From: Candidatus Desulfofervidaceae bacterium
GTDB taxonomy: Bacteria > Desulfobacterota > Desulfofervidia > Desulfofervidales > Desulfofervidaceae
Assembly: GCA_027038965.1 (NCBI GenBank)
Contig: JALWFG010000014.1
Location: 1-64,000, forward strand
DNA length: 64,000 nucleotides
Reading direction: 5' to 3'
Positions 1-64,000 of this stretch are shown here, piece by piece; the stretch's first letter is position 1; every line of letters starts with the position of its first letter. A model generated the notes under the pieces. It was not told the origin of the DNA, ran no database searches, and worked only from the letters and a program-made list of their open reading frames with translations. The translations under genes and the position numbers were made by a program.

Positions 1-44
1 ATAAAAAGTACTATTATTAATTCTACTAATGCAAAGCCCCTCAC
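1..44 (-). CDS. Type II secretion minor pseudopilin (GspH/GspI type), N-terminal fragment
   Basis: Only the first codons are inside the window. A GTG start at 44-42 overlaps the gspG stop (GTGA), and the translation begins [14 protein letters not shown]. That matches a class III prepilin signal: a short basic leader, G before F as the cleavage site, glutamate at +5 of the mature protein and a hydrophobic helix. The position directly after gspG and the 4-base overlap fit gspH in a gsp operon. Which minor pseudopilin it is cannot be told from 14 residues. Confidence 0.6.
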
Positions 45-472
45 TGTAATTCCCAGCTCTTTATATCGGCATTTACTCCTTCTCCTCCTTCTTTACCGTC
101 TGCACCAAGACATATAATTTCATAGGGTCTGTTGTTGTCTCCAGGAGAACGATATATATATGGATTTCCCCAAGGATCATTTGGTACCTTGTGAGTGTCT
201 AAATAGCCTCCTGGTTTGTAATTCCTGGGAATTGGAGGAATTGTAGGTTTTTCTATCAATGCCTTTATACCCTGCATTGTGGTAGGATACATACCATTGT
301 CCATTTTATACATTTTAAGGGCTGTTTCCATTGCTTTAATATCGTTTTTTGCCTTTACAACCCGTGCCTCATCAGGCTTTTCCATAATTTTAGGCACTAA
401 AAATGACGCCAAAATTCCCAATATAACTATAACAACTAAAAGCTCTATTAAAGTAAACCCCTTATTATTCAT
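41..472 (-). CDS. gspG: Type II secretion major pseudopilin GspG
   Basis: 143 residues, the usual size for GspG. The N-terminus has the prepilin signal ([20 protein letters not shown]): peptidase cleavage after G5, Glu at mature position 5, then a long hydrophobic helix. The C-terminal half has the features of the major pseudopilin, including the DPWGNPY segment and an acidic, glycine-rich calcium-binding loop near the end ([10 protein letters not shown]). After processing by GspO it would assemble into the periplasmic pseudopilus that pushes folded exoproteins through the GspD secretin. Start ATG at 472 has a GGAG Shine-Dalgarno. It is translationally coupled to the next pseudopilin. Confidence 0.92.
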
Positions 473-1065
473 TTAAATTTGCTCCTATTATTTTTTATTC
501 CTATTTAAAGTAAAATGGGGCAAAAATCAAGACATGAGAAAATCTTATAAAATATCTACATAGCTTTCAATAGCCCATAACAAGTTCTAAAAAAACTAAA
601 TGTAGGTTCTAGGTGTTAGGTTATAGCTTTTGAAATTTATTTAGGGGGTGGTGATTAGCCTAACACCCAAAAACCAAAATTTAATACCTAAAAGCTAATG
701 TCTCATATATAACCCTGTCCTCACTCATATTTTTTATATCTCTGCAGGAACCTGCCATCGCAAGTTATCTTTTGTTTTTTTATTTTTTACAATGAATTAA
801 AGATGGCTTGCAATCCATCTTGCAATGGTTTAAAAAATGAGAAAAATATTGACAATAATATTGAAATAGGGTTAAAAATCTACAATTTTTTTTCTATTAA
901 CAATTAATACTAGGCTTTAGGCTTTCATCCTAGTCAGGGGAATCTCGTGACTTTATCGCACAAAGGCTAGGTCGTCTTCAGTGCCCCCCAAGAAAGAAAT
1001 GATTTTTCGTCAATTTTAAAGGGGGGTATATCACAAAAAAGCATAGGAGATAAACCATCTCTAAA
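473..1065. other. 593-base intergenic region with dyads and a structured-looking leader
   Basis: No convincing gene is seen. It holds interleaved inverted repeats (GGTGTTAGG near 610 with CCTAACACC near 660; AGCTTTT near 624 with AAAAGCT near 690). A weak sigma70-like pair is at 849-854 (TTGACA) and 872-877 (TTAAAA). A compact stretch at about 910-1025 can fold: ACTAGG and CCTAGT form one stem, and GGGG near 939 may pair with the C-run near 994. That stretch could be the 5' leader of the CPBP protease gene at 1066. It was compared by eye with c-di-GMP, TPP and fluoride riboswitches and matches none. Confidence 0.35.
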
Positions 1066-1512
1066 TTGCTTGCGTTTATTGTAGATTTTTTTAAATTCAC
1101 AGGTCTAAATTCCAATCTAAAATGGGCTAAAGATCCTTTCTTTTATATGACCTTATTTCTTTCACTTCCAGTGAAAATGATTATAGTGTTGTTAAATCCC
1201 TTTTCAAGACCTTTTTCTTTTTTATTTTTAATATATTTATTAATTCCTGCATTTTCAGAAGAACTGTTCTTTAGAGGACTTTTAATACCTATATTTTCTG
1301 CATCTCTAAAAGGTAAAATCTGGTTTATAAGCTATTCTAATATCGTTGTTTCAATTATATTCTCAATAAGCCATATTTTTACTCATAATATCTTCTGGTC
1401 AACTTTGGTGTTTTTCCCTTCTTTAGTCTATGGATATTTTAGAGAAAAACATAACAATATCTTTCCATCTATTGTGCTTCATTTTATTTACAACTTTATT
1501 TACTTTTATTGA
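1066..1512 (+). CDS. CPBP-family glutamic intramembrane protease (possible sorting protease)
   Basis: 148 residues, largely hydrophobic, with the CPBP/Abi signature: a glutamate pair followed by arginine (SEELFFRG, about residues 63-70), a helix with a conserved histidine (FSISHIFTH) and a C-terminal HFIYN segment. Family knowledge: these are membrane proteases of the CAAX-prenyl-endopeptidase superfamily, and some bacterial members (myxosortases and MrtJ/MrtS-like proteins) cut C-terminal sorting tails containing an invariant Cys. A small protein with just such a tail lies convergently 52 bases downstream. The start is a TTG with an AGGAGA 16 bases upstream, so it is uncertain. The short N-terminus may be incomplete. 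Confidence 0.75.
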   Translation: MLAFIVDFFKFTGLNSNLKWAKDPFFYMTLFLSLPVKMIIVLLNPFSRPFSFLFLIYLLIPAFSEELFFRGLLIPIFSASLKGKIWFISYSNIVVSIIFSISHIFTHNIFWSTLVFFPSLVYGYFREKHNNIFPSIVLHFIYNFIYFY

Positions 1513-1525
1513 TTGACACACAGAA

Positions 1526-1555
1526 GAAAAAAGAAAGGGCGGAAAGATCCACCCT
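1526..1555 (-). terminator. Intrinsic terminator of the small tail protein gene
   Basis: On the minus strand AGGGTGGA and TCCGCCCT form an 8-bp stem (one mismatch) around a 4-base loop, followed by TTCTTTTTTC. It lies just after the stop at 1564 and between the two convergent genes. Confidence 0.65.
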
Positions 1556-1563
1556 CTAAGATA

Positions 1564-1770
1564 TTATCTGTTCCTTATGGGTCTTTTTCTTATTATTCCA
1601 AATCCAATTATTGCCAAAAAGAGTAGGATTAAATCGCCACGGGGAGAGTCAGACATATTGCAACCCCCGCCACTACTGCTGATACCATTATTGCTGCTAG
1701 ATGTAGAGGTCTGCTTTGTGGCAACCCCTATACCTTTGTCCTTTTCTATCTTTAATTTTATCATTCCCAT
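1564..1770 (-). CDS. Small protein with a Cys-containing C-terminal sorting-like tail
   Basis: 68 residues. The N-terminal 20 are lysine-rich. A Ser/Asn-rich linker follows, then GGGCNMSD, a hydrophobic helix (LILLFLAIIGFGII) and a basic end (RKRPIRNR). Low-complexity linker, Gly-Gly-Gly-Cys, transmembrane helix and basic cap is the architecture of the MYXO-, JDVT- and Synerg-CTERM class of signals, which are processed by CPBP-family proteases. An in-frame TGA stands nine bases before the ATG, so the frame does not extend upstream, and no N-terminal signal peptide is visible. It may be a true mini-substrate or the surviving 3' end of a larger surface protein. AAGGTGA precedes the start. Confidence 0.5.
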   Translation of the reverse strand: MGMIKLKIEKDKGIGVATKQTSTSSSNNGISSSGGGCNMSDSPRGDLILLFLAIIGFGIIRKRPIRNR

Positions 1771-2004
1771 AGCAAGTCACCTTTTTGGTTGTTTTTATTG
1801 TTGTTTCTTTCTTAGTATTTTACAATACCTTAAAGGAGACTTGCAACTTCTATTGCAAAATTAAAGGGATGTTAACTTCCTTGAAGAACTTATACTGCAA
1901 CAATTTTAGGTGCGTTTGCCCTTCTATTACAGAATTAAGGTTGATTTTCATTGTATTCTAGATTAAAATAACTTCTCTGTTACTTTAAATGGACGAGGGG
2001 TGTT

Positions 2005-2241
2005 ATGGAAAGATTGAAGCAATTGGCCATTAGTGAAGAAGGTTTTATCTTTGATCCTGTCACAGGAAACAGTTTTACCACAAATGGGACAGGTCTTTTT
2101 ATTTTGGAGGCCCTTAAAGAAGGGAGGGAAGAAAAAGAGATTGTGGACCTGCTGACCGAGAAGTATGGGACAGATAAAGAGAATGTCAGTCGGGATCTTA
2201 TGGATTTTATGGAACAATTGCGTTCTTATAGGTTAATTTAG
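2005..2241 (+). CDS. PqqD-like peptide-binding chaperone protein
   Basis: 78 residues with the PqqD winged-helix pattern: an N-terminal beta stretch (EEGFIFDPVTGNSF), TNGTGLFILEAL and a charged helix containing EKEIVDLLTEKYG, then VSRDLMDFMEQL. PqqD-type proteins bind leader peptides and present them to modifying enzymes. Here the partner would be the ATP-grasp protein that starts 13 bases later, since no radical SAM maturase is adjacent. It could instead carry or sense a small molecule. First gene of a tight six-gene cluster. Confidence 0.75.
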   Translation: MERLKQLAISEEGFIFDPVTGNSFTTNGTGLFILEALKEGREEKEIVDLLTEKYGTDKENVSRDLMDFMEQLRSYRLI

Positions 2242-2254
2242 GGAGCTTTAGAGA

Positions 2255-3292
2255 ATGGAAAGACTTTGCATAGGGGTTTCAGGAATCAATGCAGTGGATA
2301 ATCCAGGTCCGGGAATTGGGGTCATTAGGAGTTTGAAAGAAGACAAAGATTTGAAGATAGAGACCATTGGGTTGGCCTATGATGCTATGGAACCAGGGAT
2401 ATATATGGATTGGCTGGTGGATAAGTCCTTTGTTTTGCCTTATCCTTCCAGTTCCGAAGAAGAGTATATTAGACGTTTAATTTATTTAAAGGACAGAGTC
2501 GGTTTGGATATGATAATTCCTACCTTAGATGCTGAAATGCCCCTTTATATTAAAGCGGCATCTCTTTTAGAAGCTAAGGGGATTAAGACCTTTCTGCCAA
2601 CCAAGGAACAATTCGACTTTCGGGGAAAGACAAAATTATCACAGGTAGCTGAAAAAATTGGTCTTAAGATGCCTAAAACTAAAACAATTGCCTCTTATCA
2701 AGATTTGATGAAGGCCATTGAAGAGATTGGATTGCCAGTAATGGTTAAGGGGGTATTTTATAAGGCCTACCGAGCCTATACCTATCAGGAAGCAGTTGGA
2801 TATTACCGTCAGATTGTCGCTGAATGGGGATATCCAGTGGTTGTCCAAGAGGTAGTGACTGGGGAAGAGATGAATGTTATTGGAGTAGGGGATGGATTGG
2901 GAAATGACCTGGGACTTGTGGGCATAAAAAAGCTATGGATTACAAGTTTGGGAAAGATATGGACAGGGGTGACTGTTAAAAACGATGTTCTTTTAAAGGC
3001 GGCTAAGAAGTTTGTGCAAAAGTTTAATTGGAAAGGGGCCTTTGAATTGGAGTGTATTGTTTCGGCAGACGATGTCTATCTGATAGAGATTAATCCTCGT
3101 TTCCCAGCTTGGGTTTACTTTGCCACTGGGGTAGGGGTTAACTTGCCTGCCTTTATGGTAAAGACGGCTTTTGGTTTACCTTTGAAAAGTTCCAGGGATT
3201 ATTCAGCAGGAAAGCTTTATGTGCGCTATACCTACGATATAGTTACAGACATGTCTGTATTCCAGAATATTATTACCAAAGGAGAGCGCTAG
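2255..3292 (+). CDS. ATP-grasp ligase-like protein
   Basis: 345 residues. The N-terminal 100 form a pre-ATP-grasp-like region with a VSGIN start and an IIPTLDAEMPLY segment. An ATP-grasp fold follows, with PVMVKG (ATP-binding lysine) near residue 165, VVQEVVTGEEMNVIGV, and the Mg-binding ELECI...EINPR pair ending near residue 282. This resembles carbamoyl-phosphate-synthase/D-Ala-ligase-like enzymes that join a carboxylate to an amine with ATP. The substrate cannot be told. It lies one base before the decarboxylase gene, so the two products probably act on the same compound. Confidence 0.75.
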   Translation: MERLCIGVSGINAVDNPGPGIGVIRSLKEDKDLKIETIGLAYDAMEPGIYMDWLVDKSFVLPYPSSSEEEYIRRLIYLKDRVGLDMIIPTLDAEMPLYIKAASLLEAKGIKTFLPTKEQFDFRGKTKLSQVAEKIGLKMPKTKTIASYQDLMKAIEEIGLPVMVKGVFYKAYRAYTYQEAVGYYRQIVAEWGYPVVVQEVVTGEEMNVIGVGDGLGNDLGLVGIKKLWITSLGKIWTGVTVKNDVLLKAAKKFVQKFNWKGAFELECIVSADDVYLIEINPRFPAWVYFATGVGVNLPAFMVKTAFGLPLKSSRDYSAGKLYVRYTYDIVTDMSVFQNIITKGER

Positions 3293-3293
3293 G

Positions 3294-4652
3294 ATGGTTA
3301 AGAAAAAGTACGAAAAACCAGTGATAAAAAAGCTCCAAATGGGGTTTATGAATAAATTTGGCAGGGGCTATTTGAGCCACATTCGGCAGGCTATAGATGG
3401 AGTGTCTATTGATAAATTGGTAGAAATGTACGGTAGTCCTCAATTTGTATTTTCAGAAAAAAGGCTTAGGCAAAATTACAGGCGCCTTTATAATAGCTTT
3501 TCCAATCGATATCCCAACGTCCAGTTTGGCTGGTCTTACAAGACAAATTACCTCAATGCCATTTGTGCTATCTTGCATAAAGAAGGAGAGGTTGCAGAAG
3601 TGGTTTCTGAGTTTGAATATGAAAAGGCCAGAAATCTGGGTGTTCCTGGACATAAGATTATCTTTAATGGCCCTTTTAAGACCATATCTAGTTTAAAGAG
3701 GGCGCTCGAAGAAGGGGCCATTATTAATATAGATCATTTTGAAGAGATTCAAGATATAGAGCGACTGGCCCAAAGCCTAAATAAAAAAGTAAAGGTGGGT
3801 ATCCGAATAAATATGGATACAGGCATTGTTCCCCAGTGGTCTCGGTTTGGTTTCAATTTGGAAAGCGGACAAGCCTTAGATGCTGTAAAACGAATTGCCT
3901 ATGGAAAGCGCCTAGTCCTTAATGGTTTACACTGCCACATTGGCACCTTTATTTTGGAACCCAAGGCCTATTCATTAGAAATAGAAAAAATGGTCAATTT
4001 TGCTTATCAAATAGAGGACGATTTTGGATTCAAAATAGAATATCTGGATATCGGCGGGGGATTTCCCTCTAAAAATAGATTGAAGGGAATTTATTTACCA
4101 CCAGAGGTGATAATTCCCTCTGGAGAAGATTTTGCCGAAGCGATTTGTGATACCCTTTTAAGGTGTTTACGACCCAATGACTTTCCCAAGCTGATTTTAG
4201 AGACTGGCAGGGCCATCGTGGATGAGGCAGGTTATCTTATTACCACCGTTCATGCCATTAAAAGAATGCCCGATGGCTTAAGGGCCTATGTTGTAGATGC
4301 AGGGGTGAACCTCCTTTTTACCTCCTTTTGGTATAAATTTAATATTGAAATTGATAGGGAAGTTCAGGGTATTCCAGAACCAAGCATAATCTATGGGCCT
4401 TTATGTATGAACATTGATGTTGTTGAAGAATCTATCAATTTGCCACCCTTGCCCCGGGGCACAAGGCTGATTATTTCCCCTGTAGGGGCATATAACGTGA
4501 CTCAATGGATGCAATTCATAAACTATCGCCCTGCGGTGAGCCTAATTACCATCGAAGGGAAGATAGAACTTATTAGGGAACCAGAAACCTTAGACGATAT
4601 CCTTGGGAAAGAAAAGTTGCCTCAAAAACTCCAATTGAACCTTGAGGATTAG
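3294..4652 (+). CDS. PLP-dependent decarboxylase, alanine-racemase fold (DapDC/ODC family)
   Basis: 452 residues. The probable Schiff-base lysine is K83 in WSYKTN. Further family motifs are HCHIGT, a glycine-rich phosphate loop (YLDIGGGFPS), ETGRAIVDEAG and GPLCMN, whose Cys corresponds to the catalytic Cys of ornithine/diaminopimelate decarboxylases. An ordinary LysA is about 410-420 residues; this one has a basic N-terminal extension of about 40 and weak similarity in the specificity region (DAGVNLLFTSFWY). Its place between an ATP-grasp gene and a transporter argues against plain lysine synthesis and for decarboxylation of a special amino acid or conjugate. Confidence 0.8.
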   Translation: MVKKKYEKPVIKKLQMGFMNKFGRGYLSHIRQAIDGVSIDKLVEMYGSPQFVFSEKRLRQNYRRLYNSFSNRYPNVQFGWSYKTNYLNAICAILHKEGEVAEVVSEFEYEKARNLGVPGHKIIFNGPFKTISSLKRALEEGAIINIDHFEEIQDIERLAQSLNKKVKVGIRINMDTGIVPQWSRFGFNLESGQALDAVKRIAYGKRLVLNGLHCHIGTFILEPKAYSLEIEKMVNFAYQIEDDFGFKIEYLDIGGGFPSKNRLKGIYLPPEVIIPSGEDFAEAICDTLLRCLRPNDFPKLILETGRAIVDEAGYLITTVHAIKRMPDGLRAYVVDAGVNLLFTSFWYKFNIEIDREVQGIPEPSIIYGPLCMNIDVVEESINLPPLPRGTRLIISPVGAYNVTQWMQFINYRPAVSLITIEGKIELIREPETLDDILGKEKLPQKLQLNLED

Positions 4653-4659
4653 GATTTAG

Positions 4660-6732
4660 ATGCGGCCTAAATATTTAAAGGCAGTCCTCAATAGCTATGC
4701 AGAGATATTTTTCCTTCAGGGTTATCTGCCAGGCCTGGCATTTTTTCTTTGCACCTTTATTAATCCCAATATAGGAATTGCTGGTTTAATATGTGTATTG
4801 ACCGCTTACCTTTTTGCCCTTTTCCTAGGGATGAAAGACGATTTTTTGTCCTCAGGGTTTTACACTTATAATCCACTTTTGGTAGGGCTTTCTATTGGAT
4901 ATCTTTTTAAATTGGATTTCTTAACTGTCTTTTTTATTGCTACAGCAGGAATTTTGACATTTATAGTAACCTACAGTTTGGCAAACATATTCTCATATTA
5001 TTTTCACCTTCCAGTACTTAGTTTGCCATTTGTGATTGTGAGTTGCATTGCCTATCTGGCTGCAAGTCAATACAGTAATCTTTTTGTGAATGGCCTTTAT
5101 GTCCCGTCATTTTTTAATCTTTGGGAGAGTAAATTACCCCTTTGGTTTTTGGGATTGACGAAGTCATTAGGGGCGATTTTTTTCCTCCCTCACGTCTTTG
5201 CAGGTGTGATTTTGTTAGGGATTATTTTAGCAGTATCGCGCATTTTTTTCCTCTTGGCCATTGCAGGGTATTTCACAGGCACCTTAGTTGTTGGGTTGTT
5301 TACAGGTTCTTTAAGCCAATCCTTTCAAAGTCTTAATGCCTTTAACTTTATCCTTATTGCCATGGCCATTGGGGGCGTTTTCCTTATCCCAAGTCCCAAA
5401 AGTTATTTTTTGGCCCTTATTGCGGTTGTTACTTCTTCTCTTTTCTTAGAAGCCGTTAAAGGGATCTGGATGCAATACGGATTACCGGTGTTTACCTTAC
5501 CCTTCAATTTGATTACCATGGGATTTATATATGTTATGGGGATATTGGGTTATCCCTATCTTGCCAAGTTTTATAGAGGAACTCCTGAAAGGACCTTGGA
5601 TCATTATCTTACTTATAATTATCGTTTCCCAGGTAGTTCGAGGACCCTTTGTTTACCATTTTCAGGAGAATGGACAGTTTGGCAAGGAATAAAGGGTAGG
5701 TGGACCCATAAAGGGCCCTGGCAATATGCAATAGATTTTGTAATTACAGACGAACAGGGCAAAACCTTTGAAAACGAAGGTAAGGATTTAGAGCAGTACT
5801 ATTGCTTCCGAAAGCCAATATTAGCCCCTGTGAGAGGCCGAGTAGTTAAGGTGGTGAACGATATTCCCGATAACCCTGCGGGAGAAGTAAATAAAGAGCA
5901 TAATTGGGGCAATTTGGTTTTGCTATATGATGAAAGGGGCTTTTATGTCCTCCTTTGCCATTTGCTTCAAGGCTCAATTAAGGTAAAAGAAGGAGAATGG
6001 GTTGAGAGGGGAAAGCTTATTGGCCTTTGTGGAAATTCGGGCTATTCTCCTCAACCCCATCTCCATGTCCATGTGCAATTGACCCCAACGCTAGGGGTGC
6101 CTACCGTGCCCTTTAGTTTCATTCAATACATGAGTCCAGAAAAGGTTTATTTTGCCAATCAGCTACCCTTGGAAGGACAGCGGGTGATTGCCCTTTATCC
6201 TGACAAATCACTTGACATGAAAATGACATTTTTATTGGACGAGAAGATGGATTTTGTGGTATTAGTAAATAATGTTCCTAAAACAAATTTAGAAATGAAG
6301 ACAAAAATGGATAGTAATGGCGAATTCTATTTTGAAATCAATGAAAGCCGCCTTTATTTTGGCAAATGGGAAGGCACCTTTTACCTATACCGATTGGAAA
6401 ACAAGATTACCCCTGAGCTTAAGGCCTTGTTTACGGCCTTGCCCAGACTTCCTTTAGTATTTAAAGAAGGCTTACATTGGGAAGATTTTTTGCCCATTCA
6501 TGTGGTTTTAGGAGGGCTTAGAAAACACATGGTGTTGTTAGGAAGTTCCTTTTTTCCCTCAATGGCTAAGGTAAAAGGGGAATACCGATTTCTAAGTCCA
6601 GATGAAATCTCAGGAGAAATAAAGGAACTAAGTCTAAAAACTTATGTCAAATTGCACCCGATTAAAGGAATTGAAAGGGTAGAAGTGAATACAAAAGGAC
6701 AAAAAATAGTTTTAAGGAGGGAAGGGGTATGA
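4660..6732 (+). CDS. Urea-transporter-like membrane domain fused to an M23 (LytM) peptidase domain
   Basis: 690 residues. Residues 1 to about 310 are strongly hydrophobic with about ten membrane segments and urea-transporter landmarks (NPNIGIAGL, YNPLLVGLSIGYLF). A soluble region follows with an M23 core at about 365-500: AIDFVITD, PILAPVRGRVV, LLCHLL and the HLHVHV motif around residue 467. A C-terminal module of about 200 residues is unrecognised. M23 enzymes cut peptidoglycan cross-links in the periplasm. The usual first ligand pattern HxGxD is replaced here by WQYAID, so metal binding may be altered or the domain may be non-catalytic. The gene overlaps the next by four bases (ATGA). Confidence 0.8.
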   Translation: MRPKYLKAVLNSYAEIFFLQGYLPGLAFFLCTFINPNIGIAGLICVLTAYLFALFLGMKDDFLSSGFYTYNPLLVGLSIGYLFKLDFLTVFFIATAGILTFIVTYSLANIFSYYFHLPVLSLPFVIVSCIAYLAASQYSNLFVNGLYVPSFFNLWESKLPLWFLGLTKSLGAIFFLPHVFAGVILLGIILAVSRIFFLLAIAGYFTGTLVVGLFTGSLSQSFQSLNAFNFILIAMAIGGVFLIPSPKSYFLALIAVVTSSLFLEAVKGIWMQYGLPVFTLPFNLITMGFIYVMGILGYPYLAKFYRGTPERTLDHYLTYNYRFPGSSRTLCLPFSGEWTVWQGIKGRWTHKGPWQYAIDFVITDEQGKTFENEGKDLEQYYCFRKPILAPVRGRVVKVVNDIPDNPAGEVNKEHNWGNLVLLYDERGFYVLLCHLLQGSIKVKEGEWVERGKLIGLCGNSGYSPQPHLHVHVQLTPTLGVPTVPFSFIQYMSPEKVYFANQLPLEGQRVIALYPDKSLDMKMTFLLDEKMDFVVLVNNVPKTNLEMKTKMDSNGEFYFEINESRLYFGKWEGTFYLYRLENKITPELKALFTALPRLPLVFKEGLHWEDFLPIHVVLGGLRKHMVLLGSSFFPSMAKVKGEYRFLSPDEISGEIKELSLKTYVKLHPIKGIERVEVNTKGQKIVLRREGV

Positions 6733-7607
6733 GAAGGTTGTATTTAGTGACTATGGTATTGCTGCTTATTTTGTCAGGCGTGCAAGGGGTTCAGGCCGAA
6801 CAAAATCAATGGAAGGGGTATGCTAGTTTCCATGCTACGTATATCAATTTTTCAAATTCTCCTTTAAAGGATGATGGCTGGGTATTTACGGGATATGGAA
6901 GCTTGGGGGACGGTAAATATCATCTTCTAGAAGGAGCGATATCTCAAACCTATATTGATTATAAAGGGCGATCTGACTTAAATCAAACTGATTTTACAGT
7001 GGCCTATACCAATACCAACCAAATTTTACCCAACCATTCCTTTAGGTTTGGATTTCATTATATCCTTAGCGATGATGTGCTTACAGATAAAGGGAAGACA
7101 TTCTTTGGCAAGGTGACCTATTTTCGCCCTTATGACTGGAATGCTGGGCTGGAATTGGATTATTCATTATATGACAATCAATCTCCCAATCTAAATGTCT
7201 TTCAGATTTTGCCCCATGTTGGGGTTTATTTAAAGGGGTTGACCCCCAAGGGAAACCTTTATGCAGAAAGTAAATTTTACTATATCCACAAGGATAAGAA
7301 TCTGGATGGATTAAATAAAGACAACTTCTTTTCTTTTGAGCAGTCTCTTAGTTGGACCCTTAGCCCCTACGATGTGAAGCTTTCTGGCTGGGCAGGAGAA
7401 CAGATATTTGCTGTGAAGAATGGCGGATTTGTGGTCTACAACCTATCTGACAAATACAAAGGGGGCATTTCGTTGGAGATGGGATATACCCTTATAAACG
7501 GAGTTCGTATAGCCTTAAACCTAGATAATGAATGGTTAAAACACGTGGGCTATTCACAGACTGTAAGACAGAGCATATTCTATCTTAGCATAGGAACAAA
7601 ATTTTAG
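6729..7607 (+). CDS. Predicted outer-membrane beta-barrel protein
   Basis: 292 residues with a clear signal peptide (MRRLYLVTMVLLLILSGVQG, cleavage near QAE). The mature part consists of alternating aromatic/polar strands (ASFHATYINFS, HSFRFGFHYIL, AGLELDYSLYD, GGISLEMGYTL), and the chain ends LSIGTKF with a terminal Phe, the usual Bam-recognised end of barrels. No family was recognised. With the fusion protein upstream and the TPR protein downstream it would form the envelope part of the cluster. Confidence 0.6.
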   Translation: MRRLYLVTMVLLLILSGVQGVQAEQNQWKGYASFHATYINFSNSPLKDDGWVFTGYGSLGDGKYHLLEGAISQTYIDYKGRSDLNQTDFTVAYTNTNQILPNHSFRFGFHYILSDDVLTDKGKTFFGKVTYFRPYDWNAGLELDYSLYDNQSPNLNVFQILPHVGVYLKGLTPKGNLYAESKFYYIHKDKNLDGLNKDNFFSFEQSLSWTLSPYDVKLSGWAGEQIFAVKNGGFVVYNLSDKYKGGISLEMGYTLINGVRIALNLDNEWLKHVGYSQTVRQSIFYLSIGTKF

Positions 7608-7623
7608 ATTGAGGAGGTAAGCT

Positions 7624-8352
7624 ATGAGAAAACTTGTAATATGGGCAATATTGGTTCTATTTTTTCCTATTCAAGTGTATGGCCTGAACAATGAGCAAAT
7701 CAAAAAATCCTATTATCAATCCTATAATTACGAAAAGATGGGAAATTATAAGGATGCCATTAGGGCGCTTTCTCCGGTTTATAAGGCCTATCCTAAAGGA
7801 TATACGGTAAATCTGCGTTTGGGCTGGCTTTATTACCTTGATAAAAACTACGCCAATTCTATTGGTCATTACCAAACTGCTAGAAAGGTTGCTCCAGGGG
7901 CAATAGAGCCTCTTTTAGGAATGTCTTTGCCCCTCATGGTCCAGCAGAAGTGGACGAAGGTAGAGAAGTTGATGTATGAAGTTGTAAAAAAGGATTATTA
8001 TAACTATTATGGCAATCTTCGCCTCTCTATTGCCCTGCGGATGGAGAAAAAATACAACTTGGCAGAAAAGGTGATACGGAAGATGCTCAGTCTATATCCT
8101 ACAGATGTTAATTTTCTAGTAGAGTTGGGAATGATTTTAAAGGCTAAGGCGCAAACGAAGGAAGCGACAGCGGTCTTTACGAGTGTTTTGATTTTGGATC
8201 CCCAAAATATTGTTGCCAAAGAATATTTCCAGGAACAAATGAAGCTTAATAAGCAACTGCCTCTGAAAAATGGTGTGCCAACCAAAAAACATAAAGGATT
8301 TAGTATTTTTAATTTCTTTAAAGGAGGAAGTTATGGAGGCGTACACAGGTAA
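7624..8352 (+). CDS. Exported TPR-repeat protein
   Basis: 242 residues. A signal peptide (MRKLVIWAILVLFFPIQVYG) precedes at least four tetratricopeptide-like helix pairs (YEKMGNYKDAIRAL, YLDKNYANSIGHY, RMEKKYNLAEKVI, KAQTKEATAVFTS). The C-terminus is basic and short (KKHKGFSIFNFFKGG). Probably a periplasmic scaffold for the cluster. AGGAGG is well placed before the ATG. The 3' end overlaps the AOR start by 20 bases, which ties the AOR to this transcript. Confidence 0.65.
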   Translation: MRKLVIWAILVLFFPIQVYGLNNEQIKKSYYQSYNYEKMGNYKDAIRALSPVYKAYPKGYTVNLRLGWLYYLDKNYANSIGHYQTARKVAPGAIEPLLGMSLPLMVQQKWTKVEKLMYEVVKKDYYNYYGNLRLSIALRMEKKYNLAEKVIRKMLSLYPTDVNFLVELGMILKAKAQTKEATAVFTSVLILDPQNIVAKEYFQEQMKLNKQLPLKNGVPTKKHKGFSIFNFFKGGSYGGVHR

Positions 8353-10141
8353 TATTTTAAGGATAAATTTAACTGATAAAAGGGTTACTAAGGAGCCTTT
8401 AGATGTAGATGCTGCCAAGAAGTTCATTGGTGGCAGGGGTTTAGGCTCTTATTATTTGGCCAAGGAGATTGATCCTCGTGTAAAACCTCTTTCCCCAGAG
8501 AACAAATTGATTTTGGCTACAGGGCCTCTTACTGGTACCATTGCTCCTGCCAGTGGAAGATTTATGGTTATTACCAAATCGCCCTTGACAGAGGCGATTG
8601 CCTGTTCTAATGCAGGAGGATTTTGGGGGGCCGAGCTTAAATTTGCAGGCTATGATATGGTTATTATTGAGGGTAAGGCCGAAAAGCCGGTATATGTGTT
8701 TATAAGCGATGATCAAGTGGAGATTCGACCCGCAGATACCCATTGGGGAAGGCTTGTTTCAGAGACCACAGATGCCATTTTGGAGGAGATAGGAGAACCT
8801 GATGCCAAAGTGCTTACCATTGGACCGGCAGGAGAAAATTTATCCCCTATTGCTGCTGTTATGAATGATAGGTATCGGGCGGCGGGTAGGAGCGGCGTAG
8901 GGGCCGTTATGGGAAGCAAGAATTTGAAGGCGATTGTGATAAGGGGCAGTAAAAAGGTGAAAGTGGCGGATCCTGAAGGGATGAAGGGCTTTGTTAATAC
9001 GCTGCTTAAGGTAATTAGGGAAAATCCTGTCACTGGCCAGGGGTTGCCTCAATTGGGCACGGCCGTATTAGTGAATATAATTAACGAACATGGCATTTTA
9101 CCCACAAAAAATTTTCAGCTTTCTCAGTTTGAGGCCGCTAAAGACATTTCAGGTGAGGTGCTTACTCAAAGATATTTAGAAAAGAAAGACCCCTGTTATC
9201 GCTGCCCCATTGCCTGCGGGCGCTTTTGCCGTGTAGATGGAGAAAAGGGAGGGGGGCCTGAATATGAAACCATTTGGGCCCTAGGGGCGGACTGTGGAAT
9301 AGGTGATTTGGCTACTATCATTAAGGCCAATAACCTTTGCAATGAATATGGATTTGACACCATTTCTGCCGGAGCAACCATTGCTTGTGCCATGGAATTG
9401 GCAGAAAAGGGCTATATTAAAGAAGACGAACAAGAAGGCTTACCACTTAAATTTGGCTCATCTCAAGCTCTACTGGGTTGGCTTAAAAGGATGGGACGCA
9501 ATGAGGGCCTTGGAGCCAAAATGGCCCAAGGTTCTTACCGTTTGGCAGAGATGTATAATGCCAAGGAATTCTCCATGTCTGTCAAAAAACAGGAACTTCC
9601 TGCCTATGACCCTAGAGGGGCCCAGGGCCATGGCCTGGCCTATGCGACTTCCAATCGGGGCGGATGTCATGTTCGGGCCTATATGATAGCGCCTGAGGTG
9701 TTGGGTAGTCCAGAAAAGCTTGATCGTTTTTCTCTTGAAGGGAAGGCCAAATGGGTGAAAATGTTTCAGGACTTAACTGCGGCCATAGATGCCCTTGGGA
9801 TTTGTCTCTTTACCTCATTTGCTTTTAAACCTGAGGATTACACAACCCTTTTCAATTTGGCCGTAGGCGAAAATTGGACTCCTCAAGATTTATTTTTGGC
9901 CGGGGAACGGATTTGGAACCTAGAGCGGGTTTTCAATTTGAAGGCTGGTATTTCTCCCGAAGCAGATTCCTTGCCGAGGAGGCTTTTAGAGGAACCAATT
10001 GTTGAAGGGCCTTCAAAGGGATATGTTAACAGGTTGTCCGAGCTTTTGCCTAAATATTATCAAGAAAGAGGATGGGATGAGAAAGGAGTGCCCAGTAAGG
10101 AAAAGTTGAGCCTTTTAGGATTGGAAAATTTTTCCATATAA
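8333..10141 (+). CDS. Tungsten-dependent aldehyde:ferredoxin oxidoreductase (AOR family)
   Basis: 602 residues from the ATG at 8333, chosen because AAGGAGGAAG stands just before it and MEAYTGNILRINLT is the canonical AOR start; the frame is open to 8270. Pterin-binding motifs are GGRGLGSYYLAKE and AGRSGVGAVMGSKNLKAI. The 4Fe-4S ligands are CYRCPIACGRF plus a late Cys in DALGICLF. The family oxidises aldehydes to acids with ferredoxin, using a tungstopterin. The substrate is unknown. Its translation from inside the TPR gene suggests an aldehyde made or handled by the upstream cluster, but a general detoxifying role is as likely. Confidence 0.92.
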   Translation: MEAYTGNILRINLTDKRVTKEPLDVDAAKKFIGGRGLGSYYLAKEIDPRVKPLSPENKLILATGPLTGTIAPASGRFMVITKSPLTEAIACSNAGGFWGAELKFAGYDMVIIEGKAEKPVYVFISDDQVEIRPADTHWGRLVSETTDAILEEIGEPDAKVLTIGPAGENLSPIAAVMNDRYRAAGRSGVGAVMGSKNLKAIVIRGSKKVKVADPEGMKGFVNTLLKVIRENPVTGQGLPQLGTAVLVNIINEHGILPTKNFQLSQFEAAKDISGEVLTQRYLEKKDPCYRCPIACGRFCRVDGEKGGGPEYETIWALGADCGIGDLATIIKANNLCNEYGFDTISAGATIACAMELAEKGYIKEDEQEGLPLKFGSSQALLGWLKRMGRNEGLGAKMAQGSYRLAEMYNAKEFSMSVKKQELPAYDPRGAQGHGLAYATSNRGGCHVRAYMIAPEVLGSPEKLDRFSLEGKAKWVKMFQDLTAAIDALGICLFTSFAFKPEDYTTLFNLAVGENWTPQDLFLAGERIWNLERVFNLKAGISPEADSLPRRLLEEPIVEGPSKGYVNRLSELLPKYYQERGWDEKGVPSKEKLSLLGLENFSI

Positions 10142-10238
10142 GCATAATGGCAGTTGATGGTTAATTGGTTAAATAGCCCAGTAAGTGGGGGTGTGGTAGG
10201 ACTGAAATGAGTATATATTCAATTGTTAGGAGGTATAA

Positions 10239-11180
10239 ATGACAATTGCCTTTGTTTTCCCGGGACAGGGTTCCCAGTATGTAGGCATGGGTGAAGACTT
10301 GTGGGAGAAGTTCTCTGAAATAAGAGACATATTTGAGCTGGCCAGTGAGATTTGTGATAGGGATATGGCCAAGCTTTGTTTTGAGGGGCCAATGGAAGAG
10401 CTGACCCAGACAGTAAATTTACAACCGGCCTTAACAGCGGTAGATATTGCCGTTTTTACTTGTCTTAAAAACTATAAAATTTTACCTCAAGTGGTGGCGG
10501 GACACAGCCTGGGGGAATACCCAGCCCTTTATGCAGCAGGCATTTTGGGTCTGGAGGATACCTTTAAGGTGGTGAAAAAAAGGGCCGAGCTTATGCAAGA
10601 GGCGGCCGAGAAAAATCCCGGAGGAATGCTGGCCATTGTCAAGCTTGATATTGAACAGGTGAAAGAGATTCTCTCTGATTATCGAGAAGGAGAGGCCGAA
10701 CTGGCCAATTACAATTCTCCAGCCCAGATTGTCATTAGTGGCAAACCAGAGGTGTTGAATGAAATTGCTCAAAGGGTTAAAGAGAAAAAGGGGCGTGGCA
10801 TTCCTTTAAGGGTCAGCGGGGCCTGGCATAGCTCTTTTATTAGAGATGCCCAAGAAAAATTCAGAGAATTTTTAGAAGAGATTAAGTTCAATTCCCCCCA
10901 AAGGCAAGTGTTCTTTAATGTTACATCCCTGCCTGAAACTGATCCCCAACGAATTAAGGCCCTTATGTGGAAGCAACTTTGTGCTCCAGTGCTTTGGTGT
11001 GAAGAGGTTAAGAATATGCATGGAAAGGGAGTGAATGTTTTTGTAGAAGCAGGGCCCAAACAGGTGCTTAAAAATTTGATTGAGAAAACCTTACCAGAGA
11101 GCAGTTTTAAGGCCTTTGCTGTGGAAAAAGAGTTAGAAATAAAACGGTTAAGAGGAGGTGTGAAGGTAGAGCTACCTTGA
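10239..11180 (+). CDS. fabD: Malonyl-CoA:ACP transacylase FabD
   Basis: 313 residues, normal length. It starts AFVFPGQGSQYVGMG, carries the nucleophile motif GHSLGEYPAL with Ser near position 92, and has the catalytic His in SGAWHSSFI near residue 200. It loads malonyl groups onto acyl carrier protein for fatty acid synthesis in the cytoplasm. AGGAGG precedes the ATG. No other fab gene is adjacent. It starts a new plus-strand run after a 97-base gap. Confidence 0.95.
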   Translation: MTIAFVFPGQGSQYVGMGEDLWEKFSEIRDIFELASEICDRDMAKLCFEGPMEELTQTVNLQPALTAVDIAVFTCLKNYKILPQVVAGHSLGEYPALYAAGILGLEDTFKVVKKRAELMQEAAEKNPGGMLAIVKLDIEQVKEILSDYREGEAELANYNSPAQIVISGKPEVLNEIAQRVKEKKGRGIPLRVSGAWHSSFIRDAQEKFREFLEEIKFNSPQRQVFFNVTSLPETDPQRIKALMWKQLCAPVLWCEEVKNMHGKGVNVFVEAGPKQVLKNLIEKTLPESSFKAFAVEKELEIKRLRGGVKVELP

Positions 11181-11233
11181 CGCTTATGATATAATAGAAT
11201 TTGATTTCAAAAGGTAAATTTAAGGAGATGAAC

Positions 11234-11428
11234 ATGGTGGAGCAAGGTCAGGTTGAGGAAGAAGAGATTAAAAAGGCGCTTTTAGAAGCCTCTGAAAACG
11301 GTAGAATAAGGTGCCCGCAGTGTCTGGAGATTGCCCGAAGATTTCAGGTGAAAGGCACAGTGGTAGGGCGGCTTTGCAATGAGTTAAAATTAAAAATTTG
11401 CGGTTGTCAATTGGGGTGCTTTAAATGA
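11234..11428 (+). CDS. Small Cys-rich helical protein of unknown function
   Basis: 64 residues from the ATG at 11234, chosen for AAGGAG six bases upstream; the frame opens at 11201. It has an acidic N-terminus, a helix-turn-helix-like middle (ALLEASENGRIRCPQCLEIARRFQ, then KGTVVGRLCNELK) and Cys residues in CPQC, LC and CGCQLGC, enough for a metal site. Its stop overlaps the radical SAM start by four bases. A tight partner, perhaps DNA-binding or redox-sensing; no function is assigned. Confidence 0.6.
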   Translation: MVEQGQVEEEEIKKALLEASENGRIRCPQCLEIARRFQVKGTVVGRLCNELKLKICGCQLGCFK

Positions 11429-12366
11429 AGTATATCTTTGGACCGGTTCCTTCCAGACGTTTAGGGCTTTCATTGGGACTTGATTTAATCCCCTTTAAGA
11501 CCTGCAGTTACAATTGTGTTTACTGTGAGCTAGGTAGAACAACCCATTTAACCATTGAACGTAAGCCTTACGTAAAGGCCAAAGAGATTCTGGATGATTT
11601 AGAGGCATTTTTTGCGGATAAAACTCACCCCCCTGTTGATTACATTACCCTTGGAGGTTCGGGGGAGCCTACTTTGAATGCTGAGTTAGAAACCATTATC
11701 TTGGGGGCAAAGGCTCTTAAAAAGGCCCCAGTAGCCGTTTTAACAAATGCCTCTTTGATTTGGCAAATAGAGGTGCAAAGGGCCTTACTGGCCGCAGATG
11801 CGGTTTTGCCTTCGTTAGACGCCGTAACTGAAGGGATATGGAAAAAGGTAAATCGCCCCCATCCCTTACTGAAAATTCAGCAAATTGTTGAGGGTCTTAA
11901 GGACTTTAGACAGGCATATTCTGGGGAAATTTGGCTAGAGGTCCTTTTTGTAAAGGGAATTAATGATAGTAAAGAAGAAATTGAGCGCTTGAAGGCTGAG
12001 ATTGAAGAAATTAATCCTGAAAGAATTCAGATAAATACTGTAGTAAGGCCACCTGCCGAGAGTGGAATTGCCCCCCTGACTGAGAGCGAATTAAATGTAA
12101 TAAAGGGTATTTTGGGAGAAAAAGCCGAGATAATTGCCCATTTCAAGCGACATATAGACCAACAATCATCTTTAGAGCATCTTAAAGAGGACATTTTGGC
12201 CATGCTTAAACGCCGTCCCTGTACACTTCAAGACATAGCAGTGGCTTTGGGTGTCCATATGAACGGCGTAGTTAAAATGATAGACGAGCTTCAAAAACAG
12301 GGAGAAATTGATACCTATGAACATAGCGGAAAAAGATTTTTTGTGGTAAAATCTTTGTCAAGATGA
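11425..12366 (+). CDS. Radical SAM protein with C-terminal winged helix
   Basis: 313 residues. The N-terminus GPVPSRRLGLSLG is followed by the cluster motif TCSYNCVYCE (CxxxCxxC, residues about 28-36), and GGSGEPTLN binds SAM. This is the COG0731-like group of small radical SAM proteins. The last 75 residues form a winged helix (CTLQDIAVALGVHMNGVVKMID). The reaction is unknown. It is coupled by 4-base overlaps to the small Cys protein before it and to the activase-like protein after it, so the three are probably made together. Confidence 0.8.
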   Translation: MKYIFGPVPSRRLGLSLGLDLIPFKTCSYNCVYCELGRTTHLTIERKPYVKAKEILDDLEAFFADKTHPPVDYITLGGSGEPTLNAELETIILGAKALKKAPVAVLTNASLIWQIEVQRALLAADAVLPSLDAVTEGIWKKVNRPHPLLKIQQIVEGLKDFRQAYSGEIWLEVLFVKGINDSKEEIERLKAEIEEINPERIQINTVVRPPAESGIAPLTESELNVIKGILGEKAEIIAHFKRHIDQQSSLEHLKEDILAMLKRRPCTLQDIAVALGVHMNGVVKMIDELQKQGEIDTYEHSGKRFFVVKSLSR

Positions 12367-15300
12367 AACAACTTTTTCTAGGTATTGATGTAGGTTCCAC
12401 AAGTGCCTGCACGGTCATTCTGGATGAGAACGGTCAAATAGTTTATGAAGATTATCGCCGCACTTATGGCCAGCCTTTATCTACCGTAAGGGATATTTTG
12501 AAAGAAATTTCTTCTAGGTTCCCTTTAAACGAAGTTGTTTCCCTTTCCCTTACGGGCTCTGGTGGCAAGACTTTCTTGCCCCTTTTAGGGGGAGAGTTTA
12601 TCAATGAGATTATTGCTCATGCTCGGGCAGTGATGCATTATTATCCCCAGGTGCGGACTATTATTGAAATAGGGGGAGAAGACAGTAAACTTGTCTTTTT
12701 GGATACAGACAAAAAGGGTAGGCCAAGAATTGCTGATTTTGCCATGAATACCCTGTGTGCGGCTGGCACTGGGGCCTTTTTAGACCAGCAAGCCCACCGT
12801 TTAGGACTAAAAATTGAAGAATTTTCTACTCTTGCCCTTAAGGCCAAGCATATCCCTCGGATTGCCGGAAGATGTGCTGTTTTTGCTAAATCAGATATGA
12901 TTCATCTCCAACAAGAGGGTACGCCAATTGAAGAGATTGTAGCTGGCCTTTGTTATGCCTTGGCCCGTAACCTCCGCAGCAATATCGGCCGAGGAAAGCC
13001 ATTTCATAAGCCCATTGCCTTTCAAGGGGGAGTGGCCGCCAACTTGGGGATGCGACGGGCCTTTTGCGATATTTTTAAATTGAGGCCTGATGAGTTAATT
13101 ATCCCTGAACATTATTTTACTATGGGGGCCATTGGGGCTGCCTTGGATGCCATGCAGAGAGAAAGTAGAAATTATAAATTTCCTGGCCTTGAGCGCTTGG
13201 AAAAGGCGATATTGGGAGAAAAAGATGTCAAATGTTTTTACCCCCCATTAAAACTGATTAAATCCCAGATTAGAACTGGTTCTATAGTCCATTGTGGGGA
13301 CCGATCTAAAATAAAGGCTTATCTAGGCATAGATGTAGGTTCAGTGAGCACCAATTTGGTTTTACTTGATGAAGCAGGAAATCTTTTAGATAAACAATAC
13401 CTAATGACTGCAGGAGATCCCTTACAGGCCGTAAAAAAAGGGCTCGGAATACTAGGCAAAAGGTGGAAGGAGAAAGTAGAGGTTTTAGGAGTGGCTACAA
13501 CAGGGTCAGGTAGATTTTTGATAGGGGATTTTGTAGGAGCAGATTTGGTCAAAAACGAAATTACCGCCCAAGCCGCGGCCGCAGCGGCCATTGACCCTCA
13601 AGTGGATACCATCATTGAGATTGGTGGGCAGGATTCAAAGTTTATTCGTCTTGAAAGAGGGGCTATTGTTGATTTTCAAATGAATAAGGCCTGTGCGGCA
13701 GGGACTGGCTCATTTTTAGAAGAACAGGCCGATACCCTTGGGATTTCCATTTATGATGAATTTGCCAAACTTGCCCTTAAGGCCCGAACTCCAGCCCCTT
13801 TGGGGGAAAGGTGCACCGTGTTTATGAAATCGGATGTTGTTCACTTTCAACAGAAGGGATTGCCTAAAGAGGACCTGGTGGCTGGGCTTTGTTATGCCAT
13901 TGCCTATAATTTTTTAAACAAGGTAGTAGAAGGCAGACCCATTGGAGAACATATCTTTTTCCAAGGGGGGGTAGCTAGTAATAAGGGGGTTGTGGCTGCC
14001 TTTGAGCAAATTCTTAAAAAACCGGTTATAGTACCGCCCCATAATGAAGTTACTGGAGCCATTGGGGCCGCCCTTTTGGCCAAGAAAGAACGTAGTTGGT
14101 CACAAACAGGTTTTAAAGGCTTTGATTTGGCCCATGTAAAATATAAGGTGAGCAGTTTTATTTGTAAGGCCTGTCCTAATCAGTGTGAGATAAAAAAGGT
14201 GGTAATCGAAGGGAATAAGAACCCACTTTACTATGGTGGTAGGTGTGAAAAATATGAGTGGAAAAAACAGACTCAAAGACCGGCCCCTGATTTGGTGGCC
14301 GAGCGTGAAAGGCTGCTGTTTCATTTTGCTAATTTAGAGGAGACTCAGGGAAGAAGAGAGATTGCTATCCCCTTTTGCTTTTTTATAGAAGATTACCTGC
14401 CTTTTTTTGTTACCTTGCTCAAAGAATTGGGGTTCAAAGTAGTGGTGTCTTATCCTACTACTCAAAACACTATTCAAGAAGGAACTCAAGCGGTGCTTTC
14501 TGAAACTTGTTTCCCAGTTAAAGTGGCTCATGGACATATATCAACTCTCATTAAAGAAGGTCATAAAACCATTTTTTTACCAAATGTAATAGATTTACCT
14601 TCTTTTCACCCTGATTTTGGCTGGGGAATGGTTTGTCCTTATGTTCAAGGCCTGTCTTATATGTTGGAGGCGGCCTTTGATTTCAAGGCGAAGGGTATTA
14701 GTTTTTTGCATCCAGTTGTCCACTTAGGCCGCTCTGGCTGGTATTATGAGGAAAGCCTCCGTAACCTAAGTAAGACCTTAGGCGTCTCAAAAAAGAAGGT
14801 GGCTCGAGCTTGGCAGAAGGCAGAAGTAGTTCAAAAAAATTTTTATAAGGCCCTTAGAGAAAAGGGAAGGCATCTTTTGCAGGATTTGGGAAGGGACGAC
14901 CAGGTAGTAGTTATTGTGGGAAGGGCTTACAATGCCTTTGATAGTGGAGTGAACTTACGGATTCCTCAAAAGATTGCTCAACGAGGCAGAGCCGTTATCC
15001 CGCTTGATGCCTTGCCATTAGAAATGGCCGAGCTTTCTAAAGAAAGCCTGAACATGTACTGGCGTTATGGTCAGCATATCTTGGCCGCAGCAGCCCTTAT
15101 TCGGCAATTATCCAACCTCTATCCTATTTATATTACCAACTTTGCTTGTGGTCCTGATTCCTTCATCCAACACTTTTTTAAAGAAGAGTTGGGGGACAAG
15201 CCCTTTTTGGAAATAGAAATTGATGAACATAGCGCCGATGCTGGAATAGTTACTCGTCTTGAGGCCTTTTTGGACAGCATTAAGGGCAGAAAAAAGACAA

Positions 15301-16529
15301 GTAAACCCAGGCGGTCGCCTTTTGTCTATAAAAAACAATATAAGGATGTCTGTGTTTATATTCCTTATATGTGCGATCATGCTTATGCCCTGGCAGCGGT
15401 GTTTGAAGGTTGTCATGTTCCGGCCAGGGTGATGCCTGTGTCTGATGAAAAGAGTCTTATTCTAGGAAGACAGGTAGTTTCCGGGAAAGAATGCTATCCC
15501 TGTCTTTTGACCGCTGGGGATATGCTGAAGGTGATTCAAAGCAGGGAATTTGATCCCAAACATGCAGCCTTTTTTATGCCGACAGGGACAGGTCCTTGTC
15601 GCTTTGGACAGTATGCCTATTTCCACAGGCGGGTGCTCGATAGATTAGGATATAAAGAAATTCCCATTCTTTCCCCTAATCAAGGGGGGGAACATTATGA
15701 AATGCTTGGCATGGTAGCCAATGACTTTATTCTTTGGGCCTGGCGGGGATTGGTAGCTGTTGATGTGCTTGAAAAACTTTTGCGTCAAACAAGGCCCTAT
15801 GAAGAGAGACCCGGCGAGGCAGAGAAGCTTTATCAACAATATCTGAAGGCAATCTGTTATTACCTCAAAAATAAAAAAGAGCCCCTGCCTATTTTAAAAA
15901 AGGCGGTAGAGGACTTCTTTAATATTACTTTAAATCATAATGCTAAGCCTATAGTAGGCATTGTAGGAGAAATTTATCTTCGAAGCAATCATTTTGCCAA
16001 TGAGAACTTGGTGCGTCGTTTGGAGGCATTGGGGGTAGAGGTTTGGTTACCCCCCATGGGTGAATGGATTTTTTATACTAATCATACGGCCTTAATTCGG
16101 TCTTGGCGGGAGCGATATGTCAAACGAGCCCTGAAACTTCTTATTACCACCTTGATTCAACATAAAGAGGAATGGCGTTTTATAAGAAATGTAAGGAATT
16201 ATCTTAAATATTCCCATGAACCTTTGGTTCTGCAACTTTTGCATTGGGCTAAACCTTATCTTCATCCTGCGTTTGAAGGCGAAGCGGTGCTTACTATTGG
16301 AAAGACGATTGATTTTTTGCGAAAGGGAGCAAGGGGAATTATTAATGTTATGCCTTTTACTTGTATGCCTGGAAACATTGCCCAGGCGATTTTGGTGAAA
16401 CTTCAAAGGGAAAAAGGTGGGTTTCCGTGTTTACACCTTGCCTTTGATGGTCAGGAACAAACGAACATTCAGACTCGTCTTGAGGCCTTTGTCCATCAGG
16501 TTTACCAGTTTCAAACGGGTAGGGAATAA
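12363..16529 (+). CDS. Giant 2-hydroxyacyl-CoA dehydratase activase-like ATPase
   Basis: 1388 residues. Two consecutive BcrAD/BadFG/HgdC ASKHA-type ATPase domains lie at about 5-255 and 318-570, each with GIDVGS, IGGEDSK or IGGQDSK, and a cluster-binding CAAGTG motif (CAAGTGAFLDQQ, CAAGTGSFLEEQ). The rest resembles dehydratase-component and COG3580-type regions with Cys motifs such as KACPNQC and SGKECYPC. Family knowledge: activases use ATP and a 4Fe-4S cluster to push one low-potential electron into a partner. Such giant fusions occur widely in anaerobes without a proven substrate. No HgdAB-type dehydratase is nearby. Confidence 0.85.
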   Translation: MKQLFLGIDVGSTSACTVILDENGQIVYEDYRRTYGQPLSTVRDILKEISSRFPLNEVVSLSLTGSGGKTFLPLLGGEFINEIIAHARAVMHYYPQVRTIIEIGGEDSKLVFLDTDKKGRPRIADFAMNTLCAAGTGAFLDQQAHRLGLKIEEFSTLALKAKHIPRIAGRCAVFAKSDMIHLQQEGTPIEEIVAGLCYALARNLRSNIGRGKPFHKPIAFQGGVAANLGMRRAFCDIFKLRPDELIIPEHYFTMGAIGAALDAMQRESRNYKFPGLERLEKAILGEKDVKCFYPPLKLIKSQIRTGSIVHCGDRSKIKAYLGIDVGSVSTNLVLLDEAGNLLDKQYLMTAGDPLQAVKKGLGILGKRWKEKVEVLGVATTGSGRFLIGDFVGADLVKNEITAQAAAAAAIDPQVDTIIEIGGQDSKFIRLERGAIVDFQMNKACAAGTGSFLEEQADTLGISIYDEFAKLALKARTPAPLGERCTVFMKSDVVHFQQKGLPKEDLVAGLCYAIAYNFLNKVVEGRPIGEHIFFQGGVASNKGVVAAFEQILKKPVIVPPHNEVTGAIGAALLAKKERSWSQTGFKGFDLAHVKYKVSSFICKACPNQCEIKKVVIEGNKNPLYYGGRCEKYEWKKQTQRPAPDLVAERERLLFHFANLEETQGRREIAIPFCFFIEDYLPFFVTLLKELGFKVVVSYPTTQNTIQEGTQAVLSETCFPVKVAHGHISTLIKEGHKTIFLPNVIDLPSFHPDFGWGMVCPYVQGLSYMLEAAFDFKAKGISFLHPVVHLGRSGWYYEESLRNLSKTLGVSKKKVARAWQKAEVVQKNFYKALREKGRHLLQDLGRDDQVVVIVGRAYNAFDSGVNLRIPQKIAQRGRAVIPLDALPLEMAELSKESLNMYWRYGQHILAAAALIRQLSNLYPIYITNFACGPDSFIQHFFKEELGDKPFLEIEIDEHSADAGIVTRLEAFLDSIKGRKKTSKPRRSPFVYKKQYKDVCVYIPYMCDHAYALAAVFEGCHVPARVMPVSDEKSLILGRQVVSGKECYPCLLTAGDMLKVIQSREFDPKHAAFFMPTGTGPCRFGQYAYFHRRVLDRLGYKEIPILSPNQGGEHYEMLGMVANDFILWAWRGLVAVDVLEKLLRQTRPYEERPGEAEKLYQQYLKAICYYLKNKKEPLPILKKAVEDFFNITLNHNAKPIVGIVGEIYLRSNHFANENLVRRLEALGVEVWLPPMGEWIFYTNHTALIRSWRERYVKRALKLLITTLIQHKEEWRFIRNVRNYLKYSHEPLVLQLLHWAKPYLHPAFEGEAVLTIGKTIDFLRKGARGIINVMPFTCMPGNIAQAILVKLQREKGGFPCLHLAFDGQEQTNIQTRLEAFVHQVYQFQTGRE

Positions 16530-16531
16530 CC

Positions 16532-17263
16532 ATGGATGATAATCCAGTAGTCTTTCTGATTCATTTTTTTAGGTCTTGCTGTCGCCGCCCCTTTTTCTTT
16601 TTTGAGTTTTTAAAACAGATATATATTATTGGGGCAGATGGACTCCCGCTTATTACCACGGCGGCAGCGGCTGTAGGGATGGTCCTTGCCTTTCAAACTG
16701 GCTCGACATTGGCCAAGTTTGGGGCTCAAAAATATCTAGCCGCCATTGTGGGACTTTCTATGGTTAGAGAGCTTGGCCCGGTCGTAACGGCCCTACTTGT
16801 AGCCAGTCGATCGGGTTCTGGAATTACGGCCGAGATTAGTTCGATGAAGGTCACTCAACAACTAGATGCCTTAAGGGTAAGTGCTATCTCTCCTTATAAT
16901 TACCTTGCAATTCCCCGTGTATTTGCTTGTGTCATTTGTTTGCCGCTGTTAACCGTAGTGGCCGACGTAGTGGGGATTATTTCAGGAGGGGCAGTCAGTG
17001 TTATAATGGGTTTAAGCACGGCTAGATGGTATGCCAAAATTACAGGAGAGTTTATAGAATTTGGTGATTTCTTTCCTGGATTGATTAAAGCGCTCTTTTT
17101 TGGATTAATTATTTCGTTTGTGGCCCTATATTTTGGTTTTAATGCCAAAAAAGGGACTCAAAGTGTGGGACAGGCAACGACCACGGCTGTAGTAACGGCC
17201 TCACTAGGAATCCTACTTTCTGATGTGATTTTGACCAAAATTTTACTGGCATTTTTTGGGTGA
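16532..17263 (+). CDS. mlaE: MlaE-type lipid ABC transporter permease
   Basis: 243 residues with five to six membrane helices. The MlaE signature is clear: GMVLAFQTG, the MVRELGPVVTALLVASRSGSGI stretch (split at 790-840 of the gene neighbourhood) and the EISSMKVTQQLDALRV loop that contacts the ATPase. It transports phospholipids across the inner membrane with the MlaF and MlaD homologues downstream. It begins two bases after the activase stop and overlaps or abuts the ATPase gene. Confidence 0.93.
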   Translation: MDDNPVVFLIHFFRSCCRRPFFFFEFLKQIYIIGADGLPLITTAAAAVGMVLAFQTGSTLAKFGAQKYLAAIVGLSMVRELGPVVTALLVASRSGSGITAEISSMKVTQQLDALRVSAISPYNYLAIPRVFACVICLPLLTVVADVVGIISGGAVSVIMGLSTARWYAKITGEFIEFGDFFPGLIKALFFGLIISFVALYFGFNAKKGTQSVGQATTTAVVTASLGILLSDVILTKILLAFFG

Positions 17264-17264
17264 T

Positions 17265-18020
17265 ATGCAGCCTATTGTGAGGGTAACAGGTCTATTTAAA
17301 TCTTTCGGCAATTTGAAGGTTTTAAAGGGAGTAAATTTTGAGCTCTGTCCTAGTGAAAACCTTGTGATTTTAGGAGGCAGTGGAAGCGGCAAATCTGTTT
17401 TGCTTCAAATTTTAGTAGGTCTTTTAAATGCAGATAAAGGCCAAATTTGGGTGCACGGTCAAGAGGTAACTAAATTCAAGCGAGAAGAGCAATGGTATCC
17501 TATAAGATTGAAAACAGGCTTTTTGTTTCAGAGTGGAGGGCTTTATAGCTCCATGACCGTTTATGAAAATATCAGCTTGGCGATGCGTTGTCATTTAAAA
17601 TTGTCCGAATCTGAAATGAGAAAGCGAGTAAAAGAGGTTTTGAGGGCCGTTCAACTAGAAGGAGTAGGAGATAAATACCCCTCAGAACTCTCTGGAGGAA
17701 TGCAAAAAAGGGTAGCTTTGGCTAGGGCCATTGCCTTAAACCCCCCTCTTATTTTATATGATGAACCCACTACTGGACTTGATCCTGTTCGGAGCACCAT
17801 GATTAGCTATCTTATCCGCGATTTGCAGAGGAGGTACCACATTGCGTCCATCATTGTTACCCACGATTTAAATTGCGCTTATAAGGTGGCTGATAGGTTG
17901 ATGCTTTTATATCAAGGTAATTTTGTCTTTGAGGGGACCTTAGAAGAGCTCAAAGTAACTTCAAATCCTTACATAAGGCAGTTTTTGGAAGGCCGATTGG
18001 AAGGGCCTATTGAGGAGTAA
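17265..18020 (+). CDS. mlaF: MlaF-type lipid ABC transporter ATP-binding protein
   Basis: 251 residues from the ATG at 17265, one base after the mlaE stop (the frame also offers a TTG at 17256). It has Walker A GGSGSGKS, the signature LSGGMQKRVALARAI, Walker B ILYDEPTTGLDP and a switch His in THD. The SGGMQKR form of the signature is typical of the Mla/Ttg2A group. It powers the MlaE permease. Confidence 0.93.
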   Translation: MQPIVRVTGLFKSFGNLKVLKGVNFELCPSENLVILGGSGSGKSVLLQILVGLLNADKGQIWVHGQEVTKFKREEQWYPIRLKTGFLFQSGGLYSSMTVYENISLAMRCHLKLSESEMRKRVKEVLRAVQLEGVGDKYPSELSGGMQKRVALARAIALNPPLILYDEPTTGLDPVRSTMISYLIRDLQRRYHIASIIVTHDLNCAYKVADRLMLLYQGNFVFEGTLEELKVTSNPYIRQFLEGRLEGPIEE

Positions 18021-18023
18021 TTT

Positions 18024-19085
18024 ATGAATGAAAGATGGTTTGTTATCTTAAAAACTGTTGCGTTTATGTTTTTTTCTATTTTGCTATTGGGGACCGTAGT
18101 TATCTTTTTAGGGAAAGAAAGACATATTTTTAAAAAGACCTTTATTTTAAAGGCTAGATTTCACTCGGTGGCGGGCCTTTCGCCTCAATCGCCTGTGTAT
18201 CGCTATGGGGTAAGAGTGGGTAGTGTAGGTGAATGTCGTTTTTTGCCAGATGGAAAAGTGGAAGTGGTTATGAACATAGAAGAAGAATACCACAGTCAAT
18301 TTCGTAGAGGCTGTTATGCTCGTATTGTCCCTGTGGGAATCTTGGGGGATAAGGCCATTGATATTGTGGGGGGAGAGTTAAAAGAGGCCATTTTGGTCTC
18401 GGGGAGCACCATTGATTCAGAAGAACCCTTTGATTTTAATGATCTAACTGAAAACATTAAACCTTTGTTAAGGGATGCAGGGATTATTGCCCATAATTTA
18501 GCGGATATTACAACAAAGATTTCCCAGGAACATCAAACATATCGCCAAATTGTGCGCAATGTAGAAACAATTACCGAAAGTATTGCCAAGGGAGAAGGCA
18601 CCTTAGGGGGATTGGTGAAACGTGATGAACTTTACCAAGAGGCCAGATTGACCATGTTTAATATTCGTCAGGCAGCAGAAAAAATAAATAATATTGCCGA
18701 TACTATACAAAAATGTAGCCGGGATGTCCATCCAGTAGTTATCAAGGTCCAGAAAGTAGCAGACAATTTGACAACTTTGTTAAAGCAGATTCAAGCCTTT
18801 ACCCTAAATTTGGAAGAATGGAGGTTAGAAACCGATCATATTCTTTCCAATTTTTCTATAGCTACCCAACAAATGAAACAGGCTTCTTATGATTTACCTC
18901 CCCTTACTTCTAACTTGCGCAAGGCCTCTAAGGGGGCGTTAGAGGTAATTGAAGCGGCCAAAAGAAGCTGGTTAATTCGGAAATATTTAAAACTACCTTC
19001 AGTAAAAAAGAAAGAGAATAAAATGGAGAAGTTGCCGCCTAACAAATTTCCTTGGGAAAACACCCCTAAACAGTGGTGGGAGTGA
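18024..19085 (+). CDS. mlaD: MlaD/MCE-domain lipid-binding protein
   Basis: 353 residues: an N-terminal membrane anchor (VAFMFFSILLLGTVVIFL), then a single MCE domain at about 35-120 (KARFHSVAGLSPQSPVYRYG, RVGSVGECRF, ARIVPVGILGDKAIDI). A long alpha-helical tail to residue 330 predicts coiled coil. Longer than E. coli MlaD (about 180), as is usual in anaerobic lineages where the helical tail may form a periplasmic tunnel. MlaB and MlaC are not in the neighbourhood. Confidence 0.9.
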   Translation: MNERWFVILKTVAFMFFSILLLGTVVIFLGKERHIFKKTFILKARFHSVAGLSPQSPVYRYGVRVGSVGECRFLPDGKVEVVMNIEEEYHSQFRRGCYARIVPVGILGDKAIDIVGGELKEAILVSGSTIDSEEPFDFNDLTENIKPLLRDAGIIAHNLADITTKISQEHQTYRQIVRNVETITESIAKGEGTLGGLVKRDELYQEARLTMFNIRQAAEKINNIADTIQKCSRDVHPVVIKVQKVADNLTTLLKQIQAFTLNLEEWRLETDHILSNFSIATQQMKQASYDLPPLTSNLRKASKGALEVIEAAKRSWLIRKYLKLPSVKKKENKMEKLPPNKFPWENTPKQWWE

Positions 19086-19269
19086 AATGTCTAGATTTAC
19101 TAAGTCCTAACTGAAAAAAGATAAAACAGTTTGATTATATTCAAATTCTTTACTCTTTTCTTACATTTTACAAAGTGTAACTGAGAAGCAAGAAAAAAAT
19201 AAACATTTCCATTAAAGGGAAAAGGAAGATTTGCCCCATTGTCCTTTTAAAAACACATTTATTTTTTGC

Positions 19270-19298
19270 TTGACAGAAAAAAATCTCTGTGCTATAAA
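19270..19298 (+). promoter_or_regulatory. Sigma70-type promoter of aprBA
   Basis: TTGACA at 19270-19275 and TATAAA at 19293-19298, separated by exactly 17 bases. It is the best promoter match before a highly expressed respiratory operon. Predicted transcription start is near 19305. Confidence 0.75.
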
Positions 19299-19372
19299 AG
19301 CCGTGGTCAGTCATAGCAGAGGTAAGCTATGTGGAAAGAAACCTCTTAAAAGAAAGAAGGAAAGGGGGTGAG

Positions 19373-19414
19373 ATGGGGGTTTTTGTGTATTTTAGGATAG
19401 AAAGTTCTGAATAA
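19373..19414 (+). CDS. Possible 13-residue leader peptide upstream of aprB
   Basis: An ATG follows a strong purine-rich ribosome site (AAAGGGGGTGAG) and reads MGVFVYFRIESSE then TAA, all inside the apr leader. It may be a true upstream ORF or a chance frame next to a ribosome-binding stabiliser. The dsr leader has the same purine motif without a start codon, which favours the second reading. Confidence 0.25.
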   Translation: MGVFVYFRIESSE

Positions 19415-19452
19415 AACGTTTATCAATTAATTCTAAATTGGGAGGTGTAGAT

Positions 19453-19899
19453 ATGCCAAGTTTTGTCAAAGTAGAGAAGTGTGATGGTTGTCAGTCGGCT
19501 CCTAGAACCGCCTGTCAGTACATTTGTCCTAACGACTTGATGGTTTTAAACAGGGAGATTATGAAGGCCTACAATCAGGAGCCTGAAATGTGTTGGGAAT
19601 GCTATTCTTGTGTTAAGATTTGCCCCCAGCAGGCCATTGAGGTTAGAGGTTATACTGACTTTTGTCCTTTAGGAGCCAGTGTTATTCCTATGCGTGGTAG
19701 TGACGCCATTATGTGGACTGTAAAGTTTAGAAATGGCACCATTAAGAGGTTTAAATTCCCCATTAGAACTACTCCTGAGGGTTCTATTGATCCTTACGAT
19801 GGTATTGCTCCTGCAGATCGTTCTAAGATTAAAGACATTGCCTTAATGGGTGAACCTGACTTGTTAGAAGTGAGCGAGATTCCTACAGTTAAGAAGTAA
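19453..19899 (+). CDS. aprB: Adenylylsulfate (APS) reductase beta subunit AprB
   Basis: 148 residues from the ATG at 19453, which has GGAGGT seven bases upstream (the frame opens at a TTG at 19438). Ferredoxin-like, with ligands for two 4Fe-4S clusters in CDGCQSAPRTACQYICP and CWECYSCVKICP. The C-terminal tail wraps AprA in known structures. AprB passes electrons from the Qmo complex to the FAD of AprA for reduction of APS to sulfite and AMP in the cytoplasm. Followed 33 bases later by aprA. Confidence 0.97.
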   Translation: MPSFVKVEKCDGCQSAPRTACQYICPNDLMVLNREIMKAYNQEPEMCWECYSCVKICPQQAIEVRGYTDFCPLGASVIPMRGSDAIMWTVKFRNGTIKRFKFPIRTTPEGSIDPYDGIAPADRSKIKDIALMGEPDLLEVSEIPTVKK

Positions 19900-19932
19900 A
19901 AAATAGAAAAAATCTTTAGGAGGTAAATGATT

Positions 19933-21837
19933 ATGGCAGATTTTGAAGTTGTTGAATTGAGCACCGATTTATTGATTGTCGGTGGTGGTATGGCTGCCTG
20001 TGGAGCAGCAGTCGAGGCCAAATACTGGGCAGGAGATGATATTAAAATTCTTTTAGTTGATAAGGCGGCTATGGAAAGAAGTGGTGCCGTAGCTCAGGGT
20101 CTTTCTGCTATTAACACCTATATTGGTCTTAGTGGCCGGGCTGCTCCTGAAGTAGGTGGCACTACTGGTTCTCATACCCCTGAGGAATTTGTGCATTATG
20201 TGCGTCAGGACTTGATGGGAGTTGTCAGAGAAGATTTGGTCTATGATGTCGCTCGTCACGTTGATTCTTCAGTTCATCTTTTTGAAAAATGGGGCCTTCC
20301 TATTTGGAAAAACGAAGAGGGCAAGTATGTTCGTGAAGGGAAATGGCAGATTATGATTCACGGTGAGTCTTATAAACCTATTGTAGCTGAAGCTGCCAAA
20401 AAGGCCCTTGGAGAAGAGAATTATCTTGAACGTGTATTTATTGTAAAACTCCTCTTAGATGAAAAAGTACCTAACAGAATTGCTGGTGCCGTAGGATTCA
20501 GCGTAAGAGAGAATAAGTTCTATTACATCAAGGCCAAGGCCATTATCTGTGTATGCGGTGGTGCGGTTCACATCTTCCGTCCCAGGTCTACTGGTGAAGG
20601 TTATGGCCGTGCCTGGTATCCACCATGGAATGCTGGTTCTACCTACTCCATGATGTTAGAAGTAGGTGCTCCTATGGTAAACATGGAATGCCGGTTCGTG
20701 CCTGCTCGTTATAAAGATGGTTATGGCCCTGTTGGTGCTTGGTTCTTGCTCTTCAAGGCCTATGCTACCAATGCCTTTGATGAAAACTATCTTGAAACCA
20801 GAAAGCCAGAGCTTGAAAAATATGCTCCTTATGGTACTACCAAACCGGTGCCTACCTGCTTGCGTAACCATGCGATGATGCTTGATATGTTTGAAGGTAA
20901 GTTCCCGATCTTCATGAGAACTGAGGCGGCCATGCAGGCCATTATGAAGGCCGATCCTAAGCGAGCCAAAAAACTGGAAGCCGAAGCTTGGGAAGACTTC
21001 CTTGACATGACCGTTAGCCAGTCCGTGCTCTGGGCAGCTGAAAACGTTGAGCCTGAAAAGGTGAAATCTGAGATTATGCCTTCTGAGCCTTACTTGATGG
21101 GTTCCCATTCTGGTGCCAATGGTGCCTGGTGCTGTGGGCCTGAGGACTTAATGCCTGAAGAATACAGGGCTGATTTTCCTGGCCTTTACAATAGGATGAC
21201 TACTGTTGAAGGTCTATTTACTGCTGGTGATGGTGTAGGTGCTTCTGCTCATAAGTTCTCTTCTGGTTCCCATACTGAAGGAAGATTGGCTGCTAAGGCT
21301 GCTATTCAATATATTCTTGATCATAAGGATTTTGAGCCCAATCCTCGGGGTAATGTAGAGGAACTTAAAGAAATGGTCTATAAGCCTCTCAAGACCTTTG
21401 AGGAACATAAGGGTTATACCACCGATCCTAATGTGAACCCATTTTATATTAGACCTAAACAGTTTGTTTTCCGTCTTAACAAGATTATGGACGAATACTG
21501 TGCTGGTATTGGCTGGAACTACACCACCAACGAACCCGCCTTGCTCCGTGGTTTGGAAAAACTCCAGGTGCTCAAAGAGGATGCTGATAAACTAGCGGCC
21601 GAAGATCTCCACGAGCTTATGAGGGCCTGGGAGAACTATCATCGTCTCTTGACCGCTGAGTGCCATCTCCGTCACATCCTTTACAGGAAAGAAACCAGAT
21701 GGCCTGGATACTACTACAGGTCTGACTATCCTGAACTTGATGAGCAAAACTGGAGAAAGTTTGTTCTTTCTAAGATCAATCCTGATACCGGCGAATGGGA
21801 AGTGTTCGAAAGACCATATGTTCCAATTGTTGATTAG
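19933..21837 (+). CDS. aprA: Adenylylsulfate (APS) reductase alpha subunit AprA
   Basis: 634 residues from the ATG at 19933; another in-frame ATG at 19927 sits closer to the TAGGAGGT ribosome site. It is a FAD protein of the fumarate-reductase family: the dinucleotide fold LLIVGGGMAACGAAVEA is at the N-terminus, and MERSGAVAQGLSAIN binds the flavin. Conserved AprA segments such as RHVDSSVHLFEKWGLP, ECRFVPARYKDGYGP and GDGVGASAHKFSSGSHTEGR are present. The Qmo genes downstream and dsrD support the reductive direction. Codon use is somewhat richer in C-ending codons than in neighbours, as expected for high expression. Confidence 0.98.
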   Translation: MADFEVVELSTDLLIVGGGMAACGAAVEAKYWAGDDIKILLVDKAAMERSGAVAQGLSAINTYIGLSGRAAPEVGGTTGSHTPEEFVHYVRQDLMGVVREDLVYDVARHVDSSVHLFEKWGLPIWKNEEGKYVREGKWQIMIHGESYKPIVAEAAKKALGEENYLERVFIVKLLLDEKVPNRIAGAVGFSVRENKFYYIKAKAIICVCGGAVHIFRPRSTGEGYGRAWYPPWNAGSTYSMMLEVGAPMVNMECRFVPARYKDGYGPVGAWFLLFKAYATNAFDENYLETRKPELEKYAPYGTTKPVPTCLRNHAMMLDMFEGKFPIFMRTEAAMQAIMKADPKRAKKLEAEAWEDFLDMTVSQSVLWAAENVEPEKVKSEIMPSEPYLMGSHSGANGAWCCGPEDLMPEEYRADFPGLYNRMTTVEGLFTAGDGVGASAHKFSSGSHTEGRLAAKAAIQYILDHKDFEPNPRGNVEELKEMVYKPLKTFEEHKGYTTDPNVNPFYIRPKQFVFRLNKIMDEYCAGIGWNYTTNEPALLRGLEKLQVLKEDADKLAAEDLHELMRAWENYHRLLTAECHLRHILYRKETRWPGYYYRSDYPELDEQNWRKFVLSKINPDTGEWEVFERPYVPIVD

Positions 21838-21843
21838 TTAACA

Positions 21844-21881
21844 AAGGGGCTCCGGGGACATTCCTCGGAGCCCCTTATTTT
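21844..21881 (+). terminator. Strong intrinsic terminator between aprA and qmoA
   Basis: AAGGGGCTCCG (21844-21854) pairs perfectly with CGGAGCCCCTT (21866-21876). Three more pairs (one G-U) extend the stem to 14 bp around a 5-base loop, followed by ATTTTT. It should cut much of the apr transcript before qmoA. Confidence 0.88.
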
Positions 21882-21927
21882 TCTTACTTGTTTAAAGACC
21901 TGAAAAAATAGACCCCGGAGGAGCAGC

Positions 21928-23193
21928 ATGGCAGGTGAAAGGAATGTAACTGAGACGATTTTGGTTGTGGGCGGGGGAATTAGTGGTTTGACCGCGGCCG
22001 TGGAAGCTGGAGAGGTTGGGTATGATGTAATTTTACTTGAAAAGAGGCCTTATTTAGGTGGTCGTGTAGCACAACTGCACCAGTATTTCCCGAAACTTTG
22101 TCCCCCACCTTGTGGTTTGGAAATAAATTTTAGAAGGATCAAAGATAACCCAAGAATCAAATTTTTTACCCAGGCTGAAGTGGAAAAAATTAGTGGCCAA
22201 CCAGGCAACTTTGATGTAACCGTAAAGATAAATCCTCGTTACGTAAATACCAATTGCACCATATGTGGAAAATGTGTAGATGTTTGTCCTAAAGAGAGAA
22301 TAGATGAATTTAACTATGGGTTAGCCAAAACAAAGGCCATTTATCTTCCCCATGAAATGGCCTTTCCTACCAAATATGTTATTGATGAAAGCGTATGTGA
22401 TAAATGTGGTAAATGTGTAGAGGCCTGTCCTTACAATGCCATTGACCTTAATGACCAGGCCAAAATAGTCAATTTTAAGGTAGGGGCTATTATTTGGGCT
22501 ACAGGATGGAAGCCTTATGATGCTACTAAGATAGATAACTTAGGATTTGGTAAGTATCCAAATGTGATTACTAATGTGATGATGGAACGTTTGGCAGCGG
22601 TTAATGGCCCTACGAAGGGAAAGATTCTCCGTCCCTCTGACAATAAAGAGCCAAAAACTATTGCCTTTGCTCAATGTATAGGCTCAAGGGACGAGAATCA
22701 CCTTCCCTATTGTTCAGCCGTTTGCTGTTTGGCCTCTATGAAACAGGCTACCTATGTTAAAGAGCAATACCCTGATGCAAAAGTCTACATATTCTATATA
22801 GATTTGCGGGCTTTAGGCAGATTTGAAGATTTTTACAATCGGGTCAAAGGATACGAAGGGGTTGAATTCATTAAGGGAAAGGCGGTTAAGATCACAGAAG
22901 TATCTGAAACGAAGAATTTGATTATAGAGGCCGAAGATGTGTTGTCTGGCAAAAAGATTAAGCAGGAAGTAGATATGGTGGTTTTGGCGACGGGCATGCA
23001 GCCTACCACATCTGAGGAGAAACTTCCGGTGGAAAATGTTATGTATGATGATTTTGGTTTTCTGCTCTCCGATCTCCAAGAAAATGGTATTTATGCCGCT
23101 GGATGTGCAAAGAGGCCTATGGATGTTGCCTCTTGTGTTCAGGATGCTACGGGAGCAGCACTTAAAGCCATTCAATCTATTGTGAGGAGGTAA
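21928..23193 (+). CDS. qmoA: Quinone-interacting membrane-bound oxidoreductase subunit QmoA
   Basis: 421 residues, HdrA-like flavoprotein. It has FAD fold ILVVGGGISGLTAAVEAGE and two ferredoxin motifs, CTICGKCVDVCP (about 110-121) and CDKCGKCVEACP (about 157-168). The conserved PKLCPPPCGLE follows the flavin region, and AAGCAKRPMDVASCVQDATGAAL closes the second FAD loop. Part of QmoABC, which links menaquinol to APS reductase. GGAGGAGC precedes the ATG; five bases separate it from qmoB. Confidence 0.95.
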   Translation: MAGERNVTETILVVGGGISGLTAAVEAGEVGYDVILLEKRPYLGGRVAQLHQYFPKLCPPPCGLEINFRRIKDNPRIKFFTQAEVEKISGQPGNFDVTVKINPRYVNTNCTICGKCVDVCPKERIDEFNYGLAKTKAIYLPHEMAFPTKYVIDESVCDKCGKCVEACPYNAIDLNDQAKIVNFKVGAIIWATGWKPYDATKIDNLGFGKYPNVITNVMMERLAAVNGPTKGKILRPSDNKEPKTIAFAQCIGSRDENHLPYCSAVCCLASMKQATYVKEQYPDAKVYIFYIDLRALGRFEDFYNRVKGYEGVEFIKGKAVKITEVSETKNLIIEAEDVLSGKKIKQEVDMVVLATGMQPTTSEEKLPVENVMYDDFGFLLSDLQENGIYAAGCAKRPMDVASCVQDATGAALKAIQSIVRR

Positions 23194-23198
23194 CTCTA

Positions 23199-25442
23199 AT
23201 GGATAAAAAGATCGGAGTTTATATTTGTAAGGGATGTGGCATTGGGGATGCCATAGATATTGACAAGCTGGCCCAGGTGGCCACAGAGGAATTGAAATTG
23301 CCCTGTAAGATACATGATAATCTCTGTGGCGAGGCCGGGGTTAAGTTGATAAGAGATGACGTTGAAGGCGAAGGTGTTAATACAGTAGTTATTGTTGGCT
23401 GTTCGCACCGGGTAAACTGGGATGTATTTAATTTTGGTCCCAATGTGTGGGTAGAACGAGCCAACATTAGAGAGCAGGTAGCATGGTGCCAACCACCTAA
23501 GACAGATTTTACTCAAGAGATGGCTGAGGACTACCTACGGATGGCGGTGGCCAAGGCCCAAAAGGTGAGGATCCCTACGGGATACAAAGAAGAAGAGTAT
23601 AATAAAACCGTTATGGTAGTTGGCGGTGGTATTACAGGACTGACAGCGGCCTTGGAGGCAGCTAAGGCAGGTTATGATGTGGTTTTGACTGAAAAAGAAC
23701 CTGAACTTGGTGGTTGGGTAAGAAAGTGGTGGAAAATTTATCCCTATAAACCGCCGTATGAAGAGCTTCAAGATAGTGGGATTGAGGAAAAGATTAAAGC
23801 CGTTAATGAAAGCCCCAAAATTAAGGTTTATACCTCTACAAAAATAAAGAAGACAGAAGGTCAGCCTGGGCAGTTTAAGATAACTTTAGATGTAGCAGGT
23901 AAAGAAGAGCAAATTACGGTTGGTTCTATCATTTTGGCTACCGGTTGGAAGCCTTATGATGCTAGGAAGCTTGAACACTTGGGTTATGGAAAATATAAAA
24001 ATGTAGTAACTAATATAGAGATAGAAGAGATGGCCAGAAATGGCCAAATTATTTCTCCGGCCACAGGCCAGGCCGCTCAGAGTGTGGCCTTTATTCAATG
24101 TGCAGGACAAAGGGATCCCAATCACCTGCCATATTGCTCCTCTTATTGTTGTTTGGCTTCACTTAAGCAAGCTATGTATGTACGCCAGATAAATCCTGAA
24201 GCCAAGGCCTACATTTTTTATAGGGATATGAGAACAGTGGGGCAATATGAAGAGTTTTATAAAAATGCCCAGAATGATGTAGGTATCTTTCTTACTAAAG
24301 GTGAAGTGATTGGTATTACTGAGAATGAAGATAAGAGTCTTAATATTGAAGTAGAAAATACCCTTTTAGGAGAGAAGATTGTTGTAAAGGCGGATCTGGT
24401 GGTTTTGACTATAGGTATGGTTTCCAGCATGGAAGGAATTCCTAATACCAGAGATGATGTTATTAAGGCCTATGGACTAACCGGACAGGAAGAGCCTGAT
24501 GTTATTGAAAAAACAATTAGAGAGACGCCTCAACCTTGGGAAGGGATTTTGAACTTGGCCTATCGCCAAGGGCCAGAAGTCCCTATTTTGAAATATGATT
24601 TGCCGGATTCCAATTTTATCTGCTTTCCTTATGAGTCTCGCCGAACAGGTATCTATCCAGCAGGATGTGTAAGACAGCCCCAAGACATTGATGCCTGTAT
24701 GAGGGACGCAAGAGGAGCAGTGTTAAAGGCTATCCAGTGTATGGAGATGGAATCCCGTGGTGAAACTGTCCATCCAAGGTCTGGGGATTTGAGTTATCCC
24801 GAATTTTTCTTCCAAAGATGTACTCAATGTAAGCGGTGTACCCAAGAGTGTCCCTTTGGGGCCTTGGACGAAGATGAAAAAGGCACGCCTAAACCCAATT
24901 ATTTTCGCTGCCGTCGGTGTGGCACCTGTATGGGGGCTTGTCCTGAAAGGATTATTGGCTTTCAGAATTACAATGTAGATATTATTTCTTCTATGATTAA
25001 GTCTATTTCAGTGCCTGAAGACGACGAGGAGAAACTCAGAATACTTTGTTTTGCTTGTGAGAATGATGCCTATCCTGCGTTAGATATGGCTGGGCTTAAC
25101 CATTTACAATATTCGCCCTTGATTAGAGTAATTCCAGTGCGGTGTTTAGGTTCTGTAAATTTGGTTTTTATTTCTGATGCCCTTTCCCGTGGTATTGACG
25201 GCGTGCTTTTGTTAGGCTGTAAATATGGAGAGGATTACCAGTGTCATTTTATAAGGGGTAGCGAACTGGCTAATTATAGGATGAGCAAGTTATCGGAGAC
25301 ACTCAACAATTTGGGGCTAGAGGCAGAAAGGGCCCAATTGGTAGAAGTAGCGATTACGGATTATGATAAAATTCCTGATATTATAAATAAATTTGTAGAT
25401 AAAGTTAAAGAATTAGGTCCAAATCCATTTAAAGGTTGGTAA
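23199..25442 (+). CDS. qmoB: Qmo complex subunit QmoB (HdrA/MvhD-like)
   Basis: 747 residues. The N-terminal 120 start with a short Cys motif (CKGCGIG). An FAD domain begins at about 137 (VMVVGGGITGLTAALEA). Two 4Fe-4S motifs lie at about 541-582 (CTQCKRCTQECP, CRRCGTCMGACP), and an MvhD-like C-terminal domain at about 605-747 carries CFACEN, RCLGSV and LLGCKYGEDYQCH. This is the usual QmoB architecture. MvhD-like domains carry a 2Fe-2S or similar centre for electron entry. The stop lies 14 bases before the qmoC start. Confidence 0.95.
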   Translation: MDKKIGVYICKGCGIGDAIDIDKLAQVATEELKLPCKIHDNLCGEAGVKLIRDDVEGEGVNTVVIVGCSHRVNWDVFNFGPNVWVERANIREQVAWCQPPKTDFTQEMAEDYLRMAVAKAQKVRIPTGYKEEEYNKTVMVVGGGITGLTAALEAAKAGYDVVLTEKEPELGGWVRKWWKIYPYKPPYEELQDSGIEEKIKAVNESPKIKVYTSTKIKKTEGQPGQFKITLDVAGKEEQITVGSIILATGWKPYDARKLEHLGYGKYKNVVTNIEIEEMARNGQIISPATGQAAQSVAFIQCAGQRDPNHLPYCSSYCCLASLKQAMYVRQINPEAKAYIFYRDMRTVGQYEEFYKNAQNDVGIFLTKGEVIGITENEDKSLNIEVENTLLGEKIVVKADLVVLTIGMVSSMEGIPNTRDDVIKAYGLTGQEEPDVIEKTIRETPQPWEGILNLAYRQGPEVPILKYDLPDSNFICFPYESRRTGIYPAGCVRQPQDIDACMRDARGAVLKAIQCMEMESRGETVHPRSGDLSYPEFFFQRCTQCKRCTQECPFGALDEDEKGTPKPNYFRCRRCGTCMGACPERIIGFQNYNVDIISSMIKSISVPEDDEEKLRILCFACENDAYPALDMAGLNHLQYSPLIRVIPVRCLGSVNLVFISDALSRGIDGVLLLGCKYGEDYQCHFIRGSELANYRMSKLSETLNNLGLEAERAQLVEVAITDYDKIPDIINKFVDKVKELGPNPFKGW

Positions 25443-25456
25443 TAGGAGGGAAGAAA

Positions 25457-26581
25457 ATGGCAAACGGGCGTTTAGTGGAGCCAGATGTAAAGTTTATCAA
25501 TGGGATTATTCAAACAGGTGGTTCTTCTTTAAAAAAGTGTTTTCAATGTGCTACTTGTAGTGTGGTTTGTCCCTTATCACCTGAAGACAACCCTTTCCCG
25601 CGGAAGCACATGATCTTGGCCCAATGGGGACAGAAACAAGCCTTAATTAAAGACCCTGCTATCTGGCTCTGCCATAACTGTAATGACTGTTCCAGTTATT
25701 GTCCTAGAGGGGCCAGACCAGGGGATGTCCTGGGGGCAATTAGGGCCTTTTGTATTGAGGAGTATGCTACGCCTAAATGGCTTGCCAACATGGTGCGCCA
25801 GCCAAAAGGGCTTTTACTTCTCTTTGGTTTTCCCATTATCCTCTTTTTGATTGTAGCCCTTTTGAATGGGACGCTTCCGCCTAAGGGAGCAGAAATTATT
25901 CCCCATAACTTTATTCCTGTGATTACAGGGGTGGATATTGTCTTTGTTCCTTTGGCCGCTTTGCTTGCATTTTCTCTTTTTAAGAGTCTGTCCCGTTTTT
26001 GGAAAGACATGAGTATGGGATTGACTCCTCCGAGTGCTTATCAAATGTTGGTCAAAGGTGGCTGGTGGGGAATTTTATATTCTTCTCTTAAAGAAATTTT
26101 GGGTCATACACGGTTTCGGAAGTGTGGGGCTGCCAAGGAAAGGACAGTTCCCCATTTGCTTTTGATGTGGAGTTTTATTGGTCTATTAGTGGTGACAACC
26201 TTTGTTTTTATTGCCGAAGATATCTTTCATGTAGAAGCCCCATTTCCTCTGGTGCATCCAATCAAAATCTTGGCGAACTTGAGTGCGGTGGCCTTTTTGA
26301 TCGGTATCTTCTGGCTTATGAAAAATCGGATGACAGATAGGGATTCAGTTTCTACCTATTGGGATTGGAGTTTAATTTTTGTGATTATGGCTGTGGGTGT
26401 AACTGGTGTTTTGGCAGAAGGGTTTAGATTAGCTCATGTAGCGTTTTTGGCTTATGGGTTTTATTTGCTTCATCTGTCTTCTGTATTTGCCCTTTTTGTG
26501 TATTTGCCCTTTTCCAAATTTGCCCATCTTGCTTATAGGACACTGGTATATGTGCATGAAAAATACTATGGAAAGTCTTAA
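25457..26581 (+). CDS. qmoC: Qmo complex membrane subunit QmoC
   Basis: 374 residues from the ATG at 25457, preceded by AGGAGG; the open frame reaches back to 25436 inside the qmoB end. The N-terminal HdrC-like part has CFQCATCSVVCP (from residue 29) and CHNCNDCSSYCP (from 73). The C-terminal HdrE/NarI-like part from about 110 has six membrane helices with several conserved His for heme b. This is the quinol-oxidising anchor of the complex. Confidence 0.95.
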   Translation: MANGRLVEPDVKFINGIIQTGGSSLKKCFQCATCSVVCPLSPEDNPFPRKHMILAQWGQKQALIKDPAIWLCHNCNDCSSYCPRGARPGDVLGAIRAFCIEEYATPKWLANMVRQPKGLLLLFGFPIILFLIVALLNGTLPPKGAEIIPHNFIPVITGVDIVFVPLAALLAFSLFKSLSRFWKDMSMGLTPPSAYQMLVKGGWWGILYSSLKEILGHTRFRKCGAAKERTVPHLLLMWSFIGLLVVTTFVFIAEDIFHVEAPFPLVHPIKILANLSAVAFLIGIFWLMKNRMTDRDSVSTYWDWSLIFVIMAVGVTGVLAEGFRLAHVAFLAYGFYLLHLSSVFALFVYLPFSKFAHLAYRTLVYVHEKYYGKS

Positions 26582-26590
26582 AATTTTTTC

Positions 26591-26619
26591 TTGACAAAAA
26601 AGAAGTGAGAGACTATAAG
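26591..26619 (+). promoter_or_regulatory. Sigma70-type promoter of dsrABD
   Basis: TTGACA at 26591-26596 and TATAAG at 26614-26619 with a 17-base spacer. The leader of about 100 bases contains GAAAGGAGGTGAGA (26639-26652), nearly identical to the motif in the apr leader, with no start codon at a usable distance. Confidence 0.75.
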
Positions 26620-26723
26620 AATAGGAAATTATGGTCTTGAAAGGAGGTGAGAAGGAAAATACTGGAAGGGAAACAGAGAAGAAGGCTTGATAAAAACAAA
26701 AAAGTATTTAAGGAGGTGGCTAT

Positions 26724-28154
26724 ATGTCAGCCGAAGGACAAGAAAAACTTTGGGAAACGAAGAAATATGATGATGTAAGAATCTACACAGATGAGGAGAT
26801 TTGGAATTATACAGATGAAGATGTAGCAAATTACAAGTGCAAACATGATATTCCCCTTTTGGAGCAATTGGAAGAAGGGCCATGGCCGAGCTTTGTGAGT
26901 GATATTAAGCAAGAGGCAGTTCATAGACACAAACTGGCCGAGCAGGCTCCTGATAAACTATTGATTCCTGCTGATGTTTGCGATGACCTCTTGGGACAAG
27001 TTGAGCTTTCCTACGTAGAAAAAGAAACCCACTGGAAACATGGTGGTATTGTGGGCGTGTTTGGATATGGCGGCGGCGTTATCGGAAGATATTCTGACCA
27101 GCAGGAAAAATTTCCTGGTATTGCCCACTTCCATACCCTTCGTGTCAATCAACCAGCTAGTAAGTTTTATAAAACCGACTACTTAAGGGCCCTTTGTGAT
27201 ATCTGGGAATACAGAGGTAGCGGTCTGACCAACATGCACGGTTCTACTGGTGACACCGTTCTTTTAGGGACATTTACTGAACAGTTGGAACCTATGTTTT
27301 TTGATTTAACTCATGACTTGGGGGTGGATCTTGGTGGTTCAGGTTCTAACTTAAGGACCCCTTCCTGTTGTGTGGGGAAGGCAAGATGTGAGTTTGCCTG
27401 TTATGATACCCAGGACATCTGCTACGAATTAACCATGTATTATCAAGATGAGCTTCATAGACCTGCTTTTCCATATAAGTTCAAATTTAAGTTTGACGGA
27501 TGTCCCAATTGCTGTGTGGCCTCTATTGCCCGTTCTGATATGTCTTATATCGGCACCTGGAAAGACGATATTCGTATTGACCAGGAGGCCGTCAGGGCTT
27601 ATGTGGCTGGTGAGCTTAAACCCAATGCCGGTGCCTTTGGCAACAGAGATTGGGGTAAGTTTGATATTCAAAAGGAAGTTATTGACCTCTGTCCGGCCAA
27701 ATGCATGGAATGGGATGGCAAAGAGCTTAAGATTAACAATAAGGAATGCGTGCGTTGTATGCACTGCATCAACGTTATGCCCAGGGCCTTGAGGATTGGA
27801 ACAGATACTGGATGTAGCATATTGTTTGGTGCTAAGGCCCCAATTTTAGAGGGGGCTCAGATGTCCACATTGGTTATTCCATTTATAAGGGTAGAGAAAC
27901 CTTATGATGAAATTAAGGCCATTATAGAGCGGGTTTGGGATTGGTGGATGGAAGAAGGTAAAAACCGTGAGCGGGTAGGTGAACTGATTCAGCGAAAAGG
28001 CATCCAGGAATTCCTTAAAGTTGTGGGTGTGCCTGCAATCCCACAACATGCCAAAGAGCCTAGGTCCAATCCCTACATCTTCTGGAGTGAGGGTGAGGTG
28101 CCTGGTGGATGGCAGAGAGATATTAAGGAATTTAGGAAGAGACATCCAAGATAA
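26724..28154 (+). CDS. dsrA: Dissimilatory sulfite reductase alpha subunit DsrA
   Basis: 476 residues. Siroheme/4Fe-4S ligands are in PSCCVGKARCEFACYD (about 213-224) and CPNCCVAS (about 260-265). An inserted ferredoxin domain lies at about 322-350 (CPAKCMEWDG, CVRCMHCINVMP). The sequence is about 40 residues longer at the N-terminus than the well-known Desulfovibrio protein (IYTDEEIWNYTDEDVANYKC), a small lineage feature. With DsrB it reduces sulfite to a DsrC-bound trisulfide in the cytoplasm. AGGAGGT precedes the ATG. Confidence 0.98.
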   Translation: MSAEGQEKLWETKKYDDVRIYTDEEIWNYTDEDVANYKCKHDIPLLEQLEEGPWPSFVSDIKQEAVHRHKLAEQAPDKLLIPADVCDDLLGQVELSYVEKETHWKHGGIVGVFGYGGGVIGRYSDQQEKFPGIAHFHTLRVNQPASKFYKTDYLRALCDIWEYRGSGLTNMHGSTGDTVLLGTFTEQLEPMFFDLTHDLGVDLGGSGSNLRTPSCCVGKARCEFACYDTQDICYELTMYYQDELHRPAFPYKFKFKFDGCPNCCVASIARSDMSYIGTWKDDIRIDQEAVRAYVAGELKPNAGAFGNRDWGKFDIQKEVIDLCPAKCMEWDGKELKINNKECVRCMHCINVMPRALRIGTDTGCSILFGAKAPILEGAQMSTLVIPFIRVEKPYDEIKAIIERVWDWWMEEGKNRERVGELIQRKGIQEFLKVVGVPAIPQHAKEPRSNPYIFWSEGEVPGGWQRDIKEFRKRHPR

Positions 28155-28174
28155 AAAAATGAGGAGGTGTTATT

Positions 28175-29356
28175 ATGTCGCTTGGTAAATATGGTTATTA
28201 TGATCCTTCAGACCCATTAAAGGATAGAATTACTGATATTGGGCCCCCACACTATGAGCAGTTTTTCCCACCTGTTATTAAAAGGAATTATGGGAAGTGG
28301 CTTTATCACGAGATTTTGGAGCCGGGCCTTCTTGTTCATGTCTCTGAAACCGGAGAAAAGGCTTATACCGTAAGGGTAGGTGGGGCTCGTTTGATGAGTG
28401 TCCAGCATATTCGTGAAATCTGTGATATAGCCGATAAATATTGCGATGGTTATGTCAGATGGACGACCAGAAACTGTATAGAGTTTATTACTGATAGCGA
28501 AGATAAGGCTAGAGCCTTGATGAAGGATTTAGAAAGCAGGAAATTCCCCAAGGGTAGCTATAAATTCCCGGTAGGGGGTACTGGTTGTGGTATTACCAAT
28601 ATCGTTCATACCCAGGGATGGATTCACTGCCATACCCCCGCTACAGATGCCTCTGGAATTGTAAAATCTGTCCATGATGCTCTGTTTGAACACTTTAAAA
28701 ACATGGATTTGCCAGCCAAATTGCGGATTTCTCTTGCTTGCTGTCTGAATATGTGTGGTGCAGTTCATTGTTCTGATATTGCGATTTTGGGTGTTCATCG
28801 TAAACCACCTATGATTGATGATGAGGTGCTTTCCAAAATCTGTGAAATTCCTTTGGTTGTTGCGGCTTGTCCATTAGGTGCAATTCGTCCCGCCAAGACA
28901 GAAGATGGCAAGAAGACTGTAAGAGTGAATCAAGAGCGGTGCATGTTCTGCGGCAATTGCTACACCATGTGTGCTGCTATGCCATTGGCCGATAGTGAAG
29001 GTGATGGCGTGGCCATTTTGGCGGGTGGTAAGATTTCCAACCGCAAGAGTGCTCCTAAATTTTCTAAGGTGATCGTGCCTTATATTCCTAATGAGCCGCC
29101 ACGCTGGCCAAAGGTAGTGGAGACAATAAAACATATCGTAGAGGTTTATGCCAAAGATGCTCGTAAGTATGAGCGTCTTGGTGAATGGGCTGAGAGAATT
29201 GGTTGGGAGAAGTTCTTTGAAAAGACTGGTATCCCGTTTACCGAAAAGAGCTTGGATGACTACCGTTTGGCCTATGATACTTATCGGACTACTACCCACT
29301 TCAAGTATACTGAACATGTCTGGCAGTTAGCTAAGGCCCTTGAAGAGGCCGAATAA
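28175..29356 (+). CDS. dsrB: Dissimilatory sulfite reductase beta subunit DsrB
   Basis: 393 residues, 20 bases after dsrA with GAGGAGGTG before the [13 protein letters not shown] and [25 protein letters not shown] are classic DsrB stretches near the active site. The cofactor Cys lie in [12 protein letters not shown] (about 187-198), and the ferredoxin insert has [12 protein letters not shown] (about 257-268). It carries the catalytically active siroheme in the heterotetramer. No fusion or frameshift. Confidence 0.98.
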
Positions 29357-29377
29357 GTAAAAAGAAGTATAGGATAA

Positions 29378-29402
29378 GTGCTCCTCTTTTAAAGGGGGGC
29401 AC
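29378..29402 (+). promoter_or_regulatory. Hairpin between dsrB and dsrD
   Basis: GTGCTCCTCTT (29378-29388) pairs with AAGGGGGGCAC (29392-29402): 11 bp with two G-U pairs and a 3-base loop. It is followed by AAAATATTTT, not a T-run. It may be a processing or stability element that sets the DsrD to DsrAB ratio rather than a terminator. Confidence 0.45.
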
Positions 29403-29429
29403 AAAATATTTTGAAAGGGGTGAAAAAGG

Positions 29430-29690
29430 ATGGCATCTATTGATGAAATCAAAAAGGTAATTGTGGATTTTGCCACAAATACCAAGAAGTCAAAGTTTTA
29501 TTTTAAAGATATGGAAAAGGCCGTTCAAAAGGTGATTCCTGATGCCAAATCAAGAGAGATTAAAAAGGCTGCTACAGCCCTTATTAATGAGGGGACTTTG
29601 GTGTATTTCTCTACAGGTAGCAGTACCATGTATGGCTTAAAAGGAAGGGGTATTTCCCTAGAGACTGAAGAGACAGGGAAGGTTGAATAG
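29430..29690 (+). CDS. dsrD: DsrD, activator of dissimilatory sulfite reductase
   Basis: 86 residues with the small winged-helix DsrD pattern: IDEIKKVIVDFATNTKKSKFYFKDMEK, REIKKAATALINEGTLVYFSTGSSTMYGLK. Family knowledge: DsrD is found in sulfite-reducing, not sulfur-oxidising, organisms and activates DsrAB allosterically. Its presence behind dsrB supports a reductive pathway. AAGGGGTG precedes the ATG. Confidence 0.96.
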   Translation: MASIDEIKKVIVDFATNTKKSKFYFKDMEKAVQKVIPDAKSREIKKAATALINEGTLVYFSTGSSTMYGLKGRGISLETEETGKVE

Positions 29691-29701
29691 TATTTACATA
29701 G

Positions 29702-29742
29702 GAGGGGCATAAGCGGTCTTTATGCCCCTCGTCCCCCTTTTT
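29702..29742 (+). terminator. Intrinsic terminator after dsrD
   Basis: GAGGGGCATAA (29702-29712) and TTATGCCCCTC (29720-29730) form an 11-bp perfect stem with a 7-base loop, followed by GTCCCCCTTTTT. It ends the sulfate-respiration block. Confidence 0.85.
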
Positions 29743-29838
29743 GGTTTGTGACAAAGGTTTCCAAATTGAGATTTGGGGGTTTTCCTAGTGCCCTAGCCCG
29801 AGGTGCTCGGTTGTTTACACATATGGCGTTCCCATAGC

Positions 29839-30282
29839 TTATAATTTTAAGGTCATCAAAATGGCATCCTCGCCTGTGTCATAATAATAGCGAGGTCTAC
29901 GGCCCTGCTTTTGAAAACCAAATTTTTCATAAAGGCGAATGGCCTTGATGTTAGTTTCCCTTACTTCTAATCCAATCCATTTTAGTCCTTTTTTAATGGC
30001 ATATTGAATGGCCTTTTTAAGCAAAAGACTTCCAATTCCTTTACCTTGAAATTTCTTTCTAACCGCGACATTTAAGATGTGCATTTCATCCCATAATACC
30101 CAAAAGCAGATAAAGCCAACGATAGAATCCGTTTTAGAGCTTTTGGCGATCCAGAGATGGCTATAGGAATGACTTAGCTCAGCATGAAAGCTGTCTTTAC
30201 TCCAAGGGGTTGGAAAGCATTCTTCCTCTATAGAGTGAATTTCTTCTATGTCGGCTTTTTGGGCCGGAAATACCAGCCACAT
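29839..30282 (-). CDS. rimI: GNAT N-acetyltransferase, RimI-like
   Basis: 147 residues. Acetyl-CoA binding motif A is KKFQGKGIGSLLLKKAI (about 86-102), and the end has RLYEKFGFQKQGRRPRYYYDTGEDAILM, the usual RimI finish. RimI acetylates the N-terminal Ala of ribosomal protein S18; many relatives have other targets. It starts four bases after the PTS IIA stop and is the last gene of the minus operon beginning at kdsC or above. Confidence 0.85.
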   Translation of the reverse strand: MWLVFPAQKADIEEIHSIEEECFPTPWSKDSFHAELSHSYSHLWIAKSSKTDSIVGFICFWVLWDEMHILNVAVRKKFQGKGIGSLLLKKAIQYAIKKGLKWIGLEVRETNIKAIRLYEKFGFQKQGRRPRYYYDTGEDAILMTLKL

Positions 30283-30286
30283 AGTT

Positions 30287-30679
30287 CTAACCTAATTCTT
30301 CGCTGGCCAGGATAATGGCGTCTTTTGCCTTTTCTTTTACGTAGCGGGCAAGGTCTGAAAGATTCATTTCTTCTTGTTTATTGATAGCACCCAAAAGCAT
30401 AGGTAAATTAATTCCTGTAACCACTTCTATTTTACCAGGCTCCAAAAAGGAATAACTTAAATTGGATGGCGTTCCTCCAAACATATCAGTCAAAATTAAT
30501 ATTCCATCCCCAGAATCCACCTTTTTTATTGCCTCATTTATGGCCTTTCTTAAGTCATCAATGGCTTCGTCCTGAACGTTTACCTCTTCTATGTTATTTA
30601 CCTTTCCACTAATAAAGGCAGCGGCGTCCAAAAGGGCCTTTCCGATGTTGCAATGAGTTACAATAACAATTCCTACCAT
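30287..30679 (-). CDS. PTS mannose-type EIIA domain protein
   Basis: 130 residues from the ATG at 30679, where VGIVIVTHC begins and AGGGGTGA stands upstream. The phosphorylatable His is in VTHCNIG (residue 8 or 9). LTDMFGGTPSN and VVTGINLPMLL are the mannose-IIA hallmarks. In proteobacteria this protein sits beside rapZ and rpoN and works in a regulatory phosphorelay rather than sugar uptake. No HPr gene is seen in the window. Confidence 0.9.
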   Translation of the reverse strand: MVGIVIVTHCNIGKALLDAAAFISGKVNNIEEVNVQDEAIDDLRKAINEAIKKVDSGDGILILTDMFGGTPSNLSYSFLEPGKIEVVTGINLPMLLGAINKQEEMNLSDLARYVKEKAKDAIILASEELG

Positions 30680-30702
30680 AAATTCACCCCTCGGCAATTG
30701 TA

Positions 30703-31575
30703 TTATTTTAAAATATCCCGATGGTTTACAGAAATATCATACTCCACCAAATTTGGAAACGAGCCTTTTAAGAGTTCTGCTAAAGCTTCTGCCACAACTA
30801 CAGAACGGTGCTTGCCGCCTGTGCAACCTATAGCAATGTTAAGATAATTTTTCCCTTCTGCTTTGTAAAGGGGTAAAAGAAATTGCAATAAATTACCTAT
30901 TTTCTCCAAAAAGATTTCCATTTTTCCATCTTGGGCCACATAACGTTTTACTTCGGCGTGTTTTCCTGTAAAATTTTTCAAATGAGGCACAAAGTGAGGA
31001 TTAGGAAGAAAACGCACATCAAATACCAAATCGGCTTCATAGGGTAGTCCATATTTAAATCCAAAGGATAAAATGGTGACGTTTAACCTTCTGGTAACGC
31101 TTTTTTGGTATCTATTTTCTATCCATCTTTTTAAATCATGAACACTGAATGTAGAGGTGTCTATAATTTGAGTAGCCAGGTCTCTTATCTCTTTTAGATA
31201 TTGCCTTTCCTTAGCAATGCTCTGTAAAATGCCTTCTCCGGTCTCAGAAAGAGGGTGCTTCCGTCTTGTTTCTTTAAATCTGCGGATTATTACTTCATCT
31301 TGGGCATCAAAAAATAAAATTTCAATTTTATATCCTTTTTTTTCTATTTTTTTGAAAACTTGAGGATTGACTTTTCCGAAGGGTCTCTCTCTTACATCCA
31401 TTACCAACGCAATTTTATCTACTTTGCTCTGGGAAACCAACTCTAAAAATTTGGGCAGAAGAAAAAAGGGCAGGTTGTCTACACAAAAAAAACCTAGGTC
31501 TTCATAGGTCTTTAAAGCAGTACTTTTTCCTGCCCCTGAAGTACCTGAGATAATTATCAGCCTGAGAGGATTCAT
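30703..31575 (-). CDS. rapZ: RNase adapter RapZ / P-loop nucleotide-binding protein
   Basis: 290 residues from the ATG at 31575, chosen because RLIIISGTSGAGKST follows at once and the hpf stop is at 31581. Walker A is GTSGAGKS (about 11-18). Later family motifs are VMDVRERPF, RFKETRRKHPL, SFGFKYGLP and CTGGKHRSVVVAE. E. coli RapZ guides RNase E to a small RNA and binds UDP-GlcN; in other bacteria the role is less clear. Confidence 0.93.
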   Translation of the reverse strand: MNPLRLIIISGTSGAGKSTALKTYEDLGFFCVDNLPFFLLPKFLELVSQSKVDKIALVMDVRERPFGKVNPQVFKKIEKKGYKIEILFFDAQDEVIIRRFKETRRKHPLSETGEGILQSIAKERQYLKEIRDLATQIIDTSTFSVHDLKRWIENRYQKSVTRRLNVTILSFGFKYGLPYEADLVFDVRFLPNPHFVPHLKNFTGKHAEVKRYVAQDGKMEIFLEKIGNLLQFLLPLYKAEGKNYLNIAIGCTGGKHRSVVVAEALAELLKGSFPNLVEYDISVNHRDILK

Positions 31576-31580
31576 CAAAT

Positions 31581-32093
31581 TTAAAAATTGGGTTCTATAA
31601 AGTCGTAATTTCCGTCTTCTCTTTTGTGAAGGACACAAATTTTGTTAGTTTGGCTATTGATAAACACCAAGATATGATCTCCTGAAAGCTTGATCTGTTC
31701 TAGGGCTTCTTCAATGTCCATAGGCTTAGGAGAAAATTTATTGCTTTTTATGATTTCTCCATTGACAGTAACTTCTGGCTGTTCAGCCTTTACCTCTTGG
31801 CTTCGCTTAGGCTCCTTCTTTTCCTTTAACTTACCTATTTGTCTTTCTATCTTGTCTACCACCATATCTATAGCCGCATAGATATCATCCGCCTCTTCTT
31901 TTCCATAAAGCCTTTCTCCATCTGCCCAAACATTTAATTCGGCGATGTGCCTATATTTCTCCACAGATACCACTAGATTGGCTTCTATATTGTCATTTCC
32001 TAAGAAGCGCGGTAACCGATTAAGTTTTTTGTTGGCGTAGCTTTTAATCCCTTCTGAAGGGTGAATGTTGCGGAAGCTAACAGAAATTTGCAT
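31581..32093 (-). CDS. hpf: Ribosome hibernation promoting factor, long form
   Basis: 170 residues. The N-terminal S30AE domain (QISVSFRNIHPSEGIKSYANKKL to about 95) binds the 30S decoding centre, and the C-terminal domain at about 115-170 (FSPKPMDIEEALEQIKLSG, VLHKREDGNYDFIEP) dimerises ribosomes into 100S particles. The long form is usual outside the gammaproteobacteria. Lies directly after rpoN, as in many proteobacteria. Confidence 0.94.
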   Translation of the reverse strand: MQISVSFRNIHPSEGIKSYANKKLNRLPRFLGNDNIEANLVVSVEKYRHIAELNVWADGERLYGKEEADDIYAAIDMVVDKIERQIGKLKEKKEPKRSQEVKAEQPEVTVNGEIIKSNKFSPKPMDIEEALEQIKLSGDHILVFINSQTNKICVLHKREDGNYDFIEPNF

Positions 32094-32123
32094 GTTTCCC
32101 TCCTATCTTTCCTTTTTTATATC

Positions 32124-33527
32124 TTAAAAAATTTTTTTCCTTTGAGAAGAAGATAAAATTCCCATTGATTCCCGATATTTGGCGACTGTTCGCCTCGCGA
32201 TATCAATTCCTTGCTGCTTTAGAATTTGAACGATCTTTTGATCACTATAAGGTTTTTTTGGGTCTTCTGAAGCAATAATTTCCCTAATTTTGGCTCTTAT
32301 ACTTTCTGCCGAAAGAATGTTGCCTGAAGAGGTATTTATACCTGTATTGAAGAAAAATTTCAATTCAAATATCCCATGGGGTGTCTGGGCATATTTGTTG
32401 GCCGTTATTCTGCATACAGTTGACTCATGCAAACCAACGTCATCGGCCACATCCTTTAAAATAAGGGGTCTTAGATGTTTAACACCCTTTTCTAAAAAAT
32501 CCCGTTGAAACTTGAAAATGCTGCAAGATACCTTGTAAAGTGTCTTTTGCCGTTGATGAATACTTTTGATAAGCCATACGGCTGACTTAAATTTATTTTG
32601 CAAAAATTCCCTTACTTTATTTGAAAGCTGAGTTTCGAACATTAAACGACGGTAATATTCATTGATATGTAATTTAGGAAACCCATCTTCATTTAAGACT
32701 ACCACAAAGTCATCTTCTACCTTATAGACATAAACATCAGGCACAATGTAGATAGGTGTTTCTGTGTTGTATTCTCTGCCCGGCTTTGGTTCAAGTCCCA
32801 AAATTACTTGGGTAGCCTTTTTTACTTCATCTAAAGGGGCGTTTAACCGTTTAGCCAATCCCTTTAAATCCTTCTTTTGTAAGAAATTAAGATGATTTTC
32901 TATGATTTCTTTTACCCACGGCACATCTATTTTAAAGCTTTTAACTTGTAAAAGCAGGCACTCCTTTAAATCCCTTGCCGCTACCCCTACAGGGTCAAAT
33001 TCTTGGATTCTTTTTAATACTTCTTCTACCTTTTCTGGTGTAGTGCCTGTCCAAGCAGCGATTTCCTCTAAAGAGGCCTTTAAATACCCATCCTCATCCA
33101 AGTTGCCAATGATATAATGTCCTATTTCTTTTTCTTTGTCATTTAAATATGAGAGATTTAGTTGCCATATTAAGTGTTCAGCCAGGGAAGGTTTTCGGGA
33201 AATGATATTTTCCCACGGTAATTCTTCTTTTTCCTCTTTTTTTGAAATTCCACTTTCCTTTAGATAGGCATCTTGACTGTATTGTTCCCAGATTTCAGCT
33301 AATTCTTTTAGTTTTTTCTCTTCCGCTCGACTTTCTTGTTCTTCAAGGGTGGTTATAGGTGCAGGCTCATCTTCATCTTCAAGAATAGGATTGGTTTCCA
33401 TTTCCTGTTTTACTGTGTTGAGAAGCTCTAATCGCGAAAGCTGCAACAGCTTGATGGCCTGCTGCAACTGCGGCGTCATTACTAGCTGTTGGGTAAGTTT
33501 TAAATGTTGTTTTAGCTCTAAAACCAA
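32124..33527 (-). CDS. rpoN: RNA polymerase sigma-54 factor RpoN
   Basis: 467 residues. The N-terminal Gln/Leu-rich activator-contact region (LKLTQQLVMTPQLQQAIKLLQLS) is followed by an acidic stretch, the core-binding domain and the C-terminal RpoN box (ARRTVAKYRESMGI). The start is a TTG with AGAGGT six bases upstream, and the first residues fit the family start. Two sigma54-like promoters are seen in this window (38255-38270 minus and 45697-45712 plus). Confidence 0.96.
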   Translation of the reverse strand: MVLELKQHLKLTQQLVMTPQLQQAIKLLQLSRLELLNTVKQEMETNPILEDEDEPAPITTLEEQESRAEEKKLKELAEIWEQYSQDAYLKESGISKKEEKEELPWENIISRKPSLAEHLIWQLNLSYLNDKEKEIGHYIIGNLDEDGYLKASLEEIAAWTGTTPEKVEEVLKRIQEFDPVGVAARDLKECLLLQVKSFKIDVPWVKEIIENHLNFLQKKDLKGLAKRLNAPLDEVKKATQVILGLEPKPGREYNTETPIYIVPDVYVYKVEDDFVVVLNEDGFPKLHINEYYRRLMFETQLSNKVREFLQNKFKSAVWLIKSIHQRQKTLYKVSCSIFKFQRDFLEKGVKHLRPLILKDVADDVGLHESTVCRITANKYAQTPHGIFELKFFFNTGINTSSGNILSAESIRAKIREIIASEDPKKPYSDQKIVQILKQQGIDIARRTVAKYRESMGILSSSQRKKIF

Positions 33528-33538
33528 TTTTGACCTCT

Positions 33539-34273
33539 TTATAATGTAAAATCCTGCCCCAAATAAAATTGCTTGGCCAACTTGCTCTTGACAATGGTTT
33601 CGGGTCTTCCTGCCTCTAAGACCTTTCCTTCGTTTAAGATATAAGCCCTATCACATACCTTTAATGTTTCTCTTACGTTGTGATCAGAAATTAAGATTCC
33701 CATTCCCTTATATTTTAATTGGACGATGATTTCTTTAATCTCACCTACGGCAATGGGGTCTACACCTGCAAAAGGTTCGTCTAAAATCATGATAAACGGC
33801 GAGGTAACCAAGGCCCTAGTAATTTCAACCCTTCTTCTTTCTCCTCCAGATAGGGTAGAGGCCTTATTCTGAGAGAGGTGCTCCAAACGCAACTCTCTAA
33901 GTAATTCTTTTAGTCTTTCCTTTCTTTGTTCTGCCGAAAGAGGTAGGAGTTCTAGAATGGCCAAAATGTTTTCTTCCACCGTCATTCTTCTAAAGACTGA
34001 TGTTTCTTGAGGTAAATAGTAAATTCCTTTTTTTGCCCTTTCATGCATTGGCAAATGAGTAACTTCGGTATCATCTAATAAGATTCTTCCCTCATCAGGC
34101 TTTACTAGTCCAATAACCATGTAAAAGGTGGTAGTTTTGCCGGCTCCATTAGGTCCTAACAGTCCGACTACTTCTCCTGATTGCACCGATAAAGAGAGAC
34201 TATTTACCACCTTACGGCCTTTATATACCTTGGTTAGATTTTCTACCTTCAAATGATGAGTATTATTCCCCAT
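33539..34273 (-). CDS. lptB: LPS export ABC transporter ATP-binding protein LptB
   Basis: 244 residues. Walker A GPNGAGKTT, signature TLSGGERRRVEITRAL, Walker B FIMILDEPFAGVDP and the HN switch (SDHNVRETL) give the LptB pattern exactly. It energises LPS extraction with LptF and LptG (not in the window). It overlaps lptA by 11 bases and is followed by rpoN after 11 bases, the classic lptA-lptB-rpoN-hpf order. Confidence 0.95.
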   Translation of the reverse strand: MGNNTHHLKVENLTKVYKGRKVVNSLSLSVQSGEVVGLLGPNGAGKTTTFYMVIGLVKPDEGRILLDDTEVTHLPMHERAKKGIYYLPQETSVFRRMTVEENILAILELLPLSAEQRKERLKELLRELRLEHLSQNKASTLSGGERRRVEITRALVTSPFIMILDEPFAGVDPIAVGEIKEIIVQLKYKGMGILISDHNVRETLKVCDRAYILNEGKVLEAGRPETIVKSKLAKQFYLGQDFTL

Positions 34274-34811
34274 TCTTAGGATAAATCACAGCCTCAACCG
34301 GCTGTTTCCCTCCTATTACAATCATTTTGTTTTCATTAATGAAGACAATTATCTTTTCCCCTTTAATCACATTTTGGCCTTCTTGCAATTCGGGATGCCC
34401 TGTTAAAACCACTTTCCCCTTTTCTTTCCAAAAGACTGCCTTCTCCCCTCTAGCTATTCTTTGGTCTTGAGTAATTACCACATTTCCTTCAGCGATCATT
34501 TTGACAATTGAAACCGAGGCCAGTGTTTCTTCCTTAGCATATTCCTTTCTAGGGTCTTGTTTTCCTTCATCATAAAAAACTTCCATCCTATCTGCTTGAA
34601 TGACAATGTTATTCTGTTTGGCATTCACATGTCCTGTAAAGATAACCATCTTTTGGTTATGTTCTATCTCCATTTGGTCTGATTGAATATAAAGGGGTGC
34701 GTCATTAGCCCAAATCAAAGGACAGACAACCAGGCAAAACATCAAGACATAAAGGATAACACCTAATGGGTAATATCTGACCAAAATGCCACCCCAATAT
34801 GGCCTTTTCAT
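34263..34811 (-). CDS. lptA: LPS transport periplasmic protein LptA
   Basis: 182 residues. A signal sequence (VILYVLMFCLVVCPLIWA) is followed by an OstA-like beta-jellyroll: LYIQSDQMEIEHNQKMVIFTG, NVVITQDQRIARGEKAVFW, VVLTGHPELQEG. It bridges LPS across the periplasm. The start overlaps the lptC stop by four bases. Confidence 0.88.
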   Translation of the reverse strand: MKRPYWGGILVRYYPLGVILYVLMFCLVVCPLIWANDAPLYIQSDQMEIEHNQKMVIFTGHVNAKQNNIVIQADRMEVFYDEGKQDPRKEYAKEETLASVSIVKMIAEGNVVITQDQRIARGEKAVFWKEKGKVVLTGHPELQEGQNVIKGEKIIVFINENKMIVIGGKQPVEAVIYPKNGE

Positions 34812-35380
34812 ATATTCACTCCGCTTTTAATTAACGTTTCCTTATGAAGACAGCCCTTCACGTTGCCTAAAAATACGAGCCTGTCTTGTTTTAGAAAAAA
34901 ACGCATTTTGTTTGCCCTAATGCGCAAACCTTTCCCTACTATCAATACAGGAATATCTGTATAAAGCAAATGTTTCTTTTGAACATAAAATATTTCTTGA
35001 GTGGTAAGATTATATCCTTTCTTTTGCCAAATATGAACGTTTTTCTTTAAAGTGACGTTTTTGGTATTCATGTCTAAAATACCAGTATTGGCCTTTAAAT
35101 ATACAGGTTTGCCCCTTTGAGGATAAAAAACGGCCTTTATTTGTGATAGCACTACCTTGTTAACGTTATTTTTCAATCTATTTGCACTCCTGGCCTCCAA
35201 TTCCCAACATTTCCTCCCATTTTTTACTTCACTGTAGTGAAAATCAGAGAAAATCCTTTGTATAGGGTCTAATTTAAACCTTTGTGTCTTTCTATTTTGA
35301 CTAAAAATATATATTCCAGCAATTATCAAAACATTAAAGGCCAGTCCCCAAACCAGAAGTTTGTAGAATTTATGTTGCAT
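34808..35380 (-). CDS. lptC: LPS export protein LptC
   Basis: 190 residues: one N-terminal membrane anchor (LLVWGLAFNVLIIAGIYIFS) and a periplasmic beta-jellyroll with LptC-type segments (KCWELEARSANRL, VYLKANTGILDMNTKNVTL). Weak primary similarity is normal for LptC; the position before lptA supports the call. Confidence 0.82.
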   Translation of the reverse strand: MQHKFYKLLVWGLAFNVLIIAGIYIFSQNRKTQRFKLDPIQRIFSDFHYSEVKNGRKCWELEARSANRLKNNVNKVVLSQIKAVFYPQRGKPVYLKANTGILDMNTKNVTLKKNVHIWQKKGYNLTTQEIFYVQKKHLLYTDIPVLIVGKGLRIRANKMRFFLKQDRLVFLGNVKGCLHKETLIKSGVNI

Positions 35381-35451
35381 AGCCTTTTAATAATATACCA
35401 AAGGAAGGGGCAAATGTAAAGCAAAAAAGATGCCAAAAATCGAAAATGGAA

Positions 35452-35967
35452 TCAACTTTTTTTCTCCTCAGCGATTTCTTTTTGGGTAGTTATAATTAAT
35501 TCTGCGATTTCTCGCAAAACGCCTTTACCACCTGAGGCGCTAGTAATATAATCTGCCTTCTTTTTTAGGGCAGAAATGGCATTACTTACAGTAAAACCTA
35601 CTCCTGCTTTTTCTAGTACCTCTAAATCGGGTAAGTCATCTCCTACAAAGGCAATTTCATTAGCAGAATATTTTTCCTGCCATTTTTTAAAAATTTCTAT
35701 TTTATTACTAACGCCTTGATAAATGTTCTGAATGCCAAGCTCTCGACATCTTCTCTGAACCGCCTCTGAATAACGTGCTGTTATAACCACTACTTCTATA
35801 CCATGTTCAATAAGCATCTTTATTCCTAGACCGTCTTTAACATTAAATTGCTTTATTTCCAATTCTCCATCTGCGTAAGAGATGCTTTCGTCAGTCCAAA
35901 CTCCATCTACGTCCGTCATAAGAACCCTGATTTTTTTTAATTTTTCAAGAAAGGATAGAAACTCCAT
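35452..35967 (-). CDS. kdsC: KDO-8-phosphate phosphatase KdsC
   Basis: 171 residues from the ATG at 35967 (MEFLSFLEKLKKIRVLMTDV); the frame opens 15 codons earlier at 36012, overlapping the methyltransferase gene. HAD phosphatase motifs are VLMTDVDGVWTDE, VVITARYSE and FVGDDLPDLEVL. A small HAD without cap, matching the KdsC tetramer family. It makes KDO for lipopolysaccharide and sits next to lptC as usual. Confidence 0.92.
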   Translation of the reverse strand: MEFLSFLEKLKKIRVLMTDVDGVWTDESISYADGELEIKQFNVKDGLGIKMLIEHGIEVVVITARYSEAVQRRCRELGIQNIYQGVSNKIEIFKKWQEKYSANEIAFVGDDLPDLEVLEKAGVGFTVSNAISALKKKADYITSASGGKGVLREIAELIITTQKEIAEEKKS

Positions 35968-36008
35968 GGACTTGATAATACAGCAAAAGAAGACTTGTGT
36001 AAAGATTT

Positions 36009-36737
36009 TCAAACATCGGCCAGATAGAGACTTACAATTCCAAAAGTAAGATAACGATGTTTTATATTCTTAAAGCCAGCTCTTTTCATAAACTGCATCC
36101 ATTGTTTGGGGGTATAAAATGATTGGATAGAGGCAGATAGATGTTCGTAGGCCTCTTTATCTTGACTTATTATGGCCCCAATTTGGGGCAAAAGGTGATT
36201 TAAATAAGCAAAGTAAAACTCTTTAATCCAATGCCTTGGAGGGTGTGAAAATTCAAGAATGATGGCTTTACCCCCCGGCTTGAGAATTCGCCTCATCTCA
36301 CAAAGCCCTTTGAAGCGATCCGAAAAATTGCGTACCCCAAAGGCCACCATAACTGCGTCTGCACAATGGTCTTTAAGGGGTAAAACCAAGGCATCTCCAG
36401 CCACAGGTAAGATGTCTTTGTCTTTATCTGGATGTTTGTTTAGTCCATAGGCAAGCATCTTAAAGGCAAAATCAAGAGCAACAATTTTTCCTTTAAATCC
36501 AGTCCATTTTTTTAAAGCCCAACTCAAGGGCAAGGTGCCAGCACAAAGATCAAGCACTACCTTATTAGGGTCATTTGGAAGGTCTGGGAAAAGAAACACC
36601 AAACTTCTAACGGTTTTTAGGCGCCAGTAACGGTCAATTCCCAGACTAAGGACAGAATTTAGAAGGTTGTAAAATCGACTGATATTGTCAAATCTGCGCT
36701 TAATGAACTCCGGATTTGAATGTTGGTCTTTTATCAA
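36009..36737 (-). CDS. ubiE: UbiE/MenG quinone C-methyltransferase
   Basis: 242 residues. SAM motif I is VVLDLCAGTLPLSWAL, and the UbiE signatures are FDNISRFYNLLNSVLSLGIDRYWR at the N-terminus and VMVAFGVRNFSDRFKGLCEM. It would methylate demethylmenaquinone to menaquinone, completing the futalosine pathway encoded at 40.7-44.8 kb. The start is a TTG at 36737 with AAAGGGG about eight bases before it. DLCAGT replaces the more common DVAGGT. Confidence 0.88.
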   Translation of the reverse strand: MIKDQHSNPEFIKRRFDNISRFYNLLNSVLSLGIDRYWRLKTVRSLVFLFPDLPNDPNKVVLDLCAGTLPLSWALKKWTGFKGKIVALDFAFKMLAYGLNKHPDKDKDILPVAGDALVLPLKDHCADAVMVAFGVRNFSDRFKGLCEMRRILKPGGKAIILEFSHPPRHWIKEFYFAYLNHLLPQIGAIISQDKEAYEHLSASIQSFYTPKQWMQFMKRAGFKNIKHRYLTFGIVSLYLADV

Positions 36738-36743
36738 TCCTTT

Positions 36744-36789
36744 GCCCCTTTCCTCATTTTTGCAAGATACCTAACAGAAGAAAGGGGCA
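36744..36789. repeat. Inverted repeat in the methyltransferase leader
   Basis: TGCCCCTTTC (36744-36753) and GAAAGGGGCA (36780-36789), 10 bp each with a 26-base loop, lie just upstream of the TTG start. The inner arm includes the likely ribosome site, so the stem could hide it. No T-run follows on either strand, so it is not a terminator. Confidence 0.45.
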
Positions 36790-36855
36790 GGGTCAAGATA
36801 CATCCGCTAATCAAAAAACTGCCTTAAAGGGCTATAAGTTAAGCTCCAAAACAAC

Positions 36856-38196
36856 TTATGCTTTAAGTTCTTCAGGGATTTCTATGCATTCTATAAGTTT
36901 TTCCAAGATGAAGTAATTATGACAGGGCAAGTGGTAATAATTTATAATGTCTTCAATCCCACTATGACAATTATGACATGGAGTAAACACTATTTTGGCC
37001 CCAGTGGCAGCTATCTGTTCGGCCTTTACTCTATTGCTCTCCACTCTCTTTTTCTTCCAGGGTGGACCACAGTTGATAACGTCGCCCCCTGCATTGCAGC
37101 AATAATTGTGTTCCCTATTAGGATACATCTCCCTAAAGTCTTCACACATGGCCTTTAACACATACCGAGCATCGTCCATGAGACCTCTTCCTCTCATAAG
37201 ATTACAGGGATCATGCAGAGTGGCGGGTTCTTTAATCTTACGCACAATCTTAATTCGTCCAGACCTTAGAAGCTCTGCATAAAATTGGATAGCATGGACT
37301 ATCGGAATGGGATGCATTTGCCACCCTAACCACCGATTTCCACGGTCATAGACTGAGCGAAAGGCATGGCCACATTCTCCCATCACAATCTTTTTACACC
37401 TAAGCCGCATAGCCGCCTCAAAATGGGCCTTTTTTACCCTACCCATGATTTCCCAATCCCCAGAATACATGGCCATATCGCTGTTATCCCAACCATCAAA
37501 TGATGGCATAGTCCAGTCAATTCCTGCCACCCGCATCAAAATGGCCATATAACCTATCAATTGGGCAAGGAATTTTGGTTCTGGTCCGATTACGGAATAC
37601 ATCACATCCGCACCTTCCTTATCCAAAGGAATCCGAACACTGGGAACCTCGGCTTGAGCCTCCTCTTCCTGCCATTGCAAGGTATCTATCCATTCATCCT
37701 GTTTTACCCACATTTGGTTCATGGTTACAGCATGACTATTAACTGTATCTTGAAGGTATTGAGGTACTAAACCACAGAGATGACACATGCGCCTGACCAC
37801 ACTAATCATGTAGGCTATGTCAATGCCAAAGGGACAATACATACTACAACGCATGCACACGTTGCATTCTGTGTAAGAAATTTCGGCGGCTTGTTTCATA
37901 AACTCAGGGGACATCTTCCCCTTATGCTTAAGCATTTCCCAAAGGGTGTTTTTGACCTTGCCTACAGGGGCAAACCGTGGATCACAATCATTTGAAAGAT
38001 AATGGTGACAGGCAACTGCACAAAGGCCACAATGAATACATGTATTTACATATGTCTTGATTCTAGCGACTCCCTCCTTTTCTAAAACTCCGTTTACAAT
38101 TTGTTCAATCTTTTGAGGAGTTAGCTTTTTGGCCGGTTCCTCTAAGCCGATGTCTGTAATGTCCCACTTTCTGGGTAAAATTGTCCCTCCCCCCAT
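36856..38196 (-). CDS. HdrD/TmcB-like iron-sulfur electron-transfer protein
   Basis: 446 residues. Two ferredoxin-type motifs, CIHCGLCAVACH (about 53-64) and CNVCMRCSMYCP (about 114-125), are followed by two CCG-like cysteine-rich regions (DPCNLMRGRG...YCCNAGG and TPCHNCHSG). This is the layout of HdrD, DsrK, HmcF and TmcB, which move electrons between membrane redox complexes and cytoplasmic partners. It is closest in style to TmcB of sulfate reducers. No cytochrome or membrane subunit genes are adjacent, so it works alone or with a complex encoded elsewhere. A sigma54 promoter and activator control it. Confidence 0.8.
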   Translation of the reverse strand: MGGGTILPRKWDITDIGLEEPAKKLTPQKIEQIVNGVLEKEGVARIKTYVNTCIHCGLCAVACHHYLSNDCDPRFAPVGKVKNTLWEMLKHKGKMSPEFMKQAAEISYTECNVCMRCSMYCPFGIDIAYMISVVRRMCHLCGLVPQYLQDTVNSHAVTMNQMWVKQDEWIDTLQWQEEEAQAEVPSVRIPLDKEGADVMYSVIGPEPKFLAQLIGYMAILMRVAGIDWTMPSFDGWDNSDMAMYSGDWEIMGRVKKAHFEAAMRLRCKKIVMGECGHAFRSVYDRGNRWLGWQMHPIPIVHAIQFYAELLRSGRIKIVRKIKEPATLHDPCNLMRGRGLMDDARYVLKAMCEDFREMYPNREHNYCCNAGGDVINCGPPWKKKRVESNRVKAEQIAATGAKIVFTPCHNCHSGIEDIINYYHLPCHNYFILEKLIECIEIPEELKA

Positions 38197-38254
38197 TCCC
38201 TACCTCCTTTTTTACAAACCTGCAAATTTAAATTCTTTATTTCCAACTATTATC

Positions 38255-38270
38255 AGCATAAATCATGCCA
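38255..38270 (-). promoter_or_regulatory. Sigma54 (-24/-12) promoter of the HdrD/TmcB-like gene
   Basis: Minus-strand TGGCATGATTTATGCT: the -24 TGGCA and -12 TGC elements have the correct 12-base GG-to-GC register. It differs from consensus only at one T of the -12 box and C to T at a pyrimidine position. Expected start is about 38245, some 50 bases before the ATG at 38196. Confidence 0.7.
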
Positions 38271-38340
38271 ATTTTTTATCTACTTTAACCATCCTTAATT
38301 ATGGGAGTTTCAAGTAAAAAGTTGACTTTATTTAGAGATT

Positions 38341-38380
38341 TATGTTGCATTTATGCAACATAACGCAACAAAAGGGTTGT
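38341..38380. promoter_or_regulatory. Tandem dyads: likely activator-binding UAS
   Basis: TATGTTGCAT and ATGCAACATA (38341-38350, 38353-38362) form a perfect 10-bp dyad. A second, weaker dyad (CAAC at 38366-38369, GTTG at 38376-38379) is centred 21 bases further, two helical turns. They lie about 95-130 bases upstream of the sigma54 promoter and 60-100 bases before the activator gene, so they could serve activation and autoregulation. Confidence 0.65.
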
Positions 38381-38441
38381 AGATTGCAATCAAATTAACA
38401 ATTAAGTTGACTAGATAAATGAATTAAGTTATGGAATAAAC

Positions 38442-39746
38442 ATGGATTTACTAAAGACAATTTTAAACAGTATTACCGAAGGAGTTTTTACTGTAGATAC
38501 AGATTTTAACATTACCTTTTTAAATCAGGCAGCGGAGCGGATAACAGGTTTTAGCCAAGAGATGGCAGTTGGAAAGAAATGTTTTGATATCTTTCGGGCC
38601 AATATCTGTCATGGCGAATGTGCTTTGATGAAAAGCATCTATTCAGGTGAAAGTATTGTAGAGTTGCCTATCACAATTTTGACGAAAGATAACCGAAGAA
38701 TTCCGGTTAACATTAGCACGGCCGTACTGAGAAACGACAAAGGGGAAATAGTAGGAGGTGTGGAGACTTTTAGAGACCTATCTTCTATTGAAGCACTTAA
38801 GAAGGAGATTACAAAGAGTTACAGTTTTGAAGATATCATAAGCAAAAATAACCGAATGAGAAAGATTCTTGAAACACTGCCCCAAATAGCCGAAAGTGAT
38901 ACTACAGTACTTATTCAGGGGCCAAGCGGTTCTGGCAAGGGCTTATTGGCTAGGGTTATTCACAATATCAGCTTTCGCAAGCAGAAACCATACGTAATTG
39001 TTAATTGTGCTGCCTTTCCTGTAACCCTTTTAGAATCAGAACTGTTTGGGTATGTGAAAGGGGCCTTTACTGGGGCATATAAAGATAAGCCAGGACGCTT
39101 TGCAGTTGCAAATGGGGGAACTATTCTTTTGGATGAAATTAACGATATGCCCTTGGAAGTTCAAGTAAAATTGCTTAGAGTAATTGAAGAAAAGGAATAT
39201 GAACCTTTGGGTAGCACTTCCCCTCAGAAGGTAGATGTTCGTATTATAGCTACTTCCAATCAGGATTTGGCCACCTTGGTAAAAAAGGGTCTTTTTAGAG
39301 AAGACCTTTATTACAGGTTAAATATAATAAAGGTAGAACTTCCTCCTCTTTCCCAAAGACAGGAGGATATTCCTTTGTTGATAGAGCATTTTATCAATAA
39401 ATTTAATCTCAAAATGGGGAAAAGGGTTATCGGGGTTTCTCCTGAAGTAATGGAATTACTTATGAAGTACGATTTCCCAGGCAATGTTAGAGAGCTTGAA
39501 AATATCATCGAACATGCATTTGTATTATGTCAGGGACAGATAATAGGGGTTTCTTGTTTGCCTGAGCAAATTTTTAAGAAAATACGGCCTAATTTACCTT
39601 CAAGATCCCTATTTGAGATCCAAGAGATTAACCTTATCAAAAAAACTTTAGAAAAATACGCCGGCCACCGAGGTAAAACAGCGGCGGCTCTAGGTATTGA
39701 TAGGACCACCCTATGGCGAAAAATGAAAAAATATAAAATCGCTTAA
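38442..39746 (+). CDS. Sigma54-dependent PAS/AAA+/Fis transcriptional activator
   Basis: 434 residues. A PAS domain lies at about 1-115 (ILNSITEGVFTVDTDFNITF), the AAA+ domain at about 135-365 with Walker A GPSGSGKG (Lys intact), the sigma54-contact loop GAFTGA near 207-212, Walker B GGTILLDEIND and arginine finger FREDLYYRLN. A Fis-type helix-turn-helix ends the protein (GKTAAALGIDRTTLWRKMKKY). The PAS domain has Cys in FDIFRANICHGECAL, possibly a redox or metal sensor. Divergent from the HdrD/TmcB-like gene. Confidence 0.93.
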   Translation: MDLLKTILNSITEGVFTVDTDFNITFLNQAAERITGFSQEMAVGKKCFDIFRANICHGECALMKSIYSGESIVELPITILTKDNRRIPVNISTAVLRNDKGEIVGGVETFRDLSSIEALKKEITKSYSFEDIISKNNRMRKILETLPQIAESDTTVLIQGPSGSGKGLLARVIHNISFRKQKPYVIVNCAAFPVTLLESELFGYVKGAFTGAYKDKPGRFAVANGGTILLDEINDMPLEVQVKLLRVIEEKEYEPLGSTSPQKVDVRIIATSNQDLATLVKKGLFREDLYYRLNIIKVELPPLSQRQEDIPLLIEHFINKFNLKMGKRVIGVSPEVMELLMKYDFPGNVRELENIIEHAFVLCQGQIIGVSCLPEQIFKKIRPNLPSRSLFEIQEINLIKKTLEKYAGHRGKTAAALGIDRTTLWRKMKKYKIA

Positions 39747-39903
39747 TCAAAATTCTTAAATTTGGAGTCCTTGTTCTGCACTCCTAGGGGTGTAAAACAA
39801 AATTTTTATCACAATTATCATCAGAAAGTTATTTGACCCTTACCTTAAAATGGGCTAAAATATGTTCACCTGCAAGGGAGCATTACAGGGTTTGGAGGGT
39901 ATT

Positions 39904-40125
39904 ATGCAAAGGGAGCAAACCGTAGAAAAGATAGATCTTGAACTTTTACCTGAGGAGGCAAGAAAAGAATTAATAGATTTTTATGAATCTCTGGTTGAAA
40001 AGTATGGTATTATTAAACAAGAAAAGCAGTCTAAAATTGAAGCTCTGTCCAGGTTTGCAGGTATTTTAAAATTGCCTATAGATCCACTTAAATATCAAAA
40101 AACGATGCGGGATGAATGGGATTAA
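39904..40125 (+). CDS. Antitoxin-like protein of a type II toxin-antitoxin pair
   Basis: 73 residues from the ATG at 39904 (GGAGGG just upstream; the frame opens at 39862). Acidic N-terminus (MQREQTVEKIDLELLPEEARKELIDFYESL) and an end with FAGILKLPIDPLKYQKTMRDEWD. This is the look of DUF2281/VapB-like antitoxins whose C-terminus wraps the PIN toxin. Its stop lies 14 bases inside the toxin gene. Confidence 0.7.
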   Translation: MQREQTVEKIDLELLPEEARKELIDFYESLVEKYGIIKQEKQSKIEALSRFAGILKLPIDPLKYQKTMRDEWD

Positions 40126-40522
40126 AAAGATGGCTCAAGTGTTTATGGATACAAACGCCATTCTCTACTATCTTGGAGATAAAAGTATCGCTTCTGTCAA
40201 GGCAGAATTTGTCATATCGTTCATAACAGAAATAGAAGTGCTTTCTTATCCTAATTTAACTAAGCAGGAAGAAGGAAAAATTGGGGAATTCTTGAAAAAT
40301 GTCTATATAGTAAACGTAAATAAGGATATTAAGAATCTTACTATCAATTTTAGAAAATGTTATGGTTTGAAACTTCCGGATGCAATGATTTGTGCCAGTG
40401 CCTGTTTTCTTAAATTACCTTTGATAACTAATGATAAGCAGATGTTTAGAGTTTCGGAATGTTCTATTTTTACTTATAACGAGTTTAAAGAGAGTTACAC
40501 CTTATATAAAAACACATCTTGA
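40112..40522 (+). CDS. PIN-domain toxin (VapC-like)
   Basis: 136 residues, or 130 if it starts at the ATG at 40130. PIN acidic residues: D in FMDTNAILYYL, E in ITEIEVLSYP, D in LKLPDAMICA and D in LITNDKQM. VapC toxins cut tRNA or rRNA when the antitoxin is lost. Translationally coupled to the antitoxin. Neither start has a strong ribosome site, as expected for a coupled toxin. Confidence 0.82.
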   Translation: MNGIKKMAQVFMDTNAILYYLGDKSIASVKAEFVISFITEIEVLSYPNLTKQEEGKIGEFLKNVYIVNVNKDIKNLTINFRKCYGLKLPDAMICASACFLKLPLITNDKQMFRVSECSIFTYNEFKESYTLYKNTS

Positions 40523-40552
40523 AGCCTGGAGGAAGCTACCTACATAAGGCGG

Positions 40553-40699
40553 ATGAAGGCGGTGCTTAGTGGGGAGCCAAATTTGGTGTATTTTGTGTGT
40601 GGTCCGATAAACAGCGGAAATACGGCCCTTCTTATGAAGGTATTTGAGGAGCTTCCTGAGAATCATATGTGCCATTTAGCCACTTACACTTCCCGCTAA
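40553..40699 (+). pseudogene. Fragment of a P-loop ATPase (archaeal-ATPase/AAA type)
   Basis: A 48-residue frame reads MKAVLSGEPNLVYFVCGP then INSGNTALLMKVFEELPEN and stops soon after. It resembles the start of AAA-type ATPases of the archaeal-ATPase group, where the P-loop is GPxxSGKT. Here the Lys is changed to Asn and the rest of the protein is missing. The frame is open a few codons upstream to 40526. Its stop overlaps the mqnA stop. A decayed remnant of the accessory gene pool that also brought the toxin-antitoxin pair. Confidence 0.5.
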
Positions 40700-41496
40700 A
40701 ACTGAACCCCAGGGGCAAAAATAAGGTCTTGATTCTTTTGAGTAAGCTGAAGGAATTTTTGAAGTCCTTTTAGATGTAATGGGCTCAAATCATAATTTAA
40801 ATTTTTCCAATACTCAAAAAGGTCAATTCCCTCTCTTTGATGCATCTTAGCTAGTTTGCCTAAATGGAATTTCCCCCATTTTTTGGATTCCAAGAGCAAG
40901 CCATAGAGCCTTTTAAGGCTATCATCCTGCCAGGCCCGTTTTCTTACTGCAAAAAGTCCAAAGACAAAAGGGAGGTCAGTCCACGCTTGCCACATTTCTG
41001 CCAGGTCGTATTGATAGGGATATAACCTTTTGGCCTTGAGTTTGAGAGCGGCATCTCCAATGGCCAATCCGGCGATACCCTGACCGTTTAGCTGTATCAA
41101 TTCCCCTGTTTGATAAATGGGTTCAATACCAAAGCATTCTTTGAGGATTAACTTTAAAAGGGCAGATGAGGTGGCTGAGTGTGAGGTCAAAAAAATGGTT
41201 TTGCGATGAAGTTTTTCAATCGGTAGGCGGCTAAAGAGCATTACGCTTTGCACCTTTCCTGTGGCAGAGATGGAAAGCTGTGGGAGTAAAAATACCTCAT
41301 TTTTGAGCTCTAAATAGGCAATAGAGGAAATGGGGGCAAGGTCCACTCGACCTTTTTTGAGGAAATCGTTCATTTGGGCCGGAACACCCGTAACCAATTT
41401 AAAGGGAACCTCTTGGGAGACAATTCCCCTTTCCAAGGCGTAATAAACAGGCACGCAGTTTAAAAAGGGGAATTTCCCTAGTCTTATTCTATCCAA
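40696..41496 (-). CDS. mqnA: Chorismate dehydratase MqnA (futalosine pathway)
   Basis: 266 residues. Typical start RLGKFPFLNCVPVYYAL, then GVPAQMNDFLKKGRVDLAPISSIAYL and SHSATSSALLKLIL, conserved in the MqnA/MqnD periplasmic-binding-like fold. It makes 3-enolpyruvylbenzoate from chorismate. TTG start, overlapping the upstream gene by 13 bases. Last gene of the mqn operon. Confidence 0.9.
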   Translation of the reverse strand: MDRIRLGKFPFLNCVPVYYALERGIVSQEVPFKLVTGVPAQMNDFLKKGRVDLAPISSIAYLELKNEVFLLPQLSISATGKVQSVMLFSRLPIEKLHRKTIFLTSHSATSSALLKLILKECFGIEPIYQTGELIQLNGQGIAGLAIGDAALKLKAKRLYPYQYDLAEMWQAWTDLPFVFGLFAVRKRAWQDDSLKRLYGLLLESKKWGKFHLGKLAKMHQREGIDLFEYWKNLNYDLSPLHLKGLQKFLQLTQKNQDLIFAPGVQF

Positions 41497-42704
41497 TTCA
41501 GTTTCTCCTGGGCACCTGTATAAATCACGGCTTCAGCCAATTCTCTACAAGCTGTGTTTGGGTCTAAGGGCAAGAAAATTAACCTGGCCCGAGCACCTGG
41601 AAACATTGTTCCAAAGATATGACCCTGGCCTAAGGCCATACTTGCCCGCCAGGTGGCCATTTCTAACAGTTCGCTGGGGCTAAAAATCCCTTTCTTTAAG
41701 GCAAAGGCCATTTCTTTAAACAAATTTAAATCTTGATTACTGGCTAGACTGTCTGTCCCAAGGCAGACCAAAAGCCCGCTCCCTTTTAACAGTTTCCATG
41801 GTGCCTGATGGAGCTGGAGATAGTAATTGCTCCTTGGACAGAGGCAAATCTTAACCCCAAAACGCTGAAGAATTTTCACCTCCTCTTTATTTACCTCTAC
41901 ACAGTGGACACAAAGGGTATTAGGCCCTAAAAGTCCCAGTTCTGCCAAATATGGTATTGGCCTCTTTTGGGGAGGTTTAAAGTTATCTGGCAAAAGCCCC
42001 TTTTCTTCTAAAAGTTCCTTTAAGGCCCCTTTTCCTTCCAATAAAAATTTGCATTCGTCTTCACTTTCGGCCACATGAATGGCAAAGACTTGTTTGCGCT
42101 TCAAGGCAATCTCTTTTATCTTTGGCAAAAAATCAGGATGAACGCTGTAAGGGGCATGGGCGGCAGGATGGATTACATGATAGATGGGAGCCGATAGCTC
42201 AGAAGACGGATTTTCTTCTAAAAGTCCTTTAAAGAGAGGCCATCTCTGGTTTGCTACTTCCCTTTTGAGCCCTAAAAATTCATAGAAGGTGATTTCGTCT
42301 ATTTGTTTCTTAGAATTTACAACCGGGAAATTTTTAACGTTGCCCACAAGCCCGGTGCCTGCCTGTTTGAGCATTTGATGGGCGTTTTTTTCTGCCTCTT
42401 CTATCTGCCTATCCGTGAGGTTTTGCTTTTTCTCAATGACTGTCTTTAGCCAAGTGACAAAATCCTTAGCAGGCAGAGAAGTAAGGGAAGGAATTTCCAA
42501 ATGGGCATGGGCATTTATTAAGGCAGGCATTATCACTCCATTCCCGTGATCTATTACCCTGCCTTTAATGCCTTTTTCTTTCAGGTCTTCATAGGTACCT
42601 GTCCTGAGTATTCTCCCTTCAGAAAGGGCCACGGCCCCATTTTCTATAGGTGGCCGCACAATTGGCAGAATCCATTTGGCCCGGTGGATTTCACACCCAT
42701 TCAT
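41484..42704 (-). CDS. mqnX: Amidohydrolase, probable aminofutalosine deaminase
   Basis: 406 residues, amidohydrolase superfamily. Metal ligands: HAHLE near residue 66, HVAES and CVHCVEV in the middle and GTDSLAS near 325; HPAAHAPYSVHP is the deaminase-type loop. Relatives of this type, found beside mqnC and mqnE, convert 6-amino-6-deoxyfutalosine to futalosine-type intermediates. It could also act on other purine nucleosides or S-adenosylhomocysteine; the operon supports the mqn role. Confidence 0.78.
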   Translation of the reverse strand: MNGCEIHRAKWILPIVRPPIENGAVALSEGRILRTGTYEDLKEKGIKGRVIDHGNGVIMPALINAHAHLEIPSLTSLPAKDFVTWLKTVIEKKQNLTDRQIEEAEKNAHQMLKQAGTGLVGNVKNFPVVNSKKQIDEITFYEFLGLKREVANQRWPLFKGLLEENPSSELSAPIYHVIHPAAHAPYSVHPDFLPKIKEIALKRKQVFAIHVAESEDECKFLLEGKGALKELLEEKGLLPDNFKPPQKRPIPYLAELGLLGPNTLCVHCVEVNKEEVKILQRFGVKICLCPRSNYYLQLHQAPWKLLKGSGLLVCLGTDSLASNQDLNLFKEMAFALKKGIFSPSELLEMATWRASMALGQGHIFGTMFPGARARLIFLPLDPNTACRELAEAVIYTGAQEKLNWIE

Positions 42705-43743
42705 ATAGCATATTCCTCCTTTGAGGCCTAAATCCAGCTTCTTTGATGAGGTGGCACATTTCTTTTTCTTCCATCCGAAACCGCACTCCAGTGGCCGCCA
42801 CTACATTTTCTTCAATCATAAGGCTTCCCATATCATTGGCCCCAAAAAGGAGGCTGAGTTGTCCAATTTTTGGTCCTTGAGTAACCCATGAGGCCTGAAT
42901 ATTGGGTATATTATCAAGCACAATCCGAGCAATAGCCAAGGTTTTTAGATATTCGTAAGCACCTGCTGCTTGAAGCTGGTTTAAGGCCGTATTTTTCGGC
43001 TGAAAAGGCCACATGATAAAGGCCGTGAATCCTCCTGTTTTATCTTGGAGTTTTCTTATTTTAAGCATGTGTTCTATGCGTTCTTCATAGGTCTCTATGT
43101 GCCCAAACATCATTGTGGCCGTAGTTTTAAGACCAAGCCGGTGAGCAGTTTCCATTACCCTAAGCCAGGTAGCGCTATCACATTTTCTTGGAGAAAGGAT
43201 TTTCCTAACCCTGTCAACCAAGATTTCAGCCCCTCCTCCTGGAATGGAATTGAGTCCAGCGGCTATGAGTCTCTTGAGGGTTTCTTCAATGCTGAGCCCA
43301 GACTGCTTGGCGATATGGGCTATCTCAGGTGCCGAAAGCCCATGAATCCAAATTTGGGGATATTTGCCTTTTATCCAACCCAGAAGTTCTTCATATTCTT
43401 TAATAGTCCAATCAGGGTGCAGTCCCCCTTGAAGCAAGATTTGAATGCCTCCAAGTTGGATAGTTTCCTCTATCTTTTGGGCTAGCGCTTCTTTGCTTAA
43501 GACATAGGCCTCTTTGTGTCCTTTGGGCCTCCAGAAGGCGCAAAACTTACAGCCTGAAATGCAAATGTTGGAATAATTGATGTTGCGATCAACAATGTAG
43601 GTAACCACCGGCTCTGGGTGCAAACGCCATCTGATTCTATCTGCCAGATAACCAAGAGAATGCAAATCCCAATTAAAGAGGCAAAGGGCCTCTTCTTTGT
43701 TTAGGCGTTTTCCATTTAATATCTTTTCTTTGATCTTTTTCAT
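42691..43743 (-). CDS. mqnC: Cyclic dehypoxanthinyl futalosine synthase MqnC
   Basis: 350 residues from the ATG at 43743, directly after the mqnE TAG (a GTG stands one codon earlier). Radical SAM motif CISGCKFCAFW (CxxxCxxC, about 60-70) follows VVTYIVDRNINYSNI, which is MqnC-specific, as is GGIQILLQGGLHPDW. It closes the carbocyclic ring of the menaquinone precursor. Ends VRFRMEEKEMCHLIKEAGFRPQRRN, as in the family. Confidence 0.93.
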   Translation of the reverse strand: MKKIKEKILNGKRLNKEEALCLFNWDLHSLGYLADRIRWRLHPEPVVTYIVDRNINYSNICISGCKFCAFWRPKGHKEAYVLSKEALAQKIEETIQLGGIQILLQGGLHPDWTIKEYEELLGWIKGKYPQIWIHGLSAPEIAHIAKQSGLSIEETLKRLIAAGLNSIPGGGAEILVDRVRKILSPRKCDSATWLRVMETAHRLGLKTTATMMFGHIETYEERIEHMLKIRKLQDKTGGFTAFIMWPFQPKNTALNQLQAAGAYEYLKTLAIARIVLDNIPNIQASWVTQGPKIGQLSLLFGANDMGSLMIEENVVAATGVRFRMEEKEMCHLIKEAGFRPQRRNMLYEWV

Positions 43744-43745
43744 CA

Positions 43746-44831
43746 CTAGTTTCCTTCAATGGTTCTGAATAGGCCATCCCTTTCAACGGGTTTAAAGCCG
43801 GCCTCTTTAATTAGAGAAATAATTTCTTTTCGGCTCATGCCCTTAGGAGAACTGGCCTTGGCCATATGGGTAATCTTTTCTTCTATAATAGTGCCATCAA
43901 TATCATCTGCGCCAAAATGGAGGGCAATTTGGGCCAGCTTGGGGCCCAGCATGATCCAATATGCCTTGATGTGGGGGATGTTATCAAGCATAAGCCTGGA
44001 GACCGCTATTGTCTTTAAATCATCTATGGCTGTAGGTCCTGACAAGTGAGAGAGCCTGGTGTTTTTGGGATGAAAAGAAAGGGGAATAAAGCATAAAAAA
44101 CCGCCAGTTTCATCTTGGGCTTCTCTCAAGGCAATCAAATGTTCAAGCCTTTCTTCAATGGTTTCAATATGGCCATAAAGCATAGTGCAATTTGTAGGAA
44201 TTCCCAATCGATGGGCCAATTTGGCAATCGAGAGCCATCTTTGAGCCGAAAGCTTTTTGGGACAAATCTCTTGCCGCACCCTTTGAGAGAAAATTTCAGC
44301 CCCTCCTCCAGGAAGCATTTGAAGCCCAGCATCTTTTAAAATCTGCAAAACCTCTTCTTCTGTTTTGCCTGAAATTTTAGCAAAATGGGCAATTTCTGTA
44401 ACGGTATAGGCCTTGATGACGGCTTGAGGCCTCAATGCTCTGACTATCTTTATAATCTCAAGATAATAATCAAATGGTAAATCTGGATGAACACTCCCTA
44501 CAATGTGAACTTCGGTAATGGGTTCATGCAGACGTTCTTCAATAAGACGTCTGATTTCATCAAGGCTTAGAGTAAAACCTTGGCCTTTAGGCCTTCCAAA
44601 GGCACAAAATTTACATAGATTAAGGCATTCATTGCTATAATTTAGGTGCTGGTTATAAACAAAAAAGGTCTTCTGGTCATGAAGGCGCTGTCGTTTCAGA
44701 TGGGCCAAATAGCCTGTGGCCAGAAGAGGGGCTTTATAAAGTCTTAAACCATCTTCAAGGCCTAGCCTTTCATCTCTCATAACCTTTTTCTCAATATCCT
44801 CTAATCCAGACCTTTTTATCAACTCTCTCAT
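43746..44831 (-). CDS. mqnE: Aminofutalosine synthase MqnE
   Basis: 361 residues from the ATG at 44831 (MRELIKRSGLEDIEKKVM); the frame opens at 44858 inside tetR. Radical SAM motif CLNLCKFCAFG with the GRPKG sequel, then EVHIVGSVHPDLPFDYY, which separates MqnE from MqnC. It joins 3-enolpyruvylbenzoate with adenosine from SAM. First enzyme gene after the regulator. Confidence 0.93.
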   Translation of the reverse strand: MRELIKRSGLEDIEKKVMRDERLGLEDGLRLYKAPLLATGYLAHLKRQRLHDQKTFFVYNQHLNYSNECLNLCKFCAFGRPKGQGFTLSLDEIRRLIEERLHEPITEVHIVGSVHPDLPFDYYLEIIKIVRALRPQAVIKAYTVTEIAHFAKISGKTEEEVLQILKDAGLQMLPGGGAEIFSQRVRQEICPKKLSAQRWLSIAKLAHRLGIPTNCTMLYGHIETIEERLEHLIALREAQDETGGFLCFIPLSFHPKNTRLSHLSGPTAIDDLKTIAVSRLMLDNIPHIKAYWIMLGPKLAQIALHFGADDIDGTIIEEKITHMAKASSPKGMSRKEIISLIKEAGFKPVERDGLFRTIEGN

Positions 44832-44841
44832 TAATTCCCCC

Positions 44842-45498
44842 TTACCTTTCAGAGGCAAAGTGATTGTTTGCCAATCCTCTTTTCACAAAAATAAGCCAGT
44901 TATCAATGATTTCATCCAGTTTCTTTTCATCTGCCTGATGGATGCCTATGCTGTCTAAATAGGGCAACACATAGGCCTGAAGTAAGCGATCCATCATGGC
45001 GTCTAGCATAAAGGCTGCCATTTCTAAGTCAATATCCTCTTTTATTTCTCCCTTTTTTTGGGCCTCTTCAAGTAAAGGAAAAAGATATTCCCGCGAGTAG
45101 AACCGGACGGCTTGGATAAACCTTTCCCTACCTGGGACCTTTTCCTCAAAAAGGATTTTTAGATATATATGGTAAATAAATGGATGTTTTTTAATAAATT
45201 CTATACCTGCCTTTATAGAGGTCTTTAATTTATCAAAAAAGGGCCCCTGAGTGGTTTCAATGGGTTTTAAAACCTGCTTTGCCAGCTTGATACCGTAAGA
45301 AAAGACATATCCAAAAAGGTGTTCTTTATTACGGAAATATTGGTAAATAGATCCTTTAGCAATTCCAAGCCTTTCTACAATACGGTTAATACTGGCCCGA
45401 TGGTACCCTGCTTGGGCAAATTCTTCACTGGCCGCTTCAAGCAGCCTTTGCTGTTTGGTAGAAGGGAGAGCTAAAAATGTTTTCTGTGGCTGAAACAT
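44842..45498 (-). CDS. TetR-family regulator heading the mqn operon
   Basis: 218 residues from the ATG at 45498. The HTH at about 18-60 reads RLLEAASEEFAQAGYHRASI then NRIVERLGIAKGSIYQYFRNKEHLF, the TetR_N pattern, followed by a helical ligand domain. Nine bases separate it from mqnE. A dyad overlaps its own transcription start, so it should repress the whole operon. The ligand is unknown. No Shine-Dalgarno is visible: the transcript may be nearly leaderless. Confidence 0.9.
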   Translation of the reverse strand: MFQPQKTFLALPSTKQQRLLEAASEEFAQAGYHRASINRIVERLGIAKGSIYQYFRNKEHLFGYVFSYGIKLAKQVLKPIETTQGPFFDKLKTSIKAGIEFIKKHPFIYHIYLKILFEEKVPGRERFIQAVRFYSREYLFPLLEEAQKKGEIKEDIDLEMAAFMLDAMMDRLLQAYVLPYLDSIGIHQADEKKLDEIIDNWLIFVKRGLANNHFASER

Positions 45499-45499
45499 A

Positions 45500-45541
45500 A
45501 TGACCACTTGGTCATCATAATAGATAATTTAAAAAAGTCAA
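45500..45541 (-). promoter_or_regulatory. Promoter and TetR operator of the mqn operon
   Basis: Minus strand: TTGACT (45541-45536), 16-base spacer, TATGAT (45519-45514). The perfect dyad ATGACCA-CT-TGGTCAT (45500-45515) overlaps the -10 end and the expected start point and touches the ATG at 45498. A repressor bound there would block initiation. Confidence 0.7.
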
Positions 45542-45552
45542 GAAGTTAGTTG

Positions 45553-45565
45553 TGTCCTGCACCCC
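45553..45565. repeat. Half copy of the dispersed GTCCTGCACCCC repeat
   Basis: GTCCTGCACCCCA, matching one arm of the palindromic repeat seen whole at 48738-48762 and partly at 39776-39793. Confidence 0.4.
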
Positions 45566-45696
45566 ACAGCGCAGTATTTAAAGTTTGACTTTTTTAAAAT
45601 GTTCTGCTAATTAAAATAAAGATGTGCTACAACTAATAGTTAAATTGAAGGATAATGAATTAGATAATGGGTTATATAGCCACGAAGCGAATTTAT

Positions 45697-45712
45697 TGGC
45701 ATAAATTCTGCA
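45697..45712 (+). promoter_or_regulatory. Sigma54-like (-24/-12) site at the start of the microsatellite
   Basis: TGGCATAAATTCTGCA has TGGCA and TGCA in the correct 12-base GG-to-GC register. The -12 C is the first base of the CACT tract, so transcription would start about 12 bases inside the tract. Confidence 0.45.
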
Positions 45713-45806
45713 CTCACTCACTCACTCACTCACTCACTCACTCACTCACTCACTCACTCACTCACTCACTCACTCACTCACTCACTCACTCACTCACTCA
45801 CTCACT
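45711..45806. repeat. Perfect (CACT)24 tetranucleotide microsatellite
   Basis: 96 bases, 24 exact copies without interruption, ending 82 bases before the histidine kinase ATG. Tetranucleotide tracts of this length are rare in bacteria and are prone to slipped-strand copy-number change. Confidence 0.97.
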
Positions 45807-45888
45807 AGTAAAGAGTCTTTAAGTTATCATATCTTTCATTTCCTTTCTTCTACTATCCCACTTAACCTGTCTTTAGGAGGTAAATTTT

Positions 45889-46965
45889 ATGGAAATTAGT
45901 TTTGCTGAAAAAGTTCAGATCTTGAAGCTAGCACTGAGTTTCCTTAATGAGGATGTAATTATTACTGACATAGATGGAAATGTTAAATACATCAATAAGG
46001 GCAGTTTAGTAATTAACCCTGAAGAAAGATTGTTTAATATATTTGATTTTTTAGATTCCAATGACCAAAAAGAAATCAAGCAAGCCCTTGTAAAACATCA
46101 GGAGTGGTGTGGTGAGGTTTTTGTTAAATCTCAAGATAAAGAAAGGAGTAAAAAGTTTCTTAAAGCTATATCTGTAGCAGTGGATGATGGCAGGACATTC
46201 TGTTACCTTTTTGTGTTTTCTGATACCTGTTTTAATTCTGGTCTCCAAAAGAAGTTGCAACAAGCGTCAAAGATGGTTTCCCTTGGAAGTATTGCTGCAG
46301 GGGTTATACATGATTTGAATAATCTTCTTTCTCCTATTTTGGCCTATTCCGAGATTCTTCTTCAGGAAATTTCTTCTGAAGACCTTATTTATAAAAGGTT
46401 GAAAATAATCAATGAGGCGGCTTATCAGGCAAGAGAATTAATCACTCAGCTTCTGTCCTTCACTCGCTCCAAGGGATTTTCGTTTATTCCTCTTCAATTG
46501 AGTCAAGTAGTTATAAAGGCCTTTAACTTTATCAGAAATTTCATTTCCCCTCAAATTGAAATGGACCTCAGTCTGAATAGTAGAGGTTTTATTATGGCCG
46601 ATCCTATCCAAATTTATCAAATTTTGATTAATTTGTGTCTTAATGCATCTGAGGCCATAAAAGATAAAGGGAAAATCCGGGTTGAGGTTGAAGATATGGA
46701 TTTAAAAGAAAAAGATGGAGTTAGCAAATATATAAAACTTGCTGTGAGCGATACAGGAATGGGTATGGATGAGCAGATTCGAGAAAACATATTTTCTCCT
46801 TTTTTTACTACTAAAGAGCATGGTATAGGATTGGGATTATTCGTGGTATATGAAATTGTGAAAATGCTTGGAGGTAAGATTACTACTTACAGCAAGTTAG
46901 GTCAGGGAACAACTTTTGATATTTTACTCCCAAGGGTAGATAAAAACCTTTCAATTCCAAAATAA
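45889..46965 (+). CDS. PAS-type sensor histidine kinase, NtrB-like, cytoplasmic
   Basis: 358 residues without membrane segments. A PAS-like sensor lies at about 15-120 (DVIITDIDGNVKYINKGSL), the dimerisation/phosphorylation helix has His about 141 in GVIHDLNNLLSPI, and the HATPase_c domain runs from about 225 with NLCLNASEAI, DTGMGM and GIGLGLFVVYEI. AGGAGG stands before the ATG. No response regulator is adjacent. The soluble NtrB-like form commonly pairs with sigma54 activators. Confidence 0.92.
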   Translation: MEISFAEKVQILKLALSFLNEDVIITDIDGNVKYINKGSLVINPEERLFNIFDFLDSNDQKEIKQALVKHQEWCGEVFVKSQDKERSKKFLKAISVAVDDGRTFCYLFVFSDTCFNSGLQKKLQQASKMVSLGSIAAGVIHDLNNLLSPILAYSEILLQEISSEDLIYKRLKIINEAAYQARELITQLLSFTRSKGFSFIPLQLSQVVIKAFNFIRNFISPQIEMDLSLNSRGFIMADPIQIYQILINLCLNASEAIKDKGKIRVEVEDMDLKEKDGVSKYIKLAVSDTGMGMDEQIRENIFSPFFTTKEHGIGLGLFVVYEIVKMLGGKITTYSKLGQGTTFDILLPRVDKNLSIPK

Positions 46966-47075
46966 GGCTAAAGGCTAAAGGCAAAAGGCGAAGGGCGAAG
47001 GTTGTAGAGGGAAAAAGCTTCCCTTAAGACTTAACAACTAAGGACTTAAGCACTAGGGACTAAGGACTAAAATAT
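46966..47075. repeat. Low-complexity purine repeats (GGCTAAA / ACTAAGG)
   Basis: Directly after the kinase stop stands GGCTAAAGGCTAAAGGC with degenerating GGCGAAGG copies. From about 47031 there are repeated ACTAAGGACT/ACTAGGGACT units. Similar words recur at 49828-49860. No gene is seen. Confidence 0.5.
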
Positions 47076-47119
47076 GTCCACCCTGGAGGGGGGCACTACA
47101 AAATTGAAATTTCCCAAAA

Positions 47120-47152
47120 ATCCCAGATATCCCTTCTTAAGACATCTGGGAT
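47120..47152 (-). terminator. Intrinsic terminator of the DEAD-box helicase gene
   Basis: ATCCCAGAT and ATCTGGGAT (47120-47128, 47144-47152) form a 9-bp perfect stem with a 15-base loop. On the minus strand it is followed by TTTTTGGG, 24 bases after the helicase stop. Confidence 0.65.
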
Positions 47153-47175
47153 CTTGGGTCAGAGATTCAATTATC

Positions 47176-48336
47176 TTACCATTGTCCCCATTTATACCCT
47201 TTAGAGGTAATTTGTCTAGGCAGTTTTTGCTTGCATATAGAGGCACAAACGGTCTTTTTGATAAAGGCAAATTTGCGCCGTTCCTGAGGGGTGACAAAGG
47301 TGACCGCAATCCCTCTCTTGCCTGCTCTGCCTGTTCTTCCTATTCTATGAATGTAAGATTCAGGATTTTGAGGCAAGGCATAATTTATGACATGGGTTAA
47401 ATCATGGATATCTATTCCTCTAGCGGCAACGTCAGTGGCTACTAAGATGTTGGCCCGATGCCTTTTAAAGTGGTTTATGGCCCTTTCTCTTTGGCGTTGG
47501 GTCATATCACCATGAAGGGCAATAGCCCCATATCCCCTTTCAATAAGCCTGGCCGCAATCCTGGCCGTGTCCAATTTAGTTTTGCAGAAGACGAGACCAT
47601 AAAAGGTATCAGAGGTATCTATAAGCTTACACAAAAGGGAAAATTTATCTTCGGCAAAGACATCAAAGTAGATTTGCTGGGTAAGGTTTACCGTAGGAGT
47701 TTTTGTGCTAACTGCTATAAATTCGTAATTTTTCATGTATTTTCTGGCAATCTGCAATATAGGTTTGGGGATGGTAGCAGAGAAAAGAAGCATCTTTTTT
47801 TCTTGATTGGTGTGTTGCAATATCCGTTCAATGTCTTCTATGAAACCCATATTGAGCATTTCATCGGCCTCGTCTAGAACAAAAAAGGAAATCTTATTTA
47901 AAACAAGGCTTTTCCTCCTTAAATGGTCCAAAACCCGACCAGGAGTCCCCACCACAATATTGACCCTTTTCTGAAGTTTGCGCAACTGAACATTAATTGA
48001 TTGTCCCCCATATACAGGCAATACTTGAAGCCTCTTTTTGCCCTTTAAGGATTCTATTTCAGCCGCTACCTGAAGGGCAAGTTCTCGGGTAGGCACAAGG
48101 ATAATGGCTTGCACATGAGATGTCTGTTCACTCAGGGCCTCAATAATAGGGATGCCAAAGGCAGCGGTTTTGCCAGTGCCTGTTTGGGCCTGTCCTACAA
48201 CATTTTTCCCCTCTTTCATAAGAATGGGGATGACCTTTTCTTGAATAGGGGTGGGCTTTTTAAACCCCTTCTTTTTCAGGGCCATAAGGGTTTCTTGAGA
48301 CAGCCCCAATTTTTTAAACTCTACTAAACTTTCCAT
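47176..48336 (-). CDS. DEAD-box RNA helicase
   Basis: 386 residues from the ATG at 48336 (AAGGAGA upstream; the frame opens at 48378). All core motifs are present: Q-motif KPTPIQEKVIP, AQTGTGKTAAFG, PTRELALQ, GTPGRVLDH, VLDEADEML, SATIP, ATDVAARGIDI and HRIGRTGRAG. Only a very short tail follows the core, so it lacks the RNA-binding extension of DeaD/CsdA or DbpA. Likely ribosome assembly or mRNA decay; the partner is unknown. Confidence 0.95.
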   Translation of the reverse strand: MESLVEFKKLGLSQETLMALKKKGFKKPTPIQEKVIPILMKEGKNVVGQAQTGTGKTAAFGIPIIEALSEQTSHVQAIILVPTRELALQVAAEIESLKGKKRLQVLPVYGGQSINVQLRKLQKRVNIVVGTPGRVLDHLRRKSLVLNKISFFVLDEADEMLNMGFIEDIERILQHTNQEKKMLLFSATIPKPILQIARKYMKNYEFIAVSTKTPTVNLTQQIYFDVFAEDKFSLLCKLIDTSDTFYGLVFCKTKLDTARIAARLIERGYGAIALHGDMTQRQRERAINHFKRHRANILVATDVAARGIDIHDLTHVINYALPQNPESYIHRIGRTGRAGKRGIAVTFVTPQERRKFAFIKKTVCASICKQKLPRQITSKGYKWGQW

Positions 48337-48693
48337 AACACTCTTCTCCTTGTAAACTTTCTGTTTTTGGATATCCAATTCCTGAATTTACCATTATTTT
48401 ATTGTAGATAAACCTTATGCTGACTTTAAAAGATAGACAGGAAAGGCATGAATCACAGTTTAGGAATTAGCTACCCATCGCTACACCATAACATATTAAG
48501 GAACGTTTGGCTATACCAGAATTCCGCCAAAGTCACCAAAGATAACGGCATATCAAGAGTTAATTTTTTCTCTGGCTCTTTTTGATTGGATGTAATATGA
48601 TTGTTTCATGTTTAAAAGCCGGAAAAAATCAAGCTATCGCAATTGCCTTTTGAAATTGAGTTAGTGTGTCAGGAAATGCTGCGATGGCAGGCC
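48337..48693. other. Scarred intergenic region left of the PIN fragment
   Basis: 357 bases without an intact gene. It includes TTTGGCTATACC (48508-48519), which recurs at 49949-49958, and CCGCCAAAGTC (48525-48535), related to CCGTCAAAGTC at 49776. The right part runs into a decayed reading frame (48616-48759). Confidence 0.4.
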
Positions 48694-48759
48694 TTAATGG
48701 CCAAACATCACTGTTTTAAAAGAATTGTGGCCAGTTTGTCCTGTACTCCTGGGGTGTAG
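48616..48759 (+). pseudogene. Decayed gene fragment ending in the dispersed repeat
   Basis: An open frame without a start codon reads KPEKIKLSQLPFEIELVCQE then MLRWQALMAKHHCFKRIVAS and ends inside the palindromic repeat at TAG 48757. The composition looks like protein rather than noise, but no family was recognised. Its truncation point coincides with the repeat. Confidence 0.3.
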
Positions 48760-48954
48760 GACACTTTCCCTTCTTAAAACATCAGGAGTGTTTTCTATTT
48801 CAAATTTTAAAATTTGACTTGATACCAAAGTGAAAATTCCTCGGTCACATAAAGACATAACAATTTTTATCGCTTCAGCTTCAAGATGGACAATAGGATT
48901 GCTCTGGTTATCAAAAAGTCTATTTAAACAGCAACAATCCATGTAGATTTGCAT
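48694..48954 (-). pseudogene. Truncated PIN-domain gene
   Basis: From the ATG at 48954: MQIYMDCCCLNRLFDNQSNP then IVHLEAEAIKIVMSLCDRGI, and TLVSSQILKFEIENTPD with the PIN acidic residues D6 and E in LKFEIE. After about 65 residues the homology-like part ends and the frame runs through the dispersed repeat (VLRRESVLHPRSTG) into junk. The C-terminal third with the last catalytic Asp is missing. The ATG lies four bases from the crossover side of an attC-like site. Confidence 0.55.
48738..48762. repeat. Palindromic dispersed repeat (full copy)
   Basis: Bases 48738-48762 read GTCCTGTACTCC, T, GGGGTGTAGGAC: an imperfect palindrome. Partial copies are at 39776-39793 (CTGCACTCCTAGGGGTGTA) and 45553-45565. 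It lies exactly where a minus-strand PIN gene and a plus-strand fragment both lose their reading frames. Confidence 0.55.
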
Positions 48955-48957
48955 TTT

Positions 48958-49039
48958 TTCTAACACCCAGGTTCAGCACCCGACAAGACGCCAGGCAAAG
49001 CGTAGCAGTTTGGCGATCAGGTAGAGCGATTTGTTAGGC
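48958..49039 (-). mobile_element. attC-like integron recombination site between PIN genes
   Basis: On the minus strand the site opens with GCCTAAC (49039-49033, exact RYYYAAC) that contains the PIN gene stop, and closes with GTTAGAA (48964-48958, six of seven for GTTRRRY). CTAACA and TGTTAG pair at the ends, and CGCCA/TGGCG pair inside around GCTACGC. The length is 82 bases. The next gene starts within ten bases. These are features of gene-cassette junctions; no integrase is in the window. Confidence 0.4.
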
Positions 49040-49456
49040 TTTTTTATAAACTTCAATATTGAATTTTTCAGTTGCTCGCAATAAAGCTTTGTCTAAAGTT
49101 GCTAAAGGTAAATTTTTTCTAATAGCCAACTCCAAATACGATGCATCGTATGTGGATAATTGAGCTTCACGTGCTAACAAGAAAATATTCATCATCATCT
49201 TCTCAGAGAGTTGCTGTTCAATATCAATAGGCAATTCAGATAGTAGTTCCAAAAAGCGAATACTATCAATATATCTTAATCTTCCCCTTTTTTCAGCAAC
49301 TACTAATACATTTCTTACTTCAAGAGGCCAAATACATGGAACAATAGCACGCACATATTTTAAAGATTCCAAAACATTATCAGCATATTGATTGGCTTCA
49401 TCAGCAAAACACCATGACATTACAACAGAATTATCAATTACAACTGCATGCTGCAT
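49034..49456 (-). CDS. PIN-domain toxin (VapC-like)
   Basis: 140 residues. Acidic PIN positions: D in VVIDNSVVMSWCF, E in WPLEVRNVL, D in LSTYDASYLELA and D in PLATLDKAL. The LPLATLDKALLRAT ending is common in VapC toxins paired with Phd/YefM antitoxins. Its start overlaps the antitoxin stop by one base. The stop sits in an attC-like site. Confidence 0.88.
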   Translation of the reverse strand: MQHAVVIDNSVVMSWCFADEANQYADNVLESLKYVRAIVPCIWPLEVRNVLVVAEKRGRLRYIDSIRFLELLSELPIDIEQQLSEKMMMNIFLLAREAQLSTYDASYLELAIRKNLPLATLDKALLRATEKFNIEVYKKA

Positions 49457-49695
49457 TAATCTCTACCCATCTCAATCAAGGTTTTTAAATCAAGTCCTTG
49501 CAATTTCTTGTTTTTTCTAAATTGCTTTAACTGCTCAATAGTTTTAGAAGATGCATATTTATTTCTATCATTATAAGGAGATAATATAGCAATGGGAACA
49601 CCGTGCTTAGTTATAATAATTTTTTCGCCTTTAGAGACTCTATCAAGTAATTTGGGTAAATGAGTTTTGGCTTCATATGCTCCTACTTGATTCAT
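49456..49695 (-). CDS. Phd/YefM-family antitoxin
   Basis: 79 residues. The N-terminal Phd fold is typical: VGAYEAKTHLPKLLDRVSKG, EKIIITKHGVPIAIL. The polar C-terminal half (about 45-79) would bind the PIN toxin. GGAGAT precedes the ATG. It should repress its own promoter through the palindrome just upstream. Confidence 0.9.
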   Translation of the reverse strand: MNQVGAYEAKTHLPKLLDRVSKGEKIIITKHGVPIAILSPYNDRNKYASSKTIEQLKQFRKNKKLQGLDLKTLIEMGRD

Positions 49696-50011
49696 AAAAA
49701 ATCTCCTACTAGTTTTAGACTAGTCTAAAATAGACTGCTAACATTGTCAAGCTTTTTGCAATTCTCAACATGACCCCGTCAAAGTCCTTAGGGCAGTCAT
49801 AAAGGATTTGAGATAATCAAGGGTAAATGCTAAATTTAGCTAAGGGCTAAGGTAAAAGAGTTTTTAGCTTCCAATCTACATGTATTACTGAATTTGCTTA
49901 AAAGTAGGGGAGTAAGATTTTGGAAATTCCGACTTTGACGGAGGTCTTTTGGCTATACCCATGGACATCTTTTTTAGGAAATGTTATTTTTAAAAGGCTT
50001 TTGAATTTCCT
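49696..50011. other. Intergenic region between the toxin-antitoxin pair and mutS2
   Basis: 316 bases. Beside the promoter above it holds an inverted repeat: CCGTCAAAGTC (49776-49786) and GACTTTGACGG (49931-49941) bracket 144 bases of low-complexity CTAA-rich sequence. This may be a decayed mobile element. TTTGGCTATACC follows the right arm. Confidence 0.4.
49713..49750 (-). promoter_or_regulatory. Promoter and operator of the Phd/PIN operon
   Basis: TTGACA (49750-49745), 17-base spacer, TAGACT (49727-49722) on the minus strand. The perfect palindrome TTTTAGACTAGTCTAAAA (49713-49730) covers the -10 box, a standard arrangement for toxin-antitoxin autorepression. Confidence 0.75.
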
Positions 50012-52333
50012 ATGGATGCCAAGACACTACAAGACTTAGAGTTTAATGTCTTTTTGGATTTTTTATCTACTTATGCCAGTTCTTTGTCTGGAAAGAGGGC
50101 CGTTAAGGTCCTAATGCCCTTATTTAATTCCAAAGAAATAGAGAAAAAGTACAAGTATATCAAAGAAATAAAGGCCTGGCTGTGGGATCCCAAATTTCCC
50201 TTGCCTCAAGTACCTGATCTATCCTTTATTTTTAAGCAAAAACCTCCAGAAGGGATTTTAAATCCCACAGACATCTTTCTGGTAGGCCAGTTTTTGACCC
50301 TTGGGGCCAGAATAAAAAAGTATTGGGAAGAGCGTCAGAGAGAGGCCCCATCTATATGGGATATGCTTCAAGATTTAGACCCCTTGATTCCATTGAGACA
50401 GACTATATCCCGGTCTGTGAATGCAAAGGGAGAGGTTTTAGATAGTGCCAGCCCTCAGCTTAAAGGCTTGAGGGAAAACGTCCAAAATTTAAAGGCAAAG
50501 ATTAGGGAAACCCTAAATCAACTTCTTGAATCCCCATCTTATAAATCTTTCTGGCAGGAGAAACTTATTTTTCTTCGCCAAAATCGGTATGTGGTGGCCT
50601 TGAAAAGCGAATATCAACCCTTTCTAAAGGGCATTGTCCATGATTATTCTCGCAGTAAGGCAACTTGTTTCATAGAGCCCTTAGAGATCTTGCCCTTAAA
50701 TAATGAGCTCCAGGTAGCCATTAAGGAAGCCGAAGAGGAGGAAAAGAGGATCCTTAAGTCTTTAACACAGGCCATCCAACATCACGCCGAAGTCTTTGAA
50801 AGAAACCAGAAAATTTTGACTGCCTTAGATGTATTTATTGCCATTGGCAAATTTGCTAGAGATTATGATTGTAGTTTCCCAATTTTTGATAAAAATCTTT
50901 TTTTTAAAGAGGTCAGGCACCCTATCCTTTATTGGCAAGAAAAAAGGCATCACACAAAAAGGGTGGTACCAATAAATCTCCATTTAGAGAGAGATAAAAG
51001 GGTGGTGATTATTTCAGGTCCCAATGCCGGGGGAAAGACAGTCGCCCTAAAGACCCTGGGACTATGTGTCCTTATGGCCCAAAGCGGTATTCCAATTCCT
51101 GCGGCTGAGGCGGTTATGCCTGTATTTCAGGCTGTATTTAGCGATATTGGGGACGACCAGAATTTGATTTATGAGATGAGCACCTTCTCGGCCCATCTTA
51201 AAAGGCTTAATGAGATAGAGGCCCAGGCCAGGGAAGGAGCACTCGTTTTAATAGATGAAATGGGTAAAGGGACCAATCCCACAGAAGGGGTGGCTTTGTC
51301 TATGGCTTTTCTTGATGCCTTGAGGCAAAAGGGGGCTCAGGTGGTGGTAACTACCCATTTTGACGGATTAAAGGTATATGGCCTTAAAGAAAAGGGGGTT
51401 TTGAATGTGGCTGTAGGTCTTGACACCCGGGACTTTAAGCCTACTTATCAACTCCATTATGGTTCTTTTGGAACAAGTTTTGCCATAGAGATTGCTAGAA
51501 AAATGGGACTTCGTCCTTATCTTTTAGAAAAGGCCCACTTTTATCTGCAAAAAATTGGAGGTAAGGCCGTAGAGGTCATTAGTGAAATCATGCAATTGAA
51601 AGAAGAACTGCGGCAAAAAAGGCAATTTGTGGTTAAATTGCTCCAAAAAATTATCTTGTTGCACAAAAGACAGAAGAAATTGGTGGGTGAGATAGAGGCC
51701 CAAAAGGCCGAAATCTACCATCAATATAAAGCCCGGTTGGATGCCCTGTTGGAGAACATAGAGAGAAATATTCGGGGATTGTCTAAAAAGAAACAAGGCC
51801 CTCTGAAGACCATAGAGGGCTTGCAGCGTCAAAAACAAATTCTTAAAGAGGTTAAGGCCAATTTGGCGGCCAAGGTTACCCCTGAACCTTCGTTGGTCCC
51901 GGGTTGTTGGGTAAAACTTTCAGCCCAACTGGGTCATAAAATCGCCCAGGTTAAAAAGATTACTCCAGAGGCTGTTGAGGTAACTGTTGGCAGTCTTCGC
52001 TTCCAAATTCCCTTTGCAAGTATTGAAAAGGTAGTGGATTCTCCTCCCCATTTGCCCCAGGGTGTAAATGTAAAAACGCAATCTGCTCCTACATCGGAAG
52101 TTTACCTTTTGGGCAAAAGGGTTGATGAGGCGTTGCCAGAAATAGAAAAGGCTATTGACACGGCCCTATTATGTGGTTTAAAGCAAATAAGGATTGTTCA
52201 CGGATTGGGGACAGGGAGACTGCGAGCCGCAATTTGGGATCATTTAAAGACACTTCCTCAAGTAGCTGAATTCACCGAGGCCTCTCAATATGAAGGTGGA
52301 CAGGGTGTAACCATCGTAAAGATAAGAAGGTGA
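50012..52333 (+). CDS. mutS2: MutS2 family protein (Smr-domain ATPase)
   Basis: 773 residues. The core MutS-like ATPase has Walker A SGPNAGGKTVALKT near 335-345, DIGDDQNL, Walker B ALVLIDEMGKGTNPTEG and TTHFDGLKVY. A long coiled-coil region lies at about 520-630. The C-terminal Smr nuclease domain (about 700-773) has IRIVHGLGTGRL. MutS2 resolves recombination intermediates and, in some bacteria, rescues collided ribosomes. It lacks the mismatch-recognition domain of MutS. Confidence 0.95.
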   Translation: MDAKTLQDLEFNVFLDFLSTYASSLSGKRAVKVLMPLFNSKEIEKKYKYIKEIKAWLWDPKFPLPQVPDLSFIFKQKPPEGILNPTDIFLVGQFLTLGARIKKYWEERQREAPSIWDMLQDLDPLIPLRQTISRSVNAKGEVLDSASPQLKGLRENVQNLKAKIRETLNQLLESPSYKSFWQEKLIFLRQNRYVVALKSEYQPFLKGIVHDYSRSKATCFIEPLEILPLNNELQVAIKEAEEEEKRILKSLTQAIQHHAEVFERNQKILTALDVFIAIGKFARDYDCSFPIFDKNLFFKEVRHPILYWQEKRHHTKRVVPINLHLERDKRVVIISGPNAGGKTVALKTLGLCVLMAQSGIPIPAAEAVMPVFQAVFSDIGDDQNLIYEMSTFSAHLKRLNEIEAQAREGALVLIDEMGKGTNPTEGVALSMAFLDALRQKGAQVVVTTHFDGLKVYGLKEKGVLNVAVGLDTRDFKPTYQLHYGSFGTSFAIEIARKMGLRPYLLEKAHFYLQKIGGKAVEVISEIMQLKEELRQKRQFVVKLLQKIILLHKRQKKLVGEIEAQKAEIYHQYKARLDALLENIERNIRGLSKKKQGPLKTIEGLQRQKQILKEVKANLAAKVTPEPSLVPGCWVKLSAQLGHKIAQVKKITPEAVEVTVGSLRFQIPFASIEKVVDSPPHLPQGVNVKTQSAPTSEVYLLGKRVDEALPEIEKAIDTALLCGLKQIRIVHGLGTGRLRAAIWDHLKTLPQVAEFTEASQYEGGQGVTIVKIRR

Positions 52334-52346
52334 GATTTAAAGGCCC

Positions 52347-54134
52347 ATGGGCTACAAGCGAAATGAATATATCCCCCCAGAGGTATTAGATGAAATTAAG
52401 GCTGTAGCGAATATTGTAGAGATTATCAATGATTATGTGCCTCTAAAGCGAGTGGGGAAGAATTATGTTGCCCTGTGTCCATTTCATCAAGAGGATACCC
52501 CTTCCTTTACTGTAAGTGAAGAAAAGCAGATCTTTCATTGCTTTGGATGCGGTGCTGGCGGCAATGTATTTACCTTTTTGATGAAATACAAACAATGCAC
52601 CTTTTATGAGGCGGTAGCCGAGATTGCCCAGCGCTATGGGATTGACCTTTCTAAATTTAAGTTTTCTCCAGAAGAAAGCAGGCGCTATGAAAGGCTTAAG
52701 GGGTTATATGAACTTAACAAATTGGCTATGGAGTTTTTTCACAATTGCCTGCTTACACCAGAAACAGGTCAGGTGCCAGAGGAGGCAAAGACTGCTAGAG
52801 AATACTTTTTCAAACGAGGCATCAAAGAGGAGACCCTTAAGGCCTATAAGTTGGGTTATGCCCCTTCTCTGTGGAATGGATTAACAGCCTTTTTGAACCA
52901 AAAAGGGGCCGATTTGAGACTTGCGGCCGAGGCCGGTTTGGTAATTCAGAAAGGGACGGACAACTTCTATGACCGTTTCCGTAAGCGAATTATGTTTCCT
53001 ATAACGGATAATCGGGGGAGGGTAATCGCCTTTGGAGGGAGGGTATTAGATGATAGCCTTCCCAAATATATTAATTCTCCAGAAACCCCTGTCTATAAAA
53101 AGGGGAGGTGTCTTTACGGTGCCCATGTGGCCAAAGAGTGGTGTCAAAAAGAACAAAGCGTGATTTTAGTAGAGGGCTATTTTGACCTTTTGAGCCTTCA
53201 TGCCTCAGGGATAAAGAATGTGGTAGCCAGTTTAGGCACGGCCTTGACACCGGCTCAAGGCCGAATTTTAAAAAACCTGGCCCCCAGGGTGGTAGTATTG
53301 TATGATGCCGATACCGCAGGGCAAAAGGCGGCTGTGAGGACCCTTCCCATACTCTTGCCTTTGGGGTTAGAAGTAGAAATTGTGCTTTTACCTGAAGGGG
53401 ATGACCCAGATAGTTTCATTCAAAGAGATGGTGTAAATGCCTTTTATTACCTTTACCAGCAAAGACAGGTCTTATTGGATTGGTATTTGAGAGAGGGAGA
53501 AAAGAGAACCCGCCATGACCTCCAGACACGGATGGATTTTTTGAAAGAGGCCTACCAGTTAATTTCTCTTTTACCTAATCCCTTAAAACAGAAATATTAC
53601 GAAGACAAAATTTGTTCTTTGTTTGGAGTAAAAAGGGATATTTTCCCAAAACTTACTCAAAGGAAATCCTCAAGGTTTGGCGAAGGATTGACGTTGAGGA
53701 CTATGGATGTGGACTTTCTGGAGGACCAAATTCCTATATTTGACAAAAAAATTATCAAGTTTCTCCTTCAATATCCCCAATATCTCAAAGATTTTTCCTT
53801 GCCTGAGGTTTTAGAAGAAGTAAAGCATCCTGCTACTCAAAAAATTTTTCAGGAAATATCTGCATTTTATTCCCAACATCATCTTTTAGATACCGATATA
53901 TTAATTAATCGCCTAGATGAAACTTGTGGGGCCTTAGTGGCTCGTTGGTGCATGGAAGAAATACCTGAACCCCCTGAAGAGGTAGCTAAGGGATTTTTGC
54001 AGCTATTTCGTAAAAAAAGGCTTAAAAAACTTTCTTTACAAATAGAAGAGGCTGAGAAAATAGGCGATTGGGAAAAATTGACATCTTTGTTGAAACAGCA
54101 ATATACCTTAGCAAGGGAACTTAAAGGGATATAG
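52347..54134 (+). CDS. dnaG: DNA primase DnaG
   Basis: 595 residues. Zinc-binding [11 protein letters not shown]...[10 protein letters not shown] at about 43-68, a catalytic core with [35 protein letters not shown] near 275 and [10 protein letters not shown], and a C-terminal helicase-binding domain from about 450. It primes replication with DnaB. Followed ten bases later by rpoD, the old macromolecular-synthesis operon order. Confidence 0.96.
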
Positions 54135-54144
54135 GGGGTCTTTT

Positions 54145-55896
54145 ATGGCAGATGAGGAAAGAAACGAATTAGATGCCTATAAAAAGCTGATTTCTATGGG
54201 GAAGGAAAGGGGATATGTCACTTATGATGATTTGAATGAAATTTTGCCTGAAGAGCTTGTTAACAATAAGCTGGAACAGGTTATCAGCTTGTTTGATGAA
54301 ATGGAAATTGAAGTTCTTCAAAAGGCCCCTGCTTCTGGGGAAGAAGATAAGATGGATAAAGACTTTAAAGAGGAATCCTGCTTTGTTCCTTTGATGGATG
54401 TTACAAATGGTCGGAGTGTTGACCCCGTAAAACTCTATTTAAAAGAAATGGGTAGTGTTCCCTTGTTAACCAAAGAAGAAGAAACGGCCATTGCCAAGGT
54501 GATTGAAGAAGGGGAGAAAGAGGTTTTGGAGGCCTTGTTGGATTCAGGCATTGCTGTTAAAGAGATTATCAAAATAGGCAATCGTTTAAAAAGGAATGAG
54601 ATAGATATAAGACATGTAATCAGGGATTTAGATGAAGAGGAAATCAGCGAAGAAGACATTGCGGGTAAGAAACAGGAAGTGATAAATTTGTTTGACAAAA
54701 TAGCAGTCTTGCATAAGGAGGCCTCGGTTTTAAAGCAGGTATCTGGGCATAAAAAGCTTTCTGAAATGGATAGAAAAACCTTGGAAAAAAAGCTGGCCCA
54801 GAATAAACAGAAAATGTGTGAGTGTTTGCAAGAGATAAGGCTAAATAAAAAACAGATTAACCGCATTGTAGATATAATTAAAAAGGTGATGACCAAAGTA
54901 GAATCTTACGAACAGTGTATTGGGGCCTGCGTTTTAAAGACAGGCCTTCCTTTAAACAAACTCAAAGAGAAAATGGAATTCCTTAAAAAATATCCCCAAA
55001 GGGCTGAAGAAATCGCCCAGGAATTAAACCTGTCCTTGGAAGAACTTGAAGATATAGAGGAAAGGCTCAAAAAGGGGGTTAGAGGCATTTCCCACATTGA
55101 AGGGCAAACAAATTCCTCTATAAAAATTTTAAGAGATGTTTTAAATCGGATTAAAGAAGGAGAAAAAAAGGCTCAAGAGGCAAAGAAAAAGCTTGTTGAG
55201 GCCAATTTGCGCCTTGTGGTAAGCATTGCCAAAAGATATACCAACAGGGGATTACACTTTTTGGACTTGATTCAAGAGGGAAACATTGGACTGATGCGGG
55301 CAGTAGAGAAGTTTGATTACCGTCGAGGATACAAATTCAGCACCTACGCTACCTGGTGGATTAGACAGGCCATTACCAGAGCCATTGCCGACCAGGCTCG
55401 AACCATTCGCATTCCAGTCCACATGATAGAAACCATGAACAAATTAATTCGGGTAACCCGCCTCCTTATTCAAGAAAAAGGAAGGGAACCCACCCCGGAA
55501 GAAATTGCTGAGAAAATGGATTTTCCTGTAGAGAAGGTAAACAAAATCTTACGTATTACCAAAGAACCAATTTCCTTAGAGACCCCTGTGGGAGACGATG
55601 AGGATAGCGTTTTGAGCGACTTTCTTGAAGATAAAAAAAATCTACCCCCAGAGGAAGCGGCCATTAAAATGGATCTTGCCCAGCAAACCCGGAAGGTGTT
55701 GTCTACTCTTACCCCGAGGGAAGAAAAGGTCTTGCGTATGCGTTTTGGAATTGGGGAGCAGGCCGATCACACCTTAGAAGAAGTAGGACGGATTTTTTCC
55801 GTGACTCGGGAAAGAATTAGACAAATAGAGGCCAAGGCCCTACGAAAAATGCGCCATCCAAGCAGAAGCAAACACCTAAAAAGCTTTTTAGATTAA
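54145..55896 (+). CDS. rpoD: Primary sigma factor RpoD (sigma70)
   Basis: 583 residues. Region 1.1 at the N-terminus ([21 protein letters not shown]), region 1.2 [21 protein letters not shown] near 92, a non-conserved insert at about 120-340, then region 2 [39 protein letters not shown] and [14 protein letters not shown], and region 4 with the [24 protein letters not shown]. Consistent with the near-perfect TTGACA/TATAAT-type promoters seen in the window. Confidence 0.97.
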
Positions 55897-55911
55897 CGTC
55901 TTTTTTATCCC

Positions 55912-55939
55912 TTGCACCAAAAAAACATCGTGCTAAAAT
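55912..55939 (+). promoter_or_regulatory. Possible promoter of gatCA
   Basis: TTGCAC (55912-55917) and TAAAAT (55934-55939) with a 16-base spacer in the gap between rpoD and gatC. Confidence 0.4.
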
Positions 55940-55969
55940 TGTCGCAATTATCCTTTAGAGGAGGCCAGA

Positions 55970-56257
55970 ATGAAAATTAGCAGACAAGAGGTTGCCCATG
56001 TGGCCAGGTTGGCCCGTCTTTCTTTCTCAGAAGATGAAATGGAGCTTTTTACAAATCAGCTTAATCAGATTCTGCTTTACATGGAGAAATTGAATGAAAT
56101 AGATACCCAAAATATTAAGCCTACCTACCATGCCTTAGAACTTACTAATGTGTTGCGAGAAGACAAAGTAGGTCCCTCTCTGCCGCCAGAGAGGGTCTTG
56201 TCCAATGCCCCAGCCGAAAACAAAGACATGTTTGTTGTCCCCCGGATAATCAGATAA
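55970..56257 (+). CDS. gatC: Asp-tRNA(Asn)/Glu-tRNA(Gln) amidotransferase subunit GatC
   Basis: 95 residues. VAHVARLARLSFSEDEMELF and YMEKLNEIDTQNIKPTYHAL, then LREDKVGPSLPPERVLSNAP, the standard GatC sequence blocks. GatC braces GatA and GatB for transamidation of misacylated tRNA. GAGGAGG precedes the ATG. GatB is not within the window. Confidence 0.95.
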   Translation: MKISRQEVAHVARLARLSFSEDEMELFTNQLNQILLYMEKLNEIDTQNIKPTYHALELTNVLREDKVGPSLPPERVLSNAPAENKDMFVVPRIIR

Positions 56258-56284
56258 CGGGTAATATTTTTTAAGGAGAAGGCG

Positions 56285-57742
56285 ATGCTGGCACAAAAGA
56301 CCATTCATGAGCTTCACAGGCTTTTAACTAAAAAGGAAATCAAGCCTCAAGAGATTGTTACTTCCATTTTTGAGCGGATTGGGAGGGTAGAGCCTCAAGT
56401 CAAGGCCTACCTAACTTTGATCCAAGAAGATGCCATGAAGCAGGCCAAGATAGCCGAAGAAAAAATCTTAAAAGGCGAGGTTTTGCCCTTAACTGGCATT
56501 CCTTTGGCCATTAAAGACAACATTTGTACCGAAGGCATAAAGACTACCTGTGCCTCTAAGATGCTTGAAAGCTTTGTTCCTCCGTATGATGCTACTGTTA
56601 TTCAGATCTTGAAGGCACAGAATGCCATTTTTGTTGGTAAGACCAATATGGACGAATTTGCCATGGGCTCTTCTACTGAAAATTCGGCCTTTCAAATTAC
56701 TCGTAATCCTTGGAATTTGGAGCGAGTGCCCGGTGGTTCTTCAGGTGGCTCTGCCGCGGCCGTAGCGGCCGATGAGTGCATCGCCGCTTTGGGTTCAGAT
56801 ACAGGTGGTTCCATCAGGCAACCGGCCTCATTTTGCGGTGTAGTGGGCGTGAAACCTACTTATGGATGTGTGTCCAGATTTGGGCTGGTGGCCTTTGCCT
56901 CTTCCTTGGACCAAATTGGCCCCTTGGCCAAGGATGTTCAGGATGCAGCTATCCTTTTAACCGCTATTGCCGGACACGACCCCAACGATTCTACTTCAGC
57001 TCCCATAGAAAAAAAGGACTATACGTCCAAAATCGGTCAGGAAATTAGGGGCATGAAAATTGGAATTCCTAAAGAGGCAGTTCAAGAAGGTTTGGATAAA
57101 GATGTTCAGGGTGTGTTCGAAAAGGACGTTGAAATTTTTCGGTCCTTGGGCGCAGAGATAGTGGAGGTTTCCTTGCCCCATCTAGAATATGCCGTGGCTG
57201 TTTACTACATTATTGCTCCGGCCGAAGCCAGCTCGAATCTGGCTCGGTATGACGGTGTCAAATATGGTTTTAGAGACGAGGGGGGCGAAAACTTGATTGA
57301 TATGTATTGTCGCACCCGTTCGCTGGGCTTTGGGCCTGAGGTTAAAAGGAGGATTATGTTAGGCACCTATGCCTTATCTGCTGGCTATTATGACGCCTAT
57401 TACAAAAAAGCTTCCCAGGTTAGGACCTTGATTAAACAAGATTTTTTGAATGCCTTTAAGAAATGTGATGTAATTTTGACCCCAGTTTCTCCTACTCCAG
57501 CCTTTAAGATTGGTGAAAAGACATCTGATCCACTTCAGATGTACCTTTCCGATATTTATACCATTCCCATTAACCTGGCGGGTGTGCCGGCCATTTCCTT
57601 ACCAGGTGGTTTAAGTCCGGACAGATTGCCAATAGGCCTTCAAATTATTGGCCCACATTTTAGTGAAGAGGAGCTTTTCAAAGTCGCCTATCAGTTTGAA
57701 CAGGCATTGAGCTTTAAAGAAAAACCACGATTGGAGGAATGA
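56285..57742 (+). CDS. gatA: Asp-tRNA(Asn)/Glu-tRNA(Gln) amidotransferase subunit GatA
   Basis: 485 residues, amidase-signature enzyme. Catalytic Lys in PLAIKDNI near 77, then [14 protein letters not shown] and [15 protein letters not shown] with the cis-Ser/Ser pair. The C-terminal end [20 protein letters not shown] is typical. It releases ammonia from Gln for GatB. Starts 27 bases after gatC. Confidence 0.97.
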
Positions 57743-57743
57743 T

Positions 57744-59216
57744 ATGCAATTTAAATTAGTAGGTAAAAATATCAGTGGCTTAACTGGAGGTTGTCTGGCC
57801 GTTGGGGTTTATGAAGGCCAGGTGTTAACCCCTTTAGGAAAAGAGGTCGATCAGGCTATGACAGGCCTTCTTTCCGATTTTTTAAAAGACATTGGGTTTG
57901 AGGCCAAGTGTGGAAATAGTGTCTTTATGCCTGGGCATAAGGATATCAAATTTAAGAATATCGTTGTAGTGGGGTTGGGCAAAAAGGAGGAATTAAGACC
58001 GGATGTCGTGCGTCAGGCATCTGCGGCGGCCTTGAAAAAGGCCAAAGAAATCAAAAATGCAGATTTATTTTTGGAAATGTTGGGAAAGGAAGTCTTAGGG
58101 GATAAGGTGGCCAAATACTTGGTTGAGGGCATTTTGCTTGGCAATTATCACTTTGATAAATACAAAAGAAAGAAAGAGACCGAGATAGAGGTTTCAGAAA
58201 TCAAAATTCTCGAAGACGATAGTGTCCAAGATACCGTCTTAGAAGGCCAGCTCTTGGCAGAAGGTGCCAACTTTGTGAGAGATTTGGTCAATGAACCGGG
58301 AAACGTGATTAGGCCGGAAGACTTGGCCCAAAGGGCGAGAGACCTGGCCCGAGAATATGGGCTCGAGTGCACCGTATTTAATGAAGAGGAACTTAAAAAA
58401 AGGGGTATGAATGGGATCTTGGCCGTAGGACAAGGTAGTGCTCATCCCCCTCGGTTTATACATCTGGTGTACAGACCCCAGCCAGCCCTCAAAAAGATTG
58501 TCTTTGTAGGTAAAGGGATTACCTTTGACAGCGGGGGGTTAGATATCAAACCAGAACAGTTTATGAAGACTATGAAGTGCGATAAGGCAGGTGCCTGCGC
58601 GGTATTGGGATTGATGAAGTTGGTAGCCCAGTTGAAACTACCCTTGGAGGTGCATGGCCTCATTCCTACAGCCGAAAATATGCCTGGCGGAAATGCCTTT
58701 CATCCTGATGATATTATCGTTTACAACAATGGCAAGTCCGTAGAAATTGATAATACCGATGCTGAAGGTAGACTTATTCTGGCCGATGCCCTGATATATG
58801 GTTCCAACCTTAAACCCGACTACATGATAGATATGGCTACATTGACCGGGGCCTGTATGGTGGCCTTGGGTAGACTAACTACGGGTGTTTTTACTGAAAA
58901 TCAAGCCTTAGCTACTGAGATCAAAGAAACAGGAGAAGAAACTGGAGAAAAATTTTGGCCGTTGCCCCTTGATGAAGACTTAAAAGAAGACATTAAAGGC
59001 AAGTTTGGTGATATTAAAAATGTGGGTTCTCGCTATGGAGGCGCCATTACTGCTGGCCTGTTTTTGAAGGAATTTGTTGGAGATAAGGTAAAAAACTGGG
59101 TGCATTTGGATATTGCTGGGCCGGCCTTTTTAGAAAAACCTTGGAAGTACTATGCCGAAGGGGCTACTGGGGTGCCAGTGCGGACCCTGCTGGAATGGCT
59201 AAAAGGGATAAAATAG
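57744..59216 (+). CDS. pepA: Leucyl aminopeptidase PepA (M17)
   Basis: 490 residues. The C-terminal catalytic domain has VGKGITFDSGGLDIKP, NTDAEGRLILADAL (the M17 signature) and KTMKCDKAGA with the metal-binding Lys and Asp. The N-terminal domain carries the usual loose sequence (VVVGLGKKEEL). A zinc/manganese hexamer that trims peptides; some relatives bind DNA. One base after gatA. Confidence 0.95.
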   Translation: MQFKLVGKNISGLTGGCLAVGVYEGQVLTPLGKEVDQAMTGLLSDFLKDIGFEAKCGNSVFMPGHKDIKFKNIVVVGLGKKEELRPDVVRQASAAALKKAKEIKNADLFLEMLGKEVLGDKVAKYLVEGILLGNYHFDKYKRKKETEIEVSEIKILEDDSVQDTVLEGQLLAEGANFVRDLVNEPGNVIRPEDLAQRARDLAREYGLECTVFNEEELKKRGMNGILAVGQGSAHPPRFIHLVYRPQPALKKIVFVGKGITFDSGGLDIKPEQFMKTMKCDKAGACAVLGLMKLVAQLKLPLEVHGLIPTAENMPGGNAFHPDDIIVYNNGKSVEIDNTDAEGRLILADALIYGSNLKPDYMIDMATLTGACMVALGRLTTGVFTENQALATEIKETGEETGEKFWPLPLDEDLKEDIKGKFGDIKNVGSRYGGAITAGLFLKEFVGDKVKNWVHLDIAGPAFLEKPWKYYAEGATGVPVRTLLEWLKGIK

Positions 59217-59239
59217 GCCTGAATTTCCCTTTGTTTTCA

Positions 59240-59262
59240 GGGCCCGTAACCAATTCGGGTCC
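59240..59262. terminator. Possible bidirectional stem between pepA and panB
   Basis: GGGCCCG and CGGGTCC (one G-U pair) around a 9-base loop in the 60-base gap between two convergent genes. No T-run follows, so the call is weak. Confidence 0.35.
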
Positions 59263-59276
59263 TATCATTGTGAACC

Positions 59277-60122
59277 TTATTTAGAATCTGTGATGCGTTT
59301 TATTTCTTGCCAAAGTTCGTCTGAAAGACTATAGGCATGACCTAAGTCTGGAAAGCTTCCTTCTTTAACCTCTTTTTGAAATTGAGAGATGGCTTCTTTG
59401 ATTTGGGATGCAAGATTGGCATAACTTTTCACAAATTTCGGTTTATGTCCAATAGTAATGCCTAAAAGGTCATTAATGACCAAGACTTGACCATCGCAAT
59501 AAGGTCCAGAACCAATTCCTATGGTGATGACGGAGCACCTTTGGGTGATTAGTTTAGTAAGCTGGTAAGGAACACACTCAATGACAATCCCAAACACGCC
59601 AGCCCTTTCCAATTCCTGAGCATCCTGAAGGAGTTTTTGGGCCGTTTTGATATCCTTGCCTTGGACCTTATATCCCCCTAATTGGGCAATTCGTTGGGGG
59701 GTAAGACCAATATGTCCTAAGACAGGGACCCCAGCCTTTACAATGGCCTCAATCTTATCTACGACCTCAGTTCCTCCTTCTAATTTAACGGCATCACATC
59801 CAGCCTTCATAAAGAGACAGGCATTTTTTACGGCTTCTTCAGTAGAGGTTTGATAAGACATAAATGGCATATCTCCTATAAGGAAGGCACGCCTTACGGC
59901 CCTCTTTACGGCCTGAGTATGATGAAGCATTTCTTCCATGGTTACCGGAAGGGTAGATTCATATCCAAGTTCCACCATGCCCAAGGAATCACCTACCAGG
60001 ACAGCATCTATTTCGGATTCATCTATAAAATGGGCAAATGGATAGCTGTATGCCGTTAGCATGGTAATCCTTTCACCCCTTGCCTTTTTGGCCTTCAAAT
60101 CTAAAATGGTTATCTTTTTCAT
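59277..60122 (-). CDS. panB: Ketopantoate hydroxymethyltransferase PanB
   Basis: 281 residues. The metal/substrate motifs are MLTAYSYPFA, VLVGDSLGMVELGYESTLPV, GDMPFMSYQ, EGG and GHIGLTPQ. It adds a hydroxymethyl group to 2-ketoisovalerate on the way to pantothenate and CoA. Normal length. No panC or panD next to it. Confidence 0.96.
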   Translation of the reverse strand: MKKITILDLKAKKARGERITMLTAYSYPFAHFIDESEIDAVLVGDSLGMVELGYESTLPVTMEEMLHHTQAVKRAVRRAFLIGDMPFMSYQTSTEEAVKNACLFMKAGCDAVKLEGGTEVVDKIEAIVKAGVPVLGHIGLTPQRIAQLGGYKVQGKDIKTAQKLLQDAQELERAGVFGIVIECVPYQLTKLITQRCSVITIGIGSGPYCDGQVLVINDLLGITIGHKPKFVKSYANLASQIKEAISQFQKEVKEGSFPDLGHAYSLSDELWQEIKRITDSK

Positions 60123-60194
60123 TTCTCACCGCCTTTATTTTTCGTTTTTTTTAGTGCACCATAGGCCTTTTGTCAATGAGATTCACTTGAAGAT

Positions 60195-61172
60195 TCACTT
60201 GGGCCAGTAATAAACGGCTACTGCTACCAAAGTAATGATTGTCTGCCTTAGCGTTTGGGAAACTAACATGAGTTGGGTTCCTAGCCTGGGACCAAAGATA
60301 CCCCAATAATAAGGCACAAGGTATCTCATACTGGCAATGCTTGTTAAGACAGTCCCAATGAGCAAAGAGAGGATAATTTGTTTGCCGTTTAGAACATGAT
60401 TTACCAAAAAGTTTGAGGCCACGGTATAGGCTGGAAGGCTTCCGGCAAATTGGGCTGCTACGATAGATAAGGCTTGAGGAGGCAAAGGAAGAAACCTCAT
60501 AATAGGCTCTAACCATTTATTGAGGAAATCAAATAGGTGAAATTTGATGACATAAAATACTGAAATTGTTACAGGAATAGTGATAAATAGGATCCGCTTA
60601 AGCATTGGTAAAGATTTAATAAGGCTTTTCTTAAGGGCACCTTTTATCTTAGGGGGATTAATTTGCCTTTCAAAACTTTTTTTAAATTGTGGAGGCAATA
60701 CAAATCTGCCGACAGTTAAAATAATGCTTGTCTTAATAAGGCCCACAAGGACCAGAAGGAGGAAATAGATTGTTCCTACTCTTCCCAATAACGGGATCAA
60801 TATTGGGAGCATACTTCGCCAATGCATAATCATGGCGGGGAATGAATTGGCCATAGAGGCAATAAAAAGTTCTTTTTTGCTGATTTCTCCCTTTTGATAA
60901 AGTTCCATGAGCATAGTATTGGCCGCTGTCGGGGAGGCAAAGGCCGTAATGAAGCTTAGTCCTGAGGCAGGATGGAGATGTCCCCATCTCACTACTGGAC
61001 GGGCCAAATAGGTAAATCGTTCAATATACCCTAGTATGGTTACCAAGTTTACCAAAACTACTGCCACAACCATTAAAGGAATCATTACCGAAAGATATTT
61101 TAGGGCAGCAATTAGGGGATCAAAAAAAACAATGGGATTCATTGTATGTACTACACTAGCCAAGTTATACAT
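60195..61172 (-). CDS. Membrane protein with nucleoside-recognition (Gate) domains
   Basis: 325 residues from the ATG at 61172; a TTG at 61181 and an ATG at 61142 are alternatives, none with a good ribosome site. About eight to nine hydrophobic helices in two Gate-like halves (about 25-150 and 200-320), with FITAFASPTAANTMLMELYQ and AAQFAGSLPAYTVASNFLVN as mirrored pore-type motifs. Relatives include spore maturation proteins and transporters of unknown substrate. It follows glnD closely. Confidence 0.7.
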   Translation of the reverse strand: MYNLASVVHTMNPIVFFDPLIAALKYLSVMIPLMVVAVVLVNLVTILGYIERFTYLARPVVRWGHLHPASGLSFITAFASPTAANTMLMELYQKGEISKKELFIASMANSFPAMIMHWRSMLPILIPLLGRVGTIYFLLLVLVGLIKTSIILTVGRFVLPPQFKKSFERQINPPKIKGALKKSLIKSLPMLKRILFITIPVTISVFYVIKFHLFDFLNKWLEPIMRFLPLPPQALSIVAAQFAGSLPAYTVASNFLVNHVLNGKQIILSLLIGTVLTSIASMRYLVPYYWGIFGPRLGTQLMLVSQTLRQTIITLVAVAVYYWPK

Positions 61173-61196
61173 AAAAGCCAAACGAAATGGGAATTC

Positions 61197-63767
61197 CTAC
61201 TCCAAAATAACCTTTTTTAGACTGTGCCTGATTTGTTCAATTCTAGCCTTGTCTTCTATCTTTTCTCCATCCTTCTCTTGGACATAAAACACGTCTACGG
61301 CATAGTCCAAGCTGGTGGAAACCTTGGCGAGATGGATGTTTACCTTTAACTGGGCTAGACACTGGGCCAATTTAAATAGCAGACATGGTTTATCAGGGGT
61401 AAAGACTTCAATGATGGTATAAAAGTAAGAACTTTTATTGTCTATCTTTATTTCAGATTGGGGAGAAGGCAGGTCCTTACGATGAAGCAAACTTGGGCGA
61501 CATCTGGATTTTAGACTTTCTTTAAGGTTTAAGTCTCCTTCGATAGCCCGACAAAGATCGTTTTCTACACCCCTTTTTCTTTCTTCAATTTCATATAGGC
61601 TATTTGTTTTCACCCAAAAGGTATCAAGGGCAATTTTGTTATCCCAGGTGTAGGCCTGAACATTAAAGATATCAAATTGATGTAAGGATAGAACCCCAGT
61701 AATTTTGGCCAATAATCCTAAAAAATCCCAAGTGGCGATGGTCAGTTTGAAATGAGAGGGGGTATGATTTTCCTCCCACAAAAATACGGCCGGCCGATGG
61801 TAGAGTCCCTTGGCCATACCATAGTGGTTGATAATATCAGAGACTGGGGTATTCAAGAGATAGCGTTGGGGAAGGCTTTCAAGATTTGGTTTTTCATGAA
61901 ACTTGGCCTCTATTTTTTCTATCAATTCTGTTTTTACCCTTTCAAGTCTTTGCCAGGTGTCCTTTTTACCAAATTCCTTTCCTTCTAAGATTTGTTTTAC
62001 TTTAAAAAACAGTTCTGTAATAAGGGACATTTTCCATTCTGTAAATGCCCTAGGGCCTGTTGCCTTGGCATCGGCAAATGAAAGAATATAGAGATATTTA
62101 AGTCGGGTGATATCTCCTATCTTCTGAGCGGTATCAATAATTACCTTTTCGTCATCAAGGTCTCTTCTTTGGGCAATATGGGACAAAAGAAGGTGATTTT
62201 TGACTAACCATATAATATCTTCGGCCTTTGTTTTTTCCATTTGCCATTTGGCTAAAATTTCTCTGGTGGCTTTGGCGCCTGTGTCGGTGTGAGGGTGTCC
62301 AAGGCCTTTACCCAAATCATGAAATAGGGCTGCCAGAAAGAGGACTTCTGATTGGCCTATTTCTTGAGATACAGCCGTAAAGACAGGGAATTTATTCTTA
62401 TATTCGCCCTTTTGAAGTTGCTTTATTTCTTGAAGGGTGTGAAAAGAGTGCAGATCAACGGTATAAATGTGGTAGATGTTATGCTGAGGCAGATGCAATA
62501 TATAATTCCATTCAGGAATAAGGCTGCAAAGAAGGCCTTGATAAGTCATATCTTCAAGGTAAGGGAGCAAATTCCCCTCTTGGTTCAAAAACTCTATAAA
62601 GGCATTTTGAGCCTTGGGATTTAAGGAAAACCAACCACCTAAAGACTGATTTATGTCCTGCATGACAGAATGAATGGAAATCCCTATGGTGGCACCATAT
62701 GCCAGGGCCCACCGATACACCTTAAGGATTAATACAGGCTCCTTAAAAAAGATTTTTGGATTTTTAGCTTCGATTTTTCCATTTTCAAAATAGACAGCCT
62801 CCATTTTTTCTTTAGTGTCCTTAGAGACCGATTTATGGAGAACTCTAGCAAATATTAGGTAAGTGATATGTTTAATGTTAAAGGAATGTTTAAAGAAACT
62901 TCTCATAAACACCTCTATAGGCTTAAGGTGTCCTAAAGGTTCTACCTTTAGTAATTGGCATATCTTTTCTTGTTGTCCAAAGGATAGCTCATCGTCTTCC
63001 CTACCGCTCAAATAATGAAGGTAATTTCTTATCTCCCACAGAAAATCCGTGGCTTTTTCCAAATCCTCTTTTTCCTTCCTTAACAATATTCCCTTTTTGC
63101 AAAGGGCCTCAAGGCTATCTGTTTGATAACAGAGCAATCCTATCCATAAGATGGTATGATAATCCCTTAGGCCTCCAATTCCTTCCTTAATATGTGGTTC
63201 AAGCAAATAAATGTGTTGGTTGTAATGGCGGTGCCTTTTTTGATATTCAGAATATAAGCGTTTTAAGATGGCCTTGGATTGGATACCAATCATGCCCTTT
63301 AGCGAATTTTGAAATTTTTCAAAAAGGTCTTTATTCCCGATTAAAAATCTATGGGTTAACATAGACATCAAGGCAGAAAATTCTTCCTGGGCCACTTGAA
63401 GACATTCTTCTATGGTGCGAAAGCTATGGTCAAGATTCAGCTTGCAGTCCCAACACCGCTGGACAAAATCCTCAATTATCCCTCTACAGGATTCAGACAC
63501 GTTTTCTTTATGCAGGATAAGCAAATCAACGTCCGAAAAGAAACTCATTTCTCTGCGGCCGTATCCTCCAATGGCTATCAAGGCAATTTCCTCATTTATT
63601 TTTTCAGCCCCAAGTTCAGCCCACAATTCAACGATGGTTTGGTCAATAAGTTTGGTTATTTGAGAGGTAACTTGCCTTCCCCCCGCTCCTTTAAGGTGAA
63701 CTTCCTTAAGCCTTTGCATTTCCTTGCCTAAATTTAACACCCTGGCATCCTCCAGATGCGGTTTCAT
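61197..63767 (-). CDS. glnD: Bifunctional PII uridylyltransferase/uridylyl-removing enzyme GlnD
   Basis: 856 residues from the ATG at 63767 (GAGGGA upstream; the frame opens at 63785). Nucleotidyltransferase motif GGYGRREMSFFSDVDLL at 67-83, GlnD-type linker, an HD domain with LAALFHDLGKGLGHPH near 480, and two ACT domains at the C-terminus (LTIATWDFLGLLAKITGVL and TIIEVFTPDKPCLLFKLAQC). It modifies PII proteins in response to glutamine. No glnB or amt gene is in the window. Confidence 0.95.
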   Translation of the reverse strand: MKPHLEDARVLNLGKEMQRLKEVHLKGAGGRQVTSQITKLIDQTIVELWAELGAEKINEEIALIAIGGYGRREMSFFSDVDLLILHKENVSESCRGIIEDFVQRCWDCKLNLDHSFRTIEECLQVAQEEFSALMSMLTHRFLIGNKDLFEKFQNSLKGMIGIQSKAILKRLYSEYQKRHRHYNQHIYLLEPHIKEGIGGLRDYHTILWIGLLCYQTDSLEALCKKGILLRKEKEDLEKATDFLWEIRNYLHYLSGREDDELSFGQQEKICQLLKVEPLGHLKPIEVFMRSFFKHSFNIKHITYLIFARVLHKSVSKDTKEKMEAVYFENGKIEAKNPKIFFKEPVLILKVYRWALAYGATIGISIHSVMQDINQSLGGWFSLNPKAQNAFIEFLNQEGNLLPYLEDMTYQGLLCSLIPEWNYILHLPQHNIYHIYTVDLHSFHTLQEIKQLQKGEYKNKFPVFTAVSQEIGQSEVLFLAALFHDLGKGLGHPHTDTGAKATREILAKWQMEKTKAEDIIWLVKNHLLLSHIAQRRDLDDEKVIIDTAQKIGDITRLKYLYILSFADAKATGPRAFTEWKMSLITELFFKVKQILEGKEFGKKDTWQRLERVKTELIEKIEAKFHEKPNLESLPQRYLLNTPVSDIINHYGMAKGLYHRPAVFLWEENHTPSHFKLTIATWDFLGLLAKITGVLSLHQFDIFNVQAYTWDNKIALDTFWVKTNSLYEIEERKRGVENDLCRAIEGDLNLKESLKSRCRPSLLHRKDLPSPQSEIKIDNKSSYFYTIIEVFTPDKPCLLFKLAQCLAQLKVNIHLAKVSTSLDYAVDVFYVQEKDGEKIEDKARIEQIRHSLKKVILE

Positions 63768-63772
63768 TTCCC

Positions 63773-63844
63773 TCACGTGCCACACTTATGAAAGAAAAGA
63801 AATATGACCACCAAAAACACAAAGAACAAAATTCCTTTTAGCAT
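63773..63844 (-). CDS. Very small predicted membrane protein upstream of glnD
   Basis: 23 residues: MLKGILFFVFLVVIFLFFHK then CGT. It is one hydrophobic helix with a basic start. GGAGGG stands 11 bases before the ATG, and the stop is five bases before the glnD start, so the two are likely coupled. Could be a real small protein or a translational leader. Confidence 0.4.
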   Translation of the reverse strand: MLKGILFFVFLVVIFLFFHKCGT

Positions 63845-63858
63845 GATAAATAACCCTC

Positions 63859-63999
63859 CTATCTGCTTGGTTCCCTAAGGTTTATAATGGCTTCCTTGGC
63901 CTCAGTCAGTGTCTTAAAAGGTACTACCTCTATTGTCACCCCAGCCTCGGATAAAACAAAAAAGGGACCTCTACCGGAAAGGTCCATTTTGCTTAAGAC
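63859..63999 (-). CDS. C-terminal end of an unidentified protein
   Basis: The frame is open from the window edge and ends at TAG 63859. The visible 46 residues read VLSKMDLSGRGPFFVLSEAG then VTIEVVPFKTLTEAKEAIIN and LREPSR, a plausible alpha/beta C-terminus. No family was recognised. The next small gene starts 15 bases after its stop. Confidence 0.4.
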   Translation of the reverse strand, partial: VLSKMDLSGRGPFFVLSEAGVTIEVVPFKTLTEAKEAIINLREPSR

Positions 64000-64000
64000 A

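Follow-up and report, generated by a model that had tools for sequence, protein, structure and literature searches.

A compact MrtJ-like glutamic protease convergent with a 68-residue protein carrying a JDVT-CTERM-like tail in a Candidatus Desulfofervidaceae genome

Introduction

At one end of a contig from a Candidatus Desulfofervidaceae bacterium, a small gene for a CPBP glutamic intramembrane protease faces a gene for a 68-residue protein whose C-terminus looks like a Cys-type sorting signal but which has no signal peptide. Membrane proteases of this kind trim surface proteins of bacteria and anchor them. To which sorting system do the two genes belong, and is so short a protein a working substrate or what is left of one? 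A preliminary description of this DNA proposed either a dedicated one-protease, one-substrate system or a protease next to the remnant of its substrate.

The experimental model for myxosortase is MrtX of Myxococcus. In the model laid out in PMC11980579, the substrate is exported through Sec, anchored by a helix, lipidated at a Cys, cut just after this Cys and transported to the surface by the type II secretion system (T2SS); Myxococcus xanthus has 35 MYXO-CTERM targets, every one with a signal peptide. The same paper predicts that myxosortase-type systems need a lipidating enzyme, not yet identified, and describes MrtJ with a single JDVT-CTERM protein as a conserved two-gene neighbourhood, sporadic in beta- and gamma-proteobacteria (PMC11980579). 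Our literature search found no paper joining any two of glutamic intramembrane protease, C-terminal sorting and Desulfobacterota.

Results

Architecture of the locus

The window, that is, the whole stretch of 64,000 nucleotides analysed, starts at the first base of contig C14 in a genome of 2.19 Mb and 21 contigs. The compact glutamic protease and the convergent 68-residue protein with a Cys-type tail and no signal peptide, both claimed in the preliminary description, were each found as frames in their places.

41-472 (−): T2SS pseudopilin gene gspG, a neighbour
771..825 (−): element A, second copy of element B, upstream of a 25-aa frame MAGSCRDIKNMSEDRVIYETLAFRY (758-681) and then of gspG
1066..1512 (+): compact CPBP glutamic intramembrane protease, MrtJ-like, 148 aa, TTG start
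1258..1275 (+): catalytic EExxxR motif EELFFR, residues 65-70, from the alignment of relatives
1534..1557 (−): terminator-like hairpin between the convergent protease and tail genes, the one site found
1564..1770 (−): 68-aa protein, ATG start, which ends in a sorting-like tail and lacks a signal peptide, from the JDVT-CTERM match and hydropathy
1567..1590 (−): basic C-terminus RKRPIRNR, residues 61-68, presumed cytoplasmic, from the sequence
1591..1635 (−): hydrophobic helix DLILLFLAIIGFGII, residues 46-60, a 15-residue stretch that averages 2.72 in hydropathy
1660..1671 (−): GGGC motif, residues 34-37, by codon pattern match; Cys37 is the presumed lipidation and cleavage site
1804..1858 (−): element B, leader/promoter-like, upstream of the tail gene; TTGCAA-N6-TTGCAA, with TAAAAT 18 nt past the second TTGCAA

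The stop codons of the two convergent genes are separated by 51 bases. Shuffled sequence averages 1.7 hairpins of the kind seen at 1534-1557, so this hairpin is weak and not significant by itself. An AAGGTGA ribosome site precedes the ATG of the tail gene. Codon usage does not show the coding status of either gene: the scores of the tail frame (0.043) and the protease (0.01) are both within the range of spurious frames (n=105, median −0.009, 95% at 0.125; for typical gene pieces, n=176, 5% at 0.136), and a 95-aa frame antisense to the tail frame scores 0.07. GC content is 0.264 for the protease, 0.402 for the tail gene and 0.408 for the window; the low value of the protease fits acquisition but also a Phe/Ile-rich membrane protein, and we claim no origin from it.

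The protease scores best against MrtJ

The protease exceeds the Pfam cut-off for PF02517 (59.4 bits; cut-off 22.4). Among the NCBIfam Mrt models, MrtJ (NF033192) is best with 68.2 bits and E 7.8e-19, or 69.3 bits in the genome search, both below the curated cut-off of 75; Mrt_core (60.4), MrtP (56.2), MrtS (55.2), MrtC (46.1), MrtX (28.8) and MrtZ (19.8) follow. In an alignment with 20 relatives, E65, E66, R70, H103 and H139 are invariant and N143 is present in at least 90%; with the EExxxR motif, H103 and the HxxxN motif of H139 and N143, the catalytic set is complete. An AlphaFold2 model of the protease has a pLDDT of 90.9. When Foldseek candidates were aligned to it with VIA-align, the Rce1 CAAX protease 4cad came first (Z 10.6, 137 residues aligned, rmsd 3.4 Å), and the runner-up chain reached Z 4.5. 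Foldseek by itself returned no PDB chain at E≤0.001, and Rce1 was missing from its output. Searched by profile, the solved sequences yielded a single chain, a photosynthetic reaction-centre subunit at E 0.025, which we rejected.

Besides this 148-aa protease, the genome holds one other PF02517 protein, which lies in a 498-aa frame. Searches of the five nearest genomes (G001-G005) did not find the 148-aa protease, and no relative of it was found in the viral contigs searched.

The 68-residue protein and its tail

The tail protein consists of a Lys-rich start, a Ser-rich linker, SSSGGGC, a hydrophobic stretch and an RKRPIRNR end. Its sole NCBIfam match at E≤10 is JDVT-CTERM (NF033191), with 20 bits and E 4.8e-4, short of the curated cut-off of 27 bits; the match covers residues 32-58 and profile positions 1-27 of 35. 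It has the anatomy of JDVT-CTERM, namely a Gly-rich motif with an invariant Cys, a hydrophobic helix and a basic C-terminal end, and in an alignment of 14 tails the G and C ahead of the helix are invariant. It does not have the Asp-Pro step after the Cys that is present in most of the over-cut-off JDVT tails read. The comparison of sorting models suggested in the preliminary description came out the same way: JDVT-CTERM fits the tail, and MYXO-CTERM (TIGR03901, at E≤10), Synerg-CTERM and the other sorting models in NCBIfam do not match it.

Residues 1-40 hold no hydrophobic segment that could form a signal peptide (best 12-residue mean 0.05). An in-frame stop lies three codons before the ATG, with only Leu-Ala in between, and when the three minus-strand frames of 1564-2010 were translated, neither a signal peptide nor a domain was seen upstream of the tail gene. 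On these grounds we rejected a recent frameshift in a longer gene; a deletion would be compatible with the same result. Outside its tail the protein has no family match, so nothing shows selection on its first 31 residues. Among the plasmids searched, nothing matched the 68-aa protein.

One tail was found in the genome

We searched the whole genome for further tails in three ways. The GGGC codon pattern occurs at 14 places, and only that of the tail gene ends its frame in a helix and a basic end. The JDVT profile matches four places at E≤10; the tail frame is the best of these (E 0.0016), and the other three, at E 0.38 or worse, are matched over the hydrophobic half only. A profile built from 14 tails, the tail protein itself included, returned the tail frame and one weak partial match (E 0.37). 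The search for more tail bearers, which the preliminary description had called for, thus found no second one by the GGGC pattern, the JDVT profile or the 14-tail profile; a tail in an assembly gap would escape. The tail pattern, which was fitted afterwards, has one match in the window and none in 3.84 Mb of simulated sequence. Because the best genome-wide JDVT match is the tail frame and the simulation gave no match to the fitted pattern, the tail match beside the MrtJ-like gene exceeds chance.

Relatives of the pair and the protease tree

In a phylum sample of 395 genomes, the MrtJ profile matches at 1e-12 or better in 20 (over cut-off in 2), and the JDVT profile at 0.01 or better in 11 (over cut-off in 1). 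Four genomes are in both lists: the query genome, G032, G101 and G209. The tail-bearing frame of G209, with 843 residues and a body ending in a choice-of-anchor U domain, runs directly into its protease gene, and in G101 about 2.3 kb lie between tail and protease. The protease gene of G255 faces a 427-aa frame that carries a JDVT-like tail (14 bits), and this convergent arrangement is that of the query locus. That G209, G101 and G255 in the phylum sample also have both halves suggests that there are MrtJ/JDVT pairs which the curated cut-offs miss. Scanning named genomes yielded 76 loci, 13 of which, with compact or near-compact proteases, were taken further; a JDVT match at 0.05 or better was present in 10 of the 13 genomes with such proteases, in 9 of them over cut-off.

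The protease tree (87 rows, 112 columns, many open forks) holds no curated Abi immunity proteins, and loci L053-L055, L057, L059, L062, L064-L066 and L142 were left out of it. The query protease joins those of G255 and a Desulfonatronum MAG with moderate, unstarred support of 86/85, and both of these partners have JDVT-like tails. A 26-row group (85/81) contains the query, all 20 rows labelled Mrt candidates and 5 others. The labelled rows L056, L058, L060 and L063 make a separate branch, and L056 scores higher with Mrt_core than with MrtJ.

Two further observations concern the breadth of the tail family. At L172 and L176 in G403, a Desulfonatronum MAG, trypsin-like (by reading of the sequence) and SGNH-hydrolase-like proteins with signal peptides carry JDVT-like tails of about 20 bits, under cut-off; some tails of this lineage thus seem to escape the JDVT model. 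Several genomes in the class of G400 (for example, G550) have 2 to 6 JDVT-CTERM matches; thus the one-target rule is not universal.

The size of JDVT-bearing proteins

We compared the tail protein with other JDVT bearers. In the genomes with compact or near-compact proteases, 14 JDVT frames exceed the cut-off, and they measure 190 to 1718 aa. Over the 369 genomes in the class of G400, 45 genomes have 77 JDVT matches, and the frame is shorter than 190 aa in only 5 of the 77; the longer frames are counted as they stand, complete or not. The five short frames are a 154-aa one masked inside, three of 152, 92 and 43 aa that run into a contig end (judged from coordinates for the 43-aa frame), and a 55-aa one, below cut-off, that holds a stop. 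A whole JDVT bearer of 68 aa is therefore exceptional within the sample examined.

Three complete JDVT-like proteins, two in G403 and one in G398, begin with a hydrophobic segment that scores 2.57 to 2.68. For 11 other uncut tail frames, the best segment in the first 60 codons ranges from −0.12 to 2.84 and exceeds 2 in 5; these frames run from stop to stop, and the low-scoring ones may start later.

Comparison with known systems

The closest likeness is to MrtJ/JDVT-CTERM (NF033192, NF033191). In both cases a compact CPBP protease lies next to a single tail bearer, the one target found in the genome and in the query one with a JDVT-like tail, and the tail has a Gly-rich linker, an invariant Cys, a helix and a basic end. 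In contrast to that system, the query pair is under both cut-offs and convergent, where G209 has a tandem arrangement, and its target has 68 aa and no signal peptide. With MrtX/MYXO-CTERM of Myxococcus xanthus, the pair shares an intramembrane glutamic protease and a substrate with an invariant Cys, a helix and a basic cytoplasmic end; cleavage after the Cys is the mechanism proposed there, and we take it over for the query pair as a proposal. However, the MrtX model gives only 28.8 bits on the query protease, and MYXO-CTERM does not match the query tail.

The Synerg-CTERM tail is of the Cys type. Synerg-CTERM/MrtS resembles the query pair in combining such a tail with a CPBP protease, and differs in that MrtS scores 55.2 against 68.2 for MrtJ on the query protease and Synerg-CTERM does not match the query tail. 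The Rce1 CAAX protease (MmRce1, 4cad) is alike in its fold, as predicted for the query (Z 10.6), and in its EExxxR and HxxxN motifs. It is unlike the query in size, as the 4cad chain has 253 residues and the compact query core only 148 aa, and in substrate, which for the query is presumably a helical sorting tail and not a prenylated CAAX box.

Discussion

Assignment of the pair and rival explanations

Each gene has as its best NCBIfam match the matching half of one system, and we therefore assign the two genes, with a probability of roughly 0.78, to a divergent pair of the MrtJ / JDVT-CTERM type, in which a myxosortase-group protease accompanies the only tail bearer found in the genome. This assignment is supported by the two frames, the intact catalytic motifs, the Rce1-type fold, the anatomy of the tail, the adjacency of the genes and the lack of a second tail in our searches, and further by the relatives that have both halves and by the place of the protease in the tree. 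Against it stand the two scores under cut-off, the missing Asp-Pro step, the want of an export signal and of any equally small complete JDVT bearer elsewhere, the first 31 residues without a family match, the codon usage of both genes and the moderate support in the tree. By curated thresholds, neither gene can be filed as MrtJ or JDVT-CTERM; in testable features, the pair resembles MrtJ/JDVT-CTERM in looks and arrangement, barring the curated scores and the signal peptide. That a JDVT bearer requires a signal peptide is itself probable by analogy with relatives and with MYXO-CTERM. The earlier view, in which the CPBP protease is myxosortase-like and its partner bears a C-terminal sorting tail of the Cys type, thus holds and has been narrowed by NCBIfam to MrtJ/JDVT-CTERM. 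As for a dedicated one-protease, one-substrate system, the family assignment and the single tail found in the genome support it, but the idea is not new, given the two-gene neighbourhoods described in PMC11980579. The preliminary description had held two outcomes against this proposal: a genome with no other tail bearer and a protease among bacteriocin-immunity Abi proteins. We found no other tail, but a single target is the described norm, and the protease was not placed among Abi proteins in a tree that holds no curated ones.

We weighed three other explanations. In one, a deletion removed the signal peptide and the body of what had been a longer, secreted JDVT-CTERM protein, so that the promoter, ATG and tail were left and the protease now has no working substrate. 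This explanation shares its family assignment with the MrtJ/JDVT-CTERM reading and differs from it only in present use, and we regard it as a sizeable possibility, though well short of an even chance. The large size of JDVT frames elsewhere (190-1718 aa, those below 190 aa among the 77 matches being cut, masked or broken) argues for it, as does the N-terminal hydrophobic segment in the three complete JDVT-like proteins of G403 (two) and G398. However, the reading frame is unbroken and comes with a convincing ribosome site, a promoter-like element and a terminator-like hairpin, none of the upstream frames holds debris of a signal peptide or domain, and the protease retains every catalytic residue even though no other tail was found in the genome.

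If the 68-aa frame were not a gene, the GGGC-helix-RKR run would have arisen by chance and the protease would act on something unrelated. The codon score of the tail frame (0.043), which is within spurious frames while the antisense 95-aa frame scores 0.07, and the JDVT score under cut-off speak for this, but we consider it improbable, for the best genome-wide match of the JDVT profile adjoins an MrtJ-like gene, the fitted tail pattern has no match in 3.84 Mb of simulated sequence and a ribosome site is in place. CPBP proteins beside bacteriocin genes are well known, and a small basic peptide beside a CPBP gene could likewise be a membrane-active, bacteriocin-like peptide from which the protease, as a CPBP (Abi) immunity protein, protects the producer. 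This is the least probable explanation, and a very unlikely one: the peptide's sole family match is a sorting tail, the best models of the protease are MrtJ and then Mrt_core, and the tree of 87 rows, with no curated immunity proteins, groups the protease with tail-associated compact proteases. Furthermore, no bacteriocin export gene was recognised among the annotated genes (window 41-472 and 1066-19085), where the sole gene for an ABC transporter (17256-18020) has MlaE and MlaD genes beside it.

A substrate without a body

What is unusual about the MrtJ/JDVT-CTERM-type pair is its substrate, which has 37 residues up to the Cys and neither a signal peptide nor a folded domain. We favour a reduced substrate that keeps the promoter, the ribosome site and the tail. 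Use and decay are about equally likely: given a real pair, a live mini-substrate falls slightly short of an even chance, and a reduced remnant of a longer secreted protein is a somewhat weaker possibility. Live use, as a lipopeptide of 37 residues, is favoured by the intact frame, the ribosome site, the promoter-like element and the intact protease. A remnant is favoured by the absence of an export signal and of a complete parallel elsewhere.

Action of the protease on the tail, membrane orientation, lipidation and cleavage are proposed here from relatives. By analogy with myxosortase, the tail helix would lie in the inner membrane with its basic end inside and Cys37 on the outer face, and an acyltransferase would lipidate Cys37. 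The protease may then cut just after Cys37, leaving a C-terminally lipidated product of 37 residues. As the substrate of 37 residues plus tail has no signal peptide, its N-terminus, if the protein is used, would have to cross the membrane without a cleaved Sec signal, which is a weak, conjectural step. Short N-out tails can cross in this manner. The complete proposal is tentative and rather unlikely: export of an N-tail that has no signal peptide, lipidation of its Cys and release of a short lipopeptide by the MrtJ-like protease, with a regulatory element common to the region upstream of gspG. If it is true, the system makes a secreted or surface lipopeptide rather than anchoring a surface protein. 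A 148-aa protease with a 68-aa substrate would in addition be a very small test bed for what such a protease needs, be it the Cys, its lipid, the helix or a body. The substrates seen in this analysis are mostly large.

Repeated elements upstream of the tail gene and gspG

Elements A and B form a 55-nt repeat with 71% likeness, and a promoter-like site at 1846-1817 lies in element B. The exact TTGCAA-N6-TTGCAA pair occurs genome-wide only at A and B; the other 13 sites in the genome, with one mismatch, show no likeness beyond the motif (best identity 0.49-0.56; 0.49-0.55 for random stretches). Aligned with gaps, the A and B regions reach a score of 77, which none of 200 shuffles equalled (maximum 68.5). 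Compared with shuffles, a leader hairpin over the ribosome site stands out in B (z −3.86) and less so in A (z −1.97). The two elements may act as a common operator or as a leader, or may derive from the duplication of a tail gene or gene start. In window 1-2400, Rfam gave 12 matches up to E 10, all under gathering scores, so this part of the window has no known riboswitch.

Surroundings of the pair

At 874-1090, a perfect 13-nt inverted repeat (AAAAATCTACAAT / ATTGTAGATTTTT) surrounds a CCCCCC/GGGGGG hairpin and reaches into the start of the protease; it could be a small mobile element, or chance.

On the other side, a PqqD-like gene at 2005, divergent from the tail gene, is followed consecutively by ATP-grasp, PLP decarboxylase and urea-transporter/M23 peptidase fusion genes (2005-6732), a row that is possibly a peptide- or metabolite-modification cluster. 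The PqqD and ATP-grasp genes are closely matched in G004 at locus L037 (ATP-grasp 73%), where the setting differs. By reading of the sequence, a tRNA-like stretch and an integrase-like frame lie upstream of them in place of the pair, and the gspG of G004 is among apparently ordinary T2SS genes.
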